Assembly (NCBI GenBank): GCA_937873495.1
Contig: CALMXZ010000005.1
Location: forward strand, 1 to 64,000
Direction of reading: 5' to 3'
From: an uncultured Trueperaceae bacterium
GTDB lineage: Bacteria; Deinococcota; Deinococci; Deinococcales; Trueperaceae
Length of the DNA: 64,000 nt
Shown: piece after piece, positions 1 to 64,000 of the stretch
Layout: each line of letters opens with the position of its first letter
Position numbering within the stretch: position 1 is the stretch's first letter
The notes under the pieces: model-generated
Databases searched by the model: none
What the model was told of the DNA's origin: nothing
Seen by the model: only the letters and a program-made list of their open reading frames with translations
Position numbers and translations under genes: made by a program

Positions 1-904
1 CCCCCTCCGGCGTCACGGGCCGGGGAAGGCGGTAGGCACGTTCCAGGGGGTGCCCAAGGCCGAGGGCGGCGCGCCCCCGTCCCCGTTCCTCGGGTAGGGG
101 GGGGTAGAGCTCGACGCCCCCCGCCTGCAGCACGCCGACCGGGAGGGTGACGACGGCCATGCGCGAGCGGTAGACGTGCCCCTCGTTGTCGTGGATGACG
201 ACCCGCCCGGCGCCCCACTCGACGCGCGTGACGACGGTGCCCGTGTAGAACTCCGGCCCGAGCGCCAGCGCCTCGACGATGGCGCCGTAGCCCTCCAGGA
301 TGCGGTGGTCCTCTGTGCCATCCAGGCCGAGCGCGGCGATCCCTTCGAGCGCGGCGGTGGCGTCGAGGAGGCGCAGGCTCTCGCCGGCCGCGTTGGCGTA
401 GGCGCGCCTGACGTAGTCGAGCCGCACGGGGTCGAAGCCGAGGCGGCGCAGGTAGGCGTCGAACGACTCGTGCCTGCGCGCGCTCAACGGCGGCAGGTGC
501 CACGAGCGCGTTACCTCGAGGGCCGGGTCTTCGGCGCGCGCCTGGCGCATGGTGAGGCGGCGGCCGTCGGCGAGCCGCACCCACGAGTCGTCCAGCTTCT
601 GCCACGGGACGGTCTCGAGGCCGAGGCGTTCTACGAAGCGCCACGTGGCGGCGCGCTCTCCGTGGATGAACTCGGCGCCCAGCTCGAGGGGGAAGCCGGC
701 GAAGCGCCTGTCCGTGTGCATGCGACCGCCCAGGCGTTCGCGCCCCTCTAGCACCTTCACCTCGAGGTCGGAGCGCCGCTCCAGCAAGGTCTGGGCCGCC
801 GCGAGACCGGCGGCGCCGGCACCGATGACGAGCACGTCGTAAACGTCGACGTCGTGCTCGCTCGGCAGGTCGTTGTGGGGCGCCTTGCGCCCGATGTGGC
901 TCAT
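1..904 (-). CDS. Flavin-containing amine oxidase, 3' part cut by the window edge
   Basis: The leftward frame starts at an ATG at 904 and runs off the left edge, so about 300 N-terminal residues are visible. Residues 28-33 form the FAD dinucleotide-binding GAGAAG motif, followed by ERLGGRMHT (about 56-64) and GAEFIHG (about 76-82), which are hallmarks of the monoamine/polyamine oxidase family. Near the left edge a PPLPEERGR stretch matches the substrate-domain segment of the family. Family members oxidise primary or secondary amines with FAD, releasing aldehyde, amine and peroxide. Only 14 bases separate it from the upstream GNAT gene, so the two are probably one operon. Acetyltransferase plus FAD oxidase next to a polyamine importer suggests acetylated-polyamine oxidation, but the substrate is an inference; L-amino-acid oxidase or desaturase activity is possible. 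Confidence 0.85.
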   Translation of the reverse strand, partial: MSHIGRKAPHNDLPSEHDVDVYDVLVIGAGAAGLAAAQTLLERRSDLEVKVLEGRERLGGRMHTDRRFAGFPLELGAEFIHGERAATWRFVERLGLETVPWQKLDDSWVRLADGRRLTMRQARAEDPALEVTRSWHLPPLSARRHESFDAYLRRLGFDPVRLDYVRRAYANAAGESLRLLDATAALEGIAALGLDGTEDHRILEGYGAIVEALALGPEFYTGTVVTRVEWGAGRVVIHDNEGHVYRSRMAVVTLPVGVLQAGGVELYPPLPEERGRGRAALGLGHPLERAYRLPRPVTPEG

Positions 905-918
905 GGCCCGTCCTTAGC

Positions 919-1653
919 TCAGCCGACTGGTTCTTGCAGTACCCGCGCTTCGCGAGTCGACGCGCGCAACTTGGAGGCGTTGAGGCCACCAGGACGCCGC
1001 GGCGCGCGCTTCGGCTCGTGCACGAGGAGGACGGCCGTGTTGCCGGCGCGCCACTCGGGGTAGTAGTCCTCGATGATGGCACGGCCTTCCAGGCCCCGGT
1101 GGAGCTGCATGGTCACGGTGGGGTCGTCGAGGTCGCCTGCGATCACGCGCTGGGCGTACTCCTTGGGGGTGAACGTCTCGCGGTAGCGGTCGTAACCCAT
1201 CAGCATGCCGCCCGCGTACCAACCGCGCAGCCCGAGCTGATCGACGAGGGCGAGCCTGGCCTTGTAGAGGGCGGTGGCGACGCCCCTGCGCTGGTAGTCG
1301 GGGTGGACGGCGATCTCTACGCCGTACAGCCACTCCCCTTCCGGATCGTGGTTGCGCAGGCCGAACGAACCGATGACGTCGTACCAAGGGAGCGCCGGCT
1401 CGTCGGGCGTGCGAGCCGTGCGCATGGTGGTCGCCATGCCGATGACCTTCTCCATGCCGTCTTCGAAGGTGGTCGCCACGAACTGCCCTTCCGGGAACCG
1501 TTCGAGCTGTTCGGCGACGGCCTCCGGGTTGATGCAGTGGACGTAGCGGTCGGTTGGGTAGCCGTTGGCAAGCCTGACGACGTCATAAACGCCGTGACCA
1601 TGCCGCAACTGTGTACTGGCTACGGTGAACTCTAGTACTTCTTTGCCTCTCAT
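919..1653 (-). CDS. GNAT family N-acetyltransferase
   Basis: This protein of 244 residues carries a GNAT acetyl-CoA motif A at about residues 116-133 (VHPDYQRRGVATALYKAR). It is a clear paralogue of the acetyltransferase at 10173-10880. Both share an FPEG segment, NHDPEG.W.YG just before motif A, an AGG..GY.RYR segment after it, and an EY..RV/KV.AG region. The ATG at 1653 gives the full family fold. It is the first gene of a probable two-gene operon with the amine oxidase downstream. The substrate cannot be read from the sequence; the neighbours (amine oxidase, polyamine importer) make an amine acceptor plausible. Confidence 0.85.
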   Translation of the reverse strand: MRGKEVLEFTVASTQLRHGHGVYDVVRLANGYPTDRYVHCINPEAVAEQLERFPEGQFVATTFEDGMEKVIGMATTMRTARTPDEPALPWYDVIGSFGLRNHDPEGEWLYGVEIAVHPDYQRRGVATALYKARLALVDQLGLRGWYAGGMLMGYDRYRETFTPKEYAQRVIAGDLDDPTVTMQLHRGLEGRAIIEDYYPEWRAGNTAVLLVHEPKRAPRRPGGLNASKLRASTREARVLQEPVG

Positions 1654-2057
1654 AACGTCGCTTCAACAACGCCTGTTGAGGTATGTGAGCCCGTAAAAGG
1701 GGGAAACTGAAACGGTTAGGGAAGGGTTACTACGGTCCCTGACCGGAAGAGCTTCTCCACAACCTTTACGCGAGAGCGTTCGCCTCCCGAGACCATCAGC
1801 AGATGGCTCATTCAGTCTCACTCACACTTTAGGGTTGTCTTGAAGTTTCTCACGCTCCTTCTTGCCCGTTTGACGGGAGTGTAGCACGCGTCCCGGAAGC
1901 CCCAGCGTGACGCAACGCACAGATGGCGTGCAGGACGCGGTTTCGTTGGGCTTGACAAAGGCGCGAGTTAGGCGTAAGGACCCTGTTGGCCCGTCACGAA
2001 CCGCCGCCGAGCGACCCTCCGACGCAGCGAGCACGGACCGTCGGATACTCTGGAGGC
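1654..2057. other. Intergenic region between divergent genes
   Basis: About 400 bases separate the leftward GNAT gene from the rightward membrane-protein gene. It is less GC-rich than the genes. A TTGACA hexamer at 1952-1957 is followed 17 bases later by TAAGGA (1975-1980), a weak promoter-like pair. A better start signal is TACTCT at 2046-2051, six bases before the ATG at 2058. I find no convincing gene, RNA or repeat; the short ORFs here lack ribosome-binding sites and recognisable products. Confidence 0.5.
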
Positions 2058-2603
2058 ATGCAAGTCTCTCCGGAAGAGGCGAAGCTCGTGATCGCAGGGC
2101 TCAGAACGCCACCCGAGGGCGTCGACCTTGCCTTAGAGATCCTTACGGCCCTCGTCGTGGTGATGGCGGTCGCGTTCCTCGCCGTGGTGTGGTCCGGGTT
2201 GCCCGAACGCGTGCCTACCCACTTCGACGCGGCGGGCGCACCGGATGCTTTCGGGTCGCGCTGGTCCCTATGGGGGCTGGCGGGCGTCATGGTGGCGCTG
2301 TACGCGGTCCTCTACGCCATGAAGTTCGCGTCGCCGCGGCTCTGGAACATGCCCTTCAAGGTCACCGCAGCCAACGCGAAAGCGGTAGGCCGTCTGCTCG
2401 CGCGCTTCAGCCGGGTCATGAACCTCGCTTGCACCGTCCTGTTCGGCGCTCTGCTCGTCGGCAGCGTCCGGGTCGCGCTCGGGCAAGCGGGCGGTCTGCC
2501 GATCTGGACGACCCTGACCGGAGTTCTGTTGATCTTCGTCGCGCTGGCATGGATCATGACGACTATGTCGCGGCTGAGCCGCGCTGGGGCCGCGAGGAAG
2601 TGA
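2058..2603 (+). CDS. DUF1648-like small membrane protein
   Basis: The product of about 181 residues has a hydrophobic segment at roughly residues 25-47 followed by LPERVPTHFDAAGAPDAFGS. That P.HFD..G.PD pattern is typical of the DUF1648/SdpI-type membrane family. Two or three further membrane segments follow. The function of the family is largely unknown; some members are immunity or signalling partners. The ATG at 2058 sits only one base after GGAGG, too close for a Shine-Dalgarno site, but six bases after TACTCT, so a leaderless transcript is likely. A GTG at 2088 is the alternative. It stands alone between divergent units. Confidence 0.6.
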   Translation: MQVSPEEAKLVIAGLRTPPEGVDLALEILTALVVVMAVAFLAVVWSGLPERVPTHFDAAGAPDAFGSRWSLWGLAGVMVALYAVLYAMKFASPRLWNMPFKVTAANAKAVGRLLARFSRVMNLACTVLFGALLVGSVRVALGQAGGLPIWTTLTGVLLIFVALAWIMTTMSRLSRAGAARK

Positions 2604-2924
2604 CCCCTGGGGCGTCGGAACCTTCGGCAGGCGCGGCTCCGCGCCACCGCCGCCTTGTGAGCCGGCGCTGAAGCACGTGCAAAAGGTATAGCAGGAAGCG
2701 GGAAAACGGGATAGTAGGGTGCGCGAAGAGGGCGTCAACACGGGCCCGACCTCCTACCGCCGACGCGACGGCGTCTTGGTGGTGCCGGCGGCGCTGTTGG
2801 GCGCCTGAGGCAGGCGAACGCCGCAGGTTCTAACCAAAGCCACCGAAACTAATCAACCGAGCCGACACCAAGCCGCGGCAGCCTCGCCCGGCAGGGGCCC
2901 CCTCCAGGAGCCGGCTCCTGCGGT
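2604..2924. other. Intergenic region upstream of the polyamine permease genes
   Basis: About 320 bases without a convincing gene. The right end holds a perfect 16-base palindrome at 2905-2920 just before the potB start, followed by TATGCT at 2924-2929. The rest shows nothing I can name. Confidence 0.45.
2905..2920. promoter_or_regulatory. Perfect 16-base palindrome upstream of potB
   Basis: CAGGAGCCGGCTCCTG is its own reverse complement and ends five bases before the first possible potB start. It could be an operator for a dimeric regulator or a hairpin holding the AGGAG. Position and symmetry are seen; function is inferred. Confidence 0.4.
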
Positions 2925-3854
2925 ATGCTCGTCTTCGATGCTCGCAGCGAAGCACCGACGAGCGCGACGCGCCAAGCGCCGCCCAGGCGGCGGACTAGCG
3001 TGACGCGCGGCAAGGTCAGGGGCGACCGGGCCCGGGCCGTTGGCATGGCGCTGCCCGCCACGTTCTGGCTCGTGGTCTTCTTCCTGCTGCCGCTCGTGTT
3101 CGTGGCGTTCTCGTCGTTCATGTCGCGCGGACCTGGCGGGCAGCCCGTGTCGCCGGCCACCCTCGCCCAGTACGAGCGCACGTTCACCGTGTTTGGGCCC
3201 GTGCTGTGGCGCTCCGTCGGCGTGGCGCTCCTCGCCACTCTCATCAGCCTAGTGCTCGGCTACCCGCTGGCGTTCTTCATCAGCCGGCGCCGTTCACCGA
3301 CCACACGCATGTTCCTGCTCTTCCTCGTCATGTTGCCGTTCTGGACGAACTTCCTCGTGCGCACGTACGCGCTCATCACGATCATGCAGCGCGACGGCCT
3401 CCTCAACGGCCTCTTCCAGAGCCTCGGGGTCATCAGCGCGCCGCTGCAGATGCTCTTCACGCCGGCGGCCGTCATGGTCGGCCTCGTGTACGGCTACCTG
3501 CCGTTCATGATCCTGCCCATCTACGCGTCCGTCGAGGCGCTCGACCGGCGCTACGTCGAGGCCGCCAACGACCTCGGCGCCAACGACTGGACGGCGTTCT
3601 GGCGCGTCATCTTCCCCCTCACACTGCCGGGCGTCATCGCCGGCTCGATCCTCGTGTTCATCCCCGCCATCGGCGCGTACGTGACGCCCGACCTCATGGG
3701 CGGCACGCGCGGCCTCATGATCGGCAACCTCATCCAGGGGCAGTTCGGCGGGCGCGGCAACGTGCCGCTCGGCAGCGCCATCTCGATGGTGCTCCTCGCC
3801 CTCGTGTTCATCAGCGTCCTCGTCTACACGCGCTGGGGGCAGCGGGAGGAGTGA
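2925..3854 (+). CDS. potB: Polyamine-type ABC transporter permease (PotB family)
   Basis: This inner-membrane permease has up to 309 residues. The first membrane segment is at about 41-62 and the family EAA loop is EAANDLGANDWTAFWRVIFP (about 212-231), which docks the ATPase. Length and pattern match PotB/PotH permeases of spermidine/putrescine importers. The ATG at 2925 lacks a well-spaced ribosome-binding site; a GTG at 3000 would remove 25 non-conserved residues and is a real alternative. Its stop overlaps the potC start (ATGA), so the two permeases are coupled. The matching ATPase and binding-protein genes lie 8-10 kb away on the other strand (12059-14372). Substrate is inferred from family. 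Confidence 0.9.
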   Translation: MLVFDARSEAPTSATRQAPPRRRTSVTRGKVRGDRARAVGMALPATFWLVVFFLLPLVFVAFSSFMSRGPGGQPVSPATLAQYERTFTVFGPVLWRSVGVALLATLISLVLGYPLAFFISRRRSPTTRMFLLFLVMLPFWTNFLVRTYALITIMQRDGLLNGLFQSLGVISAPLQMLFTPAAVMVGLVYGYLPFMILPIYASVEALDRRYVEAANDLGANDWTAFWRVIFPLTLPGVIAGSILVFIPAIGAYVTPDLMGGTRGLMIGNLIQGQFGGRGNVPLGSAISMVLLALVFISVLVYTRWGQREE

Positions 3855-4777
3855 TGATCCAACCGCGGCCCACCCCTGATCCCAAGACGGTCGCCCGCAA
3901 GGTTGGGCGCGACATGGCCGTGCGCCGCACGGGCCGCTTCGGCATGTGGCTCAGCCCGTTCGTCGTCTACCTGTTCCTCTGGGTGCCGATCATCGTGCTC
4001 GTCGTGTTCTCGTTCAACGACGGCAACTCCGTGAGCGTCTGGCGCGGCTTCACCACCCGCTGGTACGAGAACATCCTCCACGGCACGATCTCGGCTGGCA
4101 CGGAGGCGGCGCGCTTCCAGACGGAGCTCCTCCTCAAGGCACTACGCAACTCGCTCCTGGTGGCGACCGTGGCTACCGTGATCAGCAGCGCCTTGGGCAC
4201 GATGCTCTCCCTCGCGCTGGCGCGCGGGCGCTTCTGGGGCCGCAAGACGCTCGACACGCTCTTCTACCTGCCCGTCGTCATCCCCGACATCACACAGGGC
4301 ATCGCGCTCGCCGTCTTCTTCAACATCGTCTTCGAGACGGTCCAGCGGCTGTTCGGCGTACGGCTCGTGTCCGGCTTCGGGACCATCGTGATCGCGCACG
4401 TTGCGTTCAACGTCAGCTACGTCGCCATCGTAGTGCGCGCTCGCCTGGCCGGCATGGACCCGCGCCTGGAGGAGGCGGGCCGCGACCTCGGTGCCAACCA
4501 CTGGCAGACGTTCTGGCGCATCACCTTCCCGAACCTGCTGCCCGGCGTGATGGCCGGCGCGCTGCTCGCCTTCACGCTGTCGCTCGACGACTTCGTGATC
4601 ACGTTCTTCAACTCCGGCGTCGGCACTACCACGCTGCCGCTGTTCGTCTACGGCATGCTCAAGCAGCGCGTGCCGCCCGAGATCAACGCCATCTCCACCC
4701 TGATGATCCTCGCCTCGATCGTCCTCGTCGGCGGGTCGCTCCTGCTGCAGAACCGCGGCAACCGCGACAAAGGGTGA
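3854..4777 (+). CDS. potC: Polyamine-type ABC transporter permease (PotC family)
   Basis: This is the second permease, 307 residues. The N-terminal cytoplasmic tail is followed by a membrane segment at about 32-54 (FVVYLFLWVPIIVLVVFSF) and FNDGNSVSVWRGFTTRWY, typical of PotC/PotI. The EAA loop EEAGRDLGANHWQTFWRITF is at about 206-225. The ATG at 3854 shares bases with the potB stop, and an in-frame GTG lies three bases upstream. The 3' end overlaps the CoA-transferase start (GTGA at 4774-4777), so import and the downstream CoA step appear co-transcribed. Confidence 0.92.
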   Translation: MIQPRPTPDPKTVARKVGRDMAVRRTGRFGMWLSPFVVYLFLWVPIIVLVVFSFNDGNSVSVWRGFTTRWYENILHGTISAGTEAARFQTELLLKALRNSLLVATVATVISSALGTMLSLALARGRFWGRKTLDTLFYLPVVIPDITQGIALAVFFNIVFETVQRLFGVRLVSGFGTIVIAHVAFNVSYVAIVVRARLAGMDPRLEEAGRDLGANHWQTFWRITFPNLLPGVMAGALLAFTLSLDDFVITFFNSGVGTTTLPLFVYGMLKQRVPPEINAISTLMILASIVLVGGSLLLQNRGNRDKG

Positions 4778-6057
4778 GCTTTAGCTTGAAGCTCGTCTCC
4801 GCCACTGAAGCGCTGGGCATCGTCCGCTCGGGCGACCGCGTGTTCATCCACAGCGTCGCCGCGGCGCCGCAGGCCTTGATCGGGGCGCTGACGGCCCGTG
4901 CTCCAGAGCTGAGGGACGTCGAGATCGTCCAGCTCCACACGGAGGGACCGGCCCCGTACGCGGCGCCCGAGATGGCGGCCTCGTTCAGGGTCAACGCCCT
5001 CTTCGTCGGCAAGAACGTGCGCGAAGCGGTCGCCCGCGGCCAGGCCGACTACGTGCCCGTTTTCCTCAGCGAGGTGCCCGCCCTCTTCCGCAACCGCGCC
5101 ATGCCGCTCGACGTGGCTCTGATCAGCGTCTCGCCGCCTGACAAGCACGGCTTCTGCTCGCTCGGCGTCTCGGTCGACGCCTCACGCGCCGCCGCGCAGT
5201 CCGCGCGCACGGTCGTCGCCCAGGTCAACGCCGCGATGCCGCGCAGCCACGGCGATGGGCTCATCCACGTGGACGACATCGACCTGGCCGTGGAGCACAC
5301 CGCGCCGATCTTCGAGGTGAGCCAAGCGAAGACGGGCGAGCTCGAGCGCACCATCGGCAGCTTCGTGGCGAGCCTCGTGGAGGACGGCGCGACGCTGCAG
5401 CTCGGCATCGGCGCCATCCCCGAGGCCGTCCTCGCCGCCCTCACCGACCACCAGGACCTGGGCGTGCACACGGAGATGTTCTCCGACGGGATCGTCGACC
5501 TCGTCGAGCGCGGCGTCGTCACGGGCGCGCTCAAGCGCAACCACCCCGGCAAGGTCGTGGCGAGCTTCGTCATGGGCTCGCGCCGGCTCTACGACTTCAT
5601 CGACGACAACCCTTCCGTGCTCCTGCTCGACGTCGCCTATACGAACGACACGGCGGTCATCCGCCGCAACCCCAAGGTAACGGCCGTCAACTCCGCCCTC
5701 GAGATCGACTTGACCGGCCAGGTCTGCGCCGACTCGCTCGGCACCTTCCAGTACTCGGGAGTGGGCGGCCAGATGGACTTCATCCGCGGCGCCTCCCTGT
5801 CGGAGCGCGGCAAGCCGATCATCGCGCTGCCGTCCGTCACCTCGCGCGGGGAGAGTCGGATCGTGCCCTACCTAAAGCAGGGCGCCGGGGTGGTCACGAC
5901 GCGGGCGCATGTGAACTACGTCGTCACGGAGCACGGCGCCGCCTCGCTGCACGGCAAGAACCTGCGGCAACGGGCGCGGGCGCTCATCGGTATCGCGCAT
6001 CCAGGGCACCGCGAGGCGCTGGAGCGGGCGGCTTGGGAGCGGTTCGGGCGGTTCTAG
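4774..6057 (+). CDS. Acetyl-CoA hydrolase/transferase family protein (4-hydroxybutyrate CoA-transferase-like)
   Basis: This 427-residue class I CoA-transferase begins at a GTG inside the potC stop. The region GIGAIPEAVLAAL followed by HTEMFSDGIVDL is the family signature, and Glu234 in HTEMFSDG is the expected catalytic glutamate that forms the CoA thioester. Family members move CoA between acetate, succinate, propionate, butyrate or 4-hydroxybutyrate. Coupling to a polyamine importer suggests use in a putrescine, 4-aminobutyrate, 4-hydroxybutyrate route, but this is an inference from context. Acetate:CoA or succinate:CoA transferase are the alternatives. Confidence 0.85.
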   Translation: MSFSLKLVSATEALGIVRSGDRVFIHSVAAAPQALIGALTARAPELRDVEIVQLHTEGPAPYAAPEMAASFRVNALFVGKNVREAVARGQADYVPVFLSEVPALFRNRAMPLDVALISVSPPDKHGFCSLGVSVDASRAAAQSARTVVAQVNAAMPRSHGDGLIHVDDIDLAVEHTAPIFEVSQAKTGELERTIGSFVASLVEDGATLQLGIGAIPEAVLAALTDHQDLGVHTEMFSDGIVDLVERGVVTGALKRNHPGKVVASFVMGSRRLYDFIDDNPSVLLLDVAYTNDTAVIRRNPKVTAVNSALEIDLTGQVCADSLGTFQYSGVGGQMDFIRGASLSERGKPIIALPSVTSRGESRIVPYLKQGAGVVTTRAHVNYVVTEHGAASLHGKNLRQRARALIGIAHPGHREALERAAWERFGRF

Positions 6058-6152
6058 GCCGTCGACTGGAGTGCCGAGCTATGCTCCGCTTGCCGGTCGC
6101 CTCTGCCGGCGCGATCCTTTTGAGGAAGAGCGATCTGGAGAGACGACCATCC

Positions 6153-6929
6153 ATGAAAGACGACCTGGACTTCACAGGCAAGACCGTCCTCGTTACAGGG
6201 GCGGGCCGGAACATCGGCAAGGCGATCATCCTCGAGTTCGCTGCGCGTGGGGCGAACGTGGTGATCAACAGCCGTTCCAACCGCGCGGAGGCCGAGGGCG
6301 TGCTGCGTGAGGCCGAATCCCTCGGCGCCAGGGGCGTCGTCGTGCTGGGCGACGCCGGCGAGAAGCGAACCGTGGACGAGTTGAAGTCCCACGCGGAAGA
6401 AGCGTTCGGCCGAGTCGATATCTATGTCGCTAACGCCGCACGTCGCCTATATAAAGATTTCTGGGAGACGACGGACGAGGAGTGGCATCGCCACCTCAAC
6501 CAACAGCTGACCGGCGCATGGTACCTGGCCAAGGCCTTCACGCCCGCCATGCGCGAAGCGGGCTATGGCCGCATCATCCATATGAACGGCCCCGATGGCT
6601 ATTACGGTGGTTGGACCCGGGTGCCGCACTCGACGGCGAAGGGCGGCCTGCGCGCTCTTACGAAATCGCTGGCCGAAGGGCTGGGCGAATTCGGCATCAC
6701 CGTGAACGACGTCAACCCCGGCTTGGCCGCGACGAAACGAGACCTCACCACGCACCCGCAGTTCGGTGACAAGGACACGGTCGACCGAATCGTCCAGCAG
6801 ATCCCGATCCGGCGGTGTACCGAGCCCAGCGAGGTCGCCTTCGCCTGCGCTTTCCTCTGCTCTCCTCGCTCCGCGGCGATCAACGGCTCCATCATCCATC
6901 TCGACGGCGGGCGAAACATGTTCGGCTGA
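6153..6929 (+). CDS. SDR family protein with altered catalytic tyrosine
   Basis: This Rossmann-fold protein has 258 residues. TGAGRNIG near the N-terminus is the cofactor motif and VANAA replaces the usual NNAG. At the place of the catalytic YxxxK the sequence reads HSTAK, so the tyrosine is histidine, and the usual catalytic serine strand reads IIHMNGPDG. The rest, including a DVNPG segment and the C-terminal LDGG, fits the classical SDR fold. Either the chemistry differs or the protein is not a normal oxidoreductase. The gene lies 95 bases after the CoA-transferase. Its base composition is visibly less GC-rich than its neighbours (for example around 6420-6465), hinting at transfer. The ATG at 6153 is preceded by GGAGA. 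Confidence 0.8.
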   Translation: MKDDLDFTGKTVLVTGAGRNIGKAIILEFAARGANVVINSRSNRAEAEGVLREAESLGARGVVVLGDAGEKRTVDELKSHAEEAFGRVDIYVANAARRLYKDFWETTDEEWHRHLNQQLTGAWYLAKAFTPAMREAGYGRIIHMNGPDGYYGGWTRVPHSTAKGGLRALTKSLAEGLGEFGITVNDVNPGLAATKRDLTTHPQFGDKDTVDRIVQQIPIRRCTEPSEVAFACAFLCSPRSAAINGSIIHLDGGRNMFG

Positions 6930-7019
6930 GCGGGCGATCGCCGGGATCGTTCCTTCGCGCGCCGACCAGACCGGCGGATCAACCCTGGCGCCCGGCACAG
7001 ACTTCGAGGCGGCGTCGGA

Positions 7020-7961
7020 TCAGGGCGCTTCTCGTAGCATGGCCGTCACATCTGCAAGTGCGGGTAACGAAGGCTGCGCCCCTGGGCGAGTCGTCGCCAA
7101 CGCGCCCGCTGCGCTGGCAAACCTCACGGCAGCATCCTCCGCCCACGACCCGGCGCGCGCCAGGTAGTAAGCGAGGGCGCCGGCGAAGGCGTCGCCTGCG
7201 GCGGTCGTGTCGACCGGCTCGACCTTGAACGCCTGGACCTTGCCGCTCTTTGCTCCACTGGCCCAGACGGCACCTTCCGCTCCCAAGGTGATGACCACGT
7301 TCGGCACCAACCGGCATAGGGCGACGGCCCACTCCTCTGGCGTCTTGCCCTCCGCTTCCGTCCCCAGTTGGATGGCCGCCTCGTGTTCGTTCACGAGCAG
7401 CAGTCCAACGTCCGCCAGTTGGTCGGGTTCTAGACGCCGGGCCGGAGCGAGGTTGAGCATGACGAGCGCGCCGGCCCGCCGTGCCACGGCCGCGGCGGCC
7501 AGGACGACGTCGAGCGGGACCTCCAGTTGCAGCATCAGGACGCTCGCGGTCGCGAGCGCCGCGTCGGCCTCCTCCGCGCTCAGGTCGGCCACGCTCAGAT
7601 CGTGGTTCGCTCCGGGCGACACGACGATGCTGTTCTGACCGCGCTCGTCCACCTGGATGAACGCCACGCCGCTCGGCCGGGCACTCCGCCCGAGTGCTGC
7701 GATGTCGACGCCGTCATGCGCGAGGGCGGCCGCGAGCCGCTCGCCGAACGCGTCCGCGCCCACGCGTCCCACGAACCGCACAGCGCCGCCGAGCCTGGCC
7801 GCGGCCACGGCCTGGTTCGCGCCCTTGCCACCCGGGTGGGTGACGTAATCGGAACCGAGTAGGGTCTCACCCGGGCGCGGGTGGCGCGCCACGCGCACCA
7901 CCAGGTCCATGTTCACGCTGCCGACCACGGCGATGTTGCCGGCTGGTCCAGACTCGGTCAT
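7020..7961 (-). CDS. rbsK: Ribokinase-type PfkB sugar kinase
   Basis: The 313-residue product phosphorylates ribose or a similar sugar with ATP. GSVNMDL near residue 14, GGKGANQ at 44-50 and DTTAAGDAF at 251-259 are the ribokinase signatures, with Asp257 as catalytic base. The start ATG overlaps the stop of the LacI gene (ATGA), so the two are translationally coupled and form a bicistronic operon under the promoter at 9125-9153. Ribose is the most common substrate, but nucleoside, deoxyribose or tagatose kinases share these motifs. No sugar transporter gene is nearby. Confidence 0.88.
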   Translation of the reverse strand: MTESGPAGNIAVVGSVNMDLVVRVARHPRPGETLLGSDYVTHPGGKGANQAVAAARLGGAVRFVGRVGADAFGERLAAALAHDGVDIAALGRSARPSGVAFIQVDERGQNSIVVSPGANHDLSVADLSAEEADAALATASVLMLQLEVPLDVVLAAAAVARRAGALVMLNLAPARRLEPDQLADVGLLLVNEHEAAIQLGTEAEGKTPEEWAVALCRLVPNVVITLGAEGAVWASGAKSGKVQAFKVEPVDTTAAGDAFAGALAYYLARAGSWAEDAAVRFASAAGALATTRPGAQPSLPALADVTAMLREAP

Positions 7962-9064
7962 ACGCCGTGAGTCCTCTCCTCGGTCCGGGTCTGGGCGCGC
8001 TGACCGACCAGCTCCTTGCCGGTCGTCTTGCTTACCTCCCCGGCAGCCCCCTTGGCGGCCGTGGAGCCGCGCACAGCGAGTTCGACGGGCAGCACGACCT
8101 GCCGAGCAGCCCTGGCGCGGTCCGACATCCGCTCCACGAGCAGGCGCACCGCGGCGGCCCCCATCGCCGCCAGCGGCTGGCGCACGGTCGTCAACGCCGG
8201 ACTCACTTGCGCCGCCAGCGGGACGTCGTCGAAGCCGACCACCGAGACGTCGTGCGGCACCCTGACCCCGTCGCGCTCGAGTGCGCGGATGACCCCGACG
8301 GCGACGGCGTCGTTGGCGCACGCCACCGCGTCGAACCCGCCGCCGCGCAAGCGCCTGACGACCGCCCCAGGCAGGTCGGGGCCGAAGCCGCTCTGGGCCT
8401 CCCAGACGGGCGTGAGGGGGTCCCACTCGGCCAGGAAGCCTCGCCGACGGGCCCTGGCGCTCGTGACGTCCGAGGCCCCGTGAAGCAAGGCCACGCGGCG
8501 CACGCCGAGCCCCTTGAGATGGGCGGCCACCAGCGTGCCACCCGAGACGTGGTCGGAGAACACCGCGTCGCGGTCGGCGACCGGCTGATCGATCGTCACG
8601 AGCGGGACGTCCGGCAGGGATAACTCGCGCCGCGCCGCGCCCGCCCCGGCGCGCCTAGCGGTGCGCACGGGTCCGAGCCCTCCCTGGTCGTGCGCCGGCA
8701 CCCAGACGATCCCGTCGACCCGGAGCGCCGTCAGCCGCCCGAGCGCGGCCTCCTCGAAGGCCCTGTCGTTCTCCGTGTCGTGGACCATGACCAGGAAGCC
8801 GGCCGCGCGCGCCGCGGCCTCGACGGCGTGGAGCAGCGCCGTGACGAACGGGGTGGTCAGATCGGGCAGCGCCACCCCGAGCACGCCGGTCCGGCCCGTG
8901 CGAAGCGCGCTCGCCTGGCCGTTGGGGACGTAGCCGAGTGCGGCGGCGGCGGCCCTGACGCGCGCGCCGACCACCGGCGTGACCCGCTTGGTGCCTCGCA
9001 GCACGTGCGAGACCGTGGCAACGGACACGCCCGCGGCTTCCGCAACGTCTCGCATGCTGGCCAT
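7958..9064 (-). CDS. LacI family transcriptional regulator
   Basis: The 368-residue regulator has an N-terminal helix-turn-helix (MRDVAEAAGVSVATVSHVL, about residues 4-22), a hinge with PNGQASALRTG, and a periplasmic-binding-protein-like sensor domain ending near residue 340. A charged tail follows. It represses genes by binding palindromic operators until a sugar effector binds. A near-perfect operator lies 33 bases upstream of its own start, indicating autorepression of the regulator-kinase operon. The coupled kinase suggests ribose or a related sugar as effector. The start could also be the second methionine three codons in. Confidence 0.9.
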   Translation of the reverse strand: MASMRDVAEAAGVSVATVSHVLRGTKRVTPVVGARVRAAAAALGYVPNGQASALRTGRTGVLGVALPDLTTPFVTALLHAVEAAARAAGFLVMVHDTENDRAFEEAALGRLTALRVDGIVWVPAHDQGGLGPVRTARRAGAGAARRELSLPDVPLVTIDQPVADRDAVFSDHVSGGTLVAAHLKGLGVRRVALLHGASDVTSARARRRGFLAEWDPLTPVWEAQSGFGPDLPGAVVRRLRGGGFDAVACANDAVAVGVIRALERDGVRVPHDVSVVGFDDVPLAAQVSPALTTVRQPLAAMGAAAVRLLVERMSDRARAARQVVLPVELAVRGSTAAKGAAGEVSKTTGKELVGQRAQTRTEERTHGV

Positions 9065-9096
9065 CGGTGCGCCTCCCGGTCAATGGTCGAGTTTGC

Positions 9097-9112
9097 GGTT
9101 AAACGTTTTACC
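9097..9112 (-). promoter_or_regulatory. LacI-family operator
   Basis: GGTTAAACGTTTTACC is a 16-base palindrome broken only at one symmetric pair, with the AAACGTTT core typical of LacI/RbsR/PurR-type operators. It lies just downstream of the start point predicted by the promoter at 9125-9153 and upstream of the LacI gene, where a bound dimer would block transcription. Confidence 0.75.
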
Positions 9113-9124
9113 GACGTTAGCAAC

Positions 9125-9153
9125 AGTGTAGGCGCTCTAGATCAACCCGTCAA
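9125..9153 (-). promoter_or_regulatory. Sigma-70-type promoter of the lacI-rbsK operon
   Basis: Read leftward, TTGACG (9153-9148) and TACACT (9130-9125) are separated by exactly 17 bases. The predicted start is near 9118, six bases before the operator and about 54 before the coding start. Confidence 0.7.
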
Positions 9154-9179
9154 TCGCGCTAACGTGCCTACCCGGAGGC

Positions 9180-10121
9180 CTAGAGCGCTCTCTCGAAGAC
9201 TGGATAACTCTGCGTCACCCGCATCCCCGCACGCAGGTAGAGCTCTGGCGCGCCCGTGGAGGACGCGGCGTCGACGGTAAGGGTCACACGACGCTTCCCG
9301 GCGGCGTAACAGGCCTGGAACGCGTCGGCGAGGAGGGCGGCTCCCAGCCGCCGGCGGCGCCACTCCGGCACGACGCGCAGGCTCTGCACAAGGCCGGCGC
9401 CACCGGCCGCGCGCGGTACGCGCGTGATGCTCATGCCCACGATCCCACCGTCCGCCAGCGCCAGCCGCATCTCGCCCCTCAGGCCACTCACGAGCGAGGA
9501 CCACTGTTCGAACGTGTTGCCGGGCCGGCCCCACATGCCGACGGAGCCGAGTTCGAAGGCCTCGTAGGCGGCCGGTTCGTCTTCGCCGCCTCGGTAGTCG
9601 CGCACGCTCACCCCGTCCGGCCAGGACGGCGGCGCCGGCGGCGCGGATAGTTCGGCCTCCATGCGGTAGATGGAGCGGACGTTCGCGTAGCCTCGCTCCG
9701 CCAGGCTCGCCGCCAACGCCTGGTCGCCGGCCGGCAGGTAGTTGCGCACCGTCACGCGGCCGCCGCCGGAAAGGCGCAGCGCTCGCTCCTCCGCGGCGGC
9801 GGCCAGGTAAGCGCTGAGCGCACCCGACTCCGCCACCCCCGGCGCCACGAACGCGTACGTGAGGAGCAGCTCGGCGCGGCTCGGCACCGTGTCGAGCAGC
9901 GCGACGGCCTCCCCGTCAGGACCCCTCACCAAGAGCGAGTTCGCGTCCAGGTCGGCCCCCGCCCAGTCGTCCGCCAGCGTCTCGGCCGTGGTGTGCGCGA
10001 CCCCCTCGTGCGCCAGCTCGTACGCGGCCACGAGCGCGGCCGCCTCGGCGACGTCGCCGAGGCGCGGCGGGGCGGCGCTGTAGCCCGCCGGCGGCATGGC
10101 CGGCGACCGTTCGTTCGTCAT
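9180..10121 (-). CDS. Tandem-GNAT family acetyltransferase
   Basis: The 313-residue protein has two GNAT-like halves. The C-terminal half is the recognisable one: GLVQSLRVVPEWRRRRLGAA is a good motif A, followed by VDAASSTGAPELYLRAGM. The N-terminal half (about 15-160) looks degenerate. This layout resembles mycothiol-synthase-like double GNAT proteins, though the resemblance does not fix the substrate. It is the last gene of the leftward run potD-potA-C45-GNAT-GNAT, starting 51 bases after the previous stop. Confidence 0.75.
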   Translation of the reverse strand: MTNERSPAMPPAGYSAAPPRLGDVAEAAALVAAYELAHEGVAHTTAETLADDWAGADLDANSLLVRGPDGEAVALLDTVPSRAELLLTYAFVAPGVAESGALSAYLAAAAEERALRLSGGGRVTVRNYLPAGDQALAASLAERGYANVRSIYRMEAELSAPPAPPSWPDGVSVRDYRGGEDEPAAYEAFELGSVGMWGRPGNTFEQWSSLVSGLRGEMRLALADGGIVGMSITRVPRAAGGAGLVQSLRVVPEWRRRRLGAALLADAFQACYAAGKRRVTLTVDAASSTGAPELYLRAGMRVTQSYPVFERAL

Positions 10122-10172
10122 ACTCCGTCTACTCCTCGGCAGTGGCGCCAGCCGGGCCTGCGCCCGGTCGCC

Positions 10173-10880
10173 CTATTCCTCGAACGTGGGGAAGTGCAGG
10201 TCCGGGTTGAACCAGACGATGAAGCTCGCCCAGTCGTCCGTGTAGGCGTCCTCGATGTAGCCGTGGATCAGTCCGTAGACCTCGAAGCCGTTGGCCAGTT
10301 GGAAGGTGAGGGTGGCGTCGGCGATCTCGCCGGCCACGACCTTCTCTACGTACTCGGCGACGGTGAGCCGATCGCGGTAGCGCGGGTAGCCCGGCAACTG
10401 CCCACCCGCGACGATCCCCTTGCGGCCGAGCCGCCTGACCAGCTCCTTGCGGGCGTCGTACAGGGCGCGCCCGAGGCCCGCGCCGCGGTAATCGGGGTGC
10501 ACGCTGATGTCGGCGCCGTAGTACCAGGCGCCCTCCGGGTCGTGGTTGGCGTAGGTACCGCCGGCGATGATGTCGTGGAACACGTGCTCTGGACGCTGCA
10601 GGTCGAAGTCGATGAGGAAGCCGGAGCCGAGGCCGACGACCAGCTCCTCGGCGAGCGGCGTGCCATCGGGGGCGTCGGCCGCCAGCGCCACGAACTCCCC
10701 TTCGGGGAAGCGCTCCTGGTGTTCGAGGAAGTGCTCGCGGGTCATCAGCTCCTGCGCGCCCAGGTTCGGGAAGCACACGCGTTGCAGCTCCTCGAGCGCC
10801 GCGGCGTGGGCCGGAGCGGCCGGCACGATCCGCACCCGCACCCGCTGCCGCCGACCGGTCGGCGCCTCGGCTCCGGTCAC
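10173..10880 (-). CDS. GNAT family N-acetyltransferase, paralogue of the gene at 919-1653
   Basis: With the GTG at 10880 the product has 235 residues. Motif A is VHPDYRGAGLGRALYDAR at about 127-144, preceded by NHDPEGAWYYG, as in the paralogue at the left edge. The GTG overlaps the stop of the C45 gene (GTGA), so translation is coupled. The C-terminal part is rich in aromatic residues (YIEDAYTDDWASF), which may shape the acceptor site. The acceptor is unknown. Its place in the potD-potA transcription unit and the pairing of its paralogue with an amine oxidase make an amine substrate likely. Confidence 0.82.
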   Translation of the reverse strand: MTGAEAPTGRRQRVRVRIVPAAPAHAAALEELQRVCFPNLGAQELMTREHFLEHQERFPEGEFVALAADAPDGTPLAEELVVGLGSGFLIDFDLQRPEHVFHDIIAGGTYANHDPEGAWYYGADISVHPDYRGAGLGRALYDARKELVRRLGRKGIVAGGQLPGYPRYRDRLTVAEYVEKVVAGEIADATLTFQLANGFEVYGLIHGYIEDAYTDDWASFIVWFNPDLHFPTFEE

Positions 10881-11971
10881 GCCGGCGTCGCCTCGAAGGC
10901 GAAGCGCTCGTAGGCCCCCTCGCTCGGTAAGCCCTTCACGGCCCACAGTTCGCGCGTGCGCGGACGCGCGACCACGCCGCCGCAGGTACCTACGTACTTG
11001 GGCGCCGAGCCTCGGTAGCAGATGGTGCCCGTGTGCCTCGTCACGGACTGCAGGTCCTCGACGGTCAGGCCTTGGCGGTCGAGCAGCCGCTCGGCGTCCG
11101 CCAAGCGCGCCTCGGAGCTGGCCTGCGAGCTGGGCTCGCGCGGGCGCTCGACGGCCTTGGTGCCGGCGTCGAGGTTGTGGTTGGTGTGAGCGACCGCCCG
11201 CTCGCCGAGGCGCACGACATGGCTGGCCGTCGGCATGGCTTCGACGTTGGCGCCGGCCCCGCTGGCATCGAGGACTAGGTAGTTGTGACCGCCGGCGAGC
11301 GGCGCCCTGGCCAGTGCCGCCAGGGCCCCCTCGAGGTCCTCGGCCTTGAGCATCTCGCGCACGACGAACGGCCACGTGACGCCGGTGCGCCCGTCCGCGC
11401 TCATGAGGTTGTTGATGCCGACGGAGAGGCCCGCCTCGTTCATGCCGATCATGGCGAGCGCGCCGGCCGTCGTGAAGGTGAGGAAGTCCGGTGCGTCCTT
11501 CGGGCGGCCGCGCAACATGACGACGTGCTCCGTCGAGTCCTCGTGCATGTCCCACGTCTGGCCGAAGGCCGCGGCGCCGTCGGCCATGCGCGCGCCCGGC
11601 ACGAGGAACGCCGTGCAGTCGTCCACGGCCGCGGTCTCGAGGACGGCGCTGGGGCCCGTCGCCGCCACCGTGTCGATGAAGTCCGTGAAGCCGCCGACGA
11701 TGACGAGCTCGGCGAGCGAGAGGTCGGTGGCGCGCGCCATGCCTTCCAGCTCGGTCACGAGGTCGGGGGCGTAAGCGCGGTGCGCCTCGAGGCACGCTTC
11801 CGCCAACGCGAGGACGCCGCGCCTGCTCAGTTCGCGGCCGGTCCAGGCCGCGCCGCCGGCGAGCGCCACGCGCTCGGTCGCGTAAGCGCGGATGGCCGCG
11901 CGGAACGCCTGGCCGTGAGTCAGCCCGAAGTCGAAGGGCGACCCCTTCAGGTCTAGGGTAGGAACCGACAT
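10877..11971 (-). CDS. C45 family autoproteolytic acyltransferase/hydrolase
   Basis: The product has 364 residues from the ATG at 11971; an upstream start would add 18 residues without conservation. Cys119 in VDDCTAF is the expected N-terminal nucleophile after self-cleavage, as in acyl-CoA:6-aminopenicillanate acyltransferase relatives. FGQTWDMHED (about 136-145), GMNEAGLSVGINNL and HTNH further on match the family. Members hydrolyse or transfer amide-linked acyl groups. Between potA (87 bases upstream) and a coupled GNAT, it may remove or exchange acyl groups on imported amines; that role is inferred. Self-processing also needs to be shown, because the residue before Cys is Asp. Confidence 0.8.
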   Translation of the reverse strand: MSVPTLDLKGSPFDFGLTHGQAFRAAIRAYATERVALAGGAAWTGRELSRRGVLALAEACLEAHRAYAPDLVTELEGMARATDLSLAELVIVGGFTDFIDTVAATGPSAVLETAAVDDCTAFLVPGARMADGAAAFGQTWDMHEDSTEHVVMLRGRPKDAPDFLTFTTAGALAMIGMNEAGLSVGINNLMSADGRTGVTWPFVVREMLKAEDLEGALAALARAPLAGGHNYLVLDASGAGANVEAMPTASHVVRLGERAVAHTNHNLDAGTKAVERPREPSSQASSEARLADAERLLDRQGLTVEDLQSVTRHTGTICYRGSAPKYVGTCGGVVARPRTRELWAVKGLPSEGAYERFAFEATPA

Positions 11972-12058
11972 GGTGGCACCATCATAGGCCCGCGGGAGGC
12001 CGGCGGCAGCCGCCTGGTGGCTCATGGGGTTCGGGGCGGGAGCGGGCTTGGCCCGGGC

Positions 12059-13186
12059 TCAGGCGAGCACGGAGCCGTGCTCGGTGGCCCAGCTCAGGCG
12101 CACGGGGGTGCCTTCGGCGAGCATGCCGCTGAAGCCGTGCTGCTGGTTCTGCACGCGCGCCACGACGGTGACGCCGCCGGCCACCTCCACCTGGTAGCGG
12201 GCGTCGGTGCCGAGGTAGGTGGCGCCGGTGACCTTGCCGGGGAGCGCCGACTGGCCAGGCCGCAGGTCGGGCGGGGCGCCGGCCGCGACGTTCTCGACCG
12301 CCAGCTTCTCGGGCCGCAGCGCGAGCGCCACGCCGTTGCCGACGACGAGGTCGGGGTCGCGCACGGCTCCCGTCAGGACGGTGCCGTCCGGCAACCGCAC
12401 GCGGCCCTCGGACCCGGACTTCGCCTCCAGCACGCCGGGCAGGAAGTTCGTCTCGCCGATGAAGTCGGCGACGAAGCGGCCGGACGGCCGCTCGTAGACG
12501 TCCTCCGGGCGCCCGACCTGGAGCACCTCGCCCATGTTCATGACCGCGATGCGGTCCGCCATGGTGAGCGCCTCCTCCTGGTCGTGGGTGACGTAGACGA
12601 ACGTGATGCCGACCTGCTGCTGCAGGCGCTTGAGCTCGAACTGCATGGCGCGCCGCAGCTTGAGGTCGAGGGCGCCGAGCGGCTCGTCGAGCAGGAGCAC
12701 GCTCGGACGGTTGACGAGCGCGCGCGCCAACGCGACCCGCTGGCGTTGCCCCCCGGAGAGCTGGACGGGCTTGCGCCGCTCGACGTTGGGGAGCCGCACC
12801 ATCTCGAGCGCCTCGCCCGCCCGCGTCCGCGCCTCGGCCGCCGGCACGCGCGCCATGCGCATGCCGAACATGACGTTCTGGAGGACGGTCATGTGGGGGA
12901 AGAGAGCGTAGTCCTGGAAGACCGTGTTGACCGGCCGGTGGAACGATGGGATGCCACGCATGGACCGGCCGCTGAGGAGCAGCTCGCCGGAGTCGGGGTC
13001 CTCGAAGCCGGCTATGACGCGCAGCGTCGTCGTCTTGCCGCAACCGGACGGGCCGAGCATGGCGAAGAACTCGCCCTCGCGGATCTCGAGGTCGATGTCG
13101 TTCACGGCCCGCACGGCGGACTTGGTGCGAGGGTCGATGAACTCCTTGACCAGGTTGCGGATCTCTACAGCTGGCGCCAGCGTCAT
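12059..13186 (-). CDS. potA: Polyamine-type ABC transporter ATP-binding protein (PotA family)
   Basis: The 375-residue ATPase shows Walker A GPSGCGKT (45-52), Q-loop Gln91, signature LSGGQ (143-147), Walker B LLLDEP (164-169) and H-loop His201, followed by a TOBE-type regulatory domain from about residue 240. Length and layout match PotA. It powers the permeases encoded at 2925-4777, which are on the opposite strand. It follows potD after 121 bases that contain a strong hairpin. Related importers for iron or sulphate share the fold, but the PotD-like partner supports polyamines. Confidence 0.9.
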   Translation of the reverse strand: MTLAPAVEIRNLVKEFIDPRTKSAVRAVNDIDLEIREGEFFAMLGPSGCGKTTTLRVIAGFEDPDSGELLLSGRSMRGIPSFHRPVNTVFQDYALFPHMTVLQNVMFGMRMARVPAAEARTRAGEALEMVRLPNVERRKPVQLSGGQRQRVALARALVNRPSVLLLDEPLGALDLKLRRAMQFELKRLQQQVGITFVYVTHDQEEALTMADRIAVMNMGEVLQVGRPEDVYERPSGRFVADFIGETNFLPGVLEAKSGSEGRVRLPDGTVLTGAVRDPDLVVGNGVALALRPEKLAVENVAAGAPPDLRPGQSALPGKVTGATYLGTDARYQVEVAGGVTVVARVQNQQHGFSGMLAEGTPVRLSWATEHGSVLA

Positions 13187-13238
13187 GATTTGGCGCCCAT
13201 CCTAACCGAAGGCGGGCGCACCGAGCGAGCAGCGGCAG

Positions 13239-13268
13239 GGGGCCGCGGATCGCATGACCCGCGGCCCC
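13239..13268 (-). terminator. Hairpin between potD and potA
   Basis: Two perfect 10-base arms (13239-13248 and 13259-13268) flank a 10-base loop, and a smaller 6-bp inverted repeat lies next to it at 13273-13291. There is no clear U run. Placed just after potD, it probably protects the potD 3' end or partly stops transcription so the binding protein outnumbers the ATPase. Confidence 0.55.
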
Positions 13269-13307
13269 TCGACTGCCCCCGAAGCGGGCAGGGCGCGAAA
13301 CGCCTAG

Positions 13308-14372
13308 CTAGCGCCCGACGAAGATCTTGACCATGTCCCAGGCGTCGTTGAGGAGCGGCTCACGGCCCTCGGACTGCTGGGCGAAGAAGAGGCGTGCCTT
13401 CGTCTCGTCGCTCGGGTAGATGGCCGGGTCGTCGGCGAGCTCCTCGTCGATGAGGCCTTCGTCGAGAGCGGCCAGGTTCGGGGTTCCGAAGGCCGTGTAG
13501 TTCGAGATGTCTGCGCCGACCTGCGGCCACAGGATGTAGTCGATGAACGCCTCGGCGAGTGCCTTGTTGGGGGCGCCCTTGGGGATGGCGAGGCTGTCGA
13601 CCCAGAAGTTCGTGCCCTCTTCCGGGATGACGTAGGCGTAGGTGTCGCAGTCGCACTCGTCCATGACCTGGAAGATATCGCCGGAGTACTCGACCACGAT
13701 GTCGGCCTCGCCGCGCGCGAGGATCTCCTGACCGTCGTCCTGGGCGATGTAGATGACGTTGCGGCCGTTGTCGATCAGGAACTGCGCGGCCGCGTCGATG
13801 TCGGCGGCGCTCTCACTGTTGGGGTCCTTGCCGACCATCAGCAGGCCCATGCCGAGCATGGCCGTGGTGTCCTGGAGCCAGGCCACCGGACCGTCGTAAG
13901 CGAACATATCGGCCCATGACGCGATCTCGCCGACCTTGTCGACGTTGTATCCGATGCCGACGGTGCCCCACTGGTACGGGATCGTGTACTCGTTGCCTGG
14001 ATCGAACGGCAGGTTCATGAACGTGGCGTCGAGGTTGCCGAGGTTGGCCAGCTTGCCGTGGTCGATCTTCTCGAGGAGCCCTTCCCTGATCATGGTGGGG
14101 ACGTTGGCGTTGGTCGGCACCACGATGTCGTAGCCGGGGTTGCCCTGGCGCAGGCGCACGACCATGTCCTCGTCCGAGCCGTACGTGTCGTAGATGACGC
14201 GCACGCCGCAGGCGGCCTCGAAGTTCGAGATGGTGTCGTCGGCCACGTACGTGGCCCAGTTGTAGACGCTCAACGTCTGGCCGGCGAAGCCGTCCGGGCA
14301 GGTCCAGTCCGTCTGAGCGGCGGCGGCCGAGACGACGGCGGCCGCGAGGCAGGCAACGATGGTTCTACGCAT
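13308..14372 (-). CDS. potD: Spermidine/putrescine-type periplasmic binding protein (PotD family)
   Basis: The product has 354 residues from the ATG at 14372, which has GGAGG a few bases upstream; an earlier ATG at 14390 lacks this. Residues 1-20 are a signal peptide with an AAAAQ cleavage region and no lipobox. LSVYNWATYVADDTISNFE is the PotD/PotF N-terminal signature, and YDIVVPTNANVPTMIREGLL and WGTVGIGYNVDKV follow as in the family. It captures polyamine outside the membrane and delivers it to PotBC. It heads the leftward unit potD-potA-C45-GNAT-GNAT. Confidence 0.92.
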   Translation of the reverse strand: MRRTIVACLAAAVVSAAAAQTDWTCPDGFAGQTLSVYNWATYVADDTISNFEAACGVRVIYDTYGSDEDMVVRLRQGNPGYDIVVPTNANVPTMIREGLLEKIDHGKLANLGNLDATFMNLPFDPGNEYTIPYQWGTVGIGYNVDKVGEIASWADMFAYDGPVAWLQDTTAMLGMGLLMVGKDPNSESAADIDAAAQFLIDNGRNVIYIAQDDGQEILARGEADIVVEYSGDIFQVMDECDCDTYAYVIPEEGTNFWVDSLAIPKGAPNKALAEAFIDYILWPQVGADISNYTAFGTPNLAALDEGLIDEELADDPAIYPSDETKARLFFAQQSEGREPLLNDAWDMVKIFVGR

Positions 14373-14524
14373 CTGTCCTCCGACTTGCAAGCAGCTCCGC
14401 GCTAGCGCGGCTCAAGTGGACGGCAGGCGCTGGCCACGAGTGCTTCGAGACCCCTGCCGACGCGTTCGTAGAGGGAAGGTTAGCACCTGCGGCAACGGCT
14501 CGTCGTGCCGCGCCAGGCGCTCCG

Positions 14525-15409
14525 TCAACGTCCCGAGGAGTTGACGACCCTGTCGAGGATCGGGTCGGACAGCACCCGCCTGAGCACGTTGATGAAGTGC
14601 GCGTCCGAGCCGACGAAGTAGCGCGTCCGCATCCGCCGCTCCGAGAGCGCGCGGTACACGGCGCGCGCCACCGCCTCCGGCCGCGTGCCGTGCTTGGCGG
14701 CGAAGTTGGCGCCCGCCGCGAGGTCCTTGACGAGCTCGCCGTAGTACTCGCGCGCCTTGGGCCCCATCTCGTCCATGCGGGCCAAGCCCTCCTCCAGCGA
14801 CTTCTCCCAGATGGGCGTGGCGATGCGCCCTGGCTCGACGACCGACACCTTGACCTTGTGCGGAGCCAGCTCGCGCCTGAACGCGTCGGCTACCGCCTCG
14901 AGCGCGAACTTGGAGGCCGCGTAGGCGCCGAGGAGCCGGGAGGAGACGAGACCGGAGACGGAGCCGACGAACACCAACCGCCCCGGCCGCTCCCGCACGA
15001 GGGGGAGGAACGCCTGGGCTACGGCGACCTGGCCGACGACGTTGACGTCGAGCTGCCGCCTCAGGTCGTCGAGGCGCAAGAACTCCATGGGACCGGCCGT
15101 GGCGATCCCGGCGTTGTTCACGAGCCCGTGGAAGTGACCGCCGTCGAGCTCCGCGTTCACCCGCTCGGCCGCCGCCGCGACCTGGCCTTCGTCCGTCACG
15201 TCGAGGAAGAGGACCCTCAGGCCGTCCGACGCGCCGAAGCGCGCTTCGGTCTCCTGGCGCAGGGAGTCGCCGTCCTCGGCGCGGCGCACGCCCGCGTACA
15301 CCGTGAACCCGCGCTCGAGCAGGTAAGCCACGACCGCTCGGCCGATGCCGGTGGACGCGCCGGTGACGGCCACCACACGCCTATGGCCGGAGTGACCGCC
15401 TTCTCCCAC
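14525..15409 (-). CDS. Short-chain dehydrogenase/reductase
   Basis: Starting at the GTG at 15409, which has AGGA eight bases upstream, the protein has 294 residues. TGASTGIG (16-23), NNAG (98-101), Ser150 and the YAASK pair Tyr163/Lys167 form a complete classical SDR active site. The C-terminal half (EKSLEEGLARM to VVNSSGR) resembles retinol-dehydrogenase-like SDRs. The frame stays open another 60 codons upstream, but that stretch is not conserved-looking and contains a strong inverted repeat. The substrate is unknown. Confidence 0.85.
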   Translation of the reverse strand: MGEGGHSGHRRVVAVTGASTGIGRAVVAYLLERGFTVYAGVRRAEDGDSLRQETEARFGASDGLRVLFLDVTDEGQVAAAAERVNAELDGGHFHGLVNNAGIATAGPMEFLRLDDLRRQLDVNVVGQVAVAQAFLPLVRERPGRLVFVGSVSGLVSSRLLGAYAASKFALEAVADAFRRELAPHKVKVSVVEPGRIATPIWEKSLEEGLARMDEMGPKAREYYGELVKDLAAGANFAAKHGTRPEAVARAVYRALSERRMRTRYFVGSDAHFINVLRRVLSDPILDRVVNSSGR

Positions 15410-15732
15410 GTCACGTATCCTAACTGCTCCTGCTGTAGACGAGAACGGGCTTCCGGGTCCGTGGCGCCGGGTCTTTCCCGGCACTGCTTTCCGAAGAGCG
15501 GCACGTATGCCACATGGACCCGGAAGCTCCCCAGCGGCGTCGGGGAATCGAGCTCGGGGCCTCGCCTTCTCAGCCTGCCGCGCCCGCCACATCCGCCGTG
15601 GGCGCAGGGTGAGGAACCGTTTCGGTCACCGGCGTAGGCCCGCTAGGACGTGCCTCGGACCCCCTACCGCTTCGACCCAAGGGTAGCGGCGCGCGCCCCG
15701 CTTGCGCCAGGGACCTAAGTCCTGCGCCGCGC
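15410..15732. other. Intergenic region with a small coupled ORF and a branched inverted repeat
   Basis: About 320 bases between two leftward genes. A 36-codon leftward ORF (15736-15626, MSAAQDLGPWRKRG...) starts with ATGA overlap on the thioesterase stop; I do not recognise it and cannot say it is expressed. The remainder holds the inverted repeat at 15447-15529. Confidence 0.4.
15447..15529 (-). other. Branched inverted repeat upstream of the SDR gene
   Basis: Perfect 12-base arms (15449-15460 and 15516-15527) enclose a second hairpin with 6-base arms (15466-15471 and 15477-15482, 5-base loop) and further short pairings. In the leftward transcript it would sit about 40 bases before the SDR start, as a leader element. 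I compared it by eye with 4.5S RNA and the cobalamin riboswitch and do not see their conserved cores. Confidence 0.4.
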
Positions 15733-16134
15733 TCATGGCTGCTCCCGCCAGTTCAGGAACAGCTCCCGCATCTCGTCGGGCACGCGCACCGGCCGGCCGG
15801 CCGCGTAATCGAACGTGACGGCGACCGCCTCGACCTCGGCCGCGACCTCGGTCGCGCCTTCTGCCCCGGCGAGCACGACCTGCCGCATGGTCACGCTGCT
15901 GTTGCCGACCCGCTCCACCCACGTCTCGACGCTCACGCGCTCCCCCAGCCGCACCTGGCGCCGGTAATCGAGCGCCAGGCGCGCCAGGATGAAACCGCCA
16001 GGCGCTATGCCGAGCCCACGCATGAACTCGACGCGCCCCAACTCGGCGTAAGTGGCGTAGACGGCGTTGTTGATGTGACCAAGGGCGTCGGTGTCGGCGA
16101 ACCTGACCTGGATTTCCGTGCGGTGGCGCTTCAC
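15733..16134 (-). CDS. Acyl-CoA thioesterase, hotdog fold (YbgC/FadM-like)
   Basis: The 133-residue protein carries RFADTDALGHINNAVYATY at about residues 11-29, the 4-hydroxybenzoyl-CoA thioesterase signature with its catalytic aspartate. These enzymes hydrolyse acyl-CoA thioesters in the cytoplasm. The GTG start overlaps the fpg stop, so it is translated together with fpg. The acyl substrate cannot be told. Confidence 0.85.
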   Translation of the reverse strand: MKRHRTEIQVRFADTDALGHINNAVYATYAELGRVEFMRGLGIAPGGFILARLALDYRRQVRLGERVSVETWVERVGNSSVTMRQVVLAGAEGATEVAAEVEAVAVTFDYAAGRPVRVPDEMRELFLNWREQP

Positions 16135-16985
16135 TCGCCGGCCTTTCCGCCGCGCGCTTCACGGGGCGCCGGCTGGCACGTCGGGCAGTGCGTCGTACCC
16201 CGCTGCCCGACGACGGAGCGCTCCATCTGCGTGCCGCAGCGGGGGCAGGCCTCGCCGGCGCGGCCGTAGGCGAGGAGCTGCCGCGCGTACTCGCCCGTCC
16301 CGCCGCGCACCGTGCGGTAGTCGGACAACGTCGTGCCCTGGGCGGCGACGGCCGCCGCGAGCACCTCGCGGATGGCGGCGTGCAGGGCGGCGACCCGGTC
16401 GTCGCCCAACCGGGCGGCCGGGGTGAGTGGATGCACGCCGGCGCGCCACAACGCCTCGTCGGCGTAGATGTTGCCGACGCCGGCCACGGGCCGCTGGCTC
16501 AGCAGGTAGGTCTTGACGGGCATGGTGGAGCGCGCGCAGGCCGCCGCCAGGCCTGCCGGCGTGAAGTCGTCGCCCAGCGGCTCCGGTCCGAGGGCGGCGA
16601 GGGTGGGCAGGGTCGGGTAGCGGCCGGCGTCGACGACGAGGAAGCGCCCGAAGCGCCGCGGGTCGATGAAGTAGAGCGTGCCAGGGTCGCCGCCCGAGAG
16701 CTCGACCTTGACGCGCAGGTGAGTGGAGGCGCGCGCGTCCGGCGCGTGGTCGGCGATCACGCCCGTCATGCCGAGGTGCGCCACGAGCTCGAGGCCGCCG
16801 CTCAGCGGCATGAGGAGGAACTTGCCGCGCCGCCCGACGCCTTCGATGAGCCTGCCCGCGAGACGCTCGAGACCGGCGTACTTGGGCCCTGCCGGCGCGA
16901 GCAGGTCGACGGACCGGACCTCGCGCCCCGTCAGCCACGGGGCCAGCTCGCGCCGCACGGTCTCGACCTCAGGTAGTTCTGGGAT
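16131..16985 (-). CDS. mutM: Formamidopyrimidine-DNA glycosylase, apparent ATC start
   Basis: This base-excision enzyme removes oxidised purines and cuts the abasic site. The mature N-terminus must be proline, which attacks the sugar. Here PELPEVETVRR is encoded directly after an ATC codon at 16985-16983, with no ATG, GTG or TTG at that place. A strong GGGGAGGA lies six bases upstream of the ATC, so ATC appears to be the start, giving 284 residues. Starting at the next GTG (16958) would delete the catalytic PE. RRGKFLL carries the conserved lysine, and the C-terminal CPRC...CPTC zinc finger is complete. It overlaps hisA by 17 bases and the thioesterase by 4. Confidence 0.9.
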   Translation of the reverse strand: MPELPEVETVRRELAPWLTGREVRSVDLLAPAGPKYAGLERLAGRLIEGVGRRGKFLLMPLSGGLELVAHLGMTGVIADHAPDARASTHLRVKVELSGGDPGTLYFIDPRRFGRFLVVDAGRYPTLPTLAALGPEPLGDDFTPAGLAAACARSTMPVKTYLLSQRPVAGVGNIYADEALWRAGVHPLTPAARLGDDRVAALHAAIREVLAAAVAAQGTTLSDYRTVRGGTGEYARQLLAYGRAGEACPRCGTQMERSVVGQRGTTHCPTCQPAPREARGGKAGE

Positions 16986-17670
16986 AGCCGATCCTCCCCT
17001 CGTACAGGGCGCGACCTACGATCGCTCCCTGCAGCCCGAGGCGTTCGTACGCAGCCAGGTCGGCGTCCGTGCCCACCCCGCCGCCCGCCATGAGCGTGCC
17101 GGGGAACGCGTCGCGCATGCGCGCCACCGGCTCCTCGTCGACGCCGCGCATGGTGCCGTCGCGGGAGATGTCCGTGTAGATCACGTGCGTCACGCCGCGA
17201 GCGGCCACCCGGCCGGCGAGCTCGACGGCGTCGAGCTCCGTCGTCTCGGCCCAACCGCGCACGGCGACGCGGCCGCCGCGCGCGTCTATCGAGACGCACA
17301 CGCGCTCCGGGCCGAACTCCTCGAGGAGGGTGCTCACCACGTCGGGGTCGGTGATCGCGACCGTGCCGAGCACCACGCGCTCCAGTACCGCGAGCCACCT
17401 GCGCCCGGCCTCCACGCTCCTGACGCCGCCGCCCAGCTCGACCTTGGCGGCGACCCCGGCGGCGAGGCGGGCGACCGCCTGCGCGTTCTGGCCGCTGCCG
17501 AGCGTGGCGTCGAGGTCGACGACGTGCAGCCACGCGGCGCCCAGGGCGTCCCACTTCCGAGCGGCCTCGAGCGGATCGGAGAAGTAGACGGTCTCGCGAT
17601 CAGGGTCGCCCTCGAAGAGCCGCACCGCGCGGCCTTGCTGGATGTCGATGCAGGGAACGACGAGGAACAT
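16969..17670 (-). CDS. hisA: Phosphoribosylformimino-AICAR ribotide isomerase
   Basis: The 233-residue beta/alpha barrel catalyses the fourth step of histidine biosynthesis. CIDIQQGRAVRL near the N-terminus contains the catalytic aspartate, YTDISRDGT carries the second one, and MAGGGV and GAIVGRALYEG are phosphate-binding loops. The HisF signatures are absent, so HisA is preferred. No other his gene is in the window. It overlaps the fpg start by 17 bases and supplies that gene's ribosome-binding site within its own coding sequence. Confidence 0.93.
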   Translation of the reverse strand: MFLVVPCIDIQQGRAVRLFEGDPDRETVYFSDPLEAARKWDALGAAWLHVVDLDATLGSGQNAQAVARLAAGVAAKVELGGGVRSVEAGRRWLAVLERVVLGTVAITDPDVVSTLLEEFGPERVCVSIDARGGRVAVRGWAETTELDAVELAGRVAARGVTHVIYTDISRDGTMRGVDEEPVARMRDAFPGTLMAGGGVGTDADLAAYERLGLQGAIVGRALYEGRIGYPRTT

Positions 17671-17754
17671 GTCGGCTATGGAGCATACCCGGTGGGCGCC
17701 CTCCCGCCGGTCGCCACGTCGCCGGCCCGGCGACGCTCTGCCGGTCGGCCCGCG

Positions 17755-18921
17755 CTAGCCCGCCGGCAACGCGACGCTGAGGACCGCCCCCTCGCCCGGC
17801 ACGCCGCTGCTGCTCGCCGTGACCGTGCCGCCGTGGAGCGTCGTGATCGCCTTCACGATGGCGAGCCCCAGCCCGCTGCCGCGTCGCGTGTCCTGCCGCT
17901 GCCCCTGCACGAAGCGGTCGAACACGATGTCCAGCTCGTCCTGCCGGATGCCCGGCCCCTGGTCGGCGACGCTCAGCGTCACGGACCCGCCCTCGCGGGC
18001 GACGCGCACCGTCACCACGCCGCCCTCGGGGCTGACGGCGATGGCGTTGTCGAGCAGGTTCATGACGACCTGCTGGAGCCGCGAAGGGTCGGCCCACACG
18101 GTGGCGGGTTCGACCTCGGCCGCCAGCTCGACCCCATGTTTGTCGGCCATGGGGCGCAGCATGGCGATGACGTCCCTGGCGAGGTCGCCAACGTCGAGGT
18201 CCTGCGGCTCGAGCTTGAGGTGGTGGCTCTCGGCGAGCGAGAGCGTCCTGAGGTCCTGGACGAGGCGCGTGAGGAGCGCGACGTGGTTCTGCAGGACGGC
18301 GAGCTCCTCCTTGGAGGCGGGCACTATCCCGTCGCCCATGGCCTCCAAACGGAGCTGCATGGCCGCGAGCGGGTTGCGCAGCTCGTGGGCGGTGTCGGCC
18401 AGCATGGCCTGGCGACCGCCCTCGTACCGCTCGAGGGCCTCGGCCAGGCTGTTGAAGTCGGTGGCCAGCTCCCGCGCCTCCTCCGGCCACCGACCGGACG
18501 GCTCGACGATCCTCACGCTCCAGTCGCCGGTGGCTAGCTTCTTGGCGGTGCCGGACACCACCTCTATCGGTCTCACCAGGCTCCGCGACAGCCAGACGGC
18601 CAGGAGGCCGGCCACGCCGACGGCCAGGAGCAGCCCGACCACGACGGCCTCGTTGCGCGCTCGGCGCTGCTGCGCGAGGAAGTCGAAGAGCCGGCGGCTC
18701 TCCTCCTGGAAGAAGTTGGGGTCCCCCGGGCCTGCGGCCTCGCCGTACGTGGGGGGCGGATGCGGCGGGCCCATCTCCCTCTGGACCCTCCCCTTGAAGT
18801 CGTCCGGCAAGCTCGCGAGCGTGCGCCAGTCGGCCACGCGCTGGGCGAGTGGAACGATCGAGATGGCCAAGGCGACGACCACGAGCATGGCCAGCGCCGT
18901 CCGCCAGACGAGCTTGTTCAT
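17755..18921 (-). CDS. Two-component sensor histidine kinase
   Basis: The 388-residue membrane kinase has two membrane segments (about 8-28 and 92-112) around a short extracytoplasmic loop rich in proline, then a HAMP linker, the phosphoacceptor His179 in DTAHELRNPLA, the N box NLLDNAIAVS and the ATP lid DQGPGI. It overlaps the response-regulator stop by four bases and is translated after it. The stimulus is unknown. The divergent VTC/DUF4956/CotH genes are a reasonable target set. Confidence 0.9.
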   Translation of the reverse strand: MNKLVWRTALAMLVVVALAISIVPLAQRVADWRTLASLPDDFKGRVQREMGPPHPPPTYGEAAGPGDPNFFQEESRRLFDFLAQQRRARNEAVVVGLLLAVGVAGLLAVWLSRSLVRPIEVVSGTAKKLATGDWSVRIVEPSGRWPEEARELATDFNSLAEALERYEGGRQAMLADTAHELRNPLAAMQLRLEAMGDGIVPASKEELAVLQNHVALLTRLVQDLRTLSLAESHHLKLEPQDLDVGDLARDVIAMLRPMADKHGVELAAEVEPATVWADPSRLQQVVMNLLDNAIAVSPEGGVVTVRVAREGGSVTLSVADQGPGIRQDELDIVFDRFVQGQRQDTRRGSGLGLAIVKAITTLHGGTVTASSSGVPGEGAVLSVALPAG

Positions 18922-19631
18922 CCGCCGTCGGCCTCGAGGCTGTAGCCGACCCCGCGCACGGTCCTGATCGGCTCGCCCGCACCTGCCTCGCGCAGCTTCC
19001 TGCGCAGGTGCGTCAGGTGGATGTCGACGGCGCGCTCTAGCGCGTCGCTCTCCGGCATGGCGTTCTCGATGAGCTCGGCGCGCGAGATGACCCTCTCAGG
19101 GGTGGCGGCGAGGTGCGCAAGGAGGCGGTACTCGGTCGGCGTCAGGTCCACGGGGGTGCCGGCCACGCTAACGCGGTGCGAGTAGGAGTCGATCTCGAGC
19201 GCCCCGACGTGGGTGGCCGACCGACCATCCAAGGAGTACGCCCGCCGCATCAGCGCCGCCACCCGGCTGAGGAGGCGCCTGGCGCTGACGGGCTTCACCA
19301 GGTAATCGTCGCCGCCCAGGTGCAGGCCGGCGATCTCGTCGGCCTCCTCCGCCCTGGCCGTGAGGATGAGGACGGGCGTCGTGTCCTTCTCCCTGATGCG
19401 CCGCAGCACCTCGAGGCCGTCCAGCAGCGGCAGCCCCAGGTCGAGGATGAGGAGGTCCGGCCGCCACCTGTCGTGGTAGTCGAGGGCTCGCAGACCGTCG
19501 CGCGCCTTCTCCGTGCTGCAACCGGCCTGGCGCAGGTAGAGCTCGATGATGTCGGCGAGGCTCTCCTCGTCCTCGACTATCAGCACGCGCCTCCCAACGA
19601 GCACCGCTGTGTCTGCTAAGGCTTGTGACAT
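18918..19631 (-). CDS. OmpR/PhoB-family response regulator
   Basis: The 237-residue regulator has a receiver domain with phosphoacceptor Asp64 (LLILDLGLP) and the conserved lysine in DDYLVKPV, then a winged-helix DNA-binding domain ending TVRGVGYSLEADGG. It forms an operon with the kinase downstream. TATGCT lies nine bases before the ATG, so the message may be leaderless. The 109-base gap to the divergent VTC gene could hold binding sites for it. Confidence 0.92.
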   Translation of the reverse strand: MSQALADTAVLVGRRVLIVEDEESLADIIELYLRQAGCSTEKARDGLRALDYHDRWRPDLLILDLGLPLLDGLEVLRRIREKDTTPVLILTARAEEADEIAGLHLGGDDYLVKPVSARRLLSRVAALMRRAYSLDGRSATHVGALEIDSYSHRVSVAGTPVDLTPTEYRLLAHLAATPERVISRAELIENAMPESDALERAVDIHLTHLRRKLREAGAGEPIRTVRGVGYSLEADGG

Positions 19632-19740
19632 CGTGCGCGAAGCATAGCGCCACCGTGTTCAGGTTCCGTTTCCCCTGCGCGCGTGGTCGCGCCCGGACCG
19701 TCAAACGCAACCGAAACAGTCGTTGCCTAGCATCCTTGGC

Positions 19741-20534
19741 ATGAGAACAGACCAGCTGGACAGGCTCGGCGCGGCAGCGGACTCCTTCCCCAGGATCGGC
19801 CTCATGGAGCTGCAAGGAGCCAGCCTGATGAACCGCGTCGACCAGAAGTTCGTAGTCCACCTGCCGGAACTGGTGGCCGTCCTGGAAGCGGCGCGCGGGT
19901 CGTATCGCGCGCTCTCCCTGGAAGGCGAAGTGTGGCAGCCCTATCACACGCGCTACTTCGACACGCCCGGCTTCGGCCTCCTCAGAGCCCATCACCGCGG
20001 CAAGACGCCGCGAGCCAAGGTGCGCACGCGCGTGTACCTGAACAGCGGCCTCTCGTTCCTGGAGGTCAAGAACCGGCTCAACGACGGTCGCACGGTCAAG
20101 CGCCGGGTCGAGACGAGCGACGCCTTTCGAGCGCCCGAGGCGGAGGAACTCTCCGGCTTGGTGCTCGCCGACCTAGCCTCGGACGCCGCTCGCGAGGGCG
20201 TCACAGGCAACCGCTTGGAGACCAAGCTCCTGAACGACTATCGGCGCCTCACGCTCGTCCACGAGGCGCGCGCGGAGCGCGTGACCATCGACACCGACCT
20301 CACGTTCTCCACGGGTAGCGCGAACCTCACGCTCACTAGCACGGCGATCATCGAGATCAAGCAGGCCCGGCTGGACAACCGCTCGTATTCCTGCAGGCCC
20401 TCCGCGCGCACCGGGTCCGGCCGCGGAGCTTCAGCAAGTACTGCGTCTTCGCGAGCCTGCTCGACCCGTCGCTGCCGCGCAACCGCCTGCTGCCGACCAT
20501 CCGCGCGGTCGCCCCTTGGGTAGTGGAGGCCTGA
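19741..20534 (+). CDS. VTC-domain (polyphosphate polymerase-like) protein, frameshifted near the 3' end
   Basis: The first 215 or so residues form a VTC domain: MNRVDQKFVV, HTRYFDTPGF, a basic RGKTPRAKVRTRVY strand, LEVKNR, and IIEIKQARLDN. Yeast relatives make polyphosphate from ATP; several bacterial ones are uncharacterised. Near 20385-20388 one base seems missing: the open frame then reads low-complexity residues to 20523, whereas the next frame continues with FLQALRAHRVRPRSFSKYCV and ends at 20534, exactly as a VTC C-terminus should. The repaired product has about 264 residues. It may be a true mutation or an assembly error. TAGCAT lies seven bases before the ATG. It is followed by DUF4956 after two bases. 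Confidence 0.75.
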
Positions 20535-20536
20535 AC

Positions 20537-21178
20537 GTGTCCCCCGATCTGACGAACTTCGTCCTCGGCGCGCTCCTCAACCTCGTGTTCGCGGTCCTCA
20601 TCACCCGGTTCATCTACTACCCGGGTCGCGGCAACCGGGAGTACGTCTTCGCCTTCCTCGGCTCCAACGTCACCGTCTACTTCGTGATGAGCCTCCTGAC
20701 GCGCCTAGAGATCGGTGTCGGCGTGGGTTTCGGCCTCTTCGCCCTGTTCTCGATCCTGCGCTACCGGACGGACGAGCTCCCGATCCGCGAGATGACCTAC
20801 CTCTTCGTGCTCATGGCGCTCCCGGTGTTCAACTCGGTGCTCGCCACGCAGGGCGCCTACTGGCAACTCGGGCTGTCCAACGGCTTCCTGGTCGCCGTCC
20901 TCTTCACGCTCGAGAAAGAGTTGGGCTTCCGGTTCACCGAGACCCGCACCGTCCGGTACGACAACGCGGCTCTCTGCTCGCCGCTCAGGCGCCAGGACCT
21001 CCTCGACGACCTCAGGGCACGCACCGGGCTGCCGGTCCAGCGCGTGACCGTCAAGCAGGTCGACCTCTTGCACGACTCGGCACTCCTGCAAGTCCACTTC
21101 TACGCTTCCGAGGAGCACACCCCCGGGAGCGACCCCGCCCGGGCAGACCGGGTACAAGGAGACCACCAGCATGTTTGA
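20537..21178 (+). CDS. DUF4956 domain membrane protein
   Basis: Starting at a GTG with GGAGG seven bases upstream, the 213-residue protein has four or five membrane segments in the first 130 residues, with the family hallmark LFALFSILRYRTDELPIREM, then a small cytoplasmic domain (about 140-200). DUF4956 proteins have no assigned biochemistry but commonly occur beside VTC-domain and CotH genes, as here. It overlaps the CotH start by eight bases. A role as membrane anchor or channel for a VTC-like enzyme is a guess. Confidence 0.85.
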   Translation: MSPDLTNFVLGALLNLVFAVLITRFIYYPGRGNREYVFAFLGSNVTVYFVMSLLTRLEIGVGVGFGLFALFSILRYRTDELPIREMTYLFVLMALPVFNSVLATQGAYWQLGLSNGFLVAVLFTLEKELGFRFTETRTVRYDNAALCSPLRRQDLLDDLRARTGLPVQRVTVKQVDLLHDSALLQVHFYASEEHTPGSDPARADRVQGDHQHV

Positions 21179-22877
21179 ACGCGTCAGCTCGCTACTTCTC
21201 GCCCTGGCCTTCGCGCTCGTCATCGGGCCTTGGGGCGCGGCGTTCGCCCAGGAGCAGGCCCAGACGGGCGCTCAGACAAGCGACCAAACGACCGACCAAA
21301 CGACCGACCAAACGACCGACCAGCCGCCGCCGGGCTGGCCGCCGGCCGATGGCATGCCGACCGACTTCCCGGATGGCTTCCCTGCGGGCTTCCCTGGCGA
21401 TCTCCCGCCCGGCTTCCCGACCGACTTCCCACCCGACTTCCAAGGTGGCATGCCGCCCTTCGGCGGTGCGCAAGCCCAAGGCGGCCAGTTCGGCGGGCCG
21501 CGCGGCGGCGGCCCAGGCGGCCCCGGCGGCTTCGGGGGCTTCGGGCCGAACCAGCAGGAATACGAGCTCGTCGACGAGTTCGACGCGGACGGCGACGGCG
21601 TCCTGAACGCCGCGGAGCGCGCGGCCGCCCTGGCCTCGATCGGGAGGACGGTGCGCACGACCGTGGCAGGCACCCCCGGCCCGTCGCTCACGCCCGCCGA
21701 CGTAGCGACCTACTCCGAGACCGACGCGCTGTACGACCCGACGGTGATCCGCACGATCTTCCTGGAGCTCGACGAGGAGAACTGGGAGGCGGAGCTGGAG
21801 GCCTTCTACAACACCGACGTGCACCTTGTCGGCACCGTCGAGGTCGACGGCGTCACGTACGAGAACGTCGGGGTGCGGTTCCGCGGGAACTCGTCCTACA
21901 TGATGGTGTCCGCCGGCCTCAAACGGCCGCTGCGGCTCAAGCTCGACCTGGTCGTCGACGGCCAGGACCTGCTCGGCTACCGCACCCTCAACCTCATCAA
22001 CGGCGCCAACGACCCGAGCTCGCTCCGCACGGTCATCTACTCCATGATCGCGCAGGACTACATCGCCGTTCCGAAGGTCGGCCTCGTGCGGCTGGTCGTG
22101 AACGGCGAGAGCTGGGGGATCTACCAGGACCAGCAGCAGTACAACAAGGACTTCCTCGCCGACTACTTCGACGACACGGGCGGCGTGCGCTGGAAGGTGT
22201 CAGGCAGCCCGAACGGGCAGGGCGGCATGCGCTACCTCGGCGACGACCCCGACACCTACCGCTCCATCTACGAGATCGACAACAAGGACAAGCCCGAGAG
22301 CTGGGCGGCCCTGATCGCCCTGTTCCGCACGCTGAACGAGACGCCGACGGAGAACCTCGTCGAGGCACTCGACCCGATCCTCGACATCGACGGCGTCCTG
22401 CGTTTCTTCGCCCTCGAGGTCGCGCTCTCGAACTCGGACGGTTTCTACAGCCGGGCGAGCGACTACTACATCTACCTGGACGAGAGCGGCAAGTTCCACG
22501 TGATGCCGCACGACTTCAACGAGGCGCTCGGGGCCGGGGACCGGGGGCCGGGCGGCCGCGGCGGCTCCGGCTCCGCGACGACCCTCGACCCGCTCGTCAA
22601 CGTGAACGACGCGACCAAACCCCTGCGCACGCGCCTCCTCGAGGTCCCGGAGCTCCGCGAGCGCTACCTGGCGTACGTCCGCGACATCGCCGAGAAGTGG
22701 CTCGACTGGGGCACCCTCGGCCCGATCGTCACGGAGCTCCACGACAGCATCGACGCCGACTTCGCCGCTGACACCCGCGCGCTGTTCGGCTACGAGCAGT
22801 TCGAGGCCTCGGTCGAGGGGCTCAAGGACTACGTCGAGGCTCGGCAGGCCTACTTGCTGTCCGTGCTGCCGGAGTGA
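21171..22877 (+). CDS. Secreted CotH-family protein kinase with EF-hand and Gly/Pro-rich N-terminus
   Basis: The 568-residue protein starts with a signal peptide (about 1-26), then TTDQ repeats (about 36-51), a low-complexity GFPxxFP/Gly-rich stretch to about residue 127, and a canonical EF-hand loop DADGDGVLNAAE (138-149). The CotH domain covers about 195-560: VRFRGNSSY (235-243), NLINGANDPSSLR, and HDFN (447-450) with the probable metal-binding aspartate. CotH proteins are atypical kinases that phosphorylate secreted proteins. AAGGAG lies nine bases before the ATG. It ends the VTC-DUF4956-CotH operon and is followed by a hairpin. Confidence 0.87.
   Translation: MFERVSSLLLALAFALVIGPWGAAFAQEQAQTGAQTSDQTTDQTTDQTTDQPPPGWPPADGMPTDFPDGFPAGFPGDLPPGFPTDFPPDFQGGMPPFGGAQAQGGQFGGPRGGGPGGPGGFGGFGPNQQEYELVDEFDADGDGVLNAAERAAALASIGRTVRTTVAGTPGPSLTPADVATYSETDALYDPTVIRTIFLELDEENWEAELEAFYNTDVHLVGTVEVDGVTYENVGVRFRGNSSYMMVSAGLKRPLRLKLDLVVDGQDLLGYRTLNLINGANDPSSLRTVIYSMIAQDYIAVPKVGLVRLVVNGESWGIYQDQQQYNKDFLADYFDDTGGVRWKVSGSPNGQGGMRYLGDDPDTYRSIYEIDNKDKPESWAALIALFRTLNETPTENLVEALDPILDIDGVLRFFALEVALSNSDGFYSRASDYYIYLDESGKFHVMPHDFNEALGAGDRGPGGRGGSGSATTLDPLVNVNDATKPLRTRLLEVPELRERYLAYVRDIAEKWLDWGTLGPIVTELHDSIDADFAADTRALFGYEQFEASVEGLKDYVEARQAYLLSVLPE
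21281..21322 (+). repeat. 12-base tandem repeat in the CotH gene
   Basis: A 12-base unit (acgaccgaccaa) is repeated about three times with partial flanking copies, encoding Thr-Thr-Asp-Gln repeats just after the signal peptide. Length variation by slippage would stay in frame. Confidence 0.8.
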
Positions 22878-22884
22878 CGCCCCA

Positions 22885-22918
22885 AGGACAGCGGCACCCG
22901 AGCGGCCGCCGCTGTCCT
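22885..22918 (+). terminator. Hairpin after the CotH gene
   Basis: Perfect 10-base arms (22885-22894 and 22909-22918), extendable by one pair, lie seven bases after the CotH stop. No U run follows, so it is a terminator-like or 3'-stabilising hairpin. Confidence 0.55.
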
Positions 22919-22995
22919 ACACTGCCTGGAGAGTCTGACGAGAAGGTCGCAGTCCGGCGGCAACCGCGGGCGGCGGATCTCGAGGAGGTCAGGGC

Positions 22996-24183
22996 GTGAG
23001 TCAAGACAACGAGCCGCGGGCCGCCACCAAGGCGGTCTGGGGCGGCGAGGAAGGCGTGCGCATAGCCGGGGCCACCCAGGTCCCGGTGGTGCATAGCGTC
23101 GCGTTCGGTTACGACGACCTCGACCTGTGGCGCGACGTGGCGCTCGGCCGGGCCGATGGGCACATCTACAGCCGCAACACGAACCCGACGGTGCGGGCCT
23201 TCGAGGAGAAGATCCGCCTGCTCGAAGGGGCCGAGGCCGCCACCAGCTTCTCCACGGGCATGGCGGCGATCAGCGCCACGCTCTTCGCACTGCTGGCACC
23301 CGGCGAGCGCGTCGTCTCCGTCAAGGACACGTACGGCGGCACCAACCGGCTGTTCCTCGACTACCTGCCGCGCTCCGGCATCGAGGTAGCCCTGTGCGAG
23401 ACGGGCGACCAGGCCGGCATCGTCGCGGCCATCGACGCCGGCTGCCGGCTCGTCTACCTCGAGACGCCAACGAACCCGACCTGCAAGATCCTCGACATCG
23501 CGCTGCTGGCGCGGCACGCCAAGGCGCAGGGCGCCACGGTGGTCGTCGACAACACGTTCGCGACGCCCATCAACCAGAGCCCGCTGACGCTGGGAGCCGA
23601 CCTCGTCATCCACAGCGCCACCAAGTACCTCGGCGGCCACGCCGACGCCCTCGGGGGCGCGCTCTGCGGCGCCAAGGAGCTCGTCGCCAAGGTGTTCGCC
23701 TACCGCGAGGTCAACGGCGCGGCGCTGCACGCCGACGCCGCCTACCTCCTGCTGCGCGGCATGAAGACGCTCGCGCTGCGCGTGGAGCGCCAGAGCGCCA
23801 ACGCCATGGCCGTGGCGCGCTTCCTCGACGCGCACCCGCGGGTCGAGCGCGTCTTCTACCCCGGCCTGCCCGGCCATCCCAACCACGAGGTCGCGAAGCG
23901 CCAGATGCGCGCCTTCGGCGGCATGCTGTCGTTCCAACTCGAAGGCGGCTTCGAGGTGGTGAAGGAGTTCCTGCCGAGGCTCCGCTTCGCGCACCGGGCG
24001 GCCAACCTCGGCGCCGTCGAGACGACCGTCGCACCGCCCCGGACGGGCAGCCATGTGGAACTGACGGAGCAGGAGCGCGCCGCCATGGGCATCCCAGAGG
24101 CACTCGTGAGGTACTCGGCCGGCATCGAGGACGTGAACGACCTCATCGCCGACCTCGACCAGGCGCTGGCGGCGAACGGCTGA
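22996..24183 (+). CDS. Trans-sulfuration enzyme, cystathionine gamma-synthase/lyase family
   Basis: This PLP enzyme has 395 residues. YSRNTNPT (58-65) binds the phosphate of the neighbouring subunit's PLP, and Lys210 in HSATKYLGG is the PLP lysine. SAGIEDVNDLIADLDQAL is the normal C-terminal end. Reactions in the family include cystathionine gamma-synthase, gamma-lyase, O-acetylhomoserine sulfhydrylase and methionine gamma-lyase; the sequence alone does not choose. The GTG start has GAGGAGG upstream. It stands alone between the CotH hairpin and the DUF177 promoter. Confidence 0.88.
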   Translation: MSQDNEPRAATKAVWGGEEGVRIAGATQVPVVHSVAFGYDDLDLWRDVALGRADGHIYSRNTNPTVRAFEEKIRLLEGAEAATSFSTGMAAISATLFALLAPGERVVSVKDTYGGTNRLFLDYLPRSGIEVALCETGDQAGIVAAIDAGCRLVYLETPTNPTCKILDIALLARHAKAQGATVVVDNTFATPINQSPLTLGADLVIHSATKYLGGHADALGGALCGAKELVAKVFAYREVNGAALHADAAYLLLRGMKTLALRVERQSANAMAVARFLDAHPRVERVFYPGLPGHPNHEVAKRQMRAFGGMLSFQLEGGFEVVKEFLPRLRFAHRAANLGAVETTVAPPRTGSHVELTEQERAAMGIPEALVRYSAGIEDVNDLIADLDQALAANG

Positions 24184-24219
24184 GGGACGACTGAACCCGT
24201 ACGTCCGAACCAGCGTAAC

Positions 24220-24247
24220 TTGACACGCTTCGGCCCAAGCCTATACT
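24220..24247 (+). promoter_or_regulatory. Promoter of the DUF177-rpmF unit
   Basis: TTGACA (24220-24225) and TATACT (24242-24247) are 16 bases apart, a near-consensus sigma-70 promoter. The predicted start is within a base or two of the ATG at 24256, so the message is probably leaderless. Confidence 0.75.
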
Positions 24248-24255
24248 TTCAAGGG

Positions 24256-24834
24256 ATGCAGTCTAGCGGTTCGGCCATGCTCAACCTGTCTTCACTCTTG
24301 CAGCACTCGCCGGGCGCGCCGCTCGACGTCAGTGGCGAAGGGCTCTTCACGCCCGCGCACGAGCTGCTCGAGGCCGACGGGTTGAGGCTCAAGGGACCGC
24401 TTAAGTGGCGCCTGACGGTGATCAACGCGGGTGGCGACGACGACTTCGTGCTCGAGGGCTCCGTCGAGGGCTCCGTCGTGATGGAGTGCCGCCGCTGTCT
24501 GATCGACGTCGACACGCCGGTGAAGACGTCCTTCGTCTACCCCATGTCCTACCGGCCGTCCGACCTGCCGCTCATGCTCGACGAGGACGGCGAGGAGGGC
24601 GACGACGAGCTGCTGATCTTCGGCGGCCCCCAGGTCGACTTCAGCGCGTTCCTCACGGAGTTGGTGGCCATCGAGCTGCCGATAACGGCGCTCTGCAGGC
24701 CCGACTGCCTCGGCCTGAGCGAGGAAGGCGTCAACCTCAACGAGCACCCGGAGCTGGCGCCGGAGCACAAGCACGTCAAGCAGGCCGACGAATCGCCGTT
24801 CGCCGCCCTCAAGGACATAGACATCTCCGCTTGA
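24256..24834 (+). CDS. DUF177 (YceD-like) protein
   Basis: From the ATG at 24256 the product has 192 residues; an ATG at 24277 (MLNLSSLL) fits homologues well and is the alternative. MECRRCLIDV and the later ALCRPDCLGL form the two CxxC-type pairs typical of DUF177, with an acidic loop between. The family sits beside rpmF in most bacteria and is linked to 23S rRNA/50S maturation. No ribosome-binding site precedes either start, consistent with leaderless translation. Confidence 0.88.
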   Translation: MQSSGSAMLNLSSLLQHSPGAPLDVSGEGLFTPAHELLEADGLRLKGPLKWRLTVINAGGDDDFVLEGSVEGSVVMECRRCLIDVDTPVKTSFVYPMSYRPSDLPLMLDEDGEEGDDELLIFGGPQVDFSAFLTELVAIELPITALCRPDCLGLSEEGVNLNEHPELAPEHKHVKQADESPFAALKDIDISA

Positions 24835-24916
24835 ACCGCCCCGACGCGGTTTAAGCTACTAGACCCGAGCGTCCCTCGCCCGAGCGGCGAGCGCCACCAA
24901 GAAGGAGCAGTACCAG

Positions 24917-25102
24917 ATGGCTAAGCACCCAGTACCCAAGAAGCGCACCTCGCGCTCCAGCCGCGATGCCCGCCGCGCGCACCACGCGCTCACGGCTCCG
25001 ACCCTCGTGGCCTGCCCCCAGTGCAAGACGATGAAGCCGCCGCATGTCGTCTGCCCCGAGTGCGGCAGCTACGATGGCCGCCAGGTGGTCGCGGAAGCTT
25101 GA
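24917..25102 (+). CDS. rpmF: 50S ribosomal protein L32
   Basis: This basic protein of 61 residues starts [20 protein letters not shown], the L32 N-terminus, and carries a zinc ribbon CPQC...CPEC. AAGGAG precedes the ATG. It follows DUF177 in the conserved order. Confidence 0.97.
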
Positions 25103-25171
25103 GGCACTCACGGCCGCTGGCAGGACGGCTAGCGGCCGGCAATCTCGACGGCGGCCATGCTTGGCCGCGCC

Positions 25172-25191
25172 AGGACGGCTCCGGCCGTCCT
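25172..25191 (+). terminator. Hairpin terminator after rpmF
   Basis: Eight-base perfect arms (25172-25179, 25184-25191) with a TCCG loop are followed by a TTTCGCTT stretch. It probably ends the DUF177-rpmF message before fabH. Confidence 0.6.
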
Positions 25192-25250
25192 TTCGCTTGC
25201 GGCGGCGCGGTCGGCGAACCGGCGCGCCGTCCGACGGAACGTAGGTAGGC

Positions 25251-26240
25251 GTGAGCGAGACCAGACCGCGTGCCGGTGTCACGGCCCTGGGCGCCTACGC
25301 GCCGTCCAAGGTCGTGACGAACTTCGACCTCGAGAAGATCATGGACACGTCCGACGAGTGGATCACCACCCGCACGGGCATCAAGCGCAGGCACGTGGCG
25401 GCCGAGGGGGAGTTCACCTCCGACCTCGCCTTCCGGGCCGTCGAGAACCTCTTGGCGCGGCACGGCGACGACGCCCTGGCCGGCGTCGACATGGTCATCG
25501 TCGCCACGAACACTCCCGACGCCCTCTTCCCGGCCACCGCGGCCCTCGTCCAGGAGAAGTTCCGGCTCAAGGCCGGCGCGTTCGACCTCCTTGCCGCCTG
25601 TCCCGGCTGGCTGTACGCCGTCGGCATCGGCAAGAGCCTCGTCGAGGCCGGGCAGTGCAAGCGCGTCCTCGCCATCGGCGCCGAGGCGCTGACCAAGATC
25701 GTCGACTGGAACGACCGCTCGACGGCCGTGCTGTTCGGCGACGGCGGCGGCGCCGCGATCGTCGAGGCCGTGTCCGAGCCGTACGGGGTGAAGGGCGTGG
25801 TGCTTGGCGCCGACGGCGCCGGTGCCGACCACCTCCACAAGCGCTCGGTCGGCGCCTGCCTGCCGAGCGGCGCGCGGCTCTCCGACTCGCTCTACATGAA
25901 CGGCCGCGAGGTCTACAAGTTCGCCGTGCGGGTCATGAACACCGCCACCCTCGAGGCGGTCGAGAAGGCCGGGCTCACTATCGACGACATCTCGCTCTTC
26001 GTCCCGCACCAGGCGAACCTGCGCATCATCGAAGCGGCCCGCGAACGGTTGAGCCTGCCCAAGGAGCGCGTCGTCGTCACCGTCGACGAGTACGGCAACA
26101 ACTCCACGGCCAGCATCCCGCTCGCCTTGGCCAACGCGCTCGACACGGGCAGGATCGCCGTCGGCGACAACCTGCTCCTCGTGTCGTTCGGCGCCGGCCT
26201 CACCTGGGCGTCGGCCGTCCTCACCTGGGGGCCGGCGTGA
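25251..26240 (+). CDS. fabH: 3-oxoacyl-ACP synthase III
   Basis: The 329-residue condensing enzyme starts fatty-acid synthesis by joining an acyl-CoA primer with malonyl-ACP. The triad is complete: Cys117 in LLAACPGW, His253 in VPHQANLRI and Asn283 in EYGNNST. It begins at a GTG and overlaps fabD by four bases. plsX, which often lies between rpmF and fabH, is absent. Confidence 0.95.
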   Translation: MSETRPRAGVTALGAYAPSKVVTNFDLEKIMDTSDEWITTRTGIKRRHVAAEGEFTSDLAFRAVENLLARHGDDALAGVDMVIVATNTPDALFPATAALVQEKFRLKAGAFDLLAACPGWLYAVGIGKSLVEAGQCKRVLAIGAEALTKIVDWNDRSTAVLFGDGGGAAIVEAVSEPYGVKGVVLGADGAGADHLHKRSVGACLPSGARLSDSLYMNGREVYKFAVRVMNTATLEAVEKAGLTIDDISLFVPHQANLRIIEAARERLSLPKERVVVTVDEYGNNSTASIPLALANALDTGRIAVGDNLLLVSFGAGLTWASAVLTWGPA

Positions 26241-27178
26241 GCGACGGAGCGGGCGTAGTCGCCGCCATCTTCCCCGGCCAGGGGTCGCAGGCCGTCGGCA
26301 TGGGCCGGGAGCTCTACGAGACCTCGCCGGCCGCCAAGCGTGTGCTAGACGAGGCGGAGGCGGCCCTGCCGGGGCTCCTGGCGCTCATGTGGGAAGGCCC
26401 GGCCGAGAAGCTCCAACTGACCGCCAACCAGCAGCCCGCCCTCGTGGCCGCCGGCGCCGCGGCGTTCGCCGCCTACCTGGAGGCCGGCGGTACCGCCCCG
26501 CGCCTCGCCGCGGGCCACTCGCTCGGCGAGTACACGGCCCACGTCGCGGCCGGCACGCTGGGCGTGGCCGACGCGGTGCGCATCGTGCGCAAGCGTGGGC
26601 AGTACATGCAAGACGCCGTGCCGGCCAGCGCGGGCGCCATGGCCGCCGTCCTGAAGCTGGACGAGGACGTCATCCGTCAGGTCCTCGCGGAGGTAGCCGC
26701 GGGCGGAGCGGCGGACCTGGTGGCGGTGGCCAACCTCAACGCGCCGGGCCAGACGGTCATCTCCGGCACCGCCGAGGGCGTCGCGAAAGCGACGGACGCC
26801 CTCAAGGCGCGAGGGGGCCGCCTCATCCCGCTCAAGGTCAGCGCGCCCTTCCACTCTCCGCTAATGGCGCCCGCCGCGACCCGCCTGGCGACCGACCTCG
26901 CGGCGGTGGCCTTCCGCGAGCCCGGCTTGACCGTCGTGTGCAACGTGACGGCGGAGCCGCTCCAAGGAGCGGCGCAGGCGGCACGGCTCCTGACGGAGCA
27001 GGTGACGGCGCCGGTACGTTGGGTCGAATGCGTCCGGAAGCTCGCCGCGCTCGGCGCGACCCGCTACGTCGAGTTCGGCTCCGGCACCGTGCTCGTCGGC
27101 CTGCTCGGGCGCATCCTGCCGGACGCGACCGGCGTGGCCGTCACCGACAGCGGCAGCCTCGCCGCCGCCGTGGCCTAG
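26237..27178 (+). CDS. fabD: Malonyl-CoA:ACP transacylase
   Basis: The 313-residue enzyme loads malonate onto ACP. IFPGQGSQ (11-18) and the nucleophile Ser95 in GHSLGEY with His206 in APFHSPLM are diagnostic. Its GTG start overlaps the fabH stop (GTGA), indicating coupled translation. Confidence 0.95.
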   Translation: MSDGAGVVAAIFPGQGSQAVGMGRELYETSPAAKRVLDEAEAALPGLLALMWEGPAEKLQLTANQQPALVAAGAAAFAAYLEAGGTAPRLAAGHSLGEYTAHVAAGTLGVADAVRIVRKRGQYMQDAVPASAGAMAAVLKLDEDVIRQVLAEVAAGGAADLVAVANLNAPGQTVISGTAEGVAKATDALKARGGRLIPLKVSAPFHSPLMAPAATRLATDLAAVAFREPGLTVVCNVTAEPLQGAAQAARLLTEQVTAPVRWVECVRKLAALGATRYVEFGSGTVLVGLLGRILPDATGVAVTDSGSLAAAVA

Positions 27179-27234
27179 TCGAGCGCGCGCCTCGAGGTCG
27201 TCTTCCTGTAACGTCGTCTTCACAAGGAGGTCTC

Positions 27235-27984
27235 GTGGACCAAGAACGCAAGCGTGTCGCGCTGGTCACAGGCTCGAGCCGCGGGCTCGGCAAGGCCATC
27301 GCCGAGACGTTGGGCCGCCGTGGCTACACCGTGGCGGTGCACTACGTCAGCTCGGCAGGCCCCGCCGAGGCCGTCGCCGACGCGATCCGCGCCATGGGCT
27401 CGGAGGCGGAGGCGTTCGGAGCGGACGTCTCGGACCCGGCCCAGTGCCAGGACCTCGTCAAGCGCGTCTTGGAGCGCTTCGGCGCCCTCGACGTGCTCGT
27501 CAACAACGCCGGCGTGACGCGCGACACCCTCGCGCTGCGCATGAAGGACGAGGACTGGCGCAACGTGCTCGACACGAACCTCTCCTCGGCCTTCTACTTG
27601 GCGCGGGGCGCGCTGCGGGGCATGCTCCGCGCGGGTTACGGACGCGTCGTGAACGTCTCGTCCGTCGTCGGCCTGCGCGGCAACGTGGGCCAGGCCAACT
27701 ACGTCGCGGCCAAGGCGGGCCTCATCGGCCTGACGAAAGCGCTCGCACGCGAGTACGCTGCCAAGGGCGTTACCGTCAACGCGGTGGCCCCTGGCTTCAT
27801 CGAGTCGGACATGACGGCGGCGCTGCCGGCGGACGTCAGGGACGCCTACCTGAAGGAGATCCCGGTCGGGCGCTTCGGCACGCCGCAGGACGTGGCCGAG
27901 GCCGTCGCGTTCCTGGCCGGCCCGGAAGCCGGCTACGTCAACGGCCAGACGCTGGTGGTTGACGGTGGGATGGTCATGCACTAG
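27235..27984 (+). CDS. fabG: 3-oxoacyl-ACP reductase
   Basis: The 249-residue SDR reduces 3-oxoacyl-ACP with NADPH. TGSSRGLG (12-19), NNAG, Ser143, Tyr156 and Lys160 form a full active site, and the C-terminal YVNGQTLVVDGGMVMH is typical of FabG. AAGGAGG precedes the GTG start. Confidence 0.95.
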   Translation: MDQERKRVALVTGSSRGLGKAIAETLGRRGYTVAVHYVSSAGPAEAVADAIRAMGSEAEAFGADVSDPAQCQDLVKRVLERFGALDVLVNNAGVTRDTLALRMKDEDWRNVLDTNLSSAFYLARGALRGMLRAGYGRVVNVSSVVGLRGNVGQANYVAAKAGLIGLTKALAREYAAKGVTVNAVAPGFIESDMTAALPADVRDAYLKEIPVGRFGTPQDVAEAVAFLAGPEAGYVNGQTLVVDGGMVMH

Positions 27985-28049
27985 CATCGCAAAGGCCGCG
28001 CCGCCGGCAAGGGCACTCGCCCACGTCAGCGAAGGCTTCCACCGCGGTG

Positions 28050-28077
28050 TTGGCACGGCGAGAGCCCGTGCTACAGT
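28050..28077 (+). promoter_or_regulatory. Probable promoter of acpP
   Basis: TTGGCA (28050-28055) and TACAGT (28072-28077) are 16 bases apart, about 58 bases before the acpP start. A separate promoter would let the abundant carrier protein exceed its enzymes. Confidence 0.5.
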
Positions 28078-28134
28078 CTCGCAAGATATGCGCTACACGG
28101 GCACGGCACGAGTCGTTGCCAAGGAGGGAAAGTC

Positions 28135-28374
28135 GTGGACGAGCACGAGATACTGGAGAAGATCAAGGACGTGGTCGCTGACAAGCTCGACGCCGACCCA
28201 AGCGATGTCACGGAGGAGTCCCGCTTCATGGACGACCTCGGCGCCGACTCGCTCGATGTCGTCGAGTTGATCATGGGCCTCGAGGACGAATTCGGGGTCG
28301 AGATCTCCGACGAGGAAGCCGAAGGCATCCGCACCGTCGGGGACGCCGTCCGCTTCATCGCAGACAAGCAGTGA
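28135..28374 (+). CDS. acpP: Acyl carrier protein
   Basis: The acidic 79-residue carrier is modified with phosphopantetheine at Ser39 ([10 protein letters not shown]). It carries growing acyl chains. The GTG start follows AAGGAGGG. A nested hairpin follows the gene. Confidence 0.96.
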
Positions 28375-28379
28375 GGACC

Positions 28380-28415
28380 GGCCCCGGCTCGAGCCACAGG
28401 CTCGCTCCCGGGGCC
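28380..28415 (+). terminator. Nested hairpin between acpP and fabF
   Basis: Eight-base arms (28380-28387, 28408-28415) enclose a further 5-base hairpin (28391-28395, 28399-28403). It starts six bases after the acpP stop. Without a U run, it may be a partial terminator or processing site that raises acpP over fabF. Confidence 0.55.
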
Positions 28416-28490
28416 ACCGGCCGCAGCACCGGCGCGGGCAGACTACGCATCACGCCCATTCACGGCTGTAGCCGTTAACTTAGGACGACC

Positions 28491-29720
28491 ATGAGACGAG
28501 TCGTTGTCACCGGTGTCGGGCCCGTAACGCCGATCGGCGTCGGCGCCGCCAAGTTCCTGGCGGCCCAGCACGAGGCCAAGAACGGTATCAGACCCATCAC
28601 CCTGTTCGATGCCAGCGATCTCTCCGTGCGCTTCGCCGGTGAGGTCGACGTCGACATGACCGGCTACCTGGAGCCTAAGGAAGCCAGGCGCCTTGACCGC
28701 TTCGTGCAGTTCGCCCTCATCGGGGCCGACCTCGCGCTCGAGGATTCGGGCCTCACAGCCGAAGAGGTGGCCGGCGAGCACACCGGCACGTGCGTGGGCT
28801 CCGGCATCGGCGGCCTCGCCACGTGGGAGGAGCAGTCCAAGACCCGCTTCGAACGCTCCCCCATGCGTATCAGCCCGTTCTTCATCCCCATGCTCATCGC
28901 CAACATGGCCAGCGGGCACGTCGCCATGCGCTACGGCCTCACGGGCCCGAGTTCGAGCGTCGTGACGGCCTGCGCTACCGGCTCTGGCAACATCGGCGAC
29001 GGCTACAGGATGATCCAGCGCGGCGAAGCCGACATCGTCTTCGCAGGCGGCTCCGAGGCGCCCGTAACGCCCATGGGCATCGGCGGCTTCGCCGTCATGA
29101 AGGCCCTCTCCACCCGCAACGACAGCCCCGAGACGGCCAGCCGGCCGTTCACCGCGAGCCGCGACGGCTTCGTGGCCGGCGAGGGCGCCGGCATCCTCGT
29201 GCTGGAAGAGTACGAGCGCGCCGTGAAGCGCGGCGCCCGCATCTACGCCGAGGTCGTGGGGTACGGCACGAGCGCGGACGCGCATCACATCACCGCGCCG
29301 GCGCCGGGCGGCACGGGAGCCATCGCGGCGATCAAGCGCGCCCTCAAGGACGCCAAGATCACGCCCGACCAGGTCGGCTACATCAACGCGCACGGCACGA
29401 GCACGGAAGCCAACGACCTCAACGAGACGCTCGCCTTCAAGGCCGTCTGGGCAGGCCACGGCCCGGTACCGCCCGTCTCCTCCACCAAGTCGATGACCGG
29501 CCACACGCTCGGGGCGGCCGGCGGCATCGAGGGGATCGCGACGGTGCAGGCCATCCACTACGGCGTCCTGCCGCCCACCCGCAACTACATCGACCCCGAT
29601 CCGGTCCTCGACCTCGACTACATCCCTGAAGGCGCGCGCGAGAAGCGCGTCGACGTCGCCATCTCCACCAACTTCGCGTTCGGCGGGCAGAACGCCTGCC
29701 TCGTGTTCAAGCGCGTCTGA
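28491..29720 (+). CDS. fabF: 3-oxoacyl-ACP synthase II
   Basis: The 409-residue elongating condensing enzyme has Cys161 in VTACATGSG, His301 in NAHGTST and His338 in [13 protein letters not shown], the full Cys-His-His set of KAS I/II. It ends the fatty-acid cluster and faces murJ tail to tail with 34 bases between them. Confidence 0.95.
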
Positions 29721-29754
29721 CGCATAAGGCGCGGCCAGGGCGCAGGAGCGCCGG

Positions 29755-31296
29755 CTAACGGCGTGAGGGGCGCAACCGCCTGAGCACCGCTGCGAGTTCC
29801 GGCAGCCCCATGAGGGCGCCGGCCGCCGCGAAGACGACCATCAGCACCCCGCCGCCCACGATCAGCCGCCCGACCTGGCCCCACCAGCCGTCGCCGATGG
29901 GCAGGACGGCCAGAGCTAGGGCGGCCGCGCCAGTGGCCAGGCCGGCCGCGAGCCACACTCTCAACGTCCCCGAGGCCCAGCGGCCAAGGCCGAAACCCTC
30001 GCGTCGCTCGACGAGCCAGGCGACCACGCCGAGCTGGAGCCATGCGGCCACGGCCGTGGCCCACGCCACGCCGGCGATGCCGAACGTCCTCGACAGCACG
30101 ACGTAGAGCGCCCCTTGGAGGGTGAGGAACGCGAGGACGAGGAGGACGGGCGTGCGCACGAGGCGTCTGACGTAGAACGTCCTGATGAGCAGGTTGAAGG
30201 CGCCGATCGGGAACACGGCGAAGCCGAGCGGCAGCGTGGCGGCGATGGTGAACGAGCGCAGCTGGGCATCCATCGGCTCGCCGAGGAGCGAACGCCAGTT
30301 GTAGACGGCGTCGACGGCGGGCGCGGCGAGGAGCGCGAGGGCGAGCCCGGCCGGCACCGTCAGGAAGGTGATGAAGCGTAGGCCCTCCGAGAGGGTCGGC
30401 GCGAACGACCCCGGCTCGTTCACCGCGTGGTCGGAGAGCCGGGAGTAGTAGGCGAGCGCGGGCGAGATGCTGAACAGCCCGAGGGCAAGGCTGAGGAACA
30501 GGTCGGCTAGGTAGAAGGCGCCCTGGGCACCGGCGTCGATGGCCGTGATGACGTTGGAAGCGACGACGTTGAGCACCTGCCGCCCGCCGGCCGTGAAGGC
30601 GAACGGGAGCATGAGCAGGAGCACCGAGCCGAGCGCGGGGTGCCAGAGCGCGCCGAACCGCGGCATGAGCCCTGAGCGGACCAAGGCCGGTACCTGCACG
30701 AGGAGCTGGGCGGCGCCACCGAGCACGTGCGCCCAGGCGAGCATGACGGCCTGGCCGGGGAAGAGGGCCATGAGGACGACCGTCACGACGTTGAGGGCGA
30801 CCGGCGCCCAGGCCGGCGCGAGGAAGCGCTCCTCGGCGTTGAGGATCCCCATGGCGAGGGCCGAGAGGGAGATGGCCGGCAGGAACGGGAAGACGATCCT
30901 CACGAGCCGGGTCGTGAGCTCGAGGTCGACGTTGCCGGCCGACGAGATCAGCAGGCGCGCCAGGAGCGGGGCGGCGAGGTAGGCGCCCGCCAGCAGCAGG
31001 CCGTTGACGAGCATGAGGAGGGCGAGGAGGGCGCCGGCCATGCGCTTCGCCTCGTGCGGCGCGAGGCCCTTGTAGACGGGGATGAACGAGTTGGTGAGCG
31101 CCCCCTCGGCCAGCAGTTCGCGGAAGAGGTTGGGGACCTTGAAGGCCGTCACGAAGGCGTCGATGACGGCCGTTGGGAAGAACTGCGCGAGCAGCGAGTT
31201 CTTGAGGAGCCCCGTGACGCGGCTCGCCAGCGTGCCGACCATGAGGGTCAGGGCGCCGCGCCGGGTGCTGGTCCTCTCGCTCACGCGCGCCATCAT
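29755..31296 (-). CDS. murJ: MurJ/MviN lipid II flippase
   Basis: The 513-residue MOP-family protein moves lipid II across the inner membrane. About fourteen membrane segments are visible, and the N-terminal LMVGTLASRVTGLLKNSLLAQFF and VPNLFRELLAEGALTNSFIPVY are MurJ signatures. Two adjacent ATG codons (31296, 31293) are possible starts; no clear ribosome-binding site precedes them. Confidence 0.93.
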   Translation of the reverse strand: MMARVSERTSTRRGALTLMVGTLASRVTGLLKNSLLAQFFPTAVIDAFVTAFKVPNLFRELLAEGALTNSFIPVYKGLAPHEAKRMAGALLALLMLVNGLLLAGAYLAAPLLARLLISSAGNVDLELTTRLVRIVFPFLPAISLSALAMGILNAEERFLAPAWAPVALNVVTVVLMALFPGQAVMLAWAHVLGGAAQLLVQVPALVRSGLMPRFGALWHPALGSVLLLMLPFAFTAGGRQVLNVVASNVITAIDAGAQGAFYLADLFLSLALGLFSISPALAYYSRLSDHAVNEPGSFAPTLSEGLRFITFLTVPAGLALALLAAPAVDAVYNWRSLLGEPMDAQLRSFTIAATLPLGFAVFPIGAFNLLIRTFYVRRLVRTPVLLVLAFLTLQGALYVVLSRTFGIAGVAWATAVAAWLQLGVVAWLVERREGFGLGRWASGTLRVWLAAGLATGAAALALAVLPIGDGWWGQVGRLIVGGGVLMVVFAAAGALMGLPELAAVLRRLRPSRR

Positions 31297-31407
31297 CGCA
31301 TCATGGCGCCCCGGGGCGCTCGCGGCGGTTGGCGCTATCATGGACCCCGTCTCGCCGGCCGCCTGCGCTACTCGCCAGGCGCCGGCGCCAGCTCGGAAGG
31401 AGCGTCC

Positions 31408-31995
31408 ATGGTCGACGACACCCCGCACACCTCGCGCGTCAACGTGACCGCGCAGTACGACCACCCATCCAAGGCGCGCGACGCCGCGGCAGCCCTCGAA
31501 GCGGCCGGGTTCGACAAGGGCAGCGTCAGGGTGGTGGCAGGCGCCTCGGACGAGATCCTGCGGGCCCAACGCCAGTCCGACCCGTACGTGCTCGAGCGCG
31601 ACGAGGTCCCGCCTACCACCGGCGCGGCCATGGGGTTCGTCGTCGGGCTCCTCGGCTTCGGCTTCCTCGGCCTGCTCACGGGCTCCGGCCTCGTGAACGT
31701 CATGGGCAAAGAGGCGGCCCAGGCGGTCGGCCCCTTCTGGGCGGCCGTCATCGCCGGTGGCGTGGGCGGGTTGGCCCTTGCCCTCGCCGGCTACGTCTTC
31801 AACGCCCCGCTCCCCCTGGCGGAGCCGCCGGAGCACGCCCCCGGCAAGCCCGACCCGCGCACCTTCGTCTCCGTGCTAACGGAACCGGGCAGGCAAGCGG
31901 CCGCCACGGCCGCCCTCAGCCGCTTCGAGCCGGGGCTCGTCACGGAGTGGCTGGCGAACGACGGGGAGTGGCTGCCGCAGCGCACCGGCGCCTGA
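31408..31995 (+). CDS. Small two-helix membrane protein, function unknown
   Basis: The 195-residue protein has an N-terminal soluble part (about 10-66) with SKARDAAAALEAAGFDKGSV, two glycine-rich membrane helices (about 73-95 and 107-130) and a C-terminal soluble part. The first part resembles the alpha/beta domain of general-stress-protein-17M-like families, but the match is weak and I do not assign a function. GGAAGGAG precedes the ATG. It is divergent from murJ. Confidence 0.65.
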   Translation: MVDDTPHTSRVNVTAQYDHPSKARDAAAALEAAGFDKGSVRVVAGASDEILRAQRQSDPYVLERDEVPPTTGAAMGFVVGLLGFGFLGLLTGSGLVNVMGKEAAQAVGPFWAAVIAGGVGGLALALAGYVFNAPLPLAEPPEHAPGKPDPRTFVSVLTEPGRQAAATAALSRFEPGLVTEWLANDGEWLPQRTGA

Positions 31996-32120
31996 GGAAG
32001 GCACCGACTCGATCGACGTCACGCCGGCCGTGAGGTATGACGCATCTCGCAAGGCTGGGGCTGGCTAGAGTGGCCCCCGCGTCACCTCCGCGTCCAGCGC
32101 GGAAGGAAGGTCGGGAAGTC

Positions 32121-33431
32121 GTGTCGCAAGCAGAGGAGCTCGCCGCCAACCGCGCCGAGCGTATAGCCGTCGTCGGCCAAGGTTACGTCGGCTTGCCCGT
32201 CACGCTGGCCTTCGCCGAGGTTTTCCCCGACGTCGTCGGGTTCGACATAGACGAGGCCAAGATCGCACGCCTGAAGGCCGGCATCGACCCCACCGGCGAA
32301 GCCGACGCGGGCAAGCTGGCGAGCAGCGCGGTGAGGTTCACAGCCGACCCGGCTGACCTCGAAGGCTGCACGTTCTTCGTCGTCGCCGTGCCGACGCCGA
32401 TAGACGACATCAAGCGCCCGGACATGCGCATCCTGGAAGCGGCCAGCCGCACCGTCGGGCGGGCGTTGACGCCAGGGGCGGTCGTCGTATACGAATCGAC
32501 CGTCTACCCCGGCGTCACCGAGGATATCTGCGGTCCGATCCTCGCCCGGGAGTCCGGCCTCGAACTGGGCGTCGGCTTCACGCTCGGCTACTCGCCGGAG
32601 CGCATCAACCCCGGCGACAAGGAGCACACGCTCACCCGCATCGTGAAGGTCGTCTCCGGGCAGGACGAGCGGACCCTCGAGCGCGTCGCGGCCGCTTACG
32701 GGGCCATCGTCACGGCGGGCGTGCACCGCGCGAGCAGCATCAAGGTGGCCGAGGCGGCCAAGGTCATCGAGAACACGCAGCGCGACCTGAACATCGCGCT
32801 CATGAACGAGCTGGCGCTGATCTTCGACCGGCTGGGGATAGACACGCTCGAGGTCCTCGAGGCCGCCGGCACGAAGTGGAACTTCCTGCCGTTCAAGCCG
32901 GGGCTCGTCGGGGGGCACTGCATCGGTGTCGACCCCTACTACCTGACGACCAAGGCGCAGGAGGTCGGGTACGACCCGCAAGTCATCCTCGCCGGCCGGC
33001 GGATCAACGACGGCATGGGGACTTTCGTAGCCCAGAAGACCGTCAAGCTCCTCGCCACGAGCGGTCTTCCCGTCAAGGACGCCCGTGTCGGCGTCCTCGG
33101 GCTCACCTTCAAGGAGAACGTGCCCGACCTCCGGAACTCGCGCGTGCCGGACATCCTGGCCGAGTTGGCCGAGTACTCGATCACGCCGCTCGTCCACGAC
33201 AGCCTGGCCGACCCGCGCGAGGCGCTTCACGAGTACGGGGTCGAACTGGCCGACCTGGCCGAGTTCACCGACCTGGACGCGATCATCGTCGCCGTCGCCC
33301 ATCGCGGCTACCGCGAGCTGCTCAGCGACAGGCTCTCGAGCATGCTCAAGGCCGGCGGCGTGGTGGTGGACGTCAAGTCGCTCATCAAGGGCGCGAGCTT
33401 GCCGCCCGCGGCGAAGTATTGGAGCCTCTAG
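32121..33431 (+). CDS. Nucleotide-sugar (UDP-sugar) 6-dehydrogenase
   Basis: The 436-residue enzyme oxidises C6 of a UDP-sugar to the uronate with two NAD. The Rossmann motif is [10 protein letters not shown] (18-27), [10 protein letters not shown] is present, and Cys267 in [13 protein letters not shown] is the thiohemiacetal nucleophile. It resembles the TviB/WbpO-type UDP-N-acetylhexosamine dehydrogenases more than plain UDP-glucose dehydrogenase; that choice is a judgement. GTG start with GGAAGG upstream. It opens the exopolysaccharide locus and is followed after five bases by a 4-epimerase. Confidence 0.9.
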
Positions 33432-33436
33432 GCATC

Positions 33437-34447
33437 ATGAGACGGTACTTGGTCACCGGCACGGCCGGCTTCATCGGCTACCACCTGGCTGAGCGACTCC
33501 TCGGGCGCGGCGACCAGGTCGTCGGGGTAGACAACATCAACGACTACTACGACGTGCGGCTCAAACACGCCCGCCTCGAGCGGCTCTCGCGCCACGCCAA
33601 CCACCGGTTCGAGAAGGTCGACCTCGCCGACCGCGCGGCGCTTACCAGGGTGTTCGAGGAGGCGCGGCCCGAGGTCGTCGTCAACCTCGCCGCCCAGGCC
33701 GGCGTGCGCTACTCGCTCACCAACCCCCACGCCTACGTCCAGAGCAACCTCGTCGGCTTCGTCAACGTCCTGGAAGCGTGCCGCCACCACGCGGTGGAGC
33801 ACCTCGTCTACGCGTCCTCGAGCTCCGTGTACGGCGCCAACACGACGACACCGTTCTCCGTCCACGACAACGTCGACCACCCCCTGAGCCTCTACGCGGC
33901 CTCCAAGAAGGCCAACGAGCTCATGGCGCACACGTACTCCCACCTCTACCGGCTGCCGACGACGGGCCTCCGCTTCTTCACCGTGTACGGACCGTGGGGG
34001 CGGCCGGACATGGCCATGTTCCTCTTCACGAAGGCGATCCTCGAGGGGCGGCCCATCGACGTCTTCAACAACGGCGACATGCAGCGCGACTTCACCTACA
34101 TCGACGACATCGTCGAGGGTGTCGTGCGCACGGCCGACCACGTGGCGACGCCCAACCCCGGCTGGAGCGGCGCCGCGCCGGATCCCGGCACGAGCAACGC
34201 GCCCTACCGCCTCTACAACATCGGTAACAACAGCCCGGTGCAGCTGATGCGCTTGATCGGCCTCATCGAGAGCGAGCTCGGCATGGAGGCTCGGAAGAAC
34301 TTCCTACCCATGCAGCCCGGCGACGTGCCCGCCACCTACGCCGACGTCGACGCCCTCGTGGAGGACGTCGGCTTCAAGCCGAGCACGCCGCTCGAAGTGG
34401 GCGTCCGTCGGTTCGTTGCCTGGTACCGCGAGTACCATGGCGTCTAG
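33437..34447 (+). CDS. NAD-dependent sugar epimerase, UDP-glucuronate 4-epimerase type
   Basis: The 336-residue extended SDR has [12 protein letters not shown] (7-18), [22 protein letters not shown] and Tyr153/Lys157 in [29 protein letters not shown] and [16 protein letters not shown] are the pattern of UDP-glucuronate/galacturonate 4-epimerases. Together with the dehydrogenase upstream it would supply a galacturonate-type sugar nucleotide. Confidence 0.9.
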
Positions 34448-34597
34448 GGGGGCGCTTCCGGCGGTCACGACCCGGTCGGCGGTCGTCTTCATTAACCCGC
34501 CGGTGAGTGGCTTGTAAGAGGCTGCTGCGTACACTGGCTCGTTGGCAACGGCTTCCGACCCACGCGTCGGAGCTGCAAGGTAGCGAGGAGACAACAG

Positions 34598-35785
34598 ATG
34601 CCGCGCGAGACGTTCCTCCCATTCTCTCCCCCCTCAATCGGCCAGGCCGAACTCGACGAGGTGGCGGCCACTCTCCGGTCGGACTGGATCACTACCGGGC
34701 CACGGACGAAGGCGTTCGAGGCCAAGTTCGGCGCGTACGTGGGGGCGCCCGGCGGCACGTCGTTGATGCTCAACTCCTGCACGGCGGGCTTGCACGTCGC
34801 GCTCGTGGCGCTTGGCGTCGGCCCCGGCGACGAGGTCGTCGTGCCTACGCTCACGTTCGCCGCCACGGCCAACGTCGTCGAGCACGTCGGCGCCACGCCG
34901 GTGCTCGTCGACGTCCTGCCCGACACGCTGTGCATGGACCCTGCCGCGGTCGCGCGAGCGCTCACCCCGCGCACCCGGGTGGTCATGCCGGTCCATTACG
35001 CCGGTCACCCGGCCGACCTCGATCCGATCTTCGCCCTGGCGGACGAGCGCGGCTTCGACGTCGTCGAGGACGCCGCCCACGCCGCGCCGACCTTCTACAA
35101 GGACAGGATGGTCGGCAGCCGCGACAACTTCGCCTCCTTCTCGTTCTACGCCACCAAGAACCTGACGACCGCGGAGGGGGGCGCCCTCACCGGCAGGCCC
35201 GACCTGCTCGACCGCGCGCGCGTCATCGGCTTGCACGGCATGTCTCGCGACGCCTGGAAACGCTTCGACAAGGGCGGCTCCTGGGATTACGACATCGAGA
35301 TGCCTGGGTTCAAGTACAACATGACCGACGTCCAGGCCGCCCTCGGCCTCCACCAGCTCGATCGCCTCGCCGGGTTCCATGCCCGCCGCGTCGAGGTCGT
35401 GGACAGCTACCGCGAGGCGTTCGGCGACGACGAGCGCTTCATCGTCCCGACCGAACGCGAGTACGCCAAGAGCGCCTGGCACCTGTACGTGCTGCGTCTG
35501 AACCTGGAAGCGCTCAGCGTCGATCGCAACGAGTTCATCTCGGAGTTGGCGCGCAGGAACATCGGTTCGAGCGTGCACTACCGGCCGCTGCACATGATGA
35601 GCTACTACGCCAAGAAGTACGGCTTCGCCCCGGAAGACTTCCCGGTAGCCCACCAGGCGTTCGGGCAGATCGTCTCCCTGCCGCTCCACCCCCGCCTGAC
35701 GCAAGACGACATCGCCGACGTGGTCGAAGCCGTGCGCGGGGCCGCTCGCGCCGCCAGCGCGCGGCCAAGCGTCGCGCTCAGATGA
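34598..35785 (+). CDS. DegT/DnrJ/EryC1/StrS-family sugar aminotransferase
   Basis: The 395-residue PLP enzyme puts an amino group onto a keto-sugar nucleotide. Lys187 in FYATKNLTTAEGG is the PLP lysine, and VPTLTFAATANVV and EDAAHAAPTFYK line the active site. It would act on the keto sugar made by the FlaA1-type dehydratase two genes downstream. A TACACT box lies at 34530-34535. The stop overlaps the sugar transferase start. Confidence 0.9.
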   Translation: MPRETFLPFSPPSIGQAELDEVAATLRSDWITTGPRTKAFEAKFGAYVGAPGGTSLMLNSCTAGLHVALVALGVGPGDEVVVPTLTFAATANVVEHVGATPVLVDVLPDTLCMDPAAVARALTPRTRVVMPVHYAGHPADLDPIFALADERGFDVVEDAAHAAPTFYKDRMVGSRDNFASFSFYATKNLTTAEGGALTGRPDLLDRARVIGLHGMSRDAWKRFDKGGSWDYDIEMPGFKYNMTDVQAALGLHQLDRLAGFHARRVEVVDSYREAFGDDERFIVPTEREYAKSAWHLYVLRLNLEALSVDRNEFISELARRNIGSSVHYRPLHMMSYYAKKYGFAPEDFPVAHQAFGQIVSLPLHPRLTQDDIADVVEAVRGAARAASARPSVALR

Positions 35786-36435
35786 CGAGCAGCGCCCGGG
35801 TGAACGCCCTCTCGCCGGAAGACGTGGCCCGCCGGGTCTTCGATACGGCGGTCGCCGGCTTGGGGCTGGCGATCAGCTCCCCCGTGCTGCTGGCCGCGGC
35901 CGTAGCGATCAAGCTCGATTCGCCGGGGCCGGTCATCTTCCGCCAGAAGCGCGTCGGGCTGAACGGCGCCCCGTTCGAGATCCTCAAGTTCCGCACCATG
36001 CGCGTGGACGCTGAGAAGGTCGGGGCCCAACTGACGGTCGGCGCCGACCCGCGCATCACGAAGGTAGGCGCGTTCTTGCGGGCGTGGAAGATCGACGAGC
36101 TCCCCCAGCTCGTCAACGTCGTGAAGGGCGAGATGGCGCTCGTCGGCCCGCGCCCGGAGGTACCCCGCTACGTCGAGCTCTACACGGCGGAGCAGCGCAG
36201 AGTCCTGAGCGTGCGCCCCGGCATCACCGACCCGGCGTCCATCGAGTTCCGTAACGAGAGCGAGCTGATGGCCGGGCAAGCGGACCCGGAGCGCTACTAC
36301 CGTGAGGTGATCATGCCCCGCAAGGTGCAGCTCAACCTCGCCTACCTCGCCAGGCGCAGCCTCGGCTCCGACCTGGGCATGCTCTTCGCCACCGTCAAGG
36401 CGGTGCTGTTGGGCAGGGAGGGTGAGGAAGCGTGA
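35782..36435 (+). CDS. Priming sugar-phosphate transferase (bacterial sugar transferase family)
   Basis: The 217-residue enzyme places the first sugar phosphate on undecaprenyl phosphate. It has one membrane segment (about 19-42), SPGPVIFRQKRVG, LKFRTMRVDAE, IDELPQLVNVVKGEMALVGPRP and a RPGITD segment, the small PglC-like catalytic core without the N-terminal multi-pass domain. ATGA overlap with the aminotransferase and GTGA overlap with the next gene show tight coupling, so the primed sugar is probably the aminated one. Confidence 0.92.
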   Translation: MTSSARVNALSPEDVARRVFDTAVAGLGLAISSPVLLAAAVAIKLDSPGPVIFRQKRVGLNGAPFEILKFRTMRVDAEKVGAQLTVGADPRITKVGAFLRAWKIDELPQLVNVVKGEMALVGPRPEVPRYVELYTAEQRRVLSVRPGITDPASIEFRNESELMAGQADPERYYREVIMPRKVQLNLAYLARRSLGSDLGMLFATVKAVLLGREGEEA

Positions 36436-38342
36436 GGCTCGGTTCGTTCCAATCGTCACGGGCCGTGCTCAAGCTGATCATCGACGTCGGCCTGTTCCTG
36501 ATCGCCACGCCACTGGCCTTCGCCCTGCGTTACGACGGCGACCTGGGGCCCGACCATCCGCTCCTCCTCTCCATGCTCGCCCTCGTCCCCGTCAAGACCG
36601 CCCTCGACTACTTGCTCGGCCTGCCGAACCGGTCGTGGCGCGGCCTGACCTTCCGCGACCTGAGCAGCCTCATGCTCCACGCCGGCGGGGTGCTCGCGTT
36701 CGGGTTGATCATCATCGCGCTCTTCTGGCAACAGCTCGGGGTTGGGCCGTCGCTCGCGTTCCTCGACACCGGCATCACCTTCACGCTCATGGCCGGCGTC
36801 CGAGCCCTGGCGCGGTACCGGAACGAGCACATGACGGCGAGTATCGTCGGCCCCGACTACCGCAAGCGCGTGCTCGTCGTGGGCGCCGGCGAGGCGGGCG
36901 CCATGGTGGTGAGGGAGCTCCACAAGCACCCTGAGACGGGCATGCTGCCCGTGGCGTTCCTCGACGACGATCCGCGCAAGCAGGGCCAACGGGTAGCCGG
37001 CGTGCCCGTCGTCGGCACGGTCGATGCGGCGGCGGAGGTCATCGTCTCGCAGGGCGTCGACCAGGTGCTCATCGCCATGCCGTCGAAGGGCGGCCGCACC
37101 ATCCGCAAGGTCATCGAGCAGGTGCGGGAGGCCCGGCCGAACCTCGTCTACAAGATCATCCCCGGCATGTACGAGGTCCTCTCCGGACAGGTGGACGTGC
37201 GGCGCATCCGCGAGGTCGACATCGACGACCTCCTCGGCCGCGAGCCCATCAAGCTGGACACGGAGACCATCCTCGACTACCTCGGCGGCAAGCGCGTGAT
37301 GATCACCGGCGCGGGCGGCTCGATCGGCTCGGAGCTCGTGCGGCAGATCTGCCGCTTCAACCCGGCCGAGCTCATCCTCTTCGGGCACGGCGAGAACAGC
37401 ATCTACACGCTCGAGCGCGAGTTGGACCGCGACTGGCCGCACGTGCGTTACCACGGCGTCATCGGCGCCATCCAGAACGGCGCGCGCCTCGACTACGTGT
37501 TCACCCGCTACCGCCCCGACGTCGTGTTCCACGCCGCCGCGCACAAGCACGTCCCCCTCATGGAAGAGAACCCGGAGGAGGCGGTGTTCAACAACGTCAT
37601 CGGCAGCCGCAACCTCATCAACCTCGCGCTCAAGCACGGCGTTACCCACTTCGTGAACATCTCGACCGACAAGGCCGTGAACCCGACGTCCGTGATGGGC
37701 GCCAGCAAGCGCATGGTCGAGTTCCTCGTGCAGGACGCGGCGCGGCGCGCCGGCCCCGGCCAGACGTTCGTCTCCGTGCGCTTCGGCAACGTGCTCGGCA
37801 GCCGCGGCAGCGTGATCCCGATCTTCAAGTCCCAGATCGCGGCGGGCGGGCCCGTCACCATCACGCACCCGGACATGGTGCGTTACTTCATGACCATCCC
37901 TGAAGCCGCCCAGCTCGTGCTGCAGGCGTCCGGCAACGGCCGCAACGGCGAGGTGTACATCCTCGACATGGGCGAGCCGGTGCGCATCGTCGACCTGGCC
38001 CGCGACCTCATCCGCCTGTCCGGCTTCGAGCCGGACGTCGACATCCCCATCCGCTTCACCGGCATGCGGCCGGGCGAGCGGCTCGTCGAGGAGCTCATGA
38101 CGGAGAAGGAGCGCACGTCCCAGACGGCGCACGAGAAGATCTTCGTGGCCCGCACGGAGCCGGTCGACCGCGAAGGGCTGACGTCGACTATCGAGGGCCT
38201 GCAGGACGCAGCCATGCGTTCCGACCACGCACGCATCAGGGCGCTCTTCGAGGGCTTCCTGGAAGGCTGCCACTTCAGCCCCGTCGTCCAAGTCAAGGAC
38301 AGCAGCGGCGACCTGCCTGGCGGCCAGCGCCTGCCGAGCTGA
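36432..38342 (+). CDS. Membrane UDP-sugar C4,6-dehydratase (FlaA1/WbpM/CapD type)
   Basis: The 636-residue protein has four N-terminal membrane segments (about 10-110), a first Rossmann region (VLVVGAGEAGAMV, about 147) and a catalytic SDR domain from about 290 (MITGAGGSIGSELVRQI). The active site reads STDKAVNPTSVMGASK, so methionine takes the tyrosine place, as is normal for this long FlaA1 group. It turns UDP-GlcNAc into the 4-keto-6-deoxy sugar that feeds DegT. GTG start inside the preceding stop. Confidence 0.92.
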   Translation: MRLGSFQSSRAVLKLIIDVGLFLIATPLAFALRYDGDLGPDHPLLLSMLALVPVKTALDYLLGLPNRSWRGLTFRDLSSLMLHAGGVLAFGLIIIALFWQQLGVGPSLAFLDTGITFTLMAGVRALARYRNEHMTASIVGPDYRKRVLVVGAGEAGAMVVRELHKHPETGMLPVAFLDDDPRKQGQRVAGVPVVGTVDAAAEVIVSQGVDQVLIAMPSKGGRTIRKVIEQVREARPNLVYKIIPGMYEVLSGQVDVRRIREVDIDDLLGREPIKLDTETILDYLGGKRVMITGAGGSIGSELVRQICRFNPAELILFGHGENSIYTLERELDRDWPHVRYHGVIGAIQNGARLDYVFTRYRPDVVFHAAAHKHVPLMEENPEEAVFNNVIGSRNLINLALKHGVTHFVNISTDKAVNPTSVMGASKRMVEFLVQDAARRAGPGQTFVSVRFGNVLGSRGSVIPIFKSQIAAGGPVTITHPDMVRYFMTIPEAAQLVLQASGNGRNGEVYILDMGEPVRIVDLARDLIRLSGFEPDVDIPIRFTGMRPGERLVEELMTEKERTSQTAHEKIFVARTEPVDREGLTSTIEGLQDAAMRSDHARIRALFEGFLEGCHFSPVVQVKDSSGDLPGGQRLPS

Positions 38343-38449
38343 CCGGGGCCCGCGTGGGGCCGGCCGCTGCGCCTCGCTCAGGGGGCGCCGGACGGCTCCA
38401 CGTCGGGAACGCCACTCACGCGCCCGCGGTCGAGCGGTTAGCATCGGGC

Positions 38450-39259
38450 ATGATCCTCCATGACGTCCAGGGCGAGCGCGTGCCGGCGCTGGGTTTCGGC
38501 ACCTACCTCCTCAAGGGCGACGACTGCGTGACGGGCGTGCGCCACGCCCTCGAGCTCGGCTATAGGCATATCGACACCGCCCAGAGCTACGAGAACGAGG
38601 CCGAGGTCGGCCACGGCCTGCGCCTCGGCGGCGTGCCCCGCGCCGAGGTCTTCCTCGTCACCAAGCTCCGCCCTTCCAACTTCGCGCGCGCGGAGGCCGC
38701 GACGCGCGCGAGCCTCGCCGCGCTCGGCACCGACTACGTCGACCTCATGCTCCTGCACTGGCCCAAGGACGAGGCGTCCGTGACCGCGGCGCTCGAGGCA
38801 CTGGCCGACCTACGGGCTTTAGGGGCCGTGCGGCACATAGGCGTCAGCAACTTCCCGGCCAAGCTCGTCGACTCGGCCGCGCGCGTGACGAGGCTCTTCT
38901 GCAACCAGGTGGAGTACCACCCGTTCCTGGCCCAGGCGCGTCTGTTGGAGCAGGCCGAGGAACTCGACCTGTTGCTGACGGCCTACCGCCCGCTCGCCAA
39001 GGGCATGTTGGGCGAGGAGCCCGTGCTGCGCGAACTCGGCGCCAAGTACGGCAAGACGCCGGAGCAGGTGACGCTGCGGTGGCTGGTGCAGCAGCCGCGT
39101 GTCGCGACCATCCCCAAGTCGGCTGACCCGGTGCGCCGCGCGCAGAACCTGGACATCTTCGACTTCGAGCTCACGCCGACCGAGATGGCGGTCGTGGCCG
39201 GCCTCGCGCGCGGCCACCGCCTCGTGAACCCTGAGAACGCGCCGGAGTGGGACGCATGA
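38450..39259 (+). CDS. Aldo/keto reductase
   Basis: The 269-residue barrel has the full tetrad Asp42, Tyr47, Lys72 and His103 (IDTAQSYENE, TKLRPSN, LLHWPKDE) and a C-terminal IPKSADPVRRAQNL cofactor loop. It reduces aldehydes or ketones with NADPH. The stop overlaps the next epimerase start. TAGCAT lies five bases before the ATG, a possible leaderless start. Whether it serves the polysaccharide is unknown. Confidence 0.9.
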   Translation: MILHDVQGERVPALGFGTYLLKGDDCVTGVRHALELGYRHIDTAQSYENEAEVGHGLRLGGVPRAEVFLVTKLRPSNFARAEAATRASLAALGTDYVDLMLLHWPKDEASVTAALEALADLRALGAVRHIGVSNFPAKLVDSAARVTRLFCNQVEYHPFLAQARLLEQAEELDLLLTAYRPLAKGMLGEEPVLRELGAKYGKTPEQVTLRWLVQQPRVATIPKSADPVRRAQNLDIFDFELTPTEMAVVAGLARGHRLVNPENAPEWDA

Positions 39260-40194
39260 AGGTGCTGGTGACGGGTGGGGCCGGCTTCATCGGCTCGCAC
39301 ATGGTGCGGGCCCTGCTGGAGCGCGGCGCGCACGTGAACGTGCTCGACGACTTCTCGACCGGCAAGCGCGAGAACCTCCCCGCCGCCGACGGCCTGCGGG
39401 TCATCGAGGGCGACGTCGCCGACCCGGGCGCGGTGCGCGCAGCCCTCGAGGGCCGCGACGCCTTCATCCACCTGGCCGCCGTCGCCTCGGTCGAGCGGTC
39501 CGTGCAGGAACCGCTCGCCACGCACCGCACCAACCTGCAGGGGAGCATCCAGCTCTTCGAGGCGGCGGCGCGCCTGGGGGTCAGGCGGGGCCTCTACGCG
39601 TCCTCGGCCGCCGTGTACGGCGACTCGACCAACCTGCCGTTGGCGACGACGGAGGCGCCGCGGCCGCTGAGCCCGTACGCCGCCGACAAGTTGGCCGGCG
39701 AGCACTACCTCGCCTTCTACCACCGTGGCGGCCGGCTGAACGCGACGGCGTTCCGCTTCTTCAACGTGTTCGGACCGCGCCAGGACCCCGCCAGCCCGTA
39801 CTCGGGCGTGATCAGCATCTTCCTCGACAGGGCGCGGCGCGGCGCCCCGATAACCGTCTACGGCGACGGCGAGCAGACGCGCGACTTCGTCTACGTCGGC
39901 GACGTGGTCGCCGCGCTCCTGGCCGCCCTCGACCGCCAGAACGACGGGGCGAGCGCGCCTTCTGAACTGCCCGTTTACAACGTGGGCCGCAGCGAGCGCG
40001 TGTCGCTGCTCCAGCTGCTCGCCACCATCGAGAGGCTGCCAGGCGTACGGGCGCCGCTCAGCGTTAGCCACGGGCCCGCGCGCGAAGGGGACATCCGTCA
40101 TTCGCTCGCCGACTCGACGCCGCTGCGCACCGTACTCGGTTGGCGGCCGCGCACGTCGTTGGCCGAGGGGCTCGCGGCGATCCTGACCGAGTAG
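39256..40194 (+). CDS. NAD-dependent epimerase, UDP-glucose 4-epimerase-like
   Basis: The 312-residue extended SDR has VTGGAGFIGSHM at the N-terminus, HLAAVASVERSV, YASSAAVYG and SPYAADK with the catalytic tyrosine and lysine, then FFNVFGPRQDP and GDGEQTRDFVYVGDVV. It interconverts hexose nucleotides at C4 or is a related dehydratase. ATGA overlap with the aldo/keto reductase. It ends the rightward sugar-nucleotide operon and faces the leftward acyl/amide operon. Confidence 0.9.
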   Translation: MKVLVTGGAGFIGSHMVRALLERGAHVNVLDDFSTGKRENLPAADGLRVIEGDVADPGAVRAALEGRDAFIHLAAVASVERSVQEPLATHRTNLQGSIQLFEAAARLGVRRGLYASSAAVYGDSTNLPLATTEAPRPLSPYAADKLAGEHYLAFYHRGGRLNATAFRFFNVFGPRQDPASPYSGVISIFLDRARRGAPITVYGDGEQTRDFVYVGDVVAALLAALDRQNDGASAPSELPVYNVGRSERVSLLQLLATIERLPGVRAPLSVSHGPAREGDIRHSLADSTPLRTVLGWRPRTSLAEGLAAILTE

Positions 40195-40263
40195 CCGCGG
40201 CGGCCCTGCCGAGGCGGCCGGCCGGAAGGGCGCCCTACGACCGGCGAGTCGTTCGCTGGGCCG

Positions 40264-41367
40264 TTACGGCACGACGCGCGAGTTGATGGCCCACCAGTAC
40301 CAGTTCTCACCCTGGAGCCGGCTGAACGCCAGGCGCCCGAGTAGGGCGTCCGTCACGAGGCTCGGGTCCTTGGAGTGGACCATGAGGAGCGAGCCACCGT
40401 TGTGGACGAGCGCGCCGTGCCGGTTCATCGGGCCGCGCAGCCGCGGCTCCATGCGGCCCATCAGCGCGCCGGCGCCGTCCTCGTCTGCCTCCGCGAAGAG
40501 CTGGCCGACGACTGCGTCCAGGTGCCTCGGGTCGGCCTCAAGGTCGAAGAGCCGGCATACGCCGCCCCTCTTGAGGTAGTAGACGTACCAGCCGACCACG
40601 TCCTCGCCGTGCCGCACGAGCCGCGCCCTGAAGTCGCCCTGCTCGACGATCCGCGCCATCTGGCCGAACTGCCAGGCGACGTGGGCCTCGTCGTACCGGG
40701 GCCGGAGGCGCGCGCCACCGAGAAGCTCGGGCGCGTGGCGCGCCAGCGCGGCGGGCGTGAGCGTCTCGGAGCGGTAGCCGGCCGGCGGCCGGCTGGTGAG
40801 GCGCGAGCGCGCCGCGCGGCGCGCGGCCGCGTCGCCGCCCCTGACCACCGGGCCGAGCAGCGGCGCGAGCGCCCGCATGGCGCCGCTCCGGCCCGCGGCC
40901 GCCCCGAGGCCTACGGCTCCAGGCCTGAAGACCTTCACCCAGCGCAGCGACTGCATCTGCGCGACGCTCCCACCGAGCAGCTCCCAGATGCGCTCGAACT
41001 TCACGTGCCCACCGTCGCTGAACGTGAACGCCTGCGGCCCGGCAAGGAACTTGCGCAGCAGGAAGGCCGCCACGGTGGTCGGGGCCTCCGGGTCGACGAC
41101 GGACGGGAACAGCCCGGCCAGCGTCCGCTCCTGACCGTCGACCAGCACCGGCATGGCGGTAACGCCAAGGAAACCGAGGAGCTTGCCGCCCTCCTCCTCG
41201 GCCACCAGCGGCCTCACCTCGGGGTCGGCGCCGGGGTACTCGACGTACATGCGCCGGACCAGCTCGACCAGGCCAGGGTCCGGCACGCGCGTCTTGCCGC
41301 GGAACCAGTACTGCCACAAGGAGGCGACCCCTTGCGCGTCGGTCGGTTCGAACGGGCGGATCCTCAT
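40264..41367 (-). CDS. GNAT/FemAB-like transferase, last gene of the acyl-carrier operon
   Basis: The 367-residue protein begins MRIRPFEPTDAQGVASLWQYWF, the usual first helix of a GNAT domain, with LGFLGVTAMPVLVDGQER and LFPSVVDPEAPTTVAAFLLRKFL as the acetyl-CoA region. A second half (about 210-360) repeats the fold loosely (VVGWYVYYLKRGGVCRLFDL). I do not recognise a named family. The start is 13 bases after the NadE-like stop. In an operon with an acyl carrier and a ligase, it is the best candidate for moving the acyl group from the carrier to an amine. Confidence 0.6.
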   Translation of the reverse strand: MRIRPFEPTDAQGVASLWQYWFRGKTRVPDPGLVELVRRMYVEYPGADPEVRPLVAEEEGGKLLGFLGVTAMPVLVDGQERTLAGLFPSVVDPEAPTTVAAFLLRKFLAGPQAFTFSDGGHVKFERIWELLGGSVAQMQSLRWVKVFRPGAVGLGAAAGRSGAMRALAPLLGPVVRGGDAAARRAARSRLTSRPPAGYRSETLTPAALARHAPELLGGARLRPRYDEAHVAWQFGQMARIVEQGDFRARLVRHGEDVVGWYVYYLKRGGVCRLFDLEADPRHLDAVVGQLFAEADEDGAGALMGRMEPRLRGPMNRHGALVHNGGSLLMVHSKDPSLVTDALLGRLAFSRLQGENWYWWAINSRVVP

Positions 41368-41380
41368 GGCTTCGCTCCCC

Positions 41381-42367
41381 TTACGCCCCCATCTCGCCTT
41401 CGACGACGAGCCGCGGGGCGGCGTGCAGGTAAGCGCTCACGCGGCGCTTCCCGGCGATGTCCTTGAACACGCGCTCGACCTGCTCTGGTGTCAGGCCCAG
41501 GCTGCCGGCGACCTCCCCCGCGTTCACCCCGTGGTCGACGGCGTAGAGGCAGAGGTCCATCTTGTCGTACGGCAGGGAGAAGTAGAACTCCTCCTGGCTC
41601 TGCGGCATGGAGTAGGTGTCGGTGGTAGGCGGGCGCGACCGGATCTCCTCCGGCACGCCGAGGGCCTCGGCCAGCTGGTAGACCTGCGACTTGTACAGGT
41701 GCGCGATCGGCTTCACATCGGCGGCGCCGTCGCCGTTCTTGACGAAGAAGCCCTGGTCGTACTCGAGGCGGTTCGGGGTGCCGAGCACGCAGTAGTTGAG
41801 GCGGTCCGCGTGGTAGTACTCCAGCATCTTGCGCGTGCGCTGCTTGAAGTTCGTGGCCGCCACGACCTGCAGGTAGTCCTCGAGCGGCAGGCGCTCCTTG
41901 AAGGTGCGGCCGTCCGGGGAGAGCGCCACGACCGAGAACAGACGGAAGCTCTCCGACTCCACGACGGACGGCAGGACGATCTTGGCCTTCCAGCCCGGAC
42001 CGAACGAAGGGATGACGCGCTTGAACGCCTCGTCGCGCCTGCGGTAGCAGCCGACGGCGTCGAGGATGGGCGTTATCTCCTCCAGGACGGTCGTTATGCC
42101 GGCGCTCGAGGCCGCTAGGGCGCTGAGCCTCAGCGTGTCTTCCGAGGAGTCGGTCTCGGGCATGAGGACGCCGAGCACGTTGCCCGGGCCGAACGCGCGC
42201 GCGGCCAGCGCCGCCACGACCGTCGAGTCGATGCCGCCGGAGAGGCCGAGCACGCCGCCCTTGCGCCTGAAGGCGCGGACCTCGCGCCGCATGCCGTCGG
42301 TGATGGCCTCGATGGCCGCCTCGGGGTCGGCCAGGTGCAGCACGTGCGGGCCGAAGGCGTCGGTCAC
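41381..42367 (-). CDS. NAD synthase-like ATP pyrophosphatase (NadE family)
   Basis: The 328-residue protein has the PP-loop SGGIDST (43-49) and NadE-type segments GTPNRLEYDQGFFVKNGDGAADVKP (given in part) and LYKSQVYQLAEALGVPEE, with no glutaminase domain. True NadE amidates nicotinate adenine dinucleotide with ammonia. An insert around 105-175 and the C-terminal part (QSQEEFYFSLPYDKMDLCLY) set it apart from standard NadE, and it lies in an operon with an acyl carrier protein (five bases) and an asparagine-synthase-like gene. It may amidate another carboxylate, or be the cell's NadE placed here; context favours the former. Confidence 0.75.
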   Translation of the reverse strand: MTDAFGPHVLHLADPEAAIEAITDGMRREVRAFRRKGGVLGLSGGIDSTVVAALAARAFGPGNVLGVLMPETDSSEDTLRLSALAASSAGITTVLEEITPILDAVGCYRRRDEAFKRVIPSFGPGWKAKIVLPSVVESESFRLFSVVALSPDGRTFKERLPLEDYLQVVAATNFKQRTRKMLEYYHADRLNYCVLGTPNRLEYDQGFFVKNGDGAADVKPIAHLYKSQVYQLAEALGVPEEIRSRPPTTDTYSMPQSQEEFYFSLPYDKMDLCLYAVDHGVNAGEVAGSLGLTPEQVERVFKDIAGKRRVSAYLHAAPRLVVEGEMGA

Positions 42368-42372
42368 GGGCG

Positions 42373-42639
42373 TCAGGCTCCTTGCGCCAGTCGCCGCCCG
42401 ATGTAGGCGACGATGCGCGCCACGCTGTCGAGGTTCTCGGGCAGCGTGTCCTCGTCGGGGATGCTCACGCCGAAGCGCTGCTCGACGAACATGATGAGTT
42501 CGAGCACGCCCATCGAGTCGAGCACGCCGGCCTGGGTGAGCGACTCGTCCGCACCGAGGTCGGCGCCGCCGTTGTCGAGGATGAAGTTGTCCGCGAGGAA
42601 CTGGCGTACGTCGCGGTCGATCGTGGTGAGGTCTGGCAT
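42373..42639 (-). CDS. Dedicated acyl carrier protein
   Basis: The 88-residue carrier has Ser42 in GVLDSMGVLELIMF, the phosphopantetheine site, and NLDSVARIVAYIGRRL as the last helix. It differs clearly from AcpP at 28135-28374. It lies five bases upstream of the NadE-like gene and 86 downstream of the ligase gene, so it is most probably loaded by that ligase. Confidence 0.88.
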   Translation of the reverse strand: MPDLTTIDRDVRQFLADNFILDNGGADLGADESLTQAGVLDSMGVLELIMFVEQRFGVSIPDEDTLPENLDSVARIVAYIGRRLAQGA

Positions 42640-42725
42640 CTTCTCTTGGTCGCTCCTTGTCGTTCCTAATGGCCGGCTCGCACGGCCTCGTTGGTCGTGA
42701 AGCGGGGGCGCCATGGAGAGGGCGG

Positions 42726-44303
42726 TCAGCCCTGCTCCACCAGGCTCTTCTTACGCACCTTACCGGTGGCCGTCTTGGGGAGGTCCTGCACGAAGCGCAC
42801 GTCGCGTGGGACCATGAAGCTCTCGAGGCGCGCCATGGCCTCGCGCTTGAACGCCTGCTCCGTGTAGGTCGCTCCGGGGTCGAGGACGACGAAGGCTCGC
42901 ACGGCCTGGCCGAGCAGCTCGTCCGGCACGCCGATAACGGCCGCCTCGCGCACGCCGGGGATGGTCGCCAATGCGTTCTCGACCTCGACGGGGCTGACCT
43001 TCTCGCCGCGGCTCTTGATGATGTCGTCGCTGCGGCCCATGAAGTAGAGGAAGCCGTCCTCGTCGGTGCGGAACCAGTCGTGGGTGCAGAGCACGCGCTC
43101 GCCGGGGTACTTGCCGGGCTTGAGCATGTGCTCCGTCTCTGCCGGCAGGTTCCAGTAGCCGAGCATGACGTGCGGTCCGCGCACGTAGAGGGTGCCGGTG
43201 ACGCCGGGGCCGACGGGTCGGCCGTCCTCGCCCACCAGGTACGTCTCGGTGCCGGGGATGGCCTTGCCGACGGAGAGCGGCTTGGAGAGCACGAGCTCGG
43301 GCTCGAGGTAGCATACGCGCTTGCACTCGGTGAGCCCGTACATCTTGTAGACGAGGGCTCCCGGGCTCATCTCGAGCAGGCCAGGCACGTACTCGTCCGG
43401 CAGGTGCGCGGCCGTGTTCGTGTAGCGCCGCACGCTCGGCATGGCTAGCGGCGCGTTGCGGTGCAGCGACAGGAGCGTGGCGAACACCGTCGGCACGCCG
43501 GGGAACACCGTCACGCCCTCGTCGACCACGCGCTTCACGATGGCGGCCGGGAAGGCGAACGTGCGCTCGAGCACCAGCGTGGCACCCAAGTGCACGGCCA
43601 TGAGGGCCTGGTAGAGCCCGTAGTCGAAGGCGAGCGGCAGCAGGTTCAGGATGCGGTCAGACGCGTCGAGGCGCAGGTACTCGACGAGGCTCCCCTGCGC
43701 GAAGACCATGTTCTGGTGGCTGAGCATGACGCCCTTGGGGTTGCCAGTGCTGCCGGACGTGTAGACGAGCGCGGCGAGGTCGAGGGGGATGGTGCCCGGC
43801 GCGCTCAGCGCCGTGCTGGTCCAGTCCGCCAAGCGGCGGACGGCGAACCGGTCGTCGCGCGGGGCGCCTCCGCCGTCCGCGGCGTCGCCGGCGAGCACCA
43901 ACGCGAGGAGCCCAGGGAGGGCCGTCGCCGGGTCGGCCAGCAGGCCGCTCACCGCGCGGGCCAGGCGCCCTTCGCTCAGCACGGCGGCCGCGCCGGAATC
44001 GGCCAGCATGTAGTGGAGCTTGTCCTCCTTGGTCTGCGGGTTGACGACCATGAAGGCGGCGCCGGCGTACAGGGCGCCGTAGATGCCGGCGACCGTGTCG
44101 ACGGAGTTCTCGAGGAAGATGGCGACCCGATCGCCCCGGCGCACGCCGGCCTCTTGCAGGAGGCTGGCGAAGCGCGACGCCCGATCGTGGAGTTCGGCGT
44201 AGGTGACGCGCTCGTCCGCGGTGACGATCGCCGTCTTCTCCGCATGCCGGGCCGCGCTGATGGTCAAGCTGTCTTGTAGCAGCCTTGGGTACCTGGGTTG
44301 CAT
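42726..44303 (-). CDS. AMP-dependent acyl ligase
   Basis: The 525-residue adenylating enzyme has the P-loop YTSGSTGNPKGV (181-192), MYGLTECKR, a DWFRTDEDGFLYFMGRSDD segment with the conserved aspartate, and the C-terminal lysine in PKTATGKVRKKSL. It activates a carboxylic acid and would load it on the adjacent carrier protein or CoA. Sequence flavour is close to ligases of polysaccharide-associated acyl clusters. Starts at 44303 or 44327 are both possible; the inner one has the usual family N-terminus. Confidence 0.88.
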   Translation of the reverse strand: MQPRYPRLLQDSLTISAARHAEKTAIVTADERVTYAELHDRASRFASLLQEAGVRRGDRVAIFLENSVDTVAGIYGALYAGAAFMVVNPQTKEDKLHYMLADSGAAAVLSEGRLARAVSGLLADPATALPGLLALVLAGDAADGGGAPRDDRFAVRRLADWTSTALSAPGTIPLDLAALVYTSGSTGNPKGVMLSHQNMVFAQGSLVEYLRLDASDRILNLLPLAFDYGLYQALMAVHLGATLVLERTFAFPAAIVKRVVDEGVTVFPGVPTVFATLLSLHRNAPLAMPSVRRYTNTAAHLPDEYVPGLLEMSPGALVYKMYGLTECKRVCYLEPELVLSKPLSVGKAIPGTETYLVGEDGRPVGPGVTGTLYVRGPHVMLGYWNLPAETEHMLKPGKYPGERVLCTHDWFRTDEDGFLYFMGRSDDIIKSRGEKVSPVEVENALATIPGVREAAVIGVPDELLGQAVRAFVVLDPGATYTEQAFKREAMARLESFMVPRDVRFVQDLPKTATGKVRKKSLVEQG

Positions 44304-44383
44304 CGAAAGTAGCCTTCCCGTCCGCACGCGTTCACAACGCGCGCCGGACCACTGCCCGACCGAAGGAGTCTACCCACCGCGCC

Positions 44384-46393
44384 TCACGGCGCCCTTACAC
44401 CGCCCTCGACCTCGACCCGCGTCCCTGCCACGACGCGGGTCGGCACCGCCGGCCGCGCGAGCCGGGGGTCGCTGACCAGCGTCTCGTCCAGGAGCATCGT
44501 GGAGAGGACGCCGACGAGCCCCATCTCGTCGCTCTCGCTGAAACCGACCTCGGCGTAGCGGCGCGCCTTCTCGGCGAGCTTGGTCACGTGGGGGACGTTG
44601 AAGAGGCCCGTGGCGGCCAGCCGCTCCGGCGCGAGGAGCTCGTCGACGTAGGCCGGCGCGCCCTCACCGAAGAACGCGCGCAGGATGGGCGCCCGGTAGG
44701 GGCGCTTCGGGCGCTTGTTGATCTCGTCGGGCAGCACCCCGGCGAGCGACTTCCGCAGCAGGTACTTCTCCTGCAGGTCGCGCAGCCTGAGGCGCTCGGG
44801 CAGACCGGCAGCGAACTCGGCCACGTGCACGTCGAGGAACGGGAAGCGCCCCTCCACCGAGTTGGCCGCGAGCATGCGATCGCCCTGGGAGTGCAGGAGG
44901 AACCCTGTCAGGAACGTGGTTATCTCGAGGTACTGCGCCTGGCCGAGCGGGCCCATGGCCGCGTACTCGGTCGGCAACCGCCCGATGACGCGCCCCTCCG
45001 GGTCGCCGACGGCCTCTCTGGCGGCCAGGGTCTCCTGCCCGAGGAACCGCAGGTTGCGCGCCGTCGTCCTGAAGCGCGGGCGGTGGCTGTAGAGGGGATC
45101 GTCCAGGTCGAGCATGCCGGCCTTGAAGAACTCGGCCATGAAGCCGCCGCCCTGCTGCAGGTCGCGCGAGAGGTAGGGGTAGAGCTTGCCGAGGAGCCGC
45201 GGGCGGAGCTTGGAGCTCGGAAGGCGCGCCCAGAAGCGCCGCACCATGGCCTCCTGGAAGAGGTTGTACCCCCCGAGGAGCTCGTCGGAGCCCTCGCCGG
45301 TCAGCACCACCTTGAAACCGGAGTCGCGCACCAGGCGCGAGAGGAGGATGAGGGGGGCCGGCGCCGTGCGGAGCATGGGCTTCTCGGCGAAGCGGACGAC
45401 CTCGGGGAAAGCGGCGGCCACGTCGGCGTCGGAGACCTTGATGGTCCGCAGGTTCACGCCGAGCTCGTCAGCCATGCGCCGCTGGAAGGCCGATTCGTCG
45501 AAGCGCTGGTCCTCGAACGACACGCTGAACGCTTCCAACGGACCGCGCGTGTGGCGCCGCGCCAGGGCGGTCGTCGCGCTCGAATCGAGGCCGCCGCTCA
45601 GGTAGACGCCGACGGGCACGTCGGCGCGCAGGCGGATGCGCGTGGCGTCGTCGAGGAGCGCGAGCAGCTCCTCCTGGAGCTCGCCGACGGACCCCCGCCT
45701 CACGCCCTCGCGCGGGCCGAACCGGATGTCCCACCAGCGCACCGGGGCCTCCGGCCCGGCCGGACCGACCCACTGGTAGTGACCGGCCGGCAACTCCCGG
45801 ATGCCGGGGAAGGCGCTGCGGTCGGGTTGGACGGCCCAGATGGTGAACGTCTCGACCAGCGCGAACGGGTCGATGCGCCGCTCCGCTCGCGGGTGCCTGA
45901 GGAGCGCCTTCGCCTCCGAGGCGAACAGGAGGTCGCCTCCGAACTCGGCCGTGAAGAGGGGGCGGATGCCGAAGCGGTCGCGGGCGATCAGCAGCCGCTT
46001 GGTCACGTGATCGAAGACGGCGAGGGCGAACTCGCCGTTCAGCCTGTCGAGGAAGCCGACCCCCCACTCCTCGAAGGCGTGCGCGATGACCTCCGTGTCC
46101 GAGTGCGTGCGAAACACGTGCCCGAGGCCCTGGAGCTCCGCCATGAGTTCCGGGTAGTTGTAGATCTCGCCGTTCTGCATGACCCAGTAGCGGCCGTCCT
46201 CGTTGGGGAGGGGTTGATCGCCGCCCGCGAGGTCGATGATGGCGAGGCGCGTGCAGACCATCCCGAAGGGGCCGTCGAGGTAGAGGCCGACGCCGTCAGG
46301 GCCGCGGTGGGCGAGCTCGCCCGCCATCGTAAGTAGGAGGTCGCGGGGCGCGTTCGCGCCAGACGTCGCGTAAAGGCCGGCAATTCCGCACAT
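44384..46393 (-). CDS. Asparagine synthase-like glutamine amidotransferase (first copy)
   Basis: The 669-residue protein starts MCGIAGLY with Cys2 as glutaminase nucleophile, has NGEIYNY and the glutamine-binding RGPDG, and the PP-loop SGGLDSS (266-272) of the synthetase domain. Ammonia from glutamine is used to amidate an adenylated carboxylate. It is the first gene of the leftward operon with the acyl ligase, carrier protein, NadE-like and GNAT-like genes. In that setting the substrate is likely a sugar or acyl carboxylate rather than free aspartate; this is inference. A second copy is at 54729-56660. Confidence 0.88.
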   Translation of the reverse strand: MCGIAGLYATSGANAPRDLLLTMAGELAHRGPDGVGLYLDGPFGMVCTRLAIIDLAGGDQPLPNEDGRYWVMQNGEIYNYPELMAELQGLGHVFRTHSDTEVIAHAFEEWGVGFLDRLNGEFALAVFDHVTKRLLIARDRFGIRPLFTAEFGGDLLFASEAKALLRHPRAERRIDPFALVETFTIWAVQPDRSAFPGIRELPAGHYQWVGPAGPEAPVRWWDIRFGPREGVRRGSVGELQEELLALLDDATRIRLRADVPVGVYLSGGLDSSATTALARRHTRGPLEAFSVSFEDQRFDESAFQRRMADELGVNLRTIKVSDADVAAAFPEVVRFAEKPMLRTAPAPLILLSRLVRDSGFKVVLTGEGSDELLGGYNLFQEAMVRRFWARLPSSKLRPRLLGKLYPYLSRDLQQGGGFMAEFFKAGMLDLDDPLYSHRPRFRTTARNLRFLGQETLAAREAVGDPEGRVIGRLPTEYAAMGPLGQAQYLEITTFLTGFLLHSQGDRMLAANSVEGRFPFLDVHVAEFAAGLPERLRLRDLQEKYLLRKSLAGVLPDEINKRPKRPYRAPILRAFFGEGAPAYVDELLAPERLAATGLFNVPHVTKLAEKARRYAEVGFSESDEMGLVGVLSTMLLDETLVSDPRLARPAVPTRVVAGTRVEVEGGVRAP

Positions 46394-46426
46394 TCTTCGA
46401 ACCTGGCTTCCTGAGGTTAACGGTAG

Positions 46427-46451
46427 CTGAGGAGGCGCCGGGCCTCCTCAG
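46427..46451. promoter_or_regulatory. Strong hairpin upstream of the amidotransferase operon
   Basis: Perfect 10-base arms (46427-46436, 46442-46451) surround a 5-base loop about 35 bases before the amidotransferase start. A TACACT box (leftward) lies just upstream, so the hairpin would be in the 5' leader and could act in attenuation or message stability. Confidence 0.45.
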
Positions 46452-46486
46452 AGAGTAGCAGTGTAGAGTAACGAACGAGAAGATGG

Positions 46487-46566
46487 GCGTGACTTTAGGC
46501 GCTCGTAGCGCCGTGAAGTGAGCCGACCGCGGCCTGCAGACCCTCGAGCGTGACTTTCGGTGCGCG
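46487..46566 (+). repeat. Pair of 19-base direct repeats
   Basis: Two imperfect copies of GCGTGACTTTxGGxGCxCG lie at 46487-46505 and 46548-46566, 61 bases apart, in the gap between divergent genes. A small palindrome (46498-46512) overlaps the first. They may bind a regulator of one or both operons. Confidence 0.4.
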
Positions 46567-46660
46567 GCACGCGAGGTGAGTGGGCAAGGCCGGCACGTAG
46601 CGCGATTCCATGGTGGGCGTGCCGCGAGCACGGGGCTACCAGTGAGGTAAGGGTGTCGTG

Positions 46661-48784
46661 ATGTCCAGTTGGAAGCACGTTCCGAAGCGAACCGCCACGA
46701 TCAAGCGAAAGGCACGGCCGCTCTTCGTCGGCTTGGTCCTGCTCCTCGGCAGCGTATGGCTCGCGGCCTGCGGGGGCAACACGACGCCGCCGAGCGTCGT
46801 CAAGGTGGAGATAGAGCAGCCCGACCAGACGTTGATGGTCGGCGCCACCGTGAACCTCACGGCCAAGGTGACGGTCCTCGGCGGCGCGTCGACGGCGGTG
46901 ACCTGGAGCACGTCGGCCTCCGACGTGGCCAGCGTCTCCGCCGCCGGCCTCGTTACCGCCCAGGCGCCCGGCACCGCCACCATCACGGCGACCAGCGTCG
47001 GCAAGCCGACCAGGACCGACACGGTCTCGGTGACGGTGATAGCGGACGACGACGAGCCCCCGACGATCGTGTCGTTCACCGCCACCCCCGCCACCATCGA
47101 GTCCGGCGAGTCCTCCACCCTGGCATGGCAGGTGACCGGCTCGACCGCCGGCATCGCCATCACGGCCGGCGACGCCACCGTCCAGGACGGGCTGGAAGCC
47201 ACGGGAGACCTCGTGGTCACGCCCGCCGCGACCACCGAGTACACCCTCACCGTCACGCCCGAGGGCGACGGTGAGCCGGTGGTGGCCACCGTCACCGTCA
47301 CCGTGACGGTCGTGCCCGACCAACCGGCCATCTCGAGCTTCACGGGCACGGTCGCGCCCGGCAGCCAGGCAGCCCTGAGCTGGGCGGCGGTCAACGCCAC
47401 CAGCCTCGAGCTGTTCGCCGTCAACCCGTCCGACGCCGAGGACGTCCTCTCCCTCGGCACCTACCTTGGCACCGATACCGGCGCCACGGTCGCGCTCCCC
47501 GACAGCGCCCACCAGGCCTTCCGCCTCGACGCGACCGGCCCCGGCGGGGAGGCCTCCGCGCCGCTCGCCCCGTTGGCGAACGTCGTCCTCAACGAGAGCG
47601 ACTACGAGGTCTACTACCTCGTCGGTGGCGGTTGGGCCGAGCCCCCCATCCCGGGTTCGTTCAGGTACGTGCTCGAGGCCGCGACCCCCGGCTCGGTCAT
47701 CGGCTTCGCCTCGGACGTCCAGGAGATCGTCGTCTACGGGGTCGACCTCTTCCCCCTCGACCCGGACCACGTCGTCGACTCGCACGTCATCATCCGCACC
47801 GACGTGACCATCAGCGGGCCCGTTGGTGCGCCGGTCACCCTGCGCGGCCAGTCCGCTTGGCAGCCGGGCGACCCCGGCGAGGCCTACACGTACGGCTCGC
47901 GCGTCGTCTACGTGCCGCAGGCCGTCACGGCCACGCTCGAGAACCTGGTGATCACGGGTGGCACCTTCATCTACTTCGGTTCCGGCATCCACAACGCCGG
48001 CACCCTCACCGTGCGCAACTCCGTCATCACCGACAACCGCGCGTTCGGCTCCGGCGGCGGCATCTACAACGTCCTCGGCGCCACGCTCACGCTCGAGAAC
48101 AGCACGATCTCCGACAACCAGGCCGTCACCCTTGACGAGGAGATCGACAAGGAGTGGCACATACGCGACAGTGCCGCGGCCGTCACCTTCCCAGGCATCA
48201 ACGGCTGGGGCGGCGGCCTCCAGAACGAGGGCACCGCGACGCTCATAGACACCGTCGTCGAGAACAACCGCTCCCGGCAGTCCGGCGGCGGCATCTACAA
48301 CGGCGGCGCCATGACGATCTCCGGCAACTCGAACATCACCGGCAACAGCGCCGATCGCGTGGCCGACTACACGGTCCAGGACCCGAGCGACTTCAGCGCG
48401 GGCGGCGGCATCTCCAACGTCGGCACGCTCATCATGACCGGCGGCGCCATCACGCAGAACTTCGCGGTCGACCAAGGCGCGGGTCTCTACCACTTCCAGA
48501 ACGCCATCACGACGCTCACCGACGTCACCATCACCGACAACGCGGCCGGCCTACCGTCGGCGGTACCACCCATCGTTGGTTACGGCGGCGGCATCATGCA
48601 GCACTACTACGACGGCGAGGAGGACCACCTGACCCTCACGGGCGGCGTCCTGGCTGGCAACACGCCTCAAAACATCCTCACGAACCCCAACGGCCCCAGA
48701 CCGCTGGGCGGAGCGGCCGCCGGCACCGTAGACGAGGCCGCCAGGCCCCTCGGGCTGCGCATAGAAGGCTTCAAGCTCCGCTAG
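46661..48784 (+). CDS. Secreted lipoprotein with Ig-like (Big_2) domains and a right-handed beta helix
   Basis: The 707-residue protein has a signal peptide ending in LAAC with lipid-acceptor Cys37. Residues about 47-127 form a Big_2-type domain (VGATVNLTAKVTVLGG, VTWSTSASDVASVS), followed by two more Ig-like stretches to about 305. From about 330 to 690 there are parallel beta-helix coils with repeated GGGIYN and N-x-IT-x-N patterns, as in polymorphic outer-membrane or pectin-lyase-fold proteins. No catalytic set is recognised. It is exported and probably binds or modifies polysaccharide. A GTG lies one codon upstream of the ATG used. Confidence 0.75.
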   Translation: MSSWKHVPKRTATIKRKARPLFVGLVLLLGSVWLAACGGNTTPPSVVKVEIEQPDQTLMVGATVNLTAKVTVLGGASTAVTWSTSASDVASVSAAGLVTAQAPGTATITATSVGKPTRTDTVSVTVIADDDEPPTIVSFTATPATIESGESSTLAWQVTGSTAGIAITAGDATVQDGLEATGDLVVTPAATTEYTLTVTPEGDGEPVVATVTVTVTVVPDQPAISSFTGTVAPGSQAALSWAAVNATSLELFAVNPSDAEDVLSLGTYLGTDTGATVALPDSAHQAFRLDATGPGGEASAPLAPLANVVLNESDYEVYYLVGGGWAEPPIPGSFRYVLEAATPGSVIGFASDVQEIVVYGVDLFPLDPDHVVDSHVIIRTDVTISGPVGAPVTLRGQSAWQPGDPGEAYTYGSRVVYVPQAVTATLENLVITGGTFIYFGSGIHNAGTLTVRNSVITDNRAFGSGGGIYNVLGATLTLENSTISDNQAVTLDEEIDKEWHIRDSAAAVTFPGINGWGGGLQNEGTATLIDTVVENNRSRQSGGGIYNGGAMTISGNSNITGNSADRVADYTVQDPSDFSAGGGISNVGTLIMTGGAITQNFAVDQGAGLYHFQNAITTLTDVTITDNAAGLPSAVPPIVGYGGGIMQHYYDGEEDHLTLTGGVLAGNTPQNILTNPNGPRPLGGAAAGTVDEAARPLGLRIEGFKLR

Positions 48785-49061
48785 CCGCCTGATGGCGTGG
48801 AAGCCCGCCCGGCGCACGCGCGTCACATGAACCTCACACCTAGGCACCCCGTCCGGCACGTCCTGGCGGGGTGCAACCTCATCCATCACATCAGAGTCTT
48901 AATTTCCTTCATGATTCGCCGAGGTACGTTCTTCCTCGACTTATCGTGCCAACACGGACTAGGTCGGATGGAGGAAGGATGTTCTCATTCGGAGTCGCGG
49001 CCCGTGTCGGCGTGGCTGCTCTCCCTCGGTCCGAGACGCGACGCGATCGGGCGGGCGTCGC
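48785..49061 (+). other. Leader region of the first lyase-like lipoprotein
   Basis: This 277-base gap has an inverted repeat with 8-base arms (48844-48851, 48867-48874) and, around 48893-48915, an unusually AT-rich stretch for this genome that could hold a promoter. No gene is supported. Confidence 0.4.
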
Positions 49062-51002
49062 GTGAACCGCGGACGGTGGCGTACTGAAGTGCTGATCGTA
49101 ACGTTCCTCATCGCTTTCCTGGCCGCGTGCGGCCAGAACGTCGCCCAGGTCCCTCAGCCTCCGGAAGAGGTCGAGTGGTCGGCGGCGGCGATCGGCTACG
49201 AGGACGTGCAACAAGCGAACCTCGGGCAGCTCGAACCCGCGGCGGCGAGCCTCATCAAGGTCAGTGGCTCCGGAACGGACATCTGGGACGCGCGCGACGA
49301 GTTCTACTACGTCTATACGCCGTTGAACGGCGATGGCTCGCTCTCCGTGCGCCTGCTCGACTTCGCCGCCGCGCACGCCTGGAGCAAGGCGGGGGTGATG
49401 CTGCGCGACGGGCTGGCGCCCGACGCGCGCAACGTGCTCATCCACATCAGCGGGCAGAACGGCTCCGTGCTGCAGGCCCGCCTCCAGACAGGGGCCGCAA
49501 CCACCAACAGTGCGGGCAGCGACCCGAACGTGCCCGTCGGCGGCTGGATGCGCCTCACCCGCACCGGCGACCAGATCATCGGCGAGCTCTCGAGCGACGG
49601 CTCCAGCTGGACCGAGCTGGGCAGCTACACCGTCTCCATGGGGCAGACCGCGCTGATCGGCTTGGCCGTCACCGCGCATAGCCCAGGCCAGGTCGCCACC
49701 GCGTACTTCACGGGGCTCGACCTACGCTTCGGCACGCAACCGCGGCCGAACCCACCGAAGCACCCCACGCCGCAACAGCCGGACCCAGACCCAGACCCCA
49801 AACCCGACCCCGAGCCGGAGCCGGAGCCGGTCCCCCCGGGCCGGCCGACCACGCCGGAGCCGAACTACGTCGGCACGTGGGTGTGCGGCACCGAGGCCCT
49901 CACGCCTCGCTACCAGCCGACTTACTACGTGTCCACCAGCGGGAACGACTCCAACGACGGGCGCTCCACCGACCGGGCGTTCCGCACCCTCCAACGGGCC
50001 GCCAACGTCGTCTCCGCCGGCGACGTCGTGTGGGTGAGGGGCGGCACGTACTCCTCCAACGTCTCGTTCCAGCGTTCCGGCACGTCGGCCAACCCGATCG
50101 TCTTCGAGTCGTACCCCGGCGAATGCGCCATCCTCGACGGCTCCGGCCAGCAGGCGTACCAGAACGTGCGGTTCGAGGGCGCCAACTACAACGTCTTCAG
50201 GAACTTCGTGGTGCGCAACAACCCGGCCCAGGGCATCCAGCTCGTCAACGCGAACGACAACCTGATCGCGCACGTGCGCACCCACAACAACGGCCTGAGC
50301 GGCATCCAGAACCTCTCGGGCGACCGCAACCGCTTCTCCTACTTCATCACCCACGACAACTCCGACGGCAGCAACGGCGACGCCGACGGCATCGGCCTAT
50401 CGTCCGGCCGCGACCTGCGCATAGACCACTGCGTGGCTTACCGCAACTCCGACGACGGCGTCGACACGTGGCTGTCGGTCAACACGACCATCGAGCGGTG
50501 CATCAGCTTCAAGAACGGCGTGCAGGGCGGTGACGGCAACGGCTTCAAGCTGGGCGGACGCAGCCAGGTGGTCAACACCGTCATCCGCTACAGCATCTCG
50601 TTCGACAACGTGGCCGAAGGGTTCAACTACAACTCCGGCCGCAACGTCACGCTGGAGCACAACACGTCGTACGACAACAACGTCTACGGCTTCATCGTCG
50701 CCAACGGCCAGTTGCGCAACAACCTCGCCTACGGCGACCTACGGCGCGGCTGGGAGGACGACGGCGGCAACCAGGTCCAGACGAACTCCTGGGACCTGGG
50801 GATCGGTAACCCGTTGTTCCTCAGCACCGACCCCAGTTCGGCCTCGTTCCTCGCCCCCTCCGCCTTGAGCCCGGTGATAGGCAGGGGCACCAACATCGGC
50901 TTGCCGTTCAGCGGCTCGGCGCCTGACCTGGGCGCCATCCCGCACGACGAGACCATCGAGTCGTTCCTAGGGATACCCCTGCGGGAGATCCTCGCCTACT
51001 GA
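49062..51002 (+). CDS. Lipoprotein with PL9-like polysaccharide lyase domain
   Basis: The 646-residue protein has a signal peptide with lipobox LAAC (Cys23), a beta-sandwich domain (about 38-225; IWDARDEFYYVYTPL, WSKAGVMLRDGL) resembling DUF1349/laminin-G-like modules, a Pro/Asp/Glu linker (about 238-262), and a right-handed beta helix from about 287 (YYVSTSGNDSNDG). NSDDGVDTW (462-470) and GNGFKLGG (492-499) match the calcium site and catalytic lysine region of family PL9 pectate lyases, with Lys497 as candidate base. It probably cleaves an acidic, uronate-containing polymer at the cell surface. It overlaps the convergent glycosyltransferase by seven bases. The GTG start has only a weak ribosome-binding site. 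Confidence 0.8.
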   Translation: MNRGRWRTEVLIVTFLIAFLAACGQNVAQVPQPPEEVEWSAAAIGYEDVQQANLGQLEPAAASLIKVSGSGTDIWDARDEFYYVYTPLNGDGSLSVRLLDFAAAHAWSKAGVMLRDGLAPDARNVLIHISGQNGSVLQARLQTGAATTNSAGSDPNVPVGGWMRLTRTGDQIIGELSSDGSSWTELGSYTVSMGQTALIGLAVTAHSPGQVATAYFTGLDLRFGTQPRPNPPKHPTPQQPDPDPDPKPDPEPEPEPVPPGRPTTPEPNYVGTWVCGTEALTPRYQPTYYVSTSGNDSNDGRSTDRAFRTLQRAANVVSAGDVVWVRGGTYSSNVSFQRSGTSANPIVFESYPGECAILDGSGQQAYQNVRFEGANYNVFRNFVVRNNPAQGIQLVNANDNLIAHVRTHNNGLSGIQNLSGDRNRFSYFITHDNSDGSNGDADGIGLSSGRDLRIDHCVAYRNSDDGVDTWLSVNTTIERCISFKNGVQGGDGNGFKLGGRSQVVNTVIRYSISFDNVAEGFNYNSGRNVTLEHNTSYDNNVYGFIVANGQLRNNLAYGDLRRGWEDDGGNQVQTNSWDLGIGNPLFLSTDPSSASFLAPSALSPVIGRGTNIGLPFSGSAPDLGAIPHDETIESFLGIPLREILAY

Positions 51003-52132
51003 GCGGTTCGCGCGTCGCCGCGGAGTAGCCCCAAGTACTCCGCGGTGACCGCCTCGACGTCGTAACGGTCCCGCCAACCCGGCGGGAGCTCGCGGCGGCC
51101 ACCGGTGCCCTCCAGGGTCGCCCGGATGGCCGCCGCGAGCGCTTCCACGTCGTCTACGGGCACGAGCGGGGCGAGCTCACCGCCGTCCGTCACCTCGGCC
51201 GGCCCGCTCGGGCAGTCCGTAGCGACCGCCATGGCGCCTACGGCCAGCGCCTGGATGAGGACGTTGGGCAGCCCCTCCCAGCGTGACGAGAGCACGAACA
51301 CGCCGCAGCGCGCCATGTACGCGAACGGGTTGTTCGAGAAGCCGGGCATGGCGAAGCTGTCGCCCACACCCAGCTCCGCCGCCATGGCGAGCAGCTCGGC
51401 CCGCTGCTCCCCCTCGCCGAGCAGCATGAGCCGGCACGGCAGCGCGGCGCGTACGAGGGCGAAGGCGCGCAGGAGCGTGTCGAACCCCTTCTGCTGCGTC
51501 AGCCGGCCCACGCCGAGCACGACGGGCGGTTCGCCGGCGGCGAACCATGGGTGCGGCGCGCTCTCCGCCGCACCGGCGTACACGCGCGGGGTCAGCACCG
51601 GGTTGTAGATCACCCGCACGCGACGCTCGTCGAGCCCCAGCTCGTTCACCAGGCTGCGAGCGACCCCGTTGGACACGGCCACGACCCCGTCCGCGGCCCG
51701 GTAGGCGATGCGCATGGCCTGGCGCACGAACCGCCCCTTGGCGCCGGCCAGGTCTTCGCTGACGGTGTTGGCCTCGCGAACCACCACCCGCGGACGGTCG
51801 CGCCCGGCCAGCCGGCCGGCCAGCACGGCCAAGACGTTCGTGTGCTCCAGCGTGGTGAGGAGCGCCCGCGGGCGTTGGTTCCTCAAGTAGGCGACGAGCG
51901 AGGGCAGGGCGAGGGCGACCCGGCTACGCTCCAGATCGACCATCCTGACGAGCGGTCCGAGGTCGTGAGCGACGGCGCCCTCCCGGTTGACGACGACCAT
52001 GTCGACGGCGACGCCGCGCCCTGCCGCCTCCAGCGCCAGGTCCATCAGGACCCGCTCGGCGCCGCCGCCCCGCAGGGAGGGCAGGAGGAGCGCCAGCTCC
52101 GGACGCTCGTGCTGTACACCGTCGACCTTCAT
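50996..52132 (-). CDS. GT4-family glycosyltransferase
   Basis: The 378-residue GT-B enzyme has LLPSLRGGGAERVLMDLA at the N-terminus, VVLGVGRLTQQKGFDTLL in the second domain and SSRWEGLPNVLIQALAVG, the EX7E-type nucleotide-sugar site. It transfers a sugar in the cytoplasm during repeat-unit assembly. The ATG at 52132 (MKVDGVQ) is preferred over the upstream open frame. The 3' end overlaps the convergent lyase gene. Confidence 0.9.
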   Translation of the reverse strand: MKVDGVQHERPELALLLPSLRGGGAERVLMDLALEAAGRGVAVDMVVVNREGAVAHDLGPLVRMVDLERSRVALALPSLVAYLRNQRPRALLTTLEHTNVLAVLAGRLAGRDRPRVVVREANTVSEDLAGAKGRFVRQAMRIAYRAADGVVAVSNGVARSLVNELGLDERRVRVIYNPVLTPRVYAGAAESAPHPWFAAGEPPVVLGVGRLTQQKGFDTLLRAFALVRAALPCRLMLLGEGEQRAELLAMAAELGVGDSFAMPGFSNNPFAYMARCGVFVLSSRWEGLPNVLIQALAVGAMAVATDCPSGPAEVTDGGELAPLVPVDDVEALAAAIRATLEGTGGRRELPPGWRDRYDVEAVTAEYLGLLRGDARTAQ

Positions 52133-52280
52133 GGTCGTGCCGCTTCCTCGTGCCTCGTCACGGCCCACACTCCACCACGAAAGGGTGACCGGCGGCAACG
52201 AAGTGCGCACGCCGGTCACCCTGGTTGGTCGGTTCCCGGTCCGGCCCCCGACCGGTCCTCGGGTCAGCTTCGCTCAGCCC

Positions 52281-54314
52281 TCACCTCGCGCGAGCCATGA
52301 CGCCGGCGCCCACCGCCGCGGCAGCAGCCGCGACCGTCGGGTTCTCGGAGTCGATGAGCTTGGCGAGGGTGATGTTCAGTTGGAGGGCGCCCAGGTCCGG
52401 GGCGGCGCCGGCGTAGTCGAAGCCGACGTCAACGCCGGCGTCGACGGCCGGGCTGTCGGACCGCAAGGTGAGGAAGTCCGGGCTGTTCCTGTCCGTGCTC
52501 ATGATGCGCGCGTCGGAGATGCCGAGGTCCCAGCTGTTGGAGCGGCTGTCGGCGCCGGAGAGGACGTTGTTGCGGCCGCTCACGGAGAGGTTGTTGCGCA
52601 GCGTCACCGAGCTGCCGACGTCGAAGTTGCCGCTCGCGTTGTTGTAGGCGGTGTTGTTGAGGAGCGTGATGTTGCGCCCGGTGTTCTGGGAGAAACCCAT
52701 CGCGCGGTTGTCGAAGGCGACGTTGAAGACGGCCACCGTGTAGTTCGTCTCGCTGTTGCCGCCGAGCTTGAAGCCGTTGCCGTTGCCGTTGGCCCCGCGC
52801 CCGTTGTCGTAGCTCACCGAGTACTCGATGCGGGTGTTGGTCGAGCGCCACGCGTCGATGCCGTCGTCGGAGTTGTAGTAGCTGACGACGTGACTGATGA
52901 CGTTGGAGTCGCCGGCCGAGATGCCGATGCCGTCCGCGTCCTCGCCGACCTTGCCGTTCGAGTTGACCGTGTCCATGTTGTCGTAGGTGACGAGGTACTG
53001 GTACACGTTGCGGTTGCCGCTGTAGTTCTGGATCCCGCTGCCGTTGTTGCCGTGCGTCACGAGGCCGTGGAAGAGGTTGTCGCTGGCGTTGCGCACGAAG
53101 ACGCCCTGCTGGGGGCCGTTGCGGACCTCGAAGTTGACGAAGTGGTTGTAGGAGACGCCGTCGACCCAGACCCGGTCCTGGCTGGAGCCGCGCGCCAGGC
53201 CGGAGCCGTCGAAGATCGCCGTCTCGCCAGGATACGAGGCCCAGACGATCGGCTTCGAGGAGGTACCGGAGGTCTTGAAGCTCACGTTGATCGGGTAGAC
53301 GCCGCCGCGGATGTAGACGACGTCACCGGGCGCCACCATGGAGGCGGCCCTGCCGACGGTGCGCAGCGGGGAGTCCGCGCTGCGGCCCGAGTTGCTGTCG
53401 CTGCCGTTGGTGGCGACGTAGAGCGTCGCGGCGGGAAGGTCGTACGACGGGCTGCCCGTCCCAGGGCCACCGGGGCGCGTAGGTTGGGTCGGCTGGGTGG
53501 GCTGCGTCGGATCGGTCGGCTCGGTCGGATCGGTAGGTTGCGTGGGCTCCTCGGGCTGCGTCGGCGTGGTCGGCTCGCCTGGCTTGACCTTGACCGGCCC
53601 GCTCCGGTGAACGAGGTCCGTGAACCGCGCCCGGGCGGCGGCCCCGCGAGAGTGCGCCGTCACGGCCAGACCGATGAGGGCCTCCTCCCCGAACGAGACC
53701 TCGTACCTGCCGAGTTCGCGCCAGTCCACCCCGTCGCTCGAGAGCTCGCCGACGACGGTATTGCCGCTGCGCGTCAGGCGCACCCAGCCGCCCACCGTCA
53801 TCTGGGTGTCGTGCCCGGCGCTGTTGATGGTGGTGCCTCCGGCCACGGAGCGGGTCTGCAAGACCGACCCGTTGGCATTGCTGATGTGCAGCAGGACGTT
53901 GCGAGCGCTCGGGTCGAGCCCGTCGCGCAGCATGACGCCCGCCTTGGCCCACGGGTCGGTGGCGTCGAAGTCGGCGACGCGCACGGAGAGCGATCCGTCG
54001 CCCGTCATACGCGTGTAGACGTAGTAGAACTCGTCGCGCTCGTCCCAGATGTCGACGCCTGACCCAGTGACGACGAAGTCCGCCTGCGCCGCGGTCGGCG
54101 CCAAGGAGTCGTCTTCGTAGCCGACCGAGCTCCACTCCCAGCTGGCCTCCTCGGGTTCGGGCTCAGGCGGGGTCCTACCGTTGTCGGGCGTCTGCAACTG
54201 ACCGCACGCCCCGAGCATGATCACGCCTACCAAGACGATGAGTGCCTTGAGGTAACGACCGGCCGCCTTCCCGACGGCAGCGTCGCCCCCCTGTACCTTG
54301 TTGCTTGCTCGCAT
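52281..54314 (-). CDS. Second lipoprotein with PL9-like polysaccharide lyase domain
   Basis: This 677-residue paralogue of the gene at 49062-51002 has the same order: lipobox LGAC (Cys37), beta-sandwich domain (about 60-235), a Pro-Thr-Gln repeat linker (about 248-281) and a beta helix from about 297. NSDDGIDAW (481-489) and GNGFKLGG (512-519) carry the PL9-type calcium site and candidate catalytic Lys517. The linker differs in type (PTQ/PTD repeats instead of Asp/Glu-Pro). The last 20 residues are Ala-rich, which is odd for this fold. The leader upstream folds into competing hairpins. The start choice (54314 or a TTG at 54323) is uncertain. Confidence 0.8.
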   Translation of the reverse strand: MRASNKVQGGDAAVGKAAGRYLKALIVLVGVIMLGACGQLQTPDNGRTPPEPEPEEASWEWSSVGYEDDSLAPTAAQADFVVTGSGVDIWDERDEFYYVYTRMTGDGSLSVRVADFDATDPWAKAGVMLRDGLDPSARNVLLHISNANGSVLQTRSVAGGTTINSAGHDTQMTVGGWVRLTRSGNTVVGELSSDGVDWRELGRYEVSFGEEALIGLAVTAHSRGAAARARFTDLVHRSGPVKVKPGEPTTPTQPEEPTQPTDPTEPTDPTQPTQPTQPTRPGGPGTGSPSYDLPAATLYVATNGSDSNSGRSADSPLRTVGRAASMVAPGDVVYIRGGVYPINVSFKTSGTSSKPIVWASYPGETAIFDGSGLARGSSQDRVWVDGVSYNHFVNFEVRNGPQQGVFVRNASDNLFHGLVTHGNNGSGIQNYSGNRNVYQYLVTYDNMDTVNSNGKVGEDADGIGISAGDSNVISHVVSYYNSDDGIDAWRSTNTRIEYSVSYDNGRGANGNGNGFKLGGNSETNYTVAVFNVAFDNRAMGFSQNTGRNITLLNNTAYNNASGNFDVGSSVTLRNNLSVSGRNNVLSGADSRSNSWDLGISDARIMSTDRNSPDFLTLRSDSPAVDAGVDVGFDYAGAAPDLGALQLNITLAKLIDSENPTVAAAAAAVGAGVMARAR
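53470..53570 (-). repeat. Pro-Thr-rich linker repeat in the second lyase gene
   Basis: Short tandem repeats encode alternating PTQP/PTDP/PTEP units joining the beta-sandwich domain to the beta helix. Such stretches vary in length by slippage. Confidence 0.6.
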
Positions 54315-54317
54315 CCG

Positions 54318-54370
54318 AACCAACTTTCTTGGTTGGATGCAACCTGACTGCGTATCCGGCCGGTTGCATC
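54318..54370 (-). promoter_or_regulatory. Leader RNA with mutually exclusive hairpins
   Basis: In the leftward transcript, 9-base arms (54370-54362 with 54344-54336, 17-base loop) form one hairpin and a 6-bp hairpin (54334-54329 with 54323-54318, loop GAAAG) ends three bases before the start codon. A third pairing, GGTTG-CATC-CAACC, uses one arm of each and excludes both. This looks like a switch controlling access to the start. Confidence 0.5.
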
Positions 54371-54728
54371 ACTGGCTCCCCGTGTCCCTTGATGCCCACA
54401 TTGGGATCCACGGTTCAACGCCTCCGGACACCGTCTCCGGCGTCCACGTGGGTGGGTGCTTCACCTGTCCGTCATGTGAACCAAGACTCGACGGGTTGCG
54501 CTACTCGCTCCTCGTATGCCAAGCGCCCACATTGCGGCATACGGATCATCGCGCTCGAGTGTGGCGGCCGCCTAAGCGTCCTGCCGTGAGAGCTAGGCTA
54601 GTACAGGCTCGTGAGAACCTCCTATGACCGATCTCTCACGTGAGCCGCGGCGGATTGTCGTCACCGACGGCAACTGAGGCGCCCGCCACGCGGCGTTACT
54701 CATGAGCCGTAGTACTGTGGGCAGCTAG
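54371..54728. other. Divergent intergenic region between the second lyase and second amidotransferase
   Basis: It holds an inverted repeat with 8-base arms (54513-54520, 54536-54543), two copies of GCCCACATTG (near 54394 and 54525), and TACTGT (54713-54718) ten bases before the amidotransferase ATG. No gene or known RNA family is recognised. Confidence 0.4.
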
Positions 54729-56660
54729 ATGTGTGGCATCACGGGTTTTCTCGACACCAAGGGCTTCACTGAGGAGGCCGCGACCGCAGTGATAGCGCGC
54801 ATGGCGAACGCCGTCGCTCACCGCGGACCGGACGACGAGGGCCGGTGGCTCGACGCGCGCCACGGGGTGGCGCTCGGGCACAAGCGGCTCTCGATCGTCG
54901 ACCTCTCCCCCGCCGGCCATCAACCGATGACCTCGGCCGGCGGTCGCTTCGTCATGGTGTTCAACGGCGAGATCTACAACCACGACGAGCTGCGCGCCGC
55001 CCTGGCGCACCCCCCCGCCTGGCGCGGCCACTCCGATACGGAGTCGCTCCTGGCTGGCTTCGAGGCGTTCGGGATCGAGGAGACGTTCAGGCGCTCGGTC
55101 GGGATGTTCGGGGCGGCCGTCTGGGACCGCGAGAAGGCGTGCCTGACGCTCGTGCGCGACCGCCTCGGCGAGAAGCCCCTCTACTACGGCTGGCAAGGCG
55201 CCACCCTCCTGTTCGGCTCGGAGCTGAGCTCGCTAGTCGTGCATCCGGCCTTCCTGGGCGAGGTGGACCAGGGTGCGCTGTCCGCCTTCCTCAAGCTCGG
55301 CTACGTTCCGGCGCCGTACTCCATCTACCGAGGCATCAGTAAGCTCCCGCCGGGGACGAGCGTCACGTTCCGCTCTGGGGCCGTGACGGAGCCCGAGCCG
55401 GTCGCCTACTGGTCGCTCGTCGAGGCGGCGGCGCGGGGCGCCAAGGAGCCGTTCGCGGGCTCCGACGAGGAGGCCGTCGACGAGCTGGAGCGCCTGCTCT
55501 CGCGCTCCGTCAAGGGCCAACTCATGTCGGACGTGCCCCTCGGCGCGTTCCTGTCCGGCGGGGTCGACTCGAGCACCATCGTCGCCCTCATGCAGCGCCT
55601 GGGAAGCGAGCCCGTCAAGACGTTCACCATCGGCTTCGCGGAGAGCGGGTTCGACGAGTCGCAGGCCGCGCGCGACGTGGCGAGGCACCTGGGTACGGAC
55701 CACTCCGAACTCCTCGTGACGCCCGCCGAAGCGCAGGGGGTCATACCGCAGCTCGCCTCCATCTACGGCGAGCCGTTCGGCGACTCCTCCGCCATCCCGA
55801 CCACCATCGTGGCCGGGCTGGCGCGACGCGACGTGACCGTCGCGCTCTCCGGCGACGGCGGCGACGAGCTCTTCGCCGGCTACGGCCGTTACCATCGCAC
55901 GACCCGCGTGTGGTCGCGGGCAGCGTCCATGCCGCAGGCCACGCGGCGGATGGCCACCCTGGCGCTCCGGACGTTGCCTGCCAACGCCATCCAGAACGTC
56001 CTCATGCGCTTCGAGGTCGGCCAGTTCCCCCACCTCTTCTCGGAGCGCGTTCGCGGCCTGCAGGCGGTCTTCGGCTCCAAGGACGTCGAGGCCCTCTACG
56101 ACGTACGCGTGTCCAACTGGCCGGACCCCGCCGCCATCCTCCAGAGCGGGGCGGCTGCGTCGCGCTCGTTCGCCGCGGCCACCTCCATCGGGCGCGCGGA
56201 CCCGACGGAGCGGATGATGGCGTTCGACACGCTCGCCTACCTACCGGACGACGTCCTGGTGAAGGTCGACCGCGCCGCCATGTCCCACTCGCTCGAGACG
56301 CGTGTGCCGCTCCTCGACCACCGCGTTGTCGAGTTCGCCTGGTCTTTGCCCCACGGCTTCAAGGTCAGGGACGGCGAGGAGAAGTGGCTGCTGAAGCGAC
56401 TCCTCCACAAGCTGGTGCCGCGCGAGCTCGTCGACCGGCCGAAGCAGGGCTTCGGGGTGCCCATCCACGAATGGCTGCGCGGGCCTCTACGGGGCTGGGC
56501 AGAGGACCTGCTGTCCGTGGAGGCGCTCGAGGGCTCCGGCCCGTTCCGGGCGGCCCCCGTGCGCGAGCTGTGGCGCCAGCACTTGGCTGGCAAGGCCGAC
56601 TGGCAGTACCGCCTCTGGCCGGTGTTGATGTACCAGCAGTGGGCGCGCGAGCGGCGCTGA
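54729..56660 (+). CDS. Asparagine synthase-like glutamine amidotransferase (second copy)
   Basis: The 643-residue protein has Cys2 in MCGITGF, HRGPDDEG, NGEIYNHDEL and the PP-loop SGGVDSS (276-282), then ALSGDGGDELFAGYGRY. It closely follows the AsnB pattern common in capsule and exopolysaccharide loci. It stands alone, flanked by a divergent lyase and a convergent glycosyltransferase. Possible roles are amidation of a uronic acid in the polymer, or plain asparagine synthesis. The two copies differ at many positions and are not a recent duplication. Confidence 0.88.
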   Translation: MCGITGFLDTKGFTEEAATAVIARMANAVAHRGPDDEGRWLDARHGVALGHKRLSIVDLSPAGHQPMTSAGGRFVMVFNGEIYNHDELRAALAHPPAWRGHSDTESLLAGFEAFGIEETFRRSVGMFGAAVWDREKACLTLVRDRLGEKPLYYGWQGATLLFGSELSSLVVHPAFLGEVDQGALSAFLKLGYVPAPYSIYRGISKLPPGTSVTFRSGAVTEPEPVAYWSLVEAAARGAKEPFAGSDEEAVDELERLLSRSVKGQLMSDVPLGAFLSGGVDSSTIVALMQRLGSEPVKTFTIGFAESGFDESQAARDVARHLGTDHSELLVTPAEAQGVIPQLASIYGEPFGDSSAIPTTIVAGLARRDVTVALSGDGGDELFAGYGRYHRTTRVWSRAASMPQATRRMATLALRTLPANAIQNVLMRFEVGQFPHLFSERVRGLQAVFGSKDVEALYDVRVSNWPDPAAILQSGAAASRSFAAATSIGRADPTERMMAFDTLAYLPDDVLVKVDRAAMSHSLETRVPLLDHRVVEFAWSLPHGFKVRDGEEKWLLKRLLHKLVPRELVDRPKQGFGVPIHEWLRGPLRGWAEDLLSVEALEGSGPFRAAPVRELWRQHLAGKADWQYRLWPVLMYQQWARERR

Positions 56661-56679
56661 CGACCTAGCCGTCGGCTCC

Positions 56680-56707
56680 ACCGCGACCGGCGGCCGCTGA
56701 TCGCGGT
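56680..56707. terminator. Hairpin between convergent genes
   Basis: Seven-base arms (56680-56686, 56701-56707) lie 20 bases after the amidotransferase stop and 60 after the convergent glycosyltransferase. Possibly a two-way terminator; no U run. Confidence 0.35.
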
Positions 56708-56767
56708 CGGCCAGGGCGCGGCGCCAAGCCGGTCGGGCTCACCCCTCCCCTCGTTCCTGGCCGGATC

Positions 56768-57937
56768 CTACTTGGAGCGGTCCGGCAGGAGCTGCCGGTG
56801 CGCCTCCCAGAACCTCTCGGCGACGACCTTGACGTCGTACTCCCGCTCGACGCGCAGGCGCGCGTCCGCGCCGAGCGCGGCCCGCGCTTCGCCCGAGAGC
56901 CCCTGCATGGCGGCGATGGCGGCCGCGAGCGAGGCGACGTCGCCCGGTTCGGCCAGTAAGCCCGTCTCGCCAACGATGGACGGCACGTCGGACACGCGCG
57001 TCGCCACCACGGGCCTGCGCATGGCCATCGCCTCGATGACGGCGTTTGGCGCCCCCTCGACCTCGGAAGACAGGACGAGATAATCGGTCTCGGCCAGGAA
57101 GGCGGGCACGTCGGTGCAGGTGCCGATCAGCTCGACGTGCTCGCGCAGCCAGGGGTCGGCGGCCACCTGCTCGCGCACGGCGGGCGCCTCCGGCCCGTCC
57201 CCGGCGAGGACGAGGCGATCGGGGCGCGCGCCCTCCGGCAGCGACGCCACGGCGCGCAGGAGGAGGTCTATGCGCTTCACGGCGTGGAACCGGCCGACGA
57301 AGCCGGCCACCACGTCGTCATGGTGTCGCCTGAACCTGCCGGTGCCCCGCACGGCGTCCGGAGCGAAGCGACCGAGGTCGACGCCGGAAGGCACGACCGT
57401 GATGCGGTCGGCCGGCACGCCCGACCGCATCAGCCGCTCGGCGATGGCGTGCGCATTGGGGAGGAAGCGCTTGGTGCGCCGGTCGAGGAACGGCCGCAAG
57501 CGGAAGTGGGTGCTGGTGCCCTCCTCGACGATCGACCTGTCCGACTGGACGATGGCAGGCACGCGAGCCACCACGCCGGCGAGCCTGCCCCACGCGCCGG
57601 TCGACGAGTCGAGCATCGCGTGCAGCACGTCCGGCCGGGACCGCCGCACCTGGGCGAGGAGCCTGGTGAAGAAGCGGGGGAACGACGTCTGCTCGCGGTC
57701 GATCAACGTGTTGACGACGCCGAGCGCCCCGAAGCGCTCCGCCACGTCCGCCGAACGCGGGGGGAGGAACGTGATGCTCTCGAGCGCGTACCGTTCCGCC
57801 CAGCCGGGTCGGTTCGCTATCAGCGACGCGAGTTGCAACTCGGTGCCGCCGACGGCATAGCTCGCCATGACGAACAGGACCTTCGGGGGGCGGGCGGCGG
57901 CGGGCGGCGGGGTCGCGGCTGAGATCGGCACCGCCAT
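56768..57937 (-). CDS. GT4-family glycosyltransferase
   Basis: The 389-residue GT-B enzyme has KVLFVMASYAVGGTELQL (19-36), a GFVGRFHAVKRIDLLL phosphate-binding region and SSEVEGAPNAVIEAMAM, the EX7E motif. It adds one sugar of the repeat unit on the cytoplasmic side. It is a single gene facing the amidotransferase. Donor and acceptor are unknown. Confidence 0.9.
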   Translation of the reverse strand: MAVPISAATPPPAAARPPKVLFVMASYAVGGTELQLASLIANRPGWAERYALESITFLPPRSADVAERFGALGVVNTLIDREQTSFPRFFTRLLAQVRRSRPDVLHAMLDSSTGAWGRLAGVVARVPAIVQSDRSIVEEGTSTHFRLRPFLDRRTKRFLPNAHAIAERLMRSGVPADRITVVPSGVDLGRFAPDAVRGTGRFRRHHDDVVAGFVGRFHAVKRIDLLLRAVASLPEGARPDRLVLAGDGPEAPAVREQVAADPWLREHVELIGTCTDVPAFLAETDYLVLSSEVEGAPNAVIEAMAMRRPVVATRVSDVPSIVGETGLLAEPGDVASLAAAIAAMQGLSGEARAALGADARLRVEREYDVKVVAERFWEAHRQLLPDRSK

Positions 57938-58015
57938 AGATTACGCGGCGGCCCGCCCGTCCGCCGCCGGCCGTGACCTCCGCCGCGCTCGTGGCCAGAG
58001 AGTACAGTACTCACG

Positions 58016-59422
58016 ATGAGCGTCGAGAGGATGCCGCGAACACGCGCCGGGCGCGCGGCCGAGGGCGAGCAGCCGGCGCCAAGGCGGTCGGCGACCGGTC
58101 GGTCGCCGACCGCCTTGGCGCTGCTCCCGTGGCTGGTCATCGGGGCCGCCGGCATCGGGGTGCTGGCCGCGTTCTCACCCGAGGCGGCGTTCGGCACCGC
58201 CCTGGTCGCCACCGTCGCGTTGCTGTTCTTCAACAGCGAGTACAAGACCGAGGTCGTCGTCGGGCTCTACTGGCTGAGCTTCTGCGTCTACGAGACCGTG
58301 ATCAGCTCGCTGAGCATCACGGGCTTCTTCTACCCGTTCTACGCCGCCTTCATCGTCGGCCTCGTGGCCATCGTGATCGGCCCCGGCCTCACCGTCCGGC
58401 GCACCCTGTTCTGGCTGCTCGTCGGGTACCTCGTCGTCATCGCCGCGTCGTTCGTCGGCTTCCTCGAGCCGATCGACTTCAACGTCGTCCAGCGTGTGCT
58501 GGCCTGCCTCATCGCCGTCATCGTCTACCTGCAGTTCAGGTCGCGCGGCGGCATCACCGTCGTGACGGGCTCGGCCGTGTTCACCTCGCTGGTGCTGGCC
58601 GTGTGGGTGATCGTGAGCGCCATCCAGGGCGGCTTCGCGTACCGCGGCGACGTGAACGTGAACGAGAACGTCGTCGCCTTCTACATCGGGTTGGGCTTCG
58701 TGGTCGCGGTGTGCTACGGCGTTCAGGCCTTCGGCGCTACCAGACGCGGCGGCAACGCGGTGCTCATGCTGGTCGTGACCGGCGTGCTCGCCTACGCCCT
58801 GCTCCTCCTGGCCTCCCGCGGGATGGTGATCGCGGCCGGCATCGCGCTCGTCGCGCTGATCGTGAGGCTGGTGCTCCAGGACCCGCGCAAGCTGCTGCTC
58901 GTGCTCGCGCTCTTGGCCATCAGCGCCGCCGGCATGCTCCTACCAGGCGGCGAAGGGCTCATGCAACGCTTCACTGGCGAGCGCGTGGAGTCCGGTGGCA
59001 GCCGCACACCCATCTGGCGGGCGGTCTACGACGCCTACCGCGACGGCGACGTCAAGGAGCTGCTGCTCGGCAACGGTTTCGACAGCAGCCAGGCCGTCGT
59101 GTCGCGCGGCTTCGGCACGCTGACGTCGACGCACAACGCCTACCTCGAGGTCCTCTACGAGTTCGGCCTCGTGGGCATCGGCCTCTTCCTCGCTCTGCAC
59201 GTGGCCGCCATCGTGGTGTCGTGGCGGGTGCGCGGCGCGCTCGGCCTCGTCATGTACTCCCTGGTCTTCTTCCTGCTCGGTGCCAACGTAACCTCGACGG
59301 CGCCTGACGGCTTCCTCTACTGGACCGCCCTCGCGCTCGCGCTGGCCATCGGGACGTGGGGCCGGACCGCGCCGAGGGTCCGCGGCGAGCCGGCCCCGCC
59401 CGACGGCCAAGCGCTCGCCTGA
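58016..59422 (+). CDS. O-antigen ligase/Wzy polymerase-family membrane protein
   Basis: The 468-residue protein has about twelve membrane segments after a basic N-terminal tail of 30 residues. A long loop between the last groups of segments (about 318-380; MQRFTGERVESGGSRTPIWR, TSTHNAYLEVLYEFGLVG) carries the H.AYLE pattern of the Wzy_C/WaaL family. It polymerises repeat units or joins polymer to an acceptor in the periplasm. Given the flippase next to it, a polymerase role is preferred. TACAGT lies seven bases before the ATG, inside a 13-base palindrome (58000-58012). The N-terminal tail is encoded by a 46-base perfect inverted repeat. Confidence 0.85.
   Translation: MSVERMPRTRAGRAAEGEQPAPRRSATGRSPTALALLPWLVIGAAGIGVLAAFSPEAAFGTALVATVALLFFNSEYKTEVVVGLYWLSFCVYETVISSLSITGFFYPFYAAFIVGLVAIVIGPGLTVRRTLFWLLVGYLVVIAASFVGFLEPIDFNVVQRVLACLIAVIVYLQFRSRGGITVVTGSAVFTSLVLAVWVIVSAIQGGFAYRGDVNVNENVVAFYIGLGFVVAVCYGVQAFGATRRGGNAVLMLVVTGVLAYALLLLASRGMVIAAGIALVALIVRLVLQDPRKLLLVLALLAISAAGMLLPGGEGLMQRFTGERVESGGSRTPIWRAVYDAYRDGDVKELLLGNGFDSSQAVVSRGFGTLTSTHNAYLEVLYEFGLVGIGLFLALHVAAIVVSWRVRGALGLVMYSLVFFLLGANVTSTAPDGFLYWTALALALAIGTWGRTAPRVRGEPAPPDGQALA
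58076..58121. repeat. 22-bp perfect inverted repeat inside the polymerase gene
   Basis: Arms 58076-58097 and 58100-58121 are exact reverse complements around a two-base centre. It encodes part of the tail before the first membrane helix, where protein sequence is little constrained. A 16-base stretch in the gap at 56721-56736 matches the outer part of one arm at 15 positions, so it may be a member of a small palindromic repeat family. Confidence 0.75.
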
Positions 59423-59480
59423 GAGGCTTCCGGCCTGGTCGAGACGCCGCCTCGAAGCGGTTCGCGAGAGGCGTCCTCCC

Positions 59481-60905
59481 TCACGACCTGCGCGAGAGGC
59501 GCCCCTTGAGCGCGACGGCGGCGAAACCGGCGGCGTAGACGAGTATGAACGTCAGCATCCGCGCATCGCCCGCCGTCATCCCACCCACCGCGAGCAGCTT
59601 CGGGCCGAGCAACGAGGCCCCCCAGGCGCACGCCGCCAGGCACGCCGCCACGGCGAAGGAGCCGTACCTCACGCTCGTCAACTCCCGGTCGCGCGTCAAG
59701 AAGTAGAAACCGCACGTGGCGGCGTTGCTGAACACGGTGGCGGTGGCCACGCCGAGCATGCCGAAGCTCGGGGCTAGGGCGAGGCTGAGGCCGACGTTGA
59801 CCACCGCGCCACCGAGGGCGACGGTCGAGAGACGCGCGAACCGCTTGTTCAGCTCCAGGTGCCGGTTCAGGTAGGAGGAGAGCCCTCGGAGCCACATCGC
59901 GCCGGCCACGAGCGGCACGACGACACTCGCCTCGCGGTACTCGGGGCCGGCGAGGAGTTGCATCGCGTCGGCGCTGTAGATCACGAGGAACACGACCGGG
60001 CCGACCGTCAGGAAGGCGTAGATGCGCTGGGCTTCTCTCAGCGCCGCCCGGGCCGGCGCGACGCCACCCACGCGCCACGCGTTCAGCACGCTCGGCCAGG
60101 CCATCATGAAGACCGCCTGCGTCAGGCTGCCGACCAGCCTCTCACCGACCGAGTAGCCGACACTGAAGATCCCCACGACGGCGGTGCCGAAGAACCCTTG
60201 CAAGATCAAGCGGCTCGCCAGGTTGTCCAGCCAGGCGGCCACGGAGAACGGGAGGGCGGCCGGGCCGGCGCGCAGCGCCTCGACGAGACCGATACGGTCG
60301 AAGGTGGCAGGTCCGACGAGCCGGCGCCAGAGGGTCGGGATGGCGAACAGGGCACCCACCAGGTACGCGGCGCCCATGGCCACGAAGAGGAGTTCGGCGT
60401 TCGCGAAGCCGGCGTAGAGACCCGCCAGCGTAACGGCGAAGCGCAAGACGCCGCTGCCGATCTCGGCGATGGTGAAGGCGGTGCTGCGCTCCTCGGCGCG
60501 CAGCAGGGTGACCGCGTAGCTGTACTGGTCGCCGATCAGCAGCACCGCTCCGGCGGCGATCAGGACACCGAGGTTGGACGGTAGGTAGCCGACCGACTTC
60601 AGAACGACCAGTACGAGCGTGTAGAGGGACCCGGCGATGACGCTCTGCGCCACCGTCGTACCGAGGTAGAAGCCGCGGGTGACGCCCCGCTCCGCCGCGT
60701 CGTAGTAGAGCCGCAACCCGACGTTGCGGAGCCAGCCGGAGCCGAACATGCCGACGAGACCGGAGACGGAGAGGGCGAGCGCGTAGTGCCCGTACTCGAC
60801 GGGGTCGAGGAAGCGCGTCACGATCGGCAGGAGCAGGAACGCCAACCCCTGACCGAGGACGATCGTGAGTAGGTACTGGATGGTCTGCTTGAGCTTAGGG
60901 TTCAT
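59481..60905 (-). CDS. Polysaccharide flippase (Wzx-like, MOP superfamily)
   Basis: The 474-residue protein has about twelve to fourteen membrane segments and begins KQTIQYLLTIVLGQGLAFLLLPIVTRFLDPVEYGHYAL, here given in shortened form as GQGLAFLLLPIVTRFLDP, which is the N-terminal signature of Wzx/RfbX exporters. It moves undecaprenyl-linked repeat units outward. Its companion polymerase is convergent with it, 58 bases away. Confidence 0.9.
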   Translation of the reverse strand: MNPKLKQTIQYLLTIVLGQGLAFLLLPIVTRFLDPVEYGHYALALSVSGLVGMFGSGWLRNVGLRLYYDAAERGVTRGFYLGTTVAQSVIAGSLYTLVLVVLKSVGYLPSNLGVLIAAGAVLLIGDQYSYAVTLLRAEERSTAFTIAEIGSGVLRFAVTLAGLYAGFANAELLFVAMGAAYLVGALFAIPTLWRRLVGPATFDRIGLVEALRAGPAALPFSVAAWLDNLASRLILQGFFGTAVVGIFSVGYSVGERLVGSLTQAVFMMAWPSVLNAWRVGGVAPARAALREAQRIYAFLTVGPVVFLVIYSADAMQLLAGPEYREASVVVPLVAGAMWLRGLSSYLNRHLELNKRFARLSTVALGGAVVNVGLSLALAPSFGMLGVATATVFSNAATCGFYFLTRDRELTSVRYGSFAVAACLAACAWGASLLGPKLLAVGGMTAGDARMLTFILVYAAGFAAVALKGRLSRRS

Positions 60906-61088
60906 GTCGGAGGTGTGGTTCTCCAGTCGCTGCCGCCGTGGCCGGGTACGAACCCCCGTTACCAGACCCCGTCCCGGCCTCGTGGCTGGGTGGACGCCCG
61001 CCCGGTGACCGAGCGCCCGCCGATGCTACACTGCCCATCGCCTCGGGAAGGGGCTCTCCGAGCGGCTACCTCTCGAGGGATGGTCAGG

Positions 61089-62264
61089 ATGCCAGTCGAG
61101 GACCGGTCTTTGCGAATCCAGTTCGTCACAACATCGCTCATGCACGGCGGGGCCGAGGTTCAGGTGTTCCTGCTGGCGGCGGAACTCAAGCGGCGCGGCC
61201 ACGCCGTCTCACTCGTCACCATGCGCGACGCGGAAGCGTTCGATACGGAGCTCCGCGACCTCGGCATACCGCTGCACAGCCTCTCCATGCGCCGCGGCGT
61301 CGGCGACCCGCGAGCGCTGCTGCGGCTAGCGCGGGTGGTGCGCCAGCAGCGTCCTGACATCGCGCACAGTCACATGGTGCACGCCAACCTCCTCTCGCGC
61401 CTCGCACGACCGCTGGCGTGGATGCCCGTCCAGGTGTCGACGGCCCACAACCTGACGGAAGGCGCCAGGTGGCGCGAGCTGGCGTACCGCGCGACCGATC
61501 CGCTCTGCGACCTGACGACCAACGTCTGCCGCAAGTGCGTCGAGCACTTCGTCGCCGTGGGCGCAACGCCGAGGGCCAGGATCCGCTACATGCCGAACGG
61601 CCTCGACCTCGCGGCGTTCAAGCCGAGCGCGGGCGCGCGCGCTGCCAAGCGCCGTGAGCTCGGTGTCCCCGATGCCGCCTTCCTGTGGCTGGCGGTCGGG
61701 CGCATAGAAGAGCAGAAGGACTACCCGAACCTCATCGGGGCCGTGAAGCGGCTCGCGGCCCGGTCCGCCGAGGACGGCGAGCGGCCTTTCGCGGTGGTGG
61801 TCGCGGGCTCCGGCGCGCTGGAGAGAGAGACGCGCGCGCTGGCGCAGGAGGCCGGGGTGGCCGCCTCGTCGCTCACGTTCCTCGGCGACCGCAAGGACGT
61901 CGTCGACCTCATGGCCGCCGCCGACGGCTATGTCATGTCGTCGGCGTGGGAAGGGCTGCCGATGGTCCTCCTCGAGGCCGGCGCCTCGCGGCTCCCGGCC
62001 GTCGTAACCGACGTGGGTGGGAACCGCGAAGCCGTGCTGGATGGCGACACCGGCTACGTCGTCTCGCCGCGCGACGACGCGGCGCTCGCCCAGGGGATGG
62101 CCCGCCTCATGCGGCTGGACCGCGAGGAACTGGCGGCCATGGGGCAGCGTTCCAGGGCCCACATCGAGACGAACTTCGGCCTCGCCAGCGTCGTCGACCG
62201 CTGGGAGGCGATCTACGGCGAACTCCTAGCGCGGCGAGGGCGGGGCGATGCCACCCGAGCCTGA
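61089..62264 (+). CDS. GT4-family glycosyltransferase
   Basis: The 391-residue enzyme starts MPVEDRSLRIQFVTTSLMHG with GGAEVQVFLLA after it, has LAVGRIEEQKDYPNLIGA and SSAWEGLPMVLLEAGASRLP as the donor site. The ATG at 61089 has GAGGGA at good distance; one at 61080 is also possible. It overlaps the next glycosyltransferase by 17 bases, so two consecutive sugars are likely added by this pair. A TACACT box lies at about 61026. Confidence 0.9.
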   Translation: MPVEDRSLRIQFVTTSLMHGGAEVQVFLLAAELKRRGHAVSLVTMRDAEAFDTELRDLGIPLHSLSMRRGVGDPRALLRLARVVRQQRPDIAHSHMVHANLLSRLARPLAWMPVQVSTAHNLTEGARWRELAYRATDPLCDLTTNVCRKCVEHFVAVGATPRARIRYMPNGLDLAAFKPSAGARAAKRRELGVPDAAFLWLAVGRIEEQKDYPNLIGAVKRLAARSAEDGERPFAVVVAGSGALERETRALAQEAGVAASSLTFLGDRKDVVDLMAAADGYVMSSAWEGLPMVLLEAGASRLPAVVTDVGGNREAVLDGDTGYVVSPRDDAALAQGMARLMRLDREELAAMGQRSRAHIETNFGLASVVDRWEAIYGELLARRGRGDATRA

Positions 62265-63450
62265 CGAAGCCGGCGACGCCGCGCAGCCGGGCGTGCACCG
62301 CGCCACGCCGCGCCTGTTGATAGCGACGAGCGTCCCGTCAACTTTGACCGCCTTCCTCCTGCCGTACGCGGAGCATTACCGGCAGGCCGGGTGGCGGGTC
62401 GAGGCGATCAGCAACGGCGTCTCGCGGGTGGCGAGGTGCGTGGCCGCCTTCGACGCCGTGCACGAGATCGGCTGGACCCGCAAGCCCACGGATCCCGGCA
62501 ACCTCACGAGCGCACCTGCGCGCCTGCGCCAGGTCGTGCGCGAGGGCGGGTACGACATCGTGCATGCGCACGACCCGATCGCCGCCTTCGTGACCCGCTA
62601 CGCCCTGAGGGGCCTACGCGCGGCCGGCACCGTGAAGGTCGTGTACACGGCCCACGGCTTCCACTTCTACCGGGGGGCACCGCCCGTCCAGGCGACCGTG
62701 TTCAGGGCGCTCGAGCGCGTAGCCAGCGACTGGACGGACCGCCTGATCGTGATCAACCAGGAGGACCTGGCGGCCGCGCAAGCCTTCCCGCTCGCGCGGC
62801 GCGGCGGCGTCGTCTACATGCCCGGGATCGGCGTCGACACCGCGAAGTACGGACGCGATGCGCTGGATCCGGCCGGGGCCGCGCGCGTGCGCGGCGAGCT
62901 GGGTCTGGCCGCCGACCAGCCGCTGCTCACGATGATCGCTGAGTTCAACCCCGGTAAACGCCACAAGGACGCCGTGGCGGCGTTGGCGGCGAGCGGGCTC
63001 GAGGACGCGGTCCTCGCGCTCGCGGGCGACGGACCGCTGGTAGGCGAGGTCACGGCGCTAGCCGCAGACCTCGGCATCGGCGAGCGCGTGAGGGCCCTCG
63101 GCTACCGGAACGACATCCCCGACATCCTGGCCGCGTCCACCGCCGTCCTACTCCCTTCGGAGCGCGAGGGCCTGCCGCGCTCGCTCATGGAGGCGTCCAG
63201 CCTCGAGGTGCCCGTGATCACGACGCGCATCCGGGGGGTGACCGAGCTCGTCACGCCCGAGACCGGCATCCTCCACGACGTCGGGGACGTCCCGGCCTTG
63301 GCGGCCGCCATGCGCCGCGTCGTCGAGGACCCGGAGGCCGCGAGGGAGATGGGCCGCAAGGGGCGGCTGAAGATGGCCGAGTTCGACCTGAGGAACGTGA
63401 CCGCCCTGCACGACGAGCTCTACGCTGGGCTACTGACCGACCGGCCCTGA
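62248..63450 (+). CDS. GT4-family glycosyltransferase
   Basis: The 400-residue enzyme has LLIATSVPSTLTAFLLPYAE, DIVHAHDPIAAFVTRYALR, TAHGFHFYRGAP and LPSEREGLPRSLMEASSLEV (EX7E type). This pattern is close to N-acetylgalactosamine/glucosamine transferases of capsule loci such as EpsD/PglA types. Translation is coupled to the preceding transferase by overlap. Substrate not determined. Confidence 0.9.
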   Translation: MPPEPDEAGDAAQPGVHRATPRLLIATSVPSTLTAFLLPYAEHYRQAGWRVEAISNGVSRVARCVAAFDAVHEIGWTRKPTDPGNLTSAPARLRQVVREGGYDIVHAHDPIAAFVTRYALRGLRAAGTVKVVYTAHGFHFYRGAPPVQATVFRALERVASDWTDRLIVINQEDLAAAQAFPLARRGGVVYMPGIGVDTAKYGRDALDPAGAARVRGELGLAADQPLLTMIAEFNPGKRHKDAVAALAASGLEDAVLALAGDGPLVGEVTALAADLGIGERVRALGYRNDIPDILAASTAVLLPSEREGLPRSLMEASSLEVPVITTRIRGVTELVTPETGILHDVGDVPALAAAMRRVVEDPEAAREMGRKGRLKMAEFDLRNVTALHDELYAGLLTDRP

Positions 63451-63504
63451 GCCGGTCTCGCGGGCCGCGGGCGGGCGCCGAACGACGACCGGCGACCTGG
63501 CGAG

Positions 63505-64000
63505 CTAGGCCTGCCGCGCAGTGCGCTGCGTGAGGCCCGCCACGTCCGCCATCGAGTAGCTCGCGAAGCCGTACGAGTCGCGCAGCTGCGCGAAGAGCTC
63601 GAGATGGCGGGTGAGGGCCGCGAGGTTCTGCTGTAGGTTCGCGCCGAAGTTGTGAGGGTGCCACCAGAGATGGAAGATCGCGCCGGAGACGGCGGCGGCC
63701 CTCATCGAAGACGCCACGCGGTGCCAGCGCAGCGCCTCGAGGCTCGGGGTCGCGCTCCACGGCCGCAGGAAGCGGCTGCCGCGGACGTTGACGAGGTCGG
63801 CGGCCGGCTCGAGGTCATGCCAGGCGACGCTCCCCGGCCCCGTGAGGCCGAGGTACACGTCCCCGAGCCGCAGGGCGCGCACGACGGGTGAGCCGGAGGC
63901 GCCGGGCCGTGGCCTGTTGAGCACGTTCCGCTCGCTGCCCCGGTAGGCGGTGAAGCCGTTGCGAACGAGAGCAGCGAGGTAGTCGGTCCGCAGCTGGTTG
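63505..64000 (-). CDS. Polysaccharide deacetylase-like protein, 5' part cut by the window edge
   Basis: Only the C-terminal 164 residues are visible. NQLRTDYLAALVRNGFTAYRG matches, in shortened form DYLAALVRNGFTAYRG, the end of NodB-type deacetylases, and HLWWHPHNFG with LAALTRHLELFAQLRD and YSMADVA is the usual C-terminal end of the group found in capsule loci. It would remove acetyl groups from polymer or amino sugars. The catalytic N-terminal half is outside the window, so activity cannot be judged. Confidence 0.75.
   Translation of the reverse strand, partial: NQLRTDYLAALVRNGFTAYRGSERNVLNRPRPGASGSPVVRALRLGDVYLGLTGPGSVAWHDLEPAADLVNVRGSRFLRPWSATPSLEALRWHRVASSMRAAAVSGAIFHLWWHPHNFGANLQQNLAALTRHLELFAQLRDSYGFASYSMADVAGLTQRTARQA

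Follow-up and report, generated by a model that had tools for sequence, protein, structure and literature searches.

How does translation of fpg (mutM) begin when the codon directly in front of its catalytic proline is ATC? The N-terminal proline of Fpg is the nucleophile and attacks the lesion with its free N-terminus, as stated in the accessible part of PMC5422863. Because the proline acts as the nucleophile, it must be N-terminal, and fpg can thus serve, whatever the genome, as a ruler for its own true start. According to the accessible text of PMC5472188, few non-canonical start codons of bacteria have been characterised experimentally; genome annotation mostly assumes that such starts do not occur. 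Comparison of relatives fixes such a start across a family, and the chemistry of the enzyme fixes which codon it is. Here, we follow up an fpg gene on the minus strand of a window of 64,000 nucleotides (the whole stretch of DNA that was analysed) from a genome of the family Trueperaceae, referred to as G000 and f1, respectively.

The fpg locus and its start codon

Read from ATC, fpg occupies positions 16131..16985 of the minus strand (284 codons plus stop), as delimited by family models and an alignment to the T. thermophilus MutM 1ee8. The product is a sound Fpg/MutM: it reaches 268.7 bits with the curated model TIGR00577 (cut-off 203.3), exceeds the cut-off of PRK01103 and contains the Pfam domains Fapy_DNA_glyco, H2TH and zf-FPG, the latter two covering the H2TH and zinc-finger elements of the enzyme. 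The minus strand reads ...GAGGGGAGGATCGGCT ATC CCA GAA CTA CCT GAG GTC GAG ACC GTG CGG..., and the proline codon CCA (16982-16980) directly follows the ATC, the proposed start codon AUC (16983..16985, minus strand). The Shine-Dalgarno (SD)-like stretch GGGGAGGA is located at 16992..16999 of the same strand, six nucleotides before the AUC, and its predicted duplex has an energy of -11.2 kcal/mol. Upstream, the fpg frame runs TAG GTC GCG CCC TGT ACG AGG GGA GGA TCG GCT; the in-frame TAG (17016..17018, minus strand) bounds the possible starts, and neither ATG, GTG nor TTG occurs in this frame between the ATC and the TAG 11 codons upstream, whereby an upstream canonical start is rejected. A caller that accepts only ATG, GTG and TTG takes the GTG at 16956..16958 (minus strand) as start and drops PELPEVET.

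The sequence-only reading had placed the ATC directly before the PELPEVE codons, with the SD-like stretch six bases upstream and no usable ATG, GTG or TTG, and had predicted that automatic annotation would begin at GTG 16958 and lose the catalytic residues. All of this was confirmed, including the behaviour of a mechanical ORF caller, which does begin at that GTG. The accompanying claim that the enzyme needs Pro directly after the initiator likewise agrees with the alignment, in which residue 2 (Pro) corresponds to residue 1 of mature 1ee8. The catalytic Pro-Glu follows the initiator directly only if AUC is the start. Initiation at this AUC would introduce fMet, whose subsequent removal would expose Pro-1. 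These observations support ATC as the sole reading that keeps the catalytic proline N-terminal, and AUC is, on sequence grounds, almost certainly the start of fpg. In these genomes, Fpg is probably predicted without its catalytic residues.

The gene is part of a tightly packed minus-strand run, hisA-fpg-thioesterase. The upstream gene hisA (16969..17670, minus strand; Pfam His_biosynth, 5e-72) overlaps fpg with its last codons, and the stop codon of fpg shares the four nucleotides GTGA (16134-16131) with the start of the downstream thioesterase gene (15733..16134, minus strand; Pfam 4HBT_2). The start of fpg therefore lies within the end of the preceding gene, at the proximity to its stop that is typical of coupled gene pairs.

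Conservation of the ATC start in Trueperaceae

A protein search, in which no particular start was required, gave an fpg match for 57 of the 61 genomes. Among the 37 Trueperaceae genomes covered by this search, the N-terminus was readable in 34, of which 30 have ATC and four have ATG, with no other codon; two of the remaining three genomes gave no match and one ends before the fpg N-terminus. All 34 readable N-termini preserve PELPEVET or PELPEVETI/V, with synonymous variation. A pattern search of 39 Trueperaceae genomes found the motif in 36 (32 ATC, 4 ATG). The 32 ATC genomes span 14 genera and differ by synonymous changes around the start, and three of them (G001, G017 and G021) are single-contig genomes. 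As the same codon occurs in 32 of the 36 family genomes with the motif, the ATC can be regarded as real and not as the product of chance or error. Taken together, fpg of this family shows the features of a candidate AUH-start gene: no usable ATG, GTG or TTG, an AUH codon at an SD-matched position and conservation in relatives. The sequence-only reading had proposed to compare the start across relatives and had considered ATG in them a sign of an assembly error; this outcome did not occur, and the four relatives with ATG are those that have lost the overlap with hisA.

Outside the family, ATC was found at the fpg start in none of the 67 matched Deinococcota genomes, all of which have ATG or GTG (phylum set: 111 genomes searched, 103 matched); one of these genomes contains a second match elsewhere, with TTC. 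An fpg tree with 48 rows unites the Trueperaceae in a single group and requires four changes for ATC. Of the four ATG rows, three (G006, G022 and G012) are placed among ATC rows, and G019 is located at an open fork. The simplest account is a single gain of ATC with subsequent losses, in a tree whose inner forks are not all firm.

An overlap with hisA that locks the codon

The overlap with hisA had not been noticed in the sequence-only reading, and it probably accounts for ATC in place of ATG at this position. Of the 32 ATC genomes, 31 have hisA as the upstream frame. The hisA product ends in a tail of the form ...YEG-x-x-x-Y-P..., in which the ATC is read as (T)AT-C(CC). The two genes overlap by 17 nt in most genomes, by 8 nt in genus g14 and by 23 nt in g10. 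In the window, the overlap comprises the 17 nt at 16969..16985 (minus strand), where the hisA frame (T)AT-CCC-AGA-ACT-ACC-TGA encodes Y P R T T stop; the TGA falls within the fpg codons CCT GAG, and GGGGAGGA of fpg overlaps the hisA codons for Glu-Gly-Arg.

Two codons of the HisA tail depart from the usage in the rest of the gene. All 31 overlapping genomes use TAT for the tyrosine that supplies the AT. These rows were gathered by the ATC pattern, which itself forces AT; the uniformity is not an artefact of this selection, because the unconditioned search shows no overlapping genome with another codon. The tyrosine of YEG, located six codons upstream and used as a control, is encoded by TAC in 29 and by TAT in two of the 31 genomes, and the pooled hisA bodies contain 21 TAT and 83 TAC. 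Similarly, all 31 genomes encode the glycine inside the SD-like stretch by GGG or GGA, compared to 191 GGR and 494 GGY in the hisA bodies. Since P values at the level of rows treat related genomes as independent, both codons were also counted by genus (14/14), which gives p = 2e-10 for TAT and 2e-8 for GGR.

The Tyr/Phe-Pro tail of HisA is kept in all four ATG genomes. Its retention without the overlap indicates that the proline is a feature of HisA itself and that it dictates the C of ATC: the start is AUC and not AUG because the Tyr-Pro of HisA is read from T-AU|C-CC, and AUG would turn the HisA proline into alanine. Judging from the aligned genes, the AUC start is locked between HisA Tyr-Pro and the proline of Fpg across the span of the family, an example of how overlapping genes can hold a start codon in an inferior form. 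Possibly HisA is the sole constraint on the C of ATC, which would then have no regulatory meaning for fpg. The gene pair itself looks older than the overlap, as suggested by the outgroup family f3, in which a hisA-like tail with YEG precedes fpg in several cases and, as assessed by eye, the ATG or GTG of fpg touches the stop or comes shortly behind it (L043, L050, L051).

Genomes in which the overlap is broken

None of the four ATG genomes has a hisA/fpg overlap. In G019, hisA ends with ...VRFPRSA*, followed by a spacer and then the ATG of fpg; in G012, another gene separates hisA from fpg; and in G006 and G022, fpg is located elsewhere. A further genome, G002, belongs to the genus of the window and contains no hisA before fpg, its best HisA match (39% identity) being encoded elsewhere in the genome. 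In this one draft genome, fpg keeps ATC, with GAGGTG four bases upstream. The family thus offers natural replicates in which the overlap is kept, in which it is broken and in which hisA has been lost.

In G002 (G002:C133, before 14439; L006/L252), fpg is overlapped by a 29-codon ORF, ATG TGG AAG ... CGC CAT CCC CGA GCT GCC TGA, which ends with ...VRHPRAA* at the TGA that is used by hisA in other genomes. By its sequence, the ORF resembles a remnant of the hisA tail that would preserve coupling. A TATAGT, resembling the consensus and nothing further, is found just before its ATG; the ORF is possibly leaderless.

AUH starts of fpg in other lineages

A scan for ATH followed by PELPEVE, with one genome per species, yielded at least 119 stretches, and 80 loci among the matches listed were examined. 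Thirteen of these are in records titled Truepera or Trueperaceae. Among the other 67 listed loci, at least 29 possess an open frame of 150 aa or more without ATG, GTG or TTG back to the in-frame stop, a set that includes L120, which lacks a canonical start over 61 codons, and whose members were not all individually confirmed as fpg. Many of the remaining listed loci are chance matches in other proteins.

In the Bacteriovoracaceae, fpg has an AUH start in 13 of 77 matched genomes (ATT 10, ATC 3; L178-L189 and L192), from a search of 115 genomes whose centre was chosen for its ATT. Twelve of the 13 genes are without any in-frame canonical start. Most of them are intergenic, several have a clear SD, and the previous gene is 77-98 nt away where it could be seen; in L184, a 105-codon frame runs into fpg. 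These AUH starts without a close upstream gene indicate that coupling is unnecessary for AUH starts in general. The pattern MCGIVG, which we take to mark enzymes of the GlmS/AsnB type whose catalytic residue adjoins the initiator, was used as a control and gave 45 rows in 37 of the 115 Bacteriovoracaceae genomes: 42 ATG, one GTG, one TTT, which was taken as a chance match, and one ATC, which is a chance match in another protein. A general habit of using AUH in Bacteriovoracaceae is rejected on the basis of this control. The comparison of 13 of 77 AUH fpg genomes with 0 of 43 control rows gives p = 0.004 (Fisher), for a weak control in which the genome sets overlap only partly and expression levels may differ.

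In a gammaproteobacterial family (120 genomes searched around a chosen centre), mutM has an AUH start in seven of 98 matched genomes (ATC 2, ATT 2, ATA 3), and these starts are located 0-3 nt behind the stop of an L33-like (rpmG) frame, an identity that was established by Pfam for one tail and by eye for the others, which look alike. Together with eight listed loci of the scan, this amounts to 15 AUH rows behind an L33 stop, 12 of them distinct, from two neighbouring clades (L201, L229-L234, L062, L072, L097, L113, L116, L121, L124 and L128); it is conceivable that the two clades share one origin. The third base varies between C, T and A, and none of the 15 AUH rows has G. Other genes can also precede fpg with an AUH start. 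In records titled Yanofskybacteria, Moorella and Bacillota, ATT or ATA adjoins a polA-like stop at 1 nt (L071, L096) or 3 nt (L092) or overlaps the polA-like gene by 8 nt (L070), and grpE-like stops precede fpg in L078 and L107.

An even draw of Pseudomonadota contained the motif in 372 of 398 genomes, and besides the chosen centre ATH was found in none of 371 (upper bound 0.8%). AUH starts of fpg as a general bacterial habit are therefore rejected. The statement of the sequence-only reading that AUC and AUU starts are rare outside infC thus holds for most bacteria, as illustrated by these Pseudomonadota, but has to be amended for fpg, which repeatedly hosts AUH in several lineages. In Acetobacteraceae/Roseococcus (L089, L120, L127 and L138), a AGAAAGAGGAGG(C/T)CGCC-like stretch with a strong SD is followed by ATC and PELPEVETV.

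Initiation at AUC and alternative explanations

Pairing of the 17 nt upstream of the start was computed against what we take to be the anti-SD sequence. The mean energy of the predicted duplex is -7.85 kcal/mol at ATC sites and -3.33 kcal/mol in 3157 control windows, and at the median ATC site, 5.6% of the control windows from that locus are equally strong. Some genomes have a weak SD (-5.3 to -5.6 kcal/mol), where up to 36% of the controls are as good; at the locus in the window, no in-frame upstream control window reaches the value of the fpg SD.

The reading that we favour, with a probability of roughly 0.8, is that of a real and conserved AUC start of low efficiency, which would be fed by ribosomes that end hisA and is probably throttled by IF3. 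The initiator tRNA would read AUC weakly, given the mismatch at the third base, and initiation would be fed by the GAGG/GGAGG element. Ribosomes finishing hisA 5-20 nt downstream could move back to the SD and initiate at AUC, either by coupling or by termination-reinitiation. As IF3 disfavours non-canonical starts, the output of fpg would be held low, and the histidine-biosynthesis message would yield a small, IF3-sensitive amount of the glycosylase. We consider it somewhat probable that translational coupling to hisA matters, and we see an even chance that IF3 meters the AUC-started fpg.

The window and most of its relatives are draft assemblies, which would be compatible with a sequencing or assembly error that conceals a true ATG; however, this is rejected, since 32 genomes from 14 genera share the ATC amid synonymous changes and three of these genomes are single-contig; its probability is negligible. 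A start at GTG 16958, or a decaying gene without the catalytic N-terminus, would make use of the only canonical start nearby, but is scarcely credible for a protein that passes TIGR00577 at full length and whose PELPEVET(I/V) is maintained under synonymous variation in the unconditioned set. The overlapping frames might also permit slipping, so that Fpg would be made as a HisA-Fpg frameshift fusion, or translation might begin at a non-canonical codon further upstream. Either product would bury the proline whose free N-terminus attacks the lesion (accessible part of PMC5422863), the in-frame stop is 11 codons upstream, and fpg of G002 is not preceded by hisA. The fusion is rejected on enzyme chemistry and G002, and this pair of explanations is highly improbable.

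A more serious contender is that the AUC start is real but without regulatory function: fpg would have moved into the end of hisA, where Tyr-Pro forbids AUG, and the weak start is tolerated as a frozen accident. In line with this, the HisA proline is kept even where fpg lies elsewhere, C is the only third base at the overlapped starts of the family, and genomes with a broken overlap moved to ATG in four of five cases. However, G002 retains ATC although it is freed of hisA, AUH recurs in unrelated fpg genes without such an overlapping frame, and the third base of the gammaproteobacterial starts wanders between C, T and A with no G in 15 rows. We rate this explanation at somewhat less than even odds. 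Both it and the favoured reading of a throttled AUC start include the claim that AUC is the start, and our confidences in the two are not mutually exclusive.

Relation to known systems

AUH starts are a known kind; as far as literature searches tell, the new elements are the gene, its conservation across a family and the lock by the overlap. No AUH start of fpg or mutM was found reported in the titles and abstracts of the openly licensed literature searched. Deinococcus, which belongs to the same phylum as Trueperaceae, resembles the present case in having non-canonical starts: D. deserti is said to use non-canonical initiation codons, seen there by proteomics in work attributed to Baudet in 2010. 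An ATT start was found in D. deserti, according to the accessible part of PMC5559785.

Several features of fpg are shared with sigR of the Streptomyces oxidative stress response, whose GTC start is repressed by IF3, as shown by experiment (accessible part of PMC5472188). Both are oxidative-stress genes with a non-canonical start that is conserved in one bacterial group and misannotated. However, sigR uses GTC and not AUC and is the upstream gene of its pair, and the effect of IF3 is a proposal for fpg. Overlapping cistrons of E. coli resemble hisA/fpg in that the start is located near or over the upstream stop; as described in the accessible part of PMC2268962, re-initiation next to or overlapping a stop drops with excess IF3, and less so with an SD. 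Unlike fpg, this work used a canonical start in a reporter, and AUC is not covered in that part of the source.

The closest parallel is infC, which has AUU or AUC, is autoregulated and shares with fpg an AUH start, a strong SD and the failure of callers restricted to canonical starts. In contrast to infC, fpg is not the IF3 gene, which leaves no autoregulatory loop, and its start lies inside the preceding gene. It is tempting to speculate that fpg/mutM joins infC as a second class of genes that are repeatedly placed under AUH, often fed by ribosomes ending hisA, rpmG, polA or grpE, with IF3 metering a repair enzyme; we regard this generalisation as tentative and rather doubtful at present. The start of infC is ATT in E. 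coli and ATC in Streptomyces (accessible part of PMC5472188). In 13 family genomes searched, 12 infC loci were read, and their SD-matched start is ATT in six and ATA in six, which, judged by sequence, fits the known infC pattern. In the genome of the window (G000:C12, around 212710; L213), infC has GGAGGTGGAGTCC, followed by ATT TCG AAA GAG, and appears to start at AUU.

Follow-up and report, generated by a model that had tools for sequence, protein, structure and literature searches.

A NadE-like protein encoded with an acyl carrier protein, an AMP-forming ligase and an AsnB-like enzyme in a Trueperaceae polysaccharide locus and in other phyla

Closest described systems and layout of the locus

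The N-acetylglutaminylglutamine amide (NAGGN) pathway consists of the AsnO amidotransferase and a GNAT/ATP-grasp protein. In D-alanylation (DltA/DltC) and in the butirosin pair BtrI/BtrJ, a private carrier protein receives a small acid from a stand-alone ligase. The locus described here, from an uncultured Trueperaceae bacterium, resembles both. As in the NAGGN pathway, an AsnB-type amidotransferase and a GNAT-type enzyme would yield an amidated N-acyl product, but the AsnB-like protein stays below the TIGR03104 cut-off (316.2 versus 570.1 bits), and the cassette adds an acyl carrier protein (ACP), a ligase, and a NadE. As with DltA/DltC and BtrI/BtrJ, an acid would be held on a private carrier for transfer to another molecule, but the cassette ACP scores under the DltC cut-off (19.7 versus 52.35 bits) and two extra amide synthetases are present.

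Two further systems come close. The AsnB-like protein and the ligase fall below the cut-offs of the XrtA amidotransferase TIGR03108 (414.3 versus 816.9 bits) and the XrtA-associated acyl-CoA ligase TIGR03098 (404.6 versus 592.35 bits), and exosortase TIGR02602 has no match in the genome under study (96.7% complete). The NadE-like protein passes the curated cut-off of NF002048/PRK00876 (481 versus 313 bits), a subfamily named NAD(+) synthase in NCBIfam, and has the PP-loop fold and adenylation residues in common with it. It differs from such a synthase in its own clade, its insert, and its clade-specific invariant pocket residues, in being encoded with an ACP, a ligase, and an AsnB, and in that other carrier genomes have another NadE.

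In the open-access literature we found no description of this gene set, although one may exist elsewhere, and the open-access papers searched contain no mention of NadE with the XrtA system. The exosortase paper does not mention the cassette enzymes (PMC1569441). In floc-forming bacteria, a large exopolysaccharide cluster is reported to contain two asparagine synthetase genes (PMC9012009), and asnB/asnH to be required for floc formation (PMC7662799).

The window, that is, the whole 64,000-nucleotide stretch of DNA analysed, carries the five cassette genes on the reverse strand (Table 1). The original prediction read them leftward with gaps of 80, 86, 5, and 13 bases, which is exact when the ligase starts at 44303 (MQPRYP; the frame is open from 44327, and this start fits the 80-base gap) and the ACP at 42639 (MPDLTT). 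The carrier serine is residue 42, as predicted, within LDSMG (codon 42514-42516). The proposed exopolysaccharide setting is also borne out: around the cassette lie genes for a UDP-sugar dehydrogenase, a DegT aminotransferase, a sugar transferase, a 4,6-dehydratase, epimerases, glycosyltransferases, a Wzx-type flippase, and beta-helix proteins. PADLOC defence families gave no match.

Table 1. Cassette features in the window
Feature	Position	Strand	Size and basis
AsnB-like glutamine amidotransferase / amide synthetase	44384..46393	-	669 aa; TIGR01536, PF00733, PF13537
AMP-forming acyl/aminoacyl ligase (ANL superfamily)	42726..44303	-	PF00501 + PF13193
Acyl carrier protein	42373..42639	-	PF00550, 29.3 bits
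NadE-like ammonia-dependent amide synthetase (putative), NF002048/PRK00876 branch	41381..42367	-	328 aa; PF02540
NadE-like insert span, residues 107-168	41864..42049	-	comparison with standard NadE
Double-GNAT acyltransferase-like protein (fifth gene)	40264..41367	-	367 aa; fold match, no Pfam model

Beta-helix surface proteins adjoin the cassette at 46658-48784, 49062-51002, and 52281-54323, and also occur in a related locus (L043:8523-15343); the related genome G003 has several diverged copies. A second AsnB-like gene of the same polysaccharide locus (54729-56660) lacks the signature motifs of the cassette. At 25157-29720, 11-15 kb away from the cassette, there is a gene cluster for fatty-acid synthesis (acyltransferase, ketoacyl reductase, and ketoacyl synthase).

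The catalytic equipment of the core enzymes is conserved. The AsnB-like protein exceeds the cut-off of the broad asparagine synthase model TIGR01536 (465.4 versus 267.1 bits), and Cys2, SGGLDSS, Glu367, and Lys543 are kept in 97-100% of 72 cassette homologues, except that the Leu and the last Ser of SGGLDSS are less strict. By position, we take Glu367 and Lys543 to be Glu348 and Lys449 of E. coli AsnB; because these equivalents and Cys2 are retained, the enzyme likely forms amides in a glutamine-dependent reaction. In the predicted substrate pocket of the ligase, Arg337 and Met329 are invariant in all 76 aligned cassette ligases. Both presumably correspond, by mapping to PheA, to positions that line the substrate pocket of adenylation domains, and their invariance suggests a substrate with a second acidic group. 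The position of Asp235, where domains for amino acids bind the alpha-amino group, varies between D, G, C, and V, so strict alpha-amino-acid specificity is unsupported. A DS[LMIVF]-type carrier motif is present in 38 of 40 cassette ACP open reading frames; an AcpS-type phosphopantetheinyl transferase is encoded in 15 of 80 loci and is frequent in actinobacterial cassettes.

Conservation and genomic context of the gene set

With the NadE alignment as query, at least 491 relatives were confirmed among 84,980 species genomes. We retained the 80 loci whose matches to the window's NadE-like protein scored best; they span Deinococcota, Proteobacteria, Actinobacteria, Planctomycetes, and other phyla, and many are from metagenome bins. 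Among these best 80 of at least 491, AsnB lies within 10 kb of the NadE-like gene in 73, the ligase in 72, and the ACP in 69. All three occur together in 41 of the 47 full 20-kb loci, whereas none of 20 control loci around the standard NadE of cassette-carrying genomes has AsnB, ligase, or ACP. The gene set is thus far beyond chance. Within the same family, every locus long enough to show the set contains AsnB, ligase, ACP, and NadE. The genes therefore remain together in relatives, both in this family and in other phyla, and the unit, far from being private to this locus, is spread over many phyla. The same set occurs in more than 20 gene orders and strand arrangements; because order varies so greatly, this argues for selection on the set over recent common descent of one block. 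Gene fusions, a sign of direct contact, are absent from the cassette loci.

Plasmid records hold 116 further relatives, mostly from Sinorhizobium, Azospirillum, and Ensifer. Several of these plasmids have the compact order GNAT-asnB-ACP-ligase-nadE, in which the GNAT is a hypothetical protein matching in size and place. On a conjugative plasmid of Mesorhizobium sp. NBSH29 (L132), the cassette stands alone near a TniB/Mu-type transposase and AbiE, surroundings that suggest cassette mobility. A contig labelled Opitutales (L048), whose NadE is 74% identical, shares its sediment set of origin with a Trueperaceae bin (L049) and is likely a misbinned Trueperaceae contig.

The fifth gene behaves differently from the core. 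Its product has no sequence match in Pfam, NCBIfam, or PDB, but its AlphaFold model (pLDDT 88.2) has a double GNAT fold near Eis-type acetyltransferases and N-myristoyltransferase, in agreement with the GNAT-like label first given to it. Double-GNAT homologues occur in 17 of the 80 loci, and in all same-family loci long enough to show the gene except that of one close relative (L040). A fixed five-gene set was rejected, since the double GNAT is absent from most lineages; of the five-gene operon originally proposed, the four-gene core (AsnB-like, ligase, ACP, and NadE-like) stands and the fixed fifth gene does not.

Other proteins appear beside the core instead. Of the 47 full loci, 44 encode a member of at least one among five transferase-type families, compared with 0 of 20 controls; these families are the double GNAT of the window, a different GNAT in planctomycetes, FemAB in exosortase loci, a GDSL/SGNH-like family, and a hexapeptide acyltransferase. 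The double GNAT never shares a locus with the other four; for GNAT and SGNH, a hypergeometric count uncorrected for phylogeny gives P ~1e-4. The fifth slot is exchangeable between lineages. The GDSL/SGNH-like family (L055:3037-3921, alignment A4) is found in 23 of 80 loci, among actinobacteria, betaproteobacteria, and planctomycetes; a Pfam lipase model recognises only 4 of 14 members, and a sequence-profile search of PDB returned no match.

The surroundings of the cassette also vary. Polysaccharide markers accompany 26 of the 47 full loci and 1 of the 20 controls; the other 21 full loci have no such marker within 10 kb. Exosortase, EpsI, FemAB, deacetylase, and chain-length genes surround several of the cassettes. 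Many Rhizobiales carry the same five genes between unrelated housekeeping genes, with aconitase, enolase, sarcosine oxidase, or an MFS transporter as neighbours and no polysaccharide genes nearby. Because these cassettes often stand alone, the module is self-contained and its acceptor may differ between lineages; given the marker-free loci and the housekeeping neighbours, the acceptor may be soluble, and what is made is not necessarily a polysaccharide group in every case. Decoration of a polysaccharide, as originally suggested, is plausible here and in exosortase loci but need not hold everywhere.

A separate NadE branch

The AlphaFold model of the NadE-like protein (pLDDT 91.5) finds its best PDB matches among NH3-dependent NAD synthetases, the first being 2e18 (TM 0.85 by target). 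SGGxDS, N173, R177, R179, T197, N199, E202, D213, and K226 are conserved in cassette and standard NadE alike. The inserts said to be absent from standard NadE are confirmed: residues 107-112 and 126-168 are missing in at least 80% of 33 standard sequences. The insert, of about 49 residues, is common to the cassette clade, and Tyr108 and Lys129 within its span are invariant in 44 cassette NadE. Many pocket residues are specific to this clade, and those of the PP-loop and adenylation are retained.

We built a tree of 79 rows, including 34 standard NadE, some of them from cassette-carrying genomes and some from Deinococcota. The 44 cassette NadE form one clade (98/93) inside a branch of length 2.59 (100/99), in a tree that carries the program's long-branch warning. 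Thus, in the phylogeny proposed as a check, the protein falls in a separate long-branch clade and does not group with housekeeping NadE. A Phycisphaerales paralogue (L149 / L154:9522-10496) with the same insert is 43% identical, lies outside any cassette, and is sister to the cassette clade; the L149 genome has three NadE types.

The search for a second, standard nadE in the same genome gave one half of what was to refute the original prediction, the other half being a grouping with housekeeping NadE. The NadE-like protein is the only NadE there, and the other PF02540 matches are GMP synthase and the second AsnB; taken alone, this would favour a housekeeping role. Outside the family, a second, standard NadE is present in all 21 cassette-bearing genomes tested (rhizobia, actinobacteria, Geothrix, Phycisphaerales, Manganitrophus, Desulfatitalea, and others). 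Within it, several members 95-98% complete, one of them in the same genus (G004, 96%), lack NadE of either kind; they have only short, weak matches below 28 bits, and the equivalent match in the genome under study is GMP synthase. This suggests that the family does not need NadE. NAPRT/NAMPT (PF04095), PnuC (PF04973), and NadC (PF01729) were not found in the genome under study (G000) and its relatives (G001, G003-G005, G010-G012, and G021), most of which have no standard NadE, and the nicotinamide riboside kinase profile PF13521 gave weak matches only.

Proposed function and alternatives

Our analysis establishes which genes make up the set and that they are conserved across phyla, that the cassette NadE form a clade of their own, that catalytic motifs are intact, and that the transferase slot is exchangeable; every substrate, the order of steps, and the acceptor we infer. 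We consider it reasonably probable that the cassette builds an amidated acyl or aminoacyl group on its carrier protein and passes it to an acceptor, here likely a surface polysaccharide. The ligase would adenylate a small acid, which probably bears a second acidic group, and load it on the phosphopantetheine of ACP Ser42. The AsnB-like enzyme, with ammonia from glutamine, and the NadE-like enzyme, with free ammonia or ammonia from its AsnB partner, would each form an amide, via an acyl-adenylate, at a carboxylate that belongs to the acid, to the acceptor, or to an intermediate. Last, the double-GNAT protein would transfer the completed group from the carrier onto an amine. In this genome, the most likely acceptor is an amino sugar in the surface polysaccharide that the neighbouring genes make. 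Of the original reading, an amide/acyl-carrier set that stays together, with a NadE branch that is not housekeeping, survives; a fixed five-gene unit does not. We give even chances to the broader view that this is a widespread, undescribed module in which a NadE paralogue was recruited out of NAD synthesis to form carrier-protein amides; bacteria of many phyla would then have an amidated acyl group in common, which different transferases direct to different surface polymers or small molecules.

The same enzymes could instead make a free small molecule, for instance an amino acid or dipeptide that is N-acylated and amidated and acts as an osmolyte or signal in the manner of NAGGN, with the nearby polysaccharide genes coincidental or merely co-regulated. 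The stand-alone cassettes of many Rhizobiales and the relationship of the AsnB to the NAGGN amidotransferase, albeit below cut-off, speak for this, but polysaccharide/exosortase markers are strongly enriched around the cassettes and the accessory proteins, of SGNH and FemAB type, suggest the envelope; we regard a free product as doubtful. The cassette might also belong to the exosortase (XrtA/PEP-CTERM) polysaccharide pathway, as a subtype that lost its exosortase in this genome. TIGR03108 and TIGR03098 are indeed the nearest specific families and several cassettes lie inside exosortase loci, but both proteins score far below these cut-offs, as they do in a cassette within an exosortase locus (L107), and the genome encodes no exosortase, which makes such a derivation extremely unlikely.

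That the NadE-like protein is a plain cellular NAD synthase, placed in a polysaccharide operon by chance, we judge very unlikely. Its status as the sole NadE, its subfamily name, and the many catalytic residues in common with standard NadE count in favour, but against it stand the separate long-branch clade, the additional NadE in 21 of 21 outside genomes, the near-complete relatives without any NadE, and the linkage to AsnB, ligase, and ACP in all sampled lineages. Under the carrier-protein reading, the NadE-like protein probably makes no NAD, although it may have a double role in this genome because no other NadE is encoded there.

In hundreds of genomes the NadE-like protein carries the label NAD(+) synthase, and metabolic models are probably misled by it. 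From the cassette one would expect a surface chemical group or metabolite common to soil, marine, and plant-associated bacteria, including hosts of Sinorhizobium and Mesorhizobium plasmids. If true, this would clearly exemplify the recruitment of an NAD enzyme to a different pathway.
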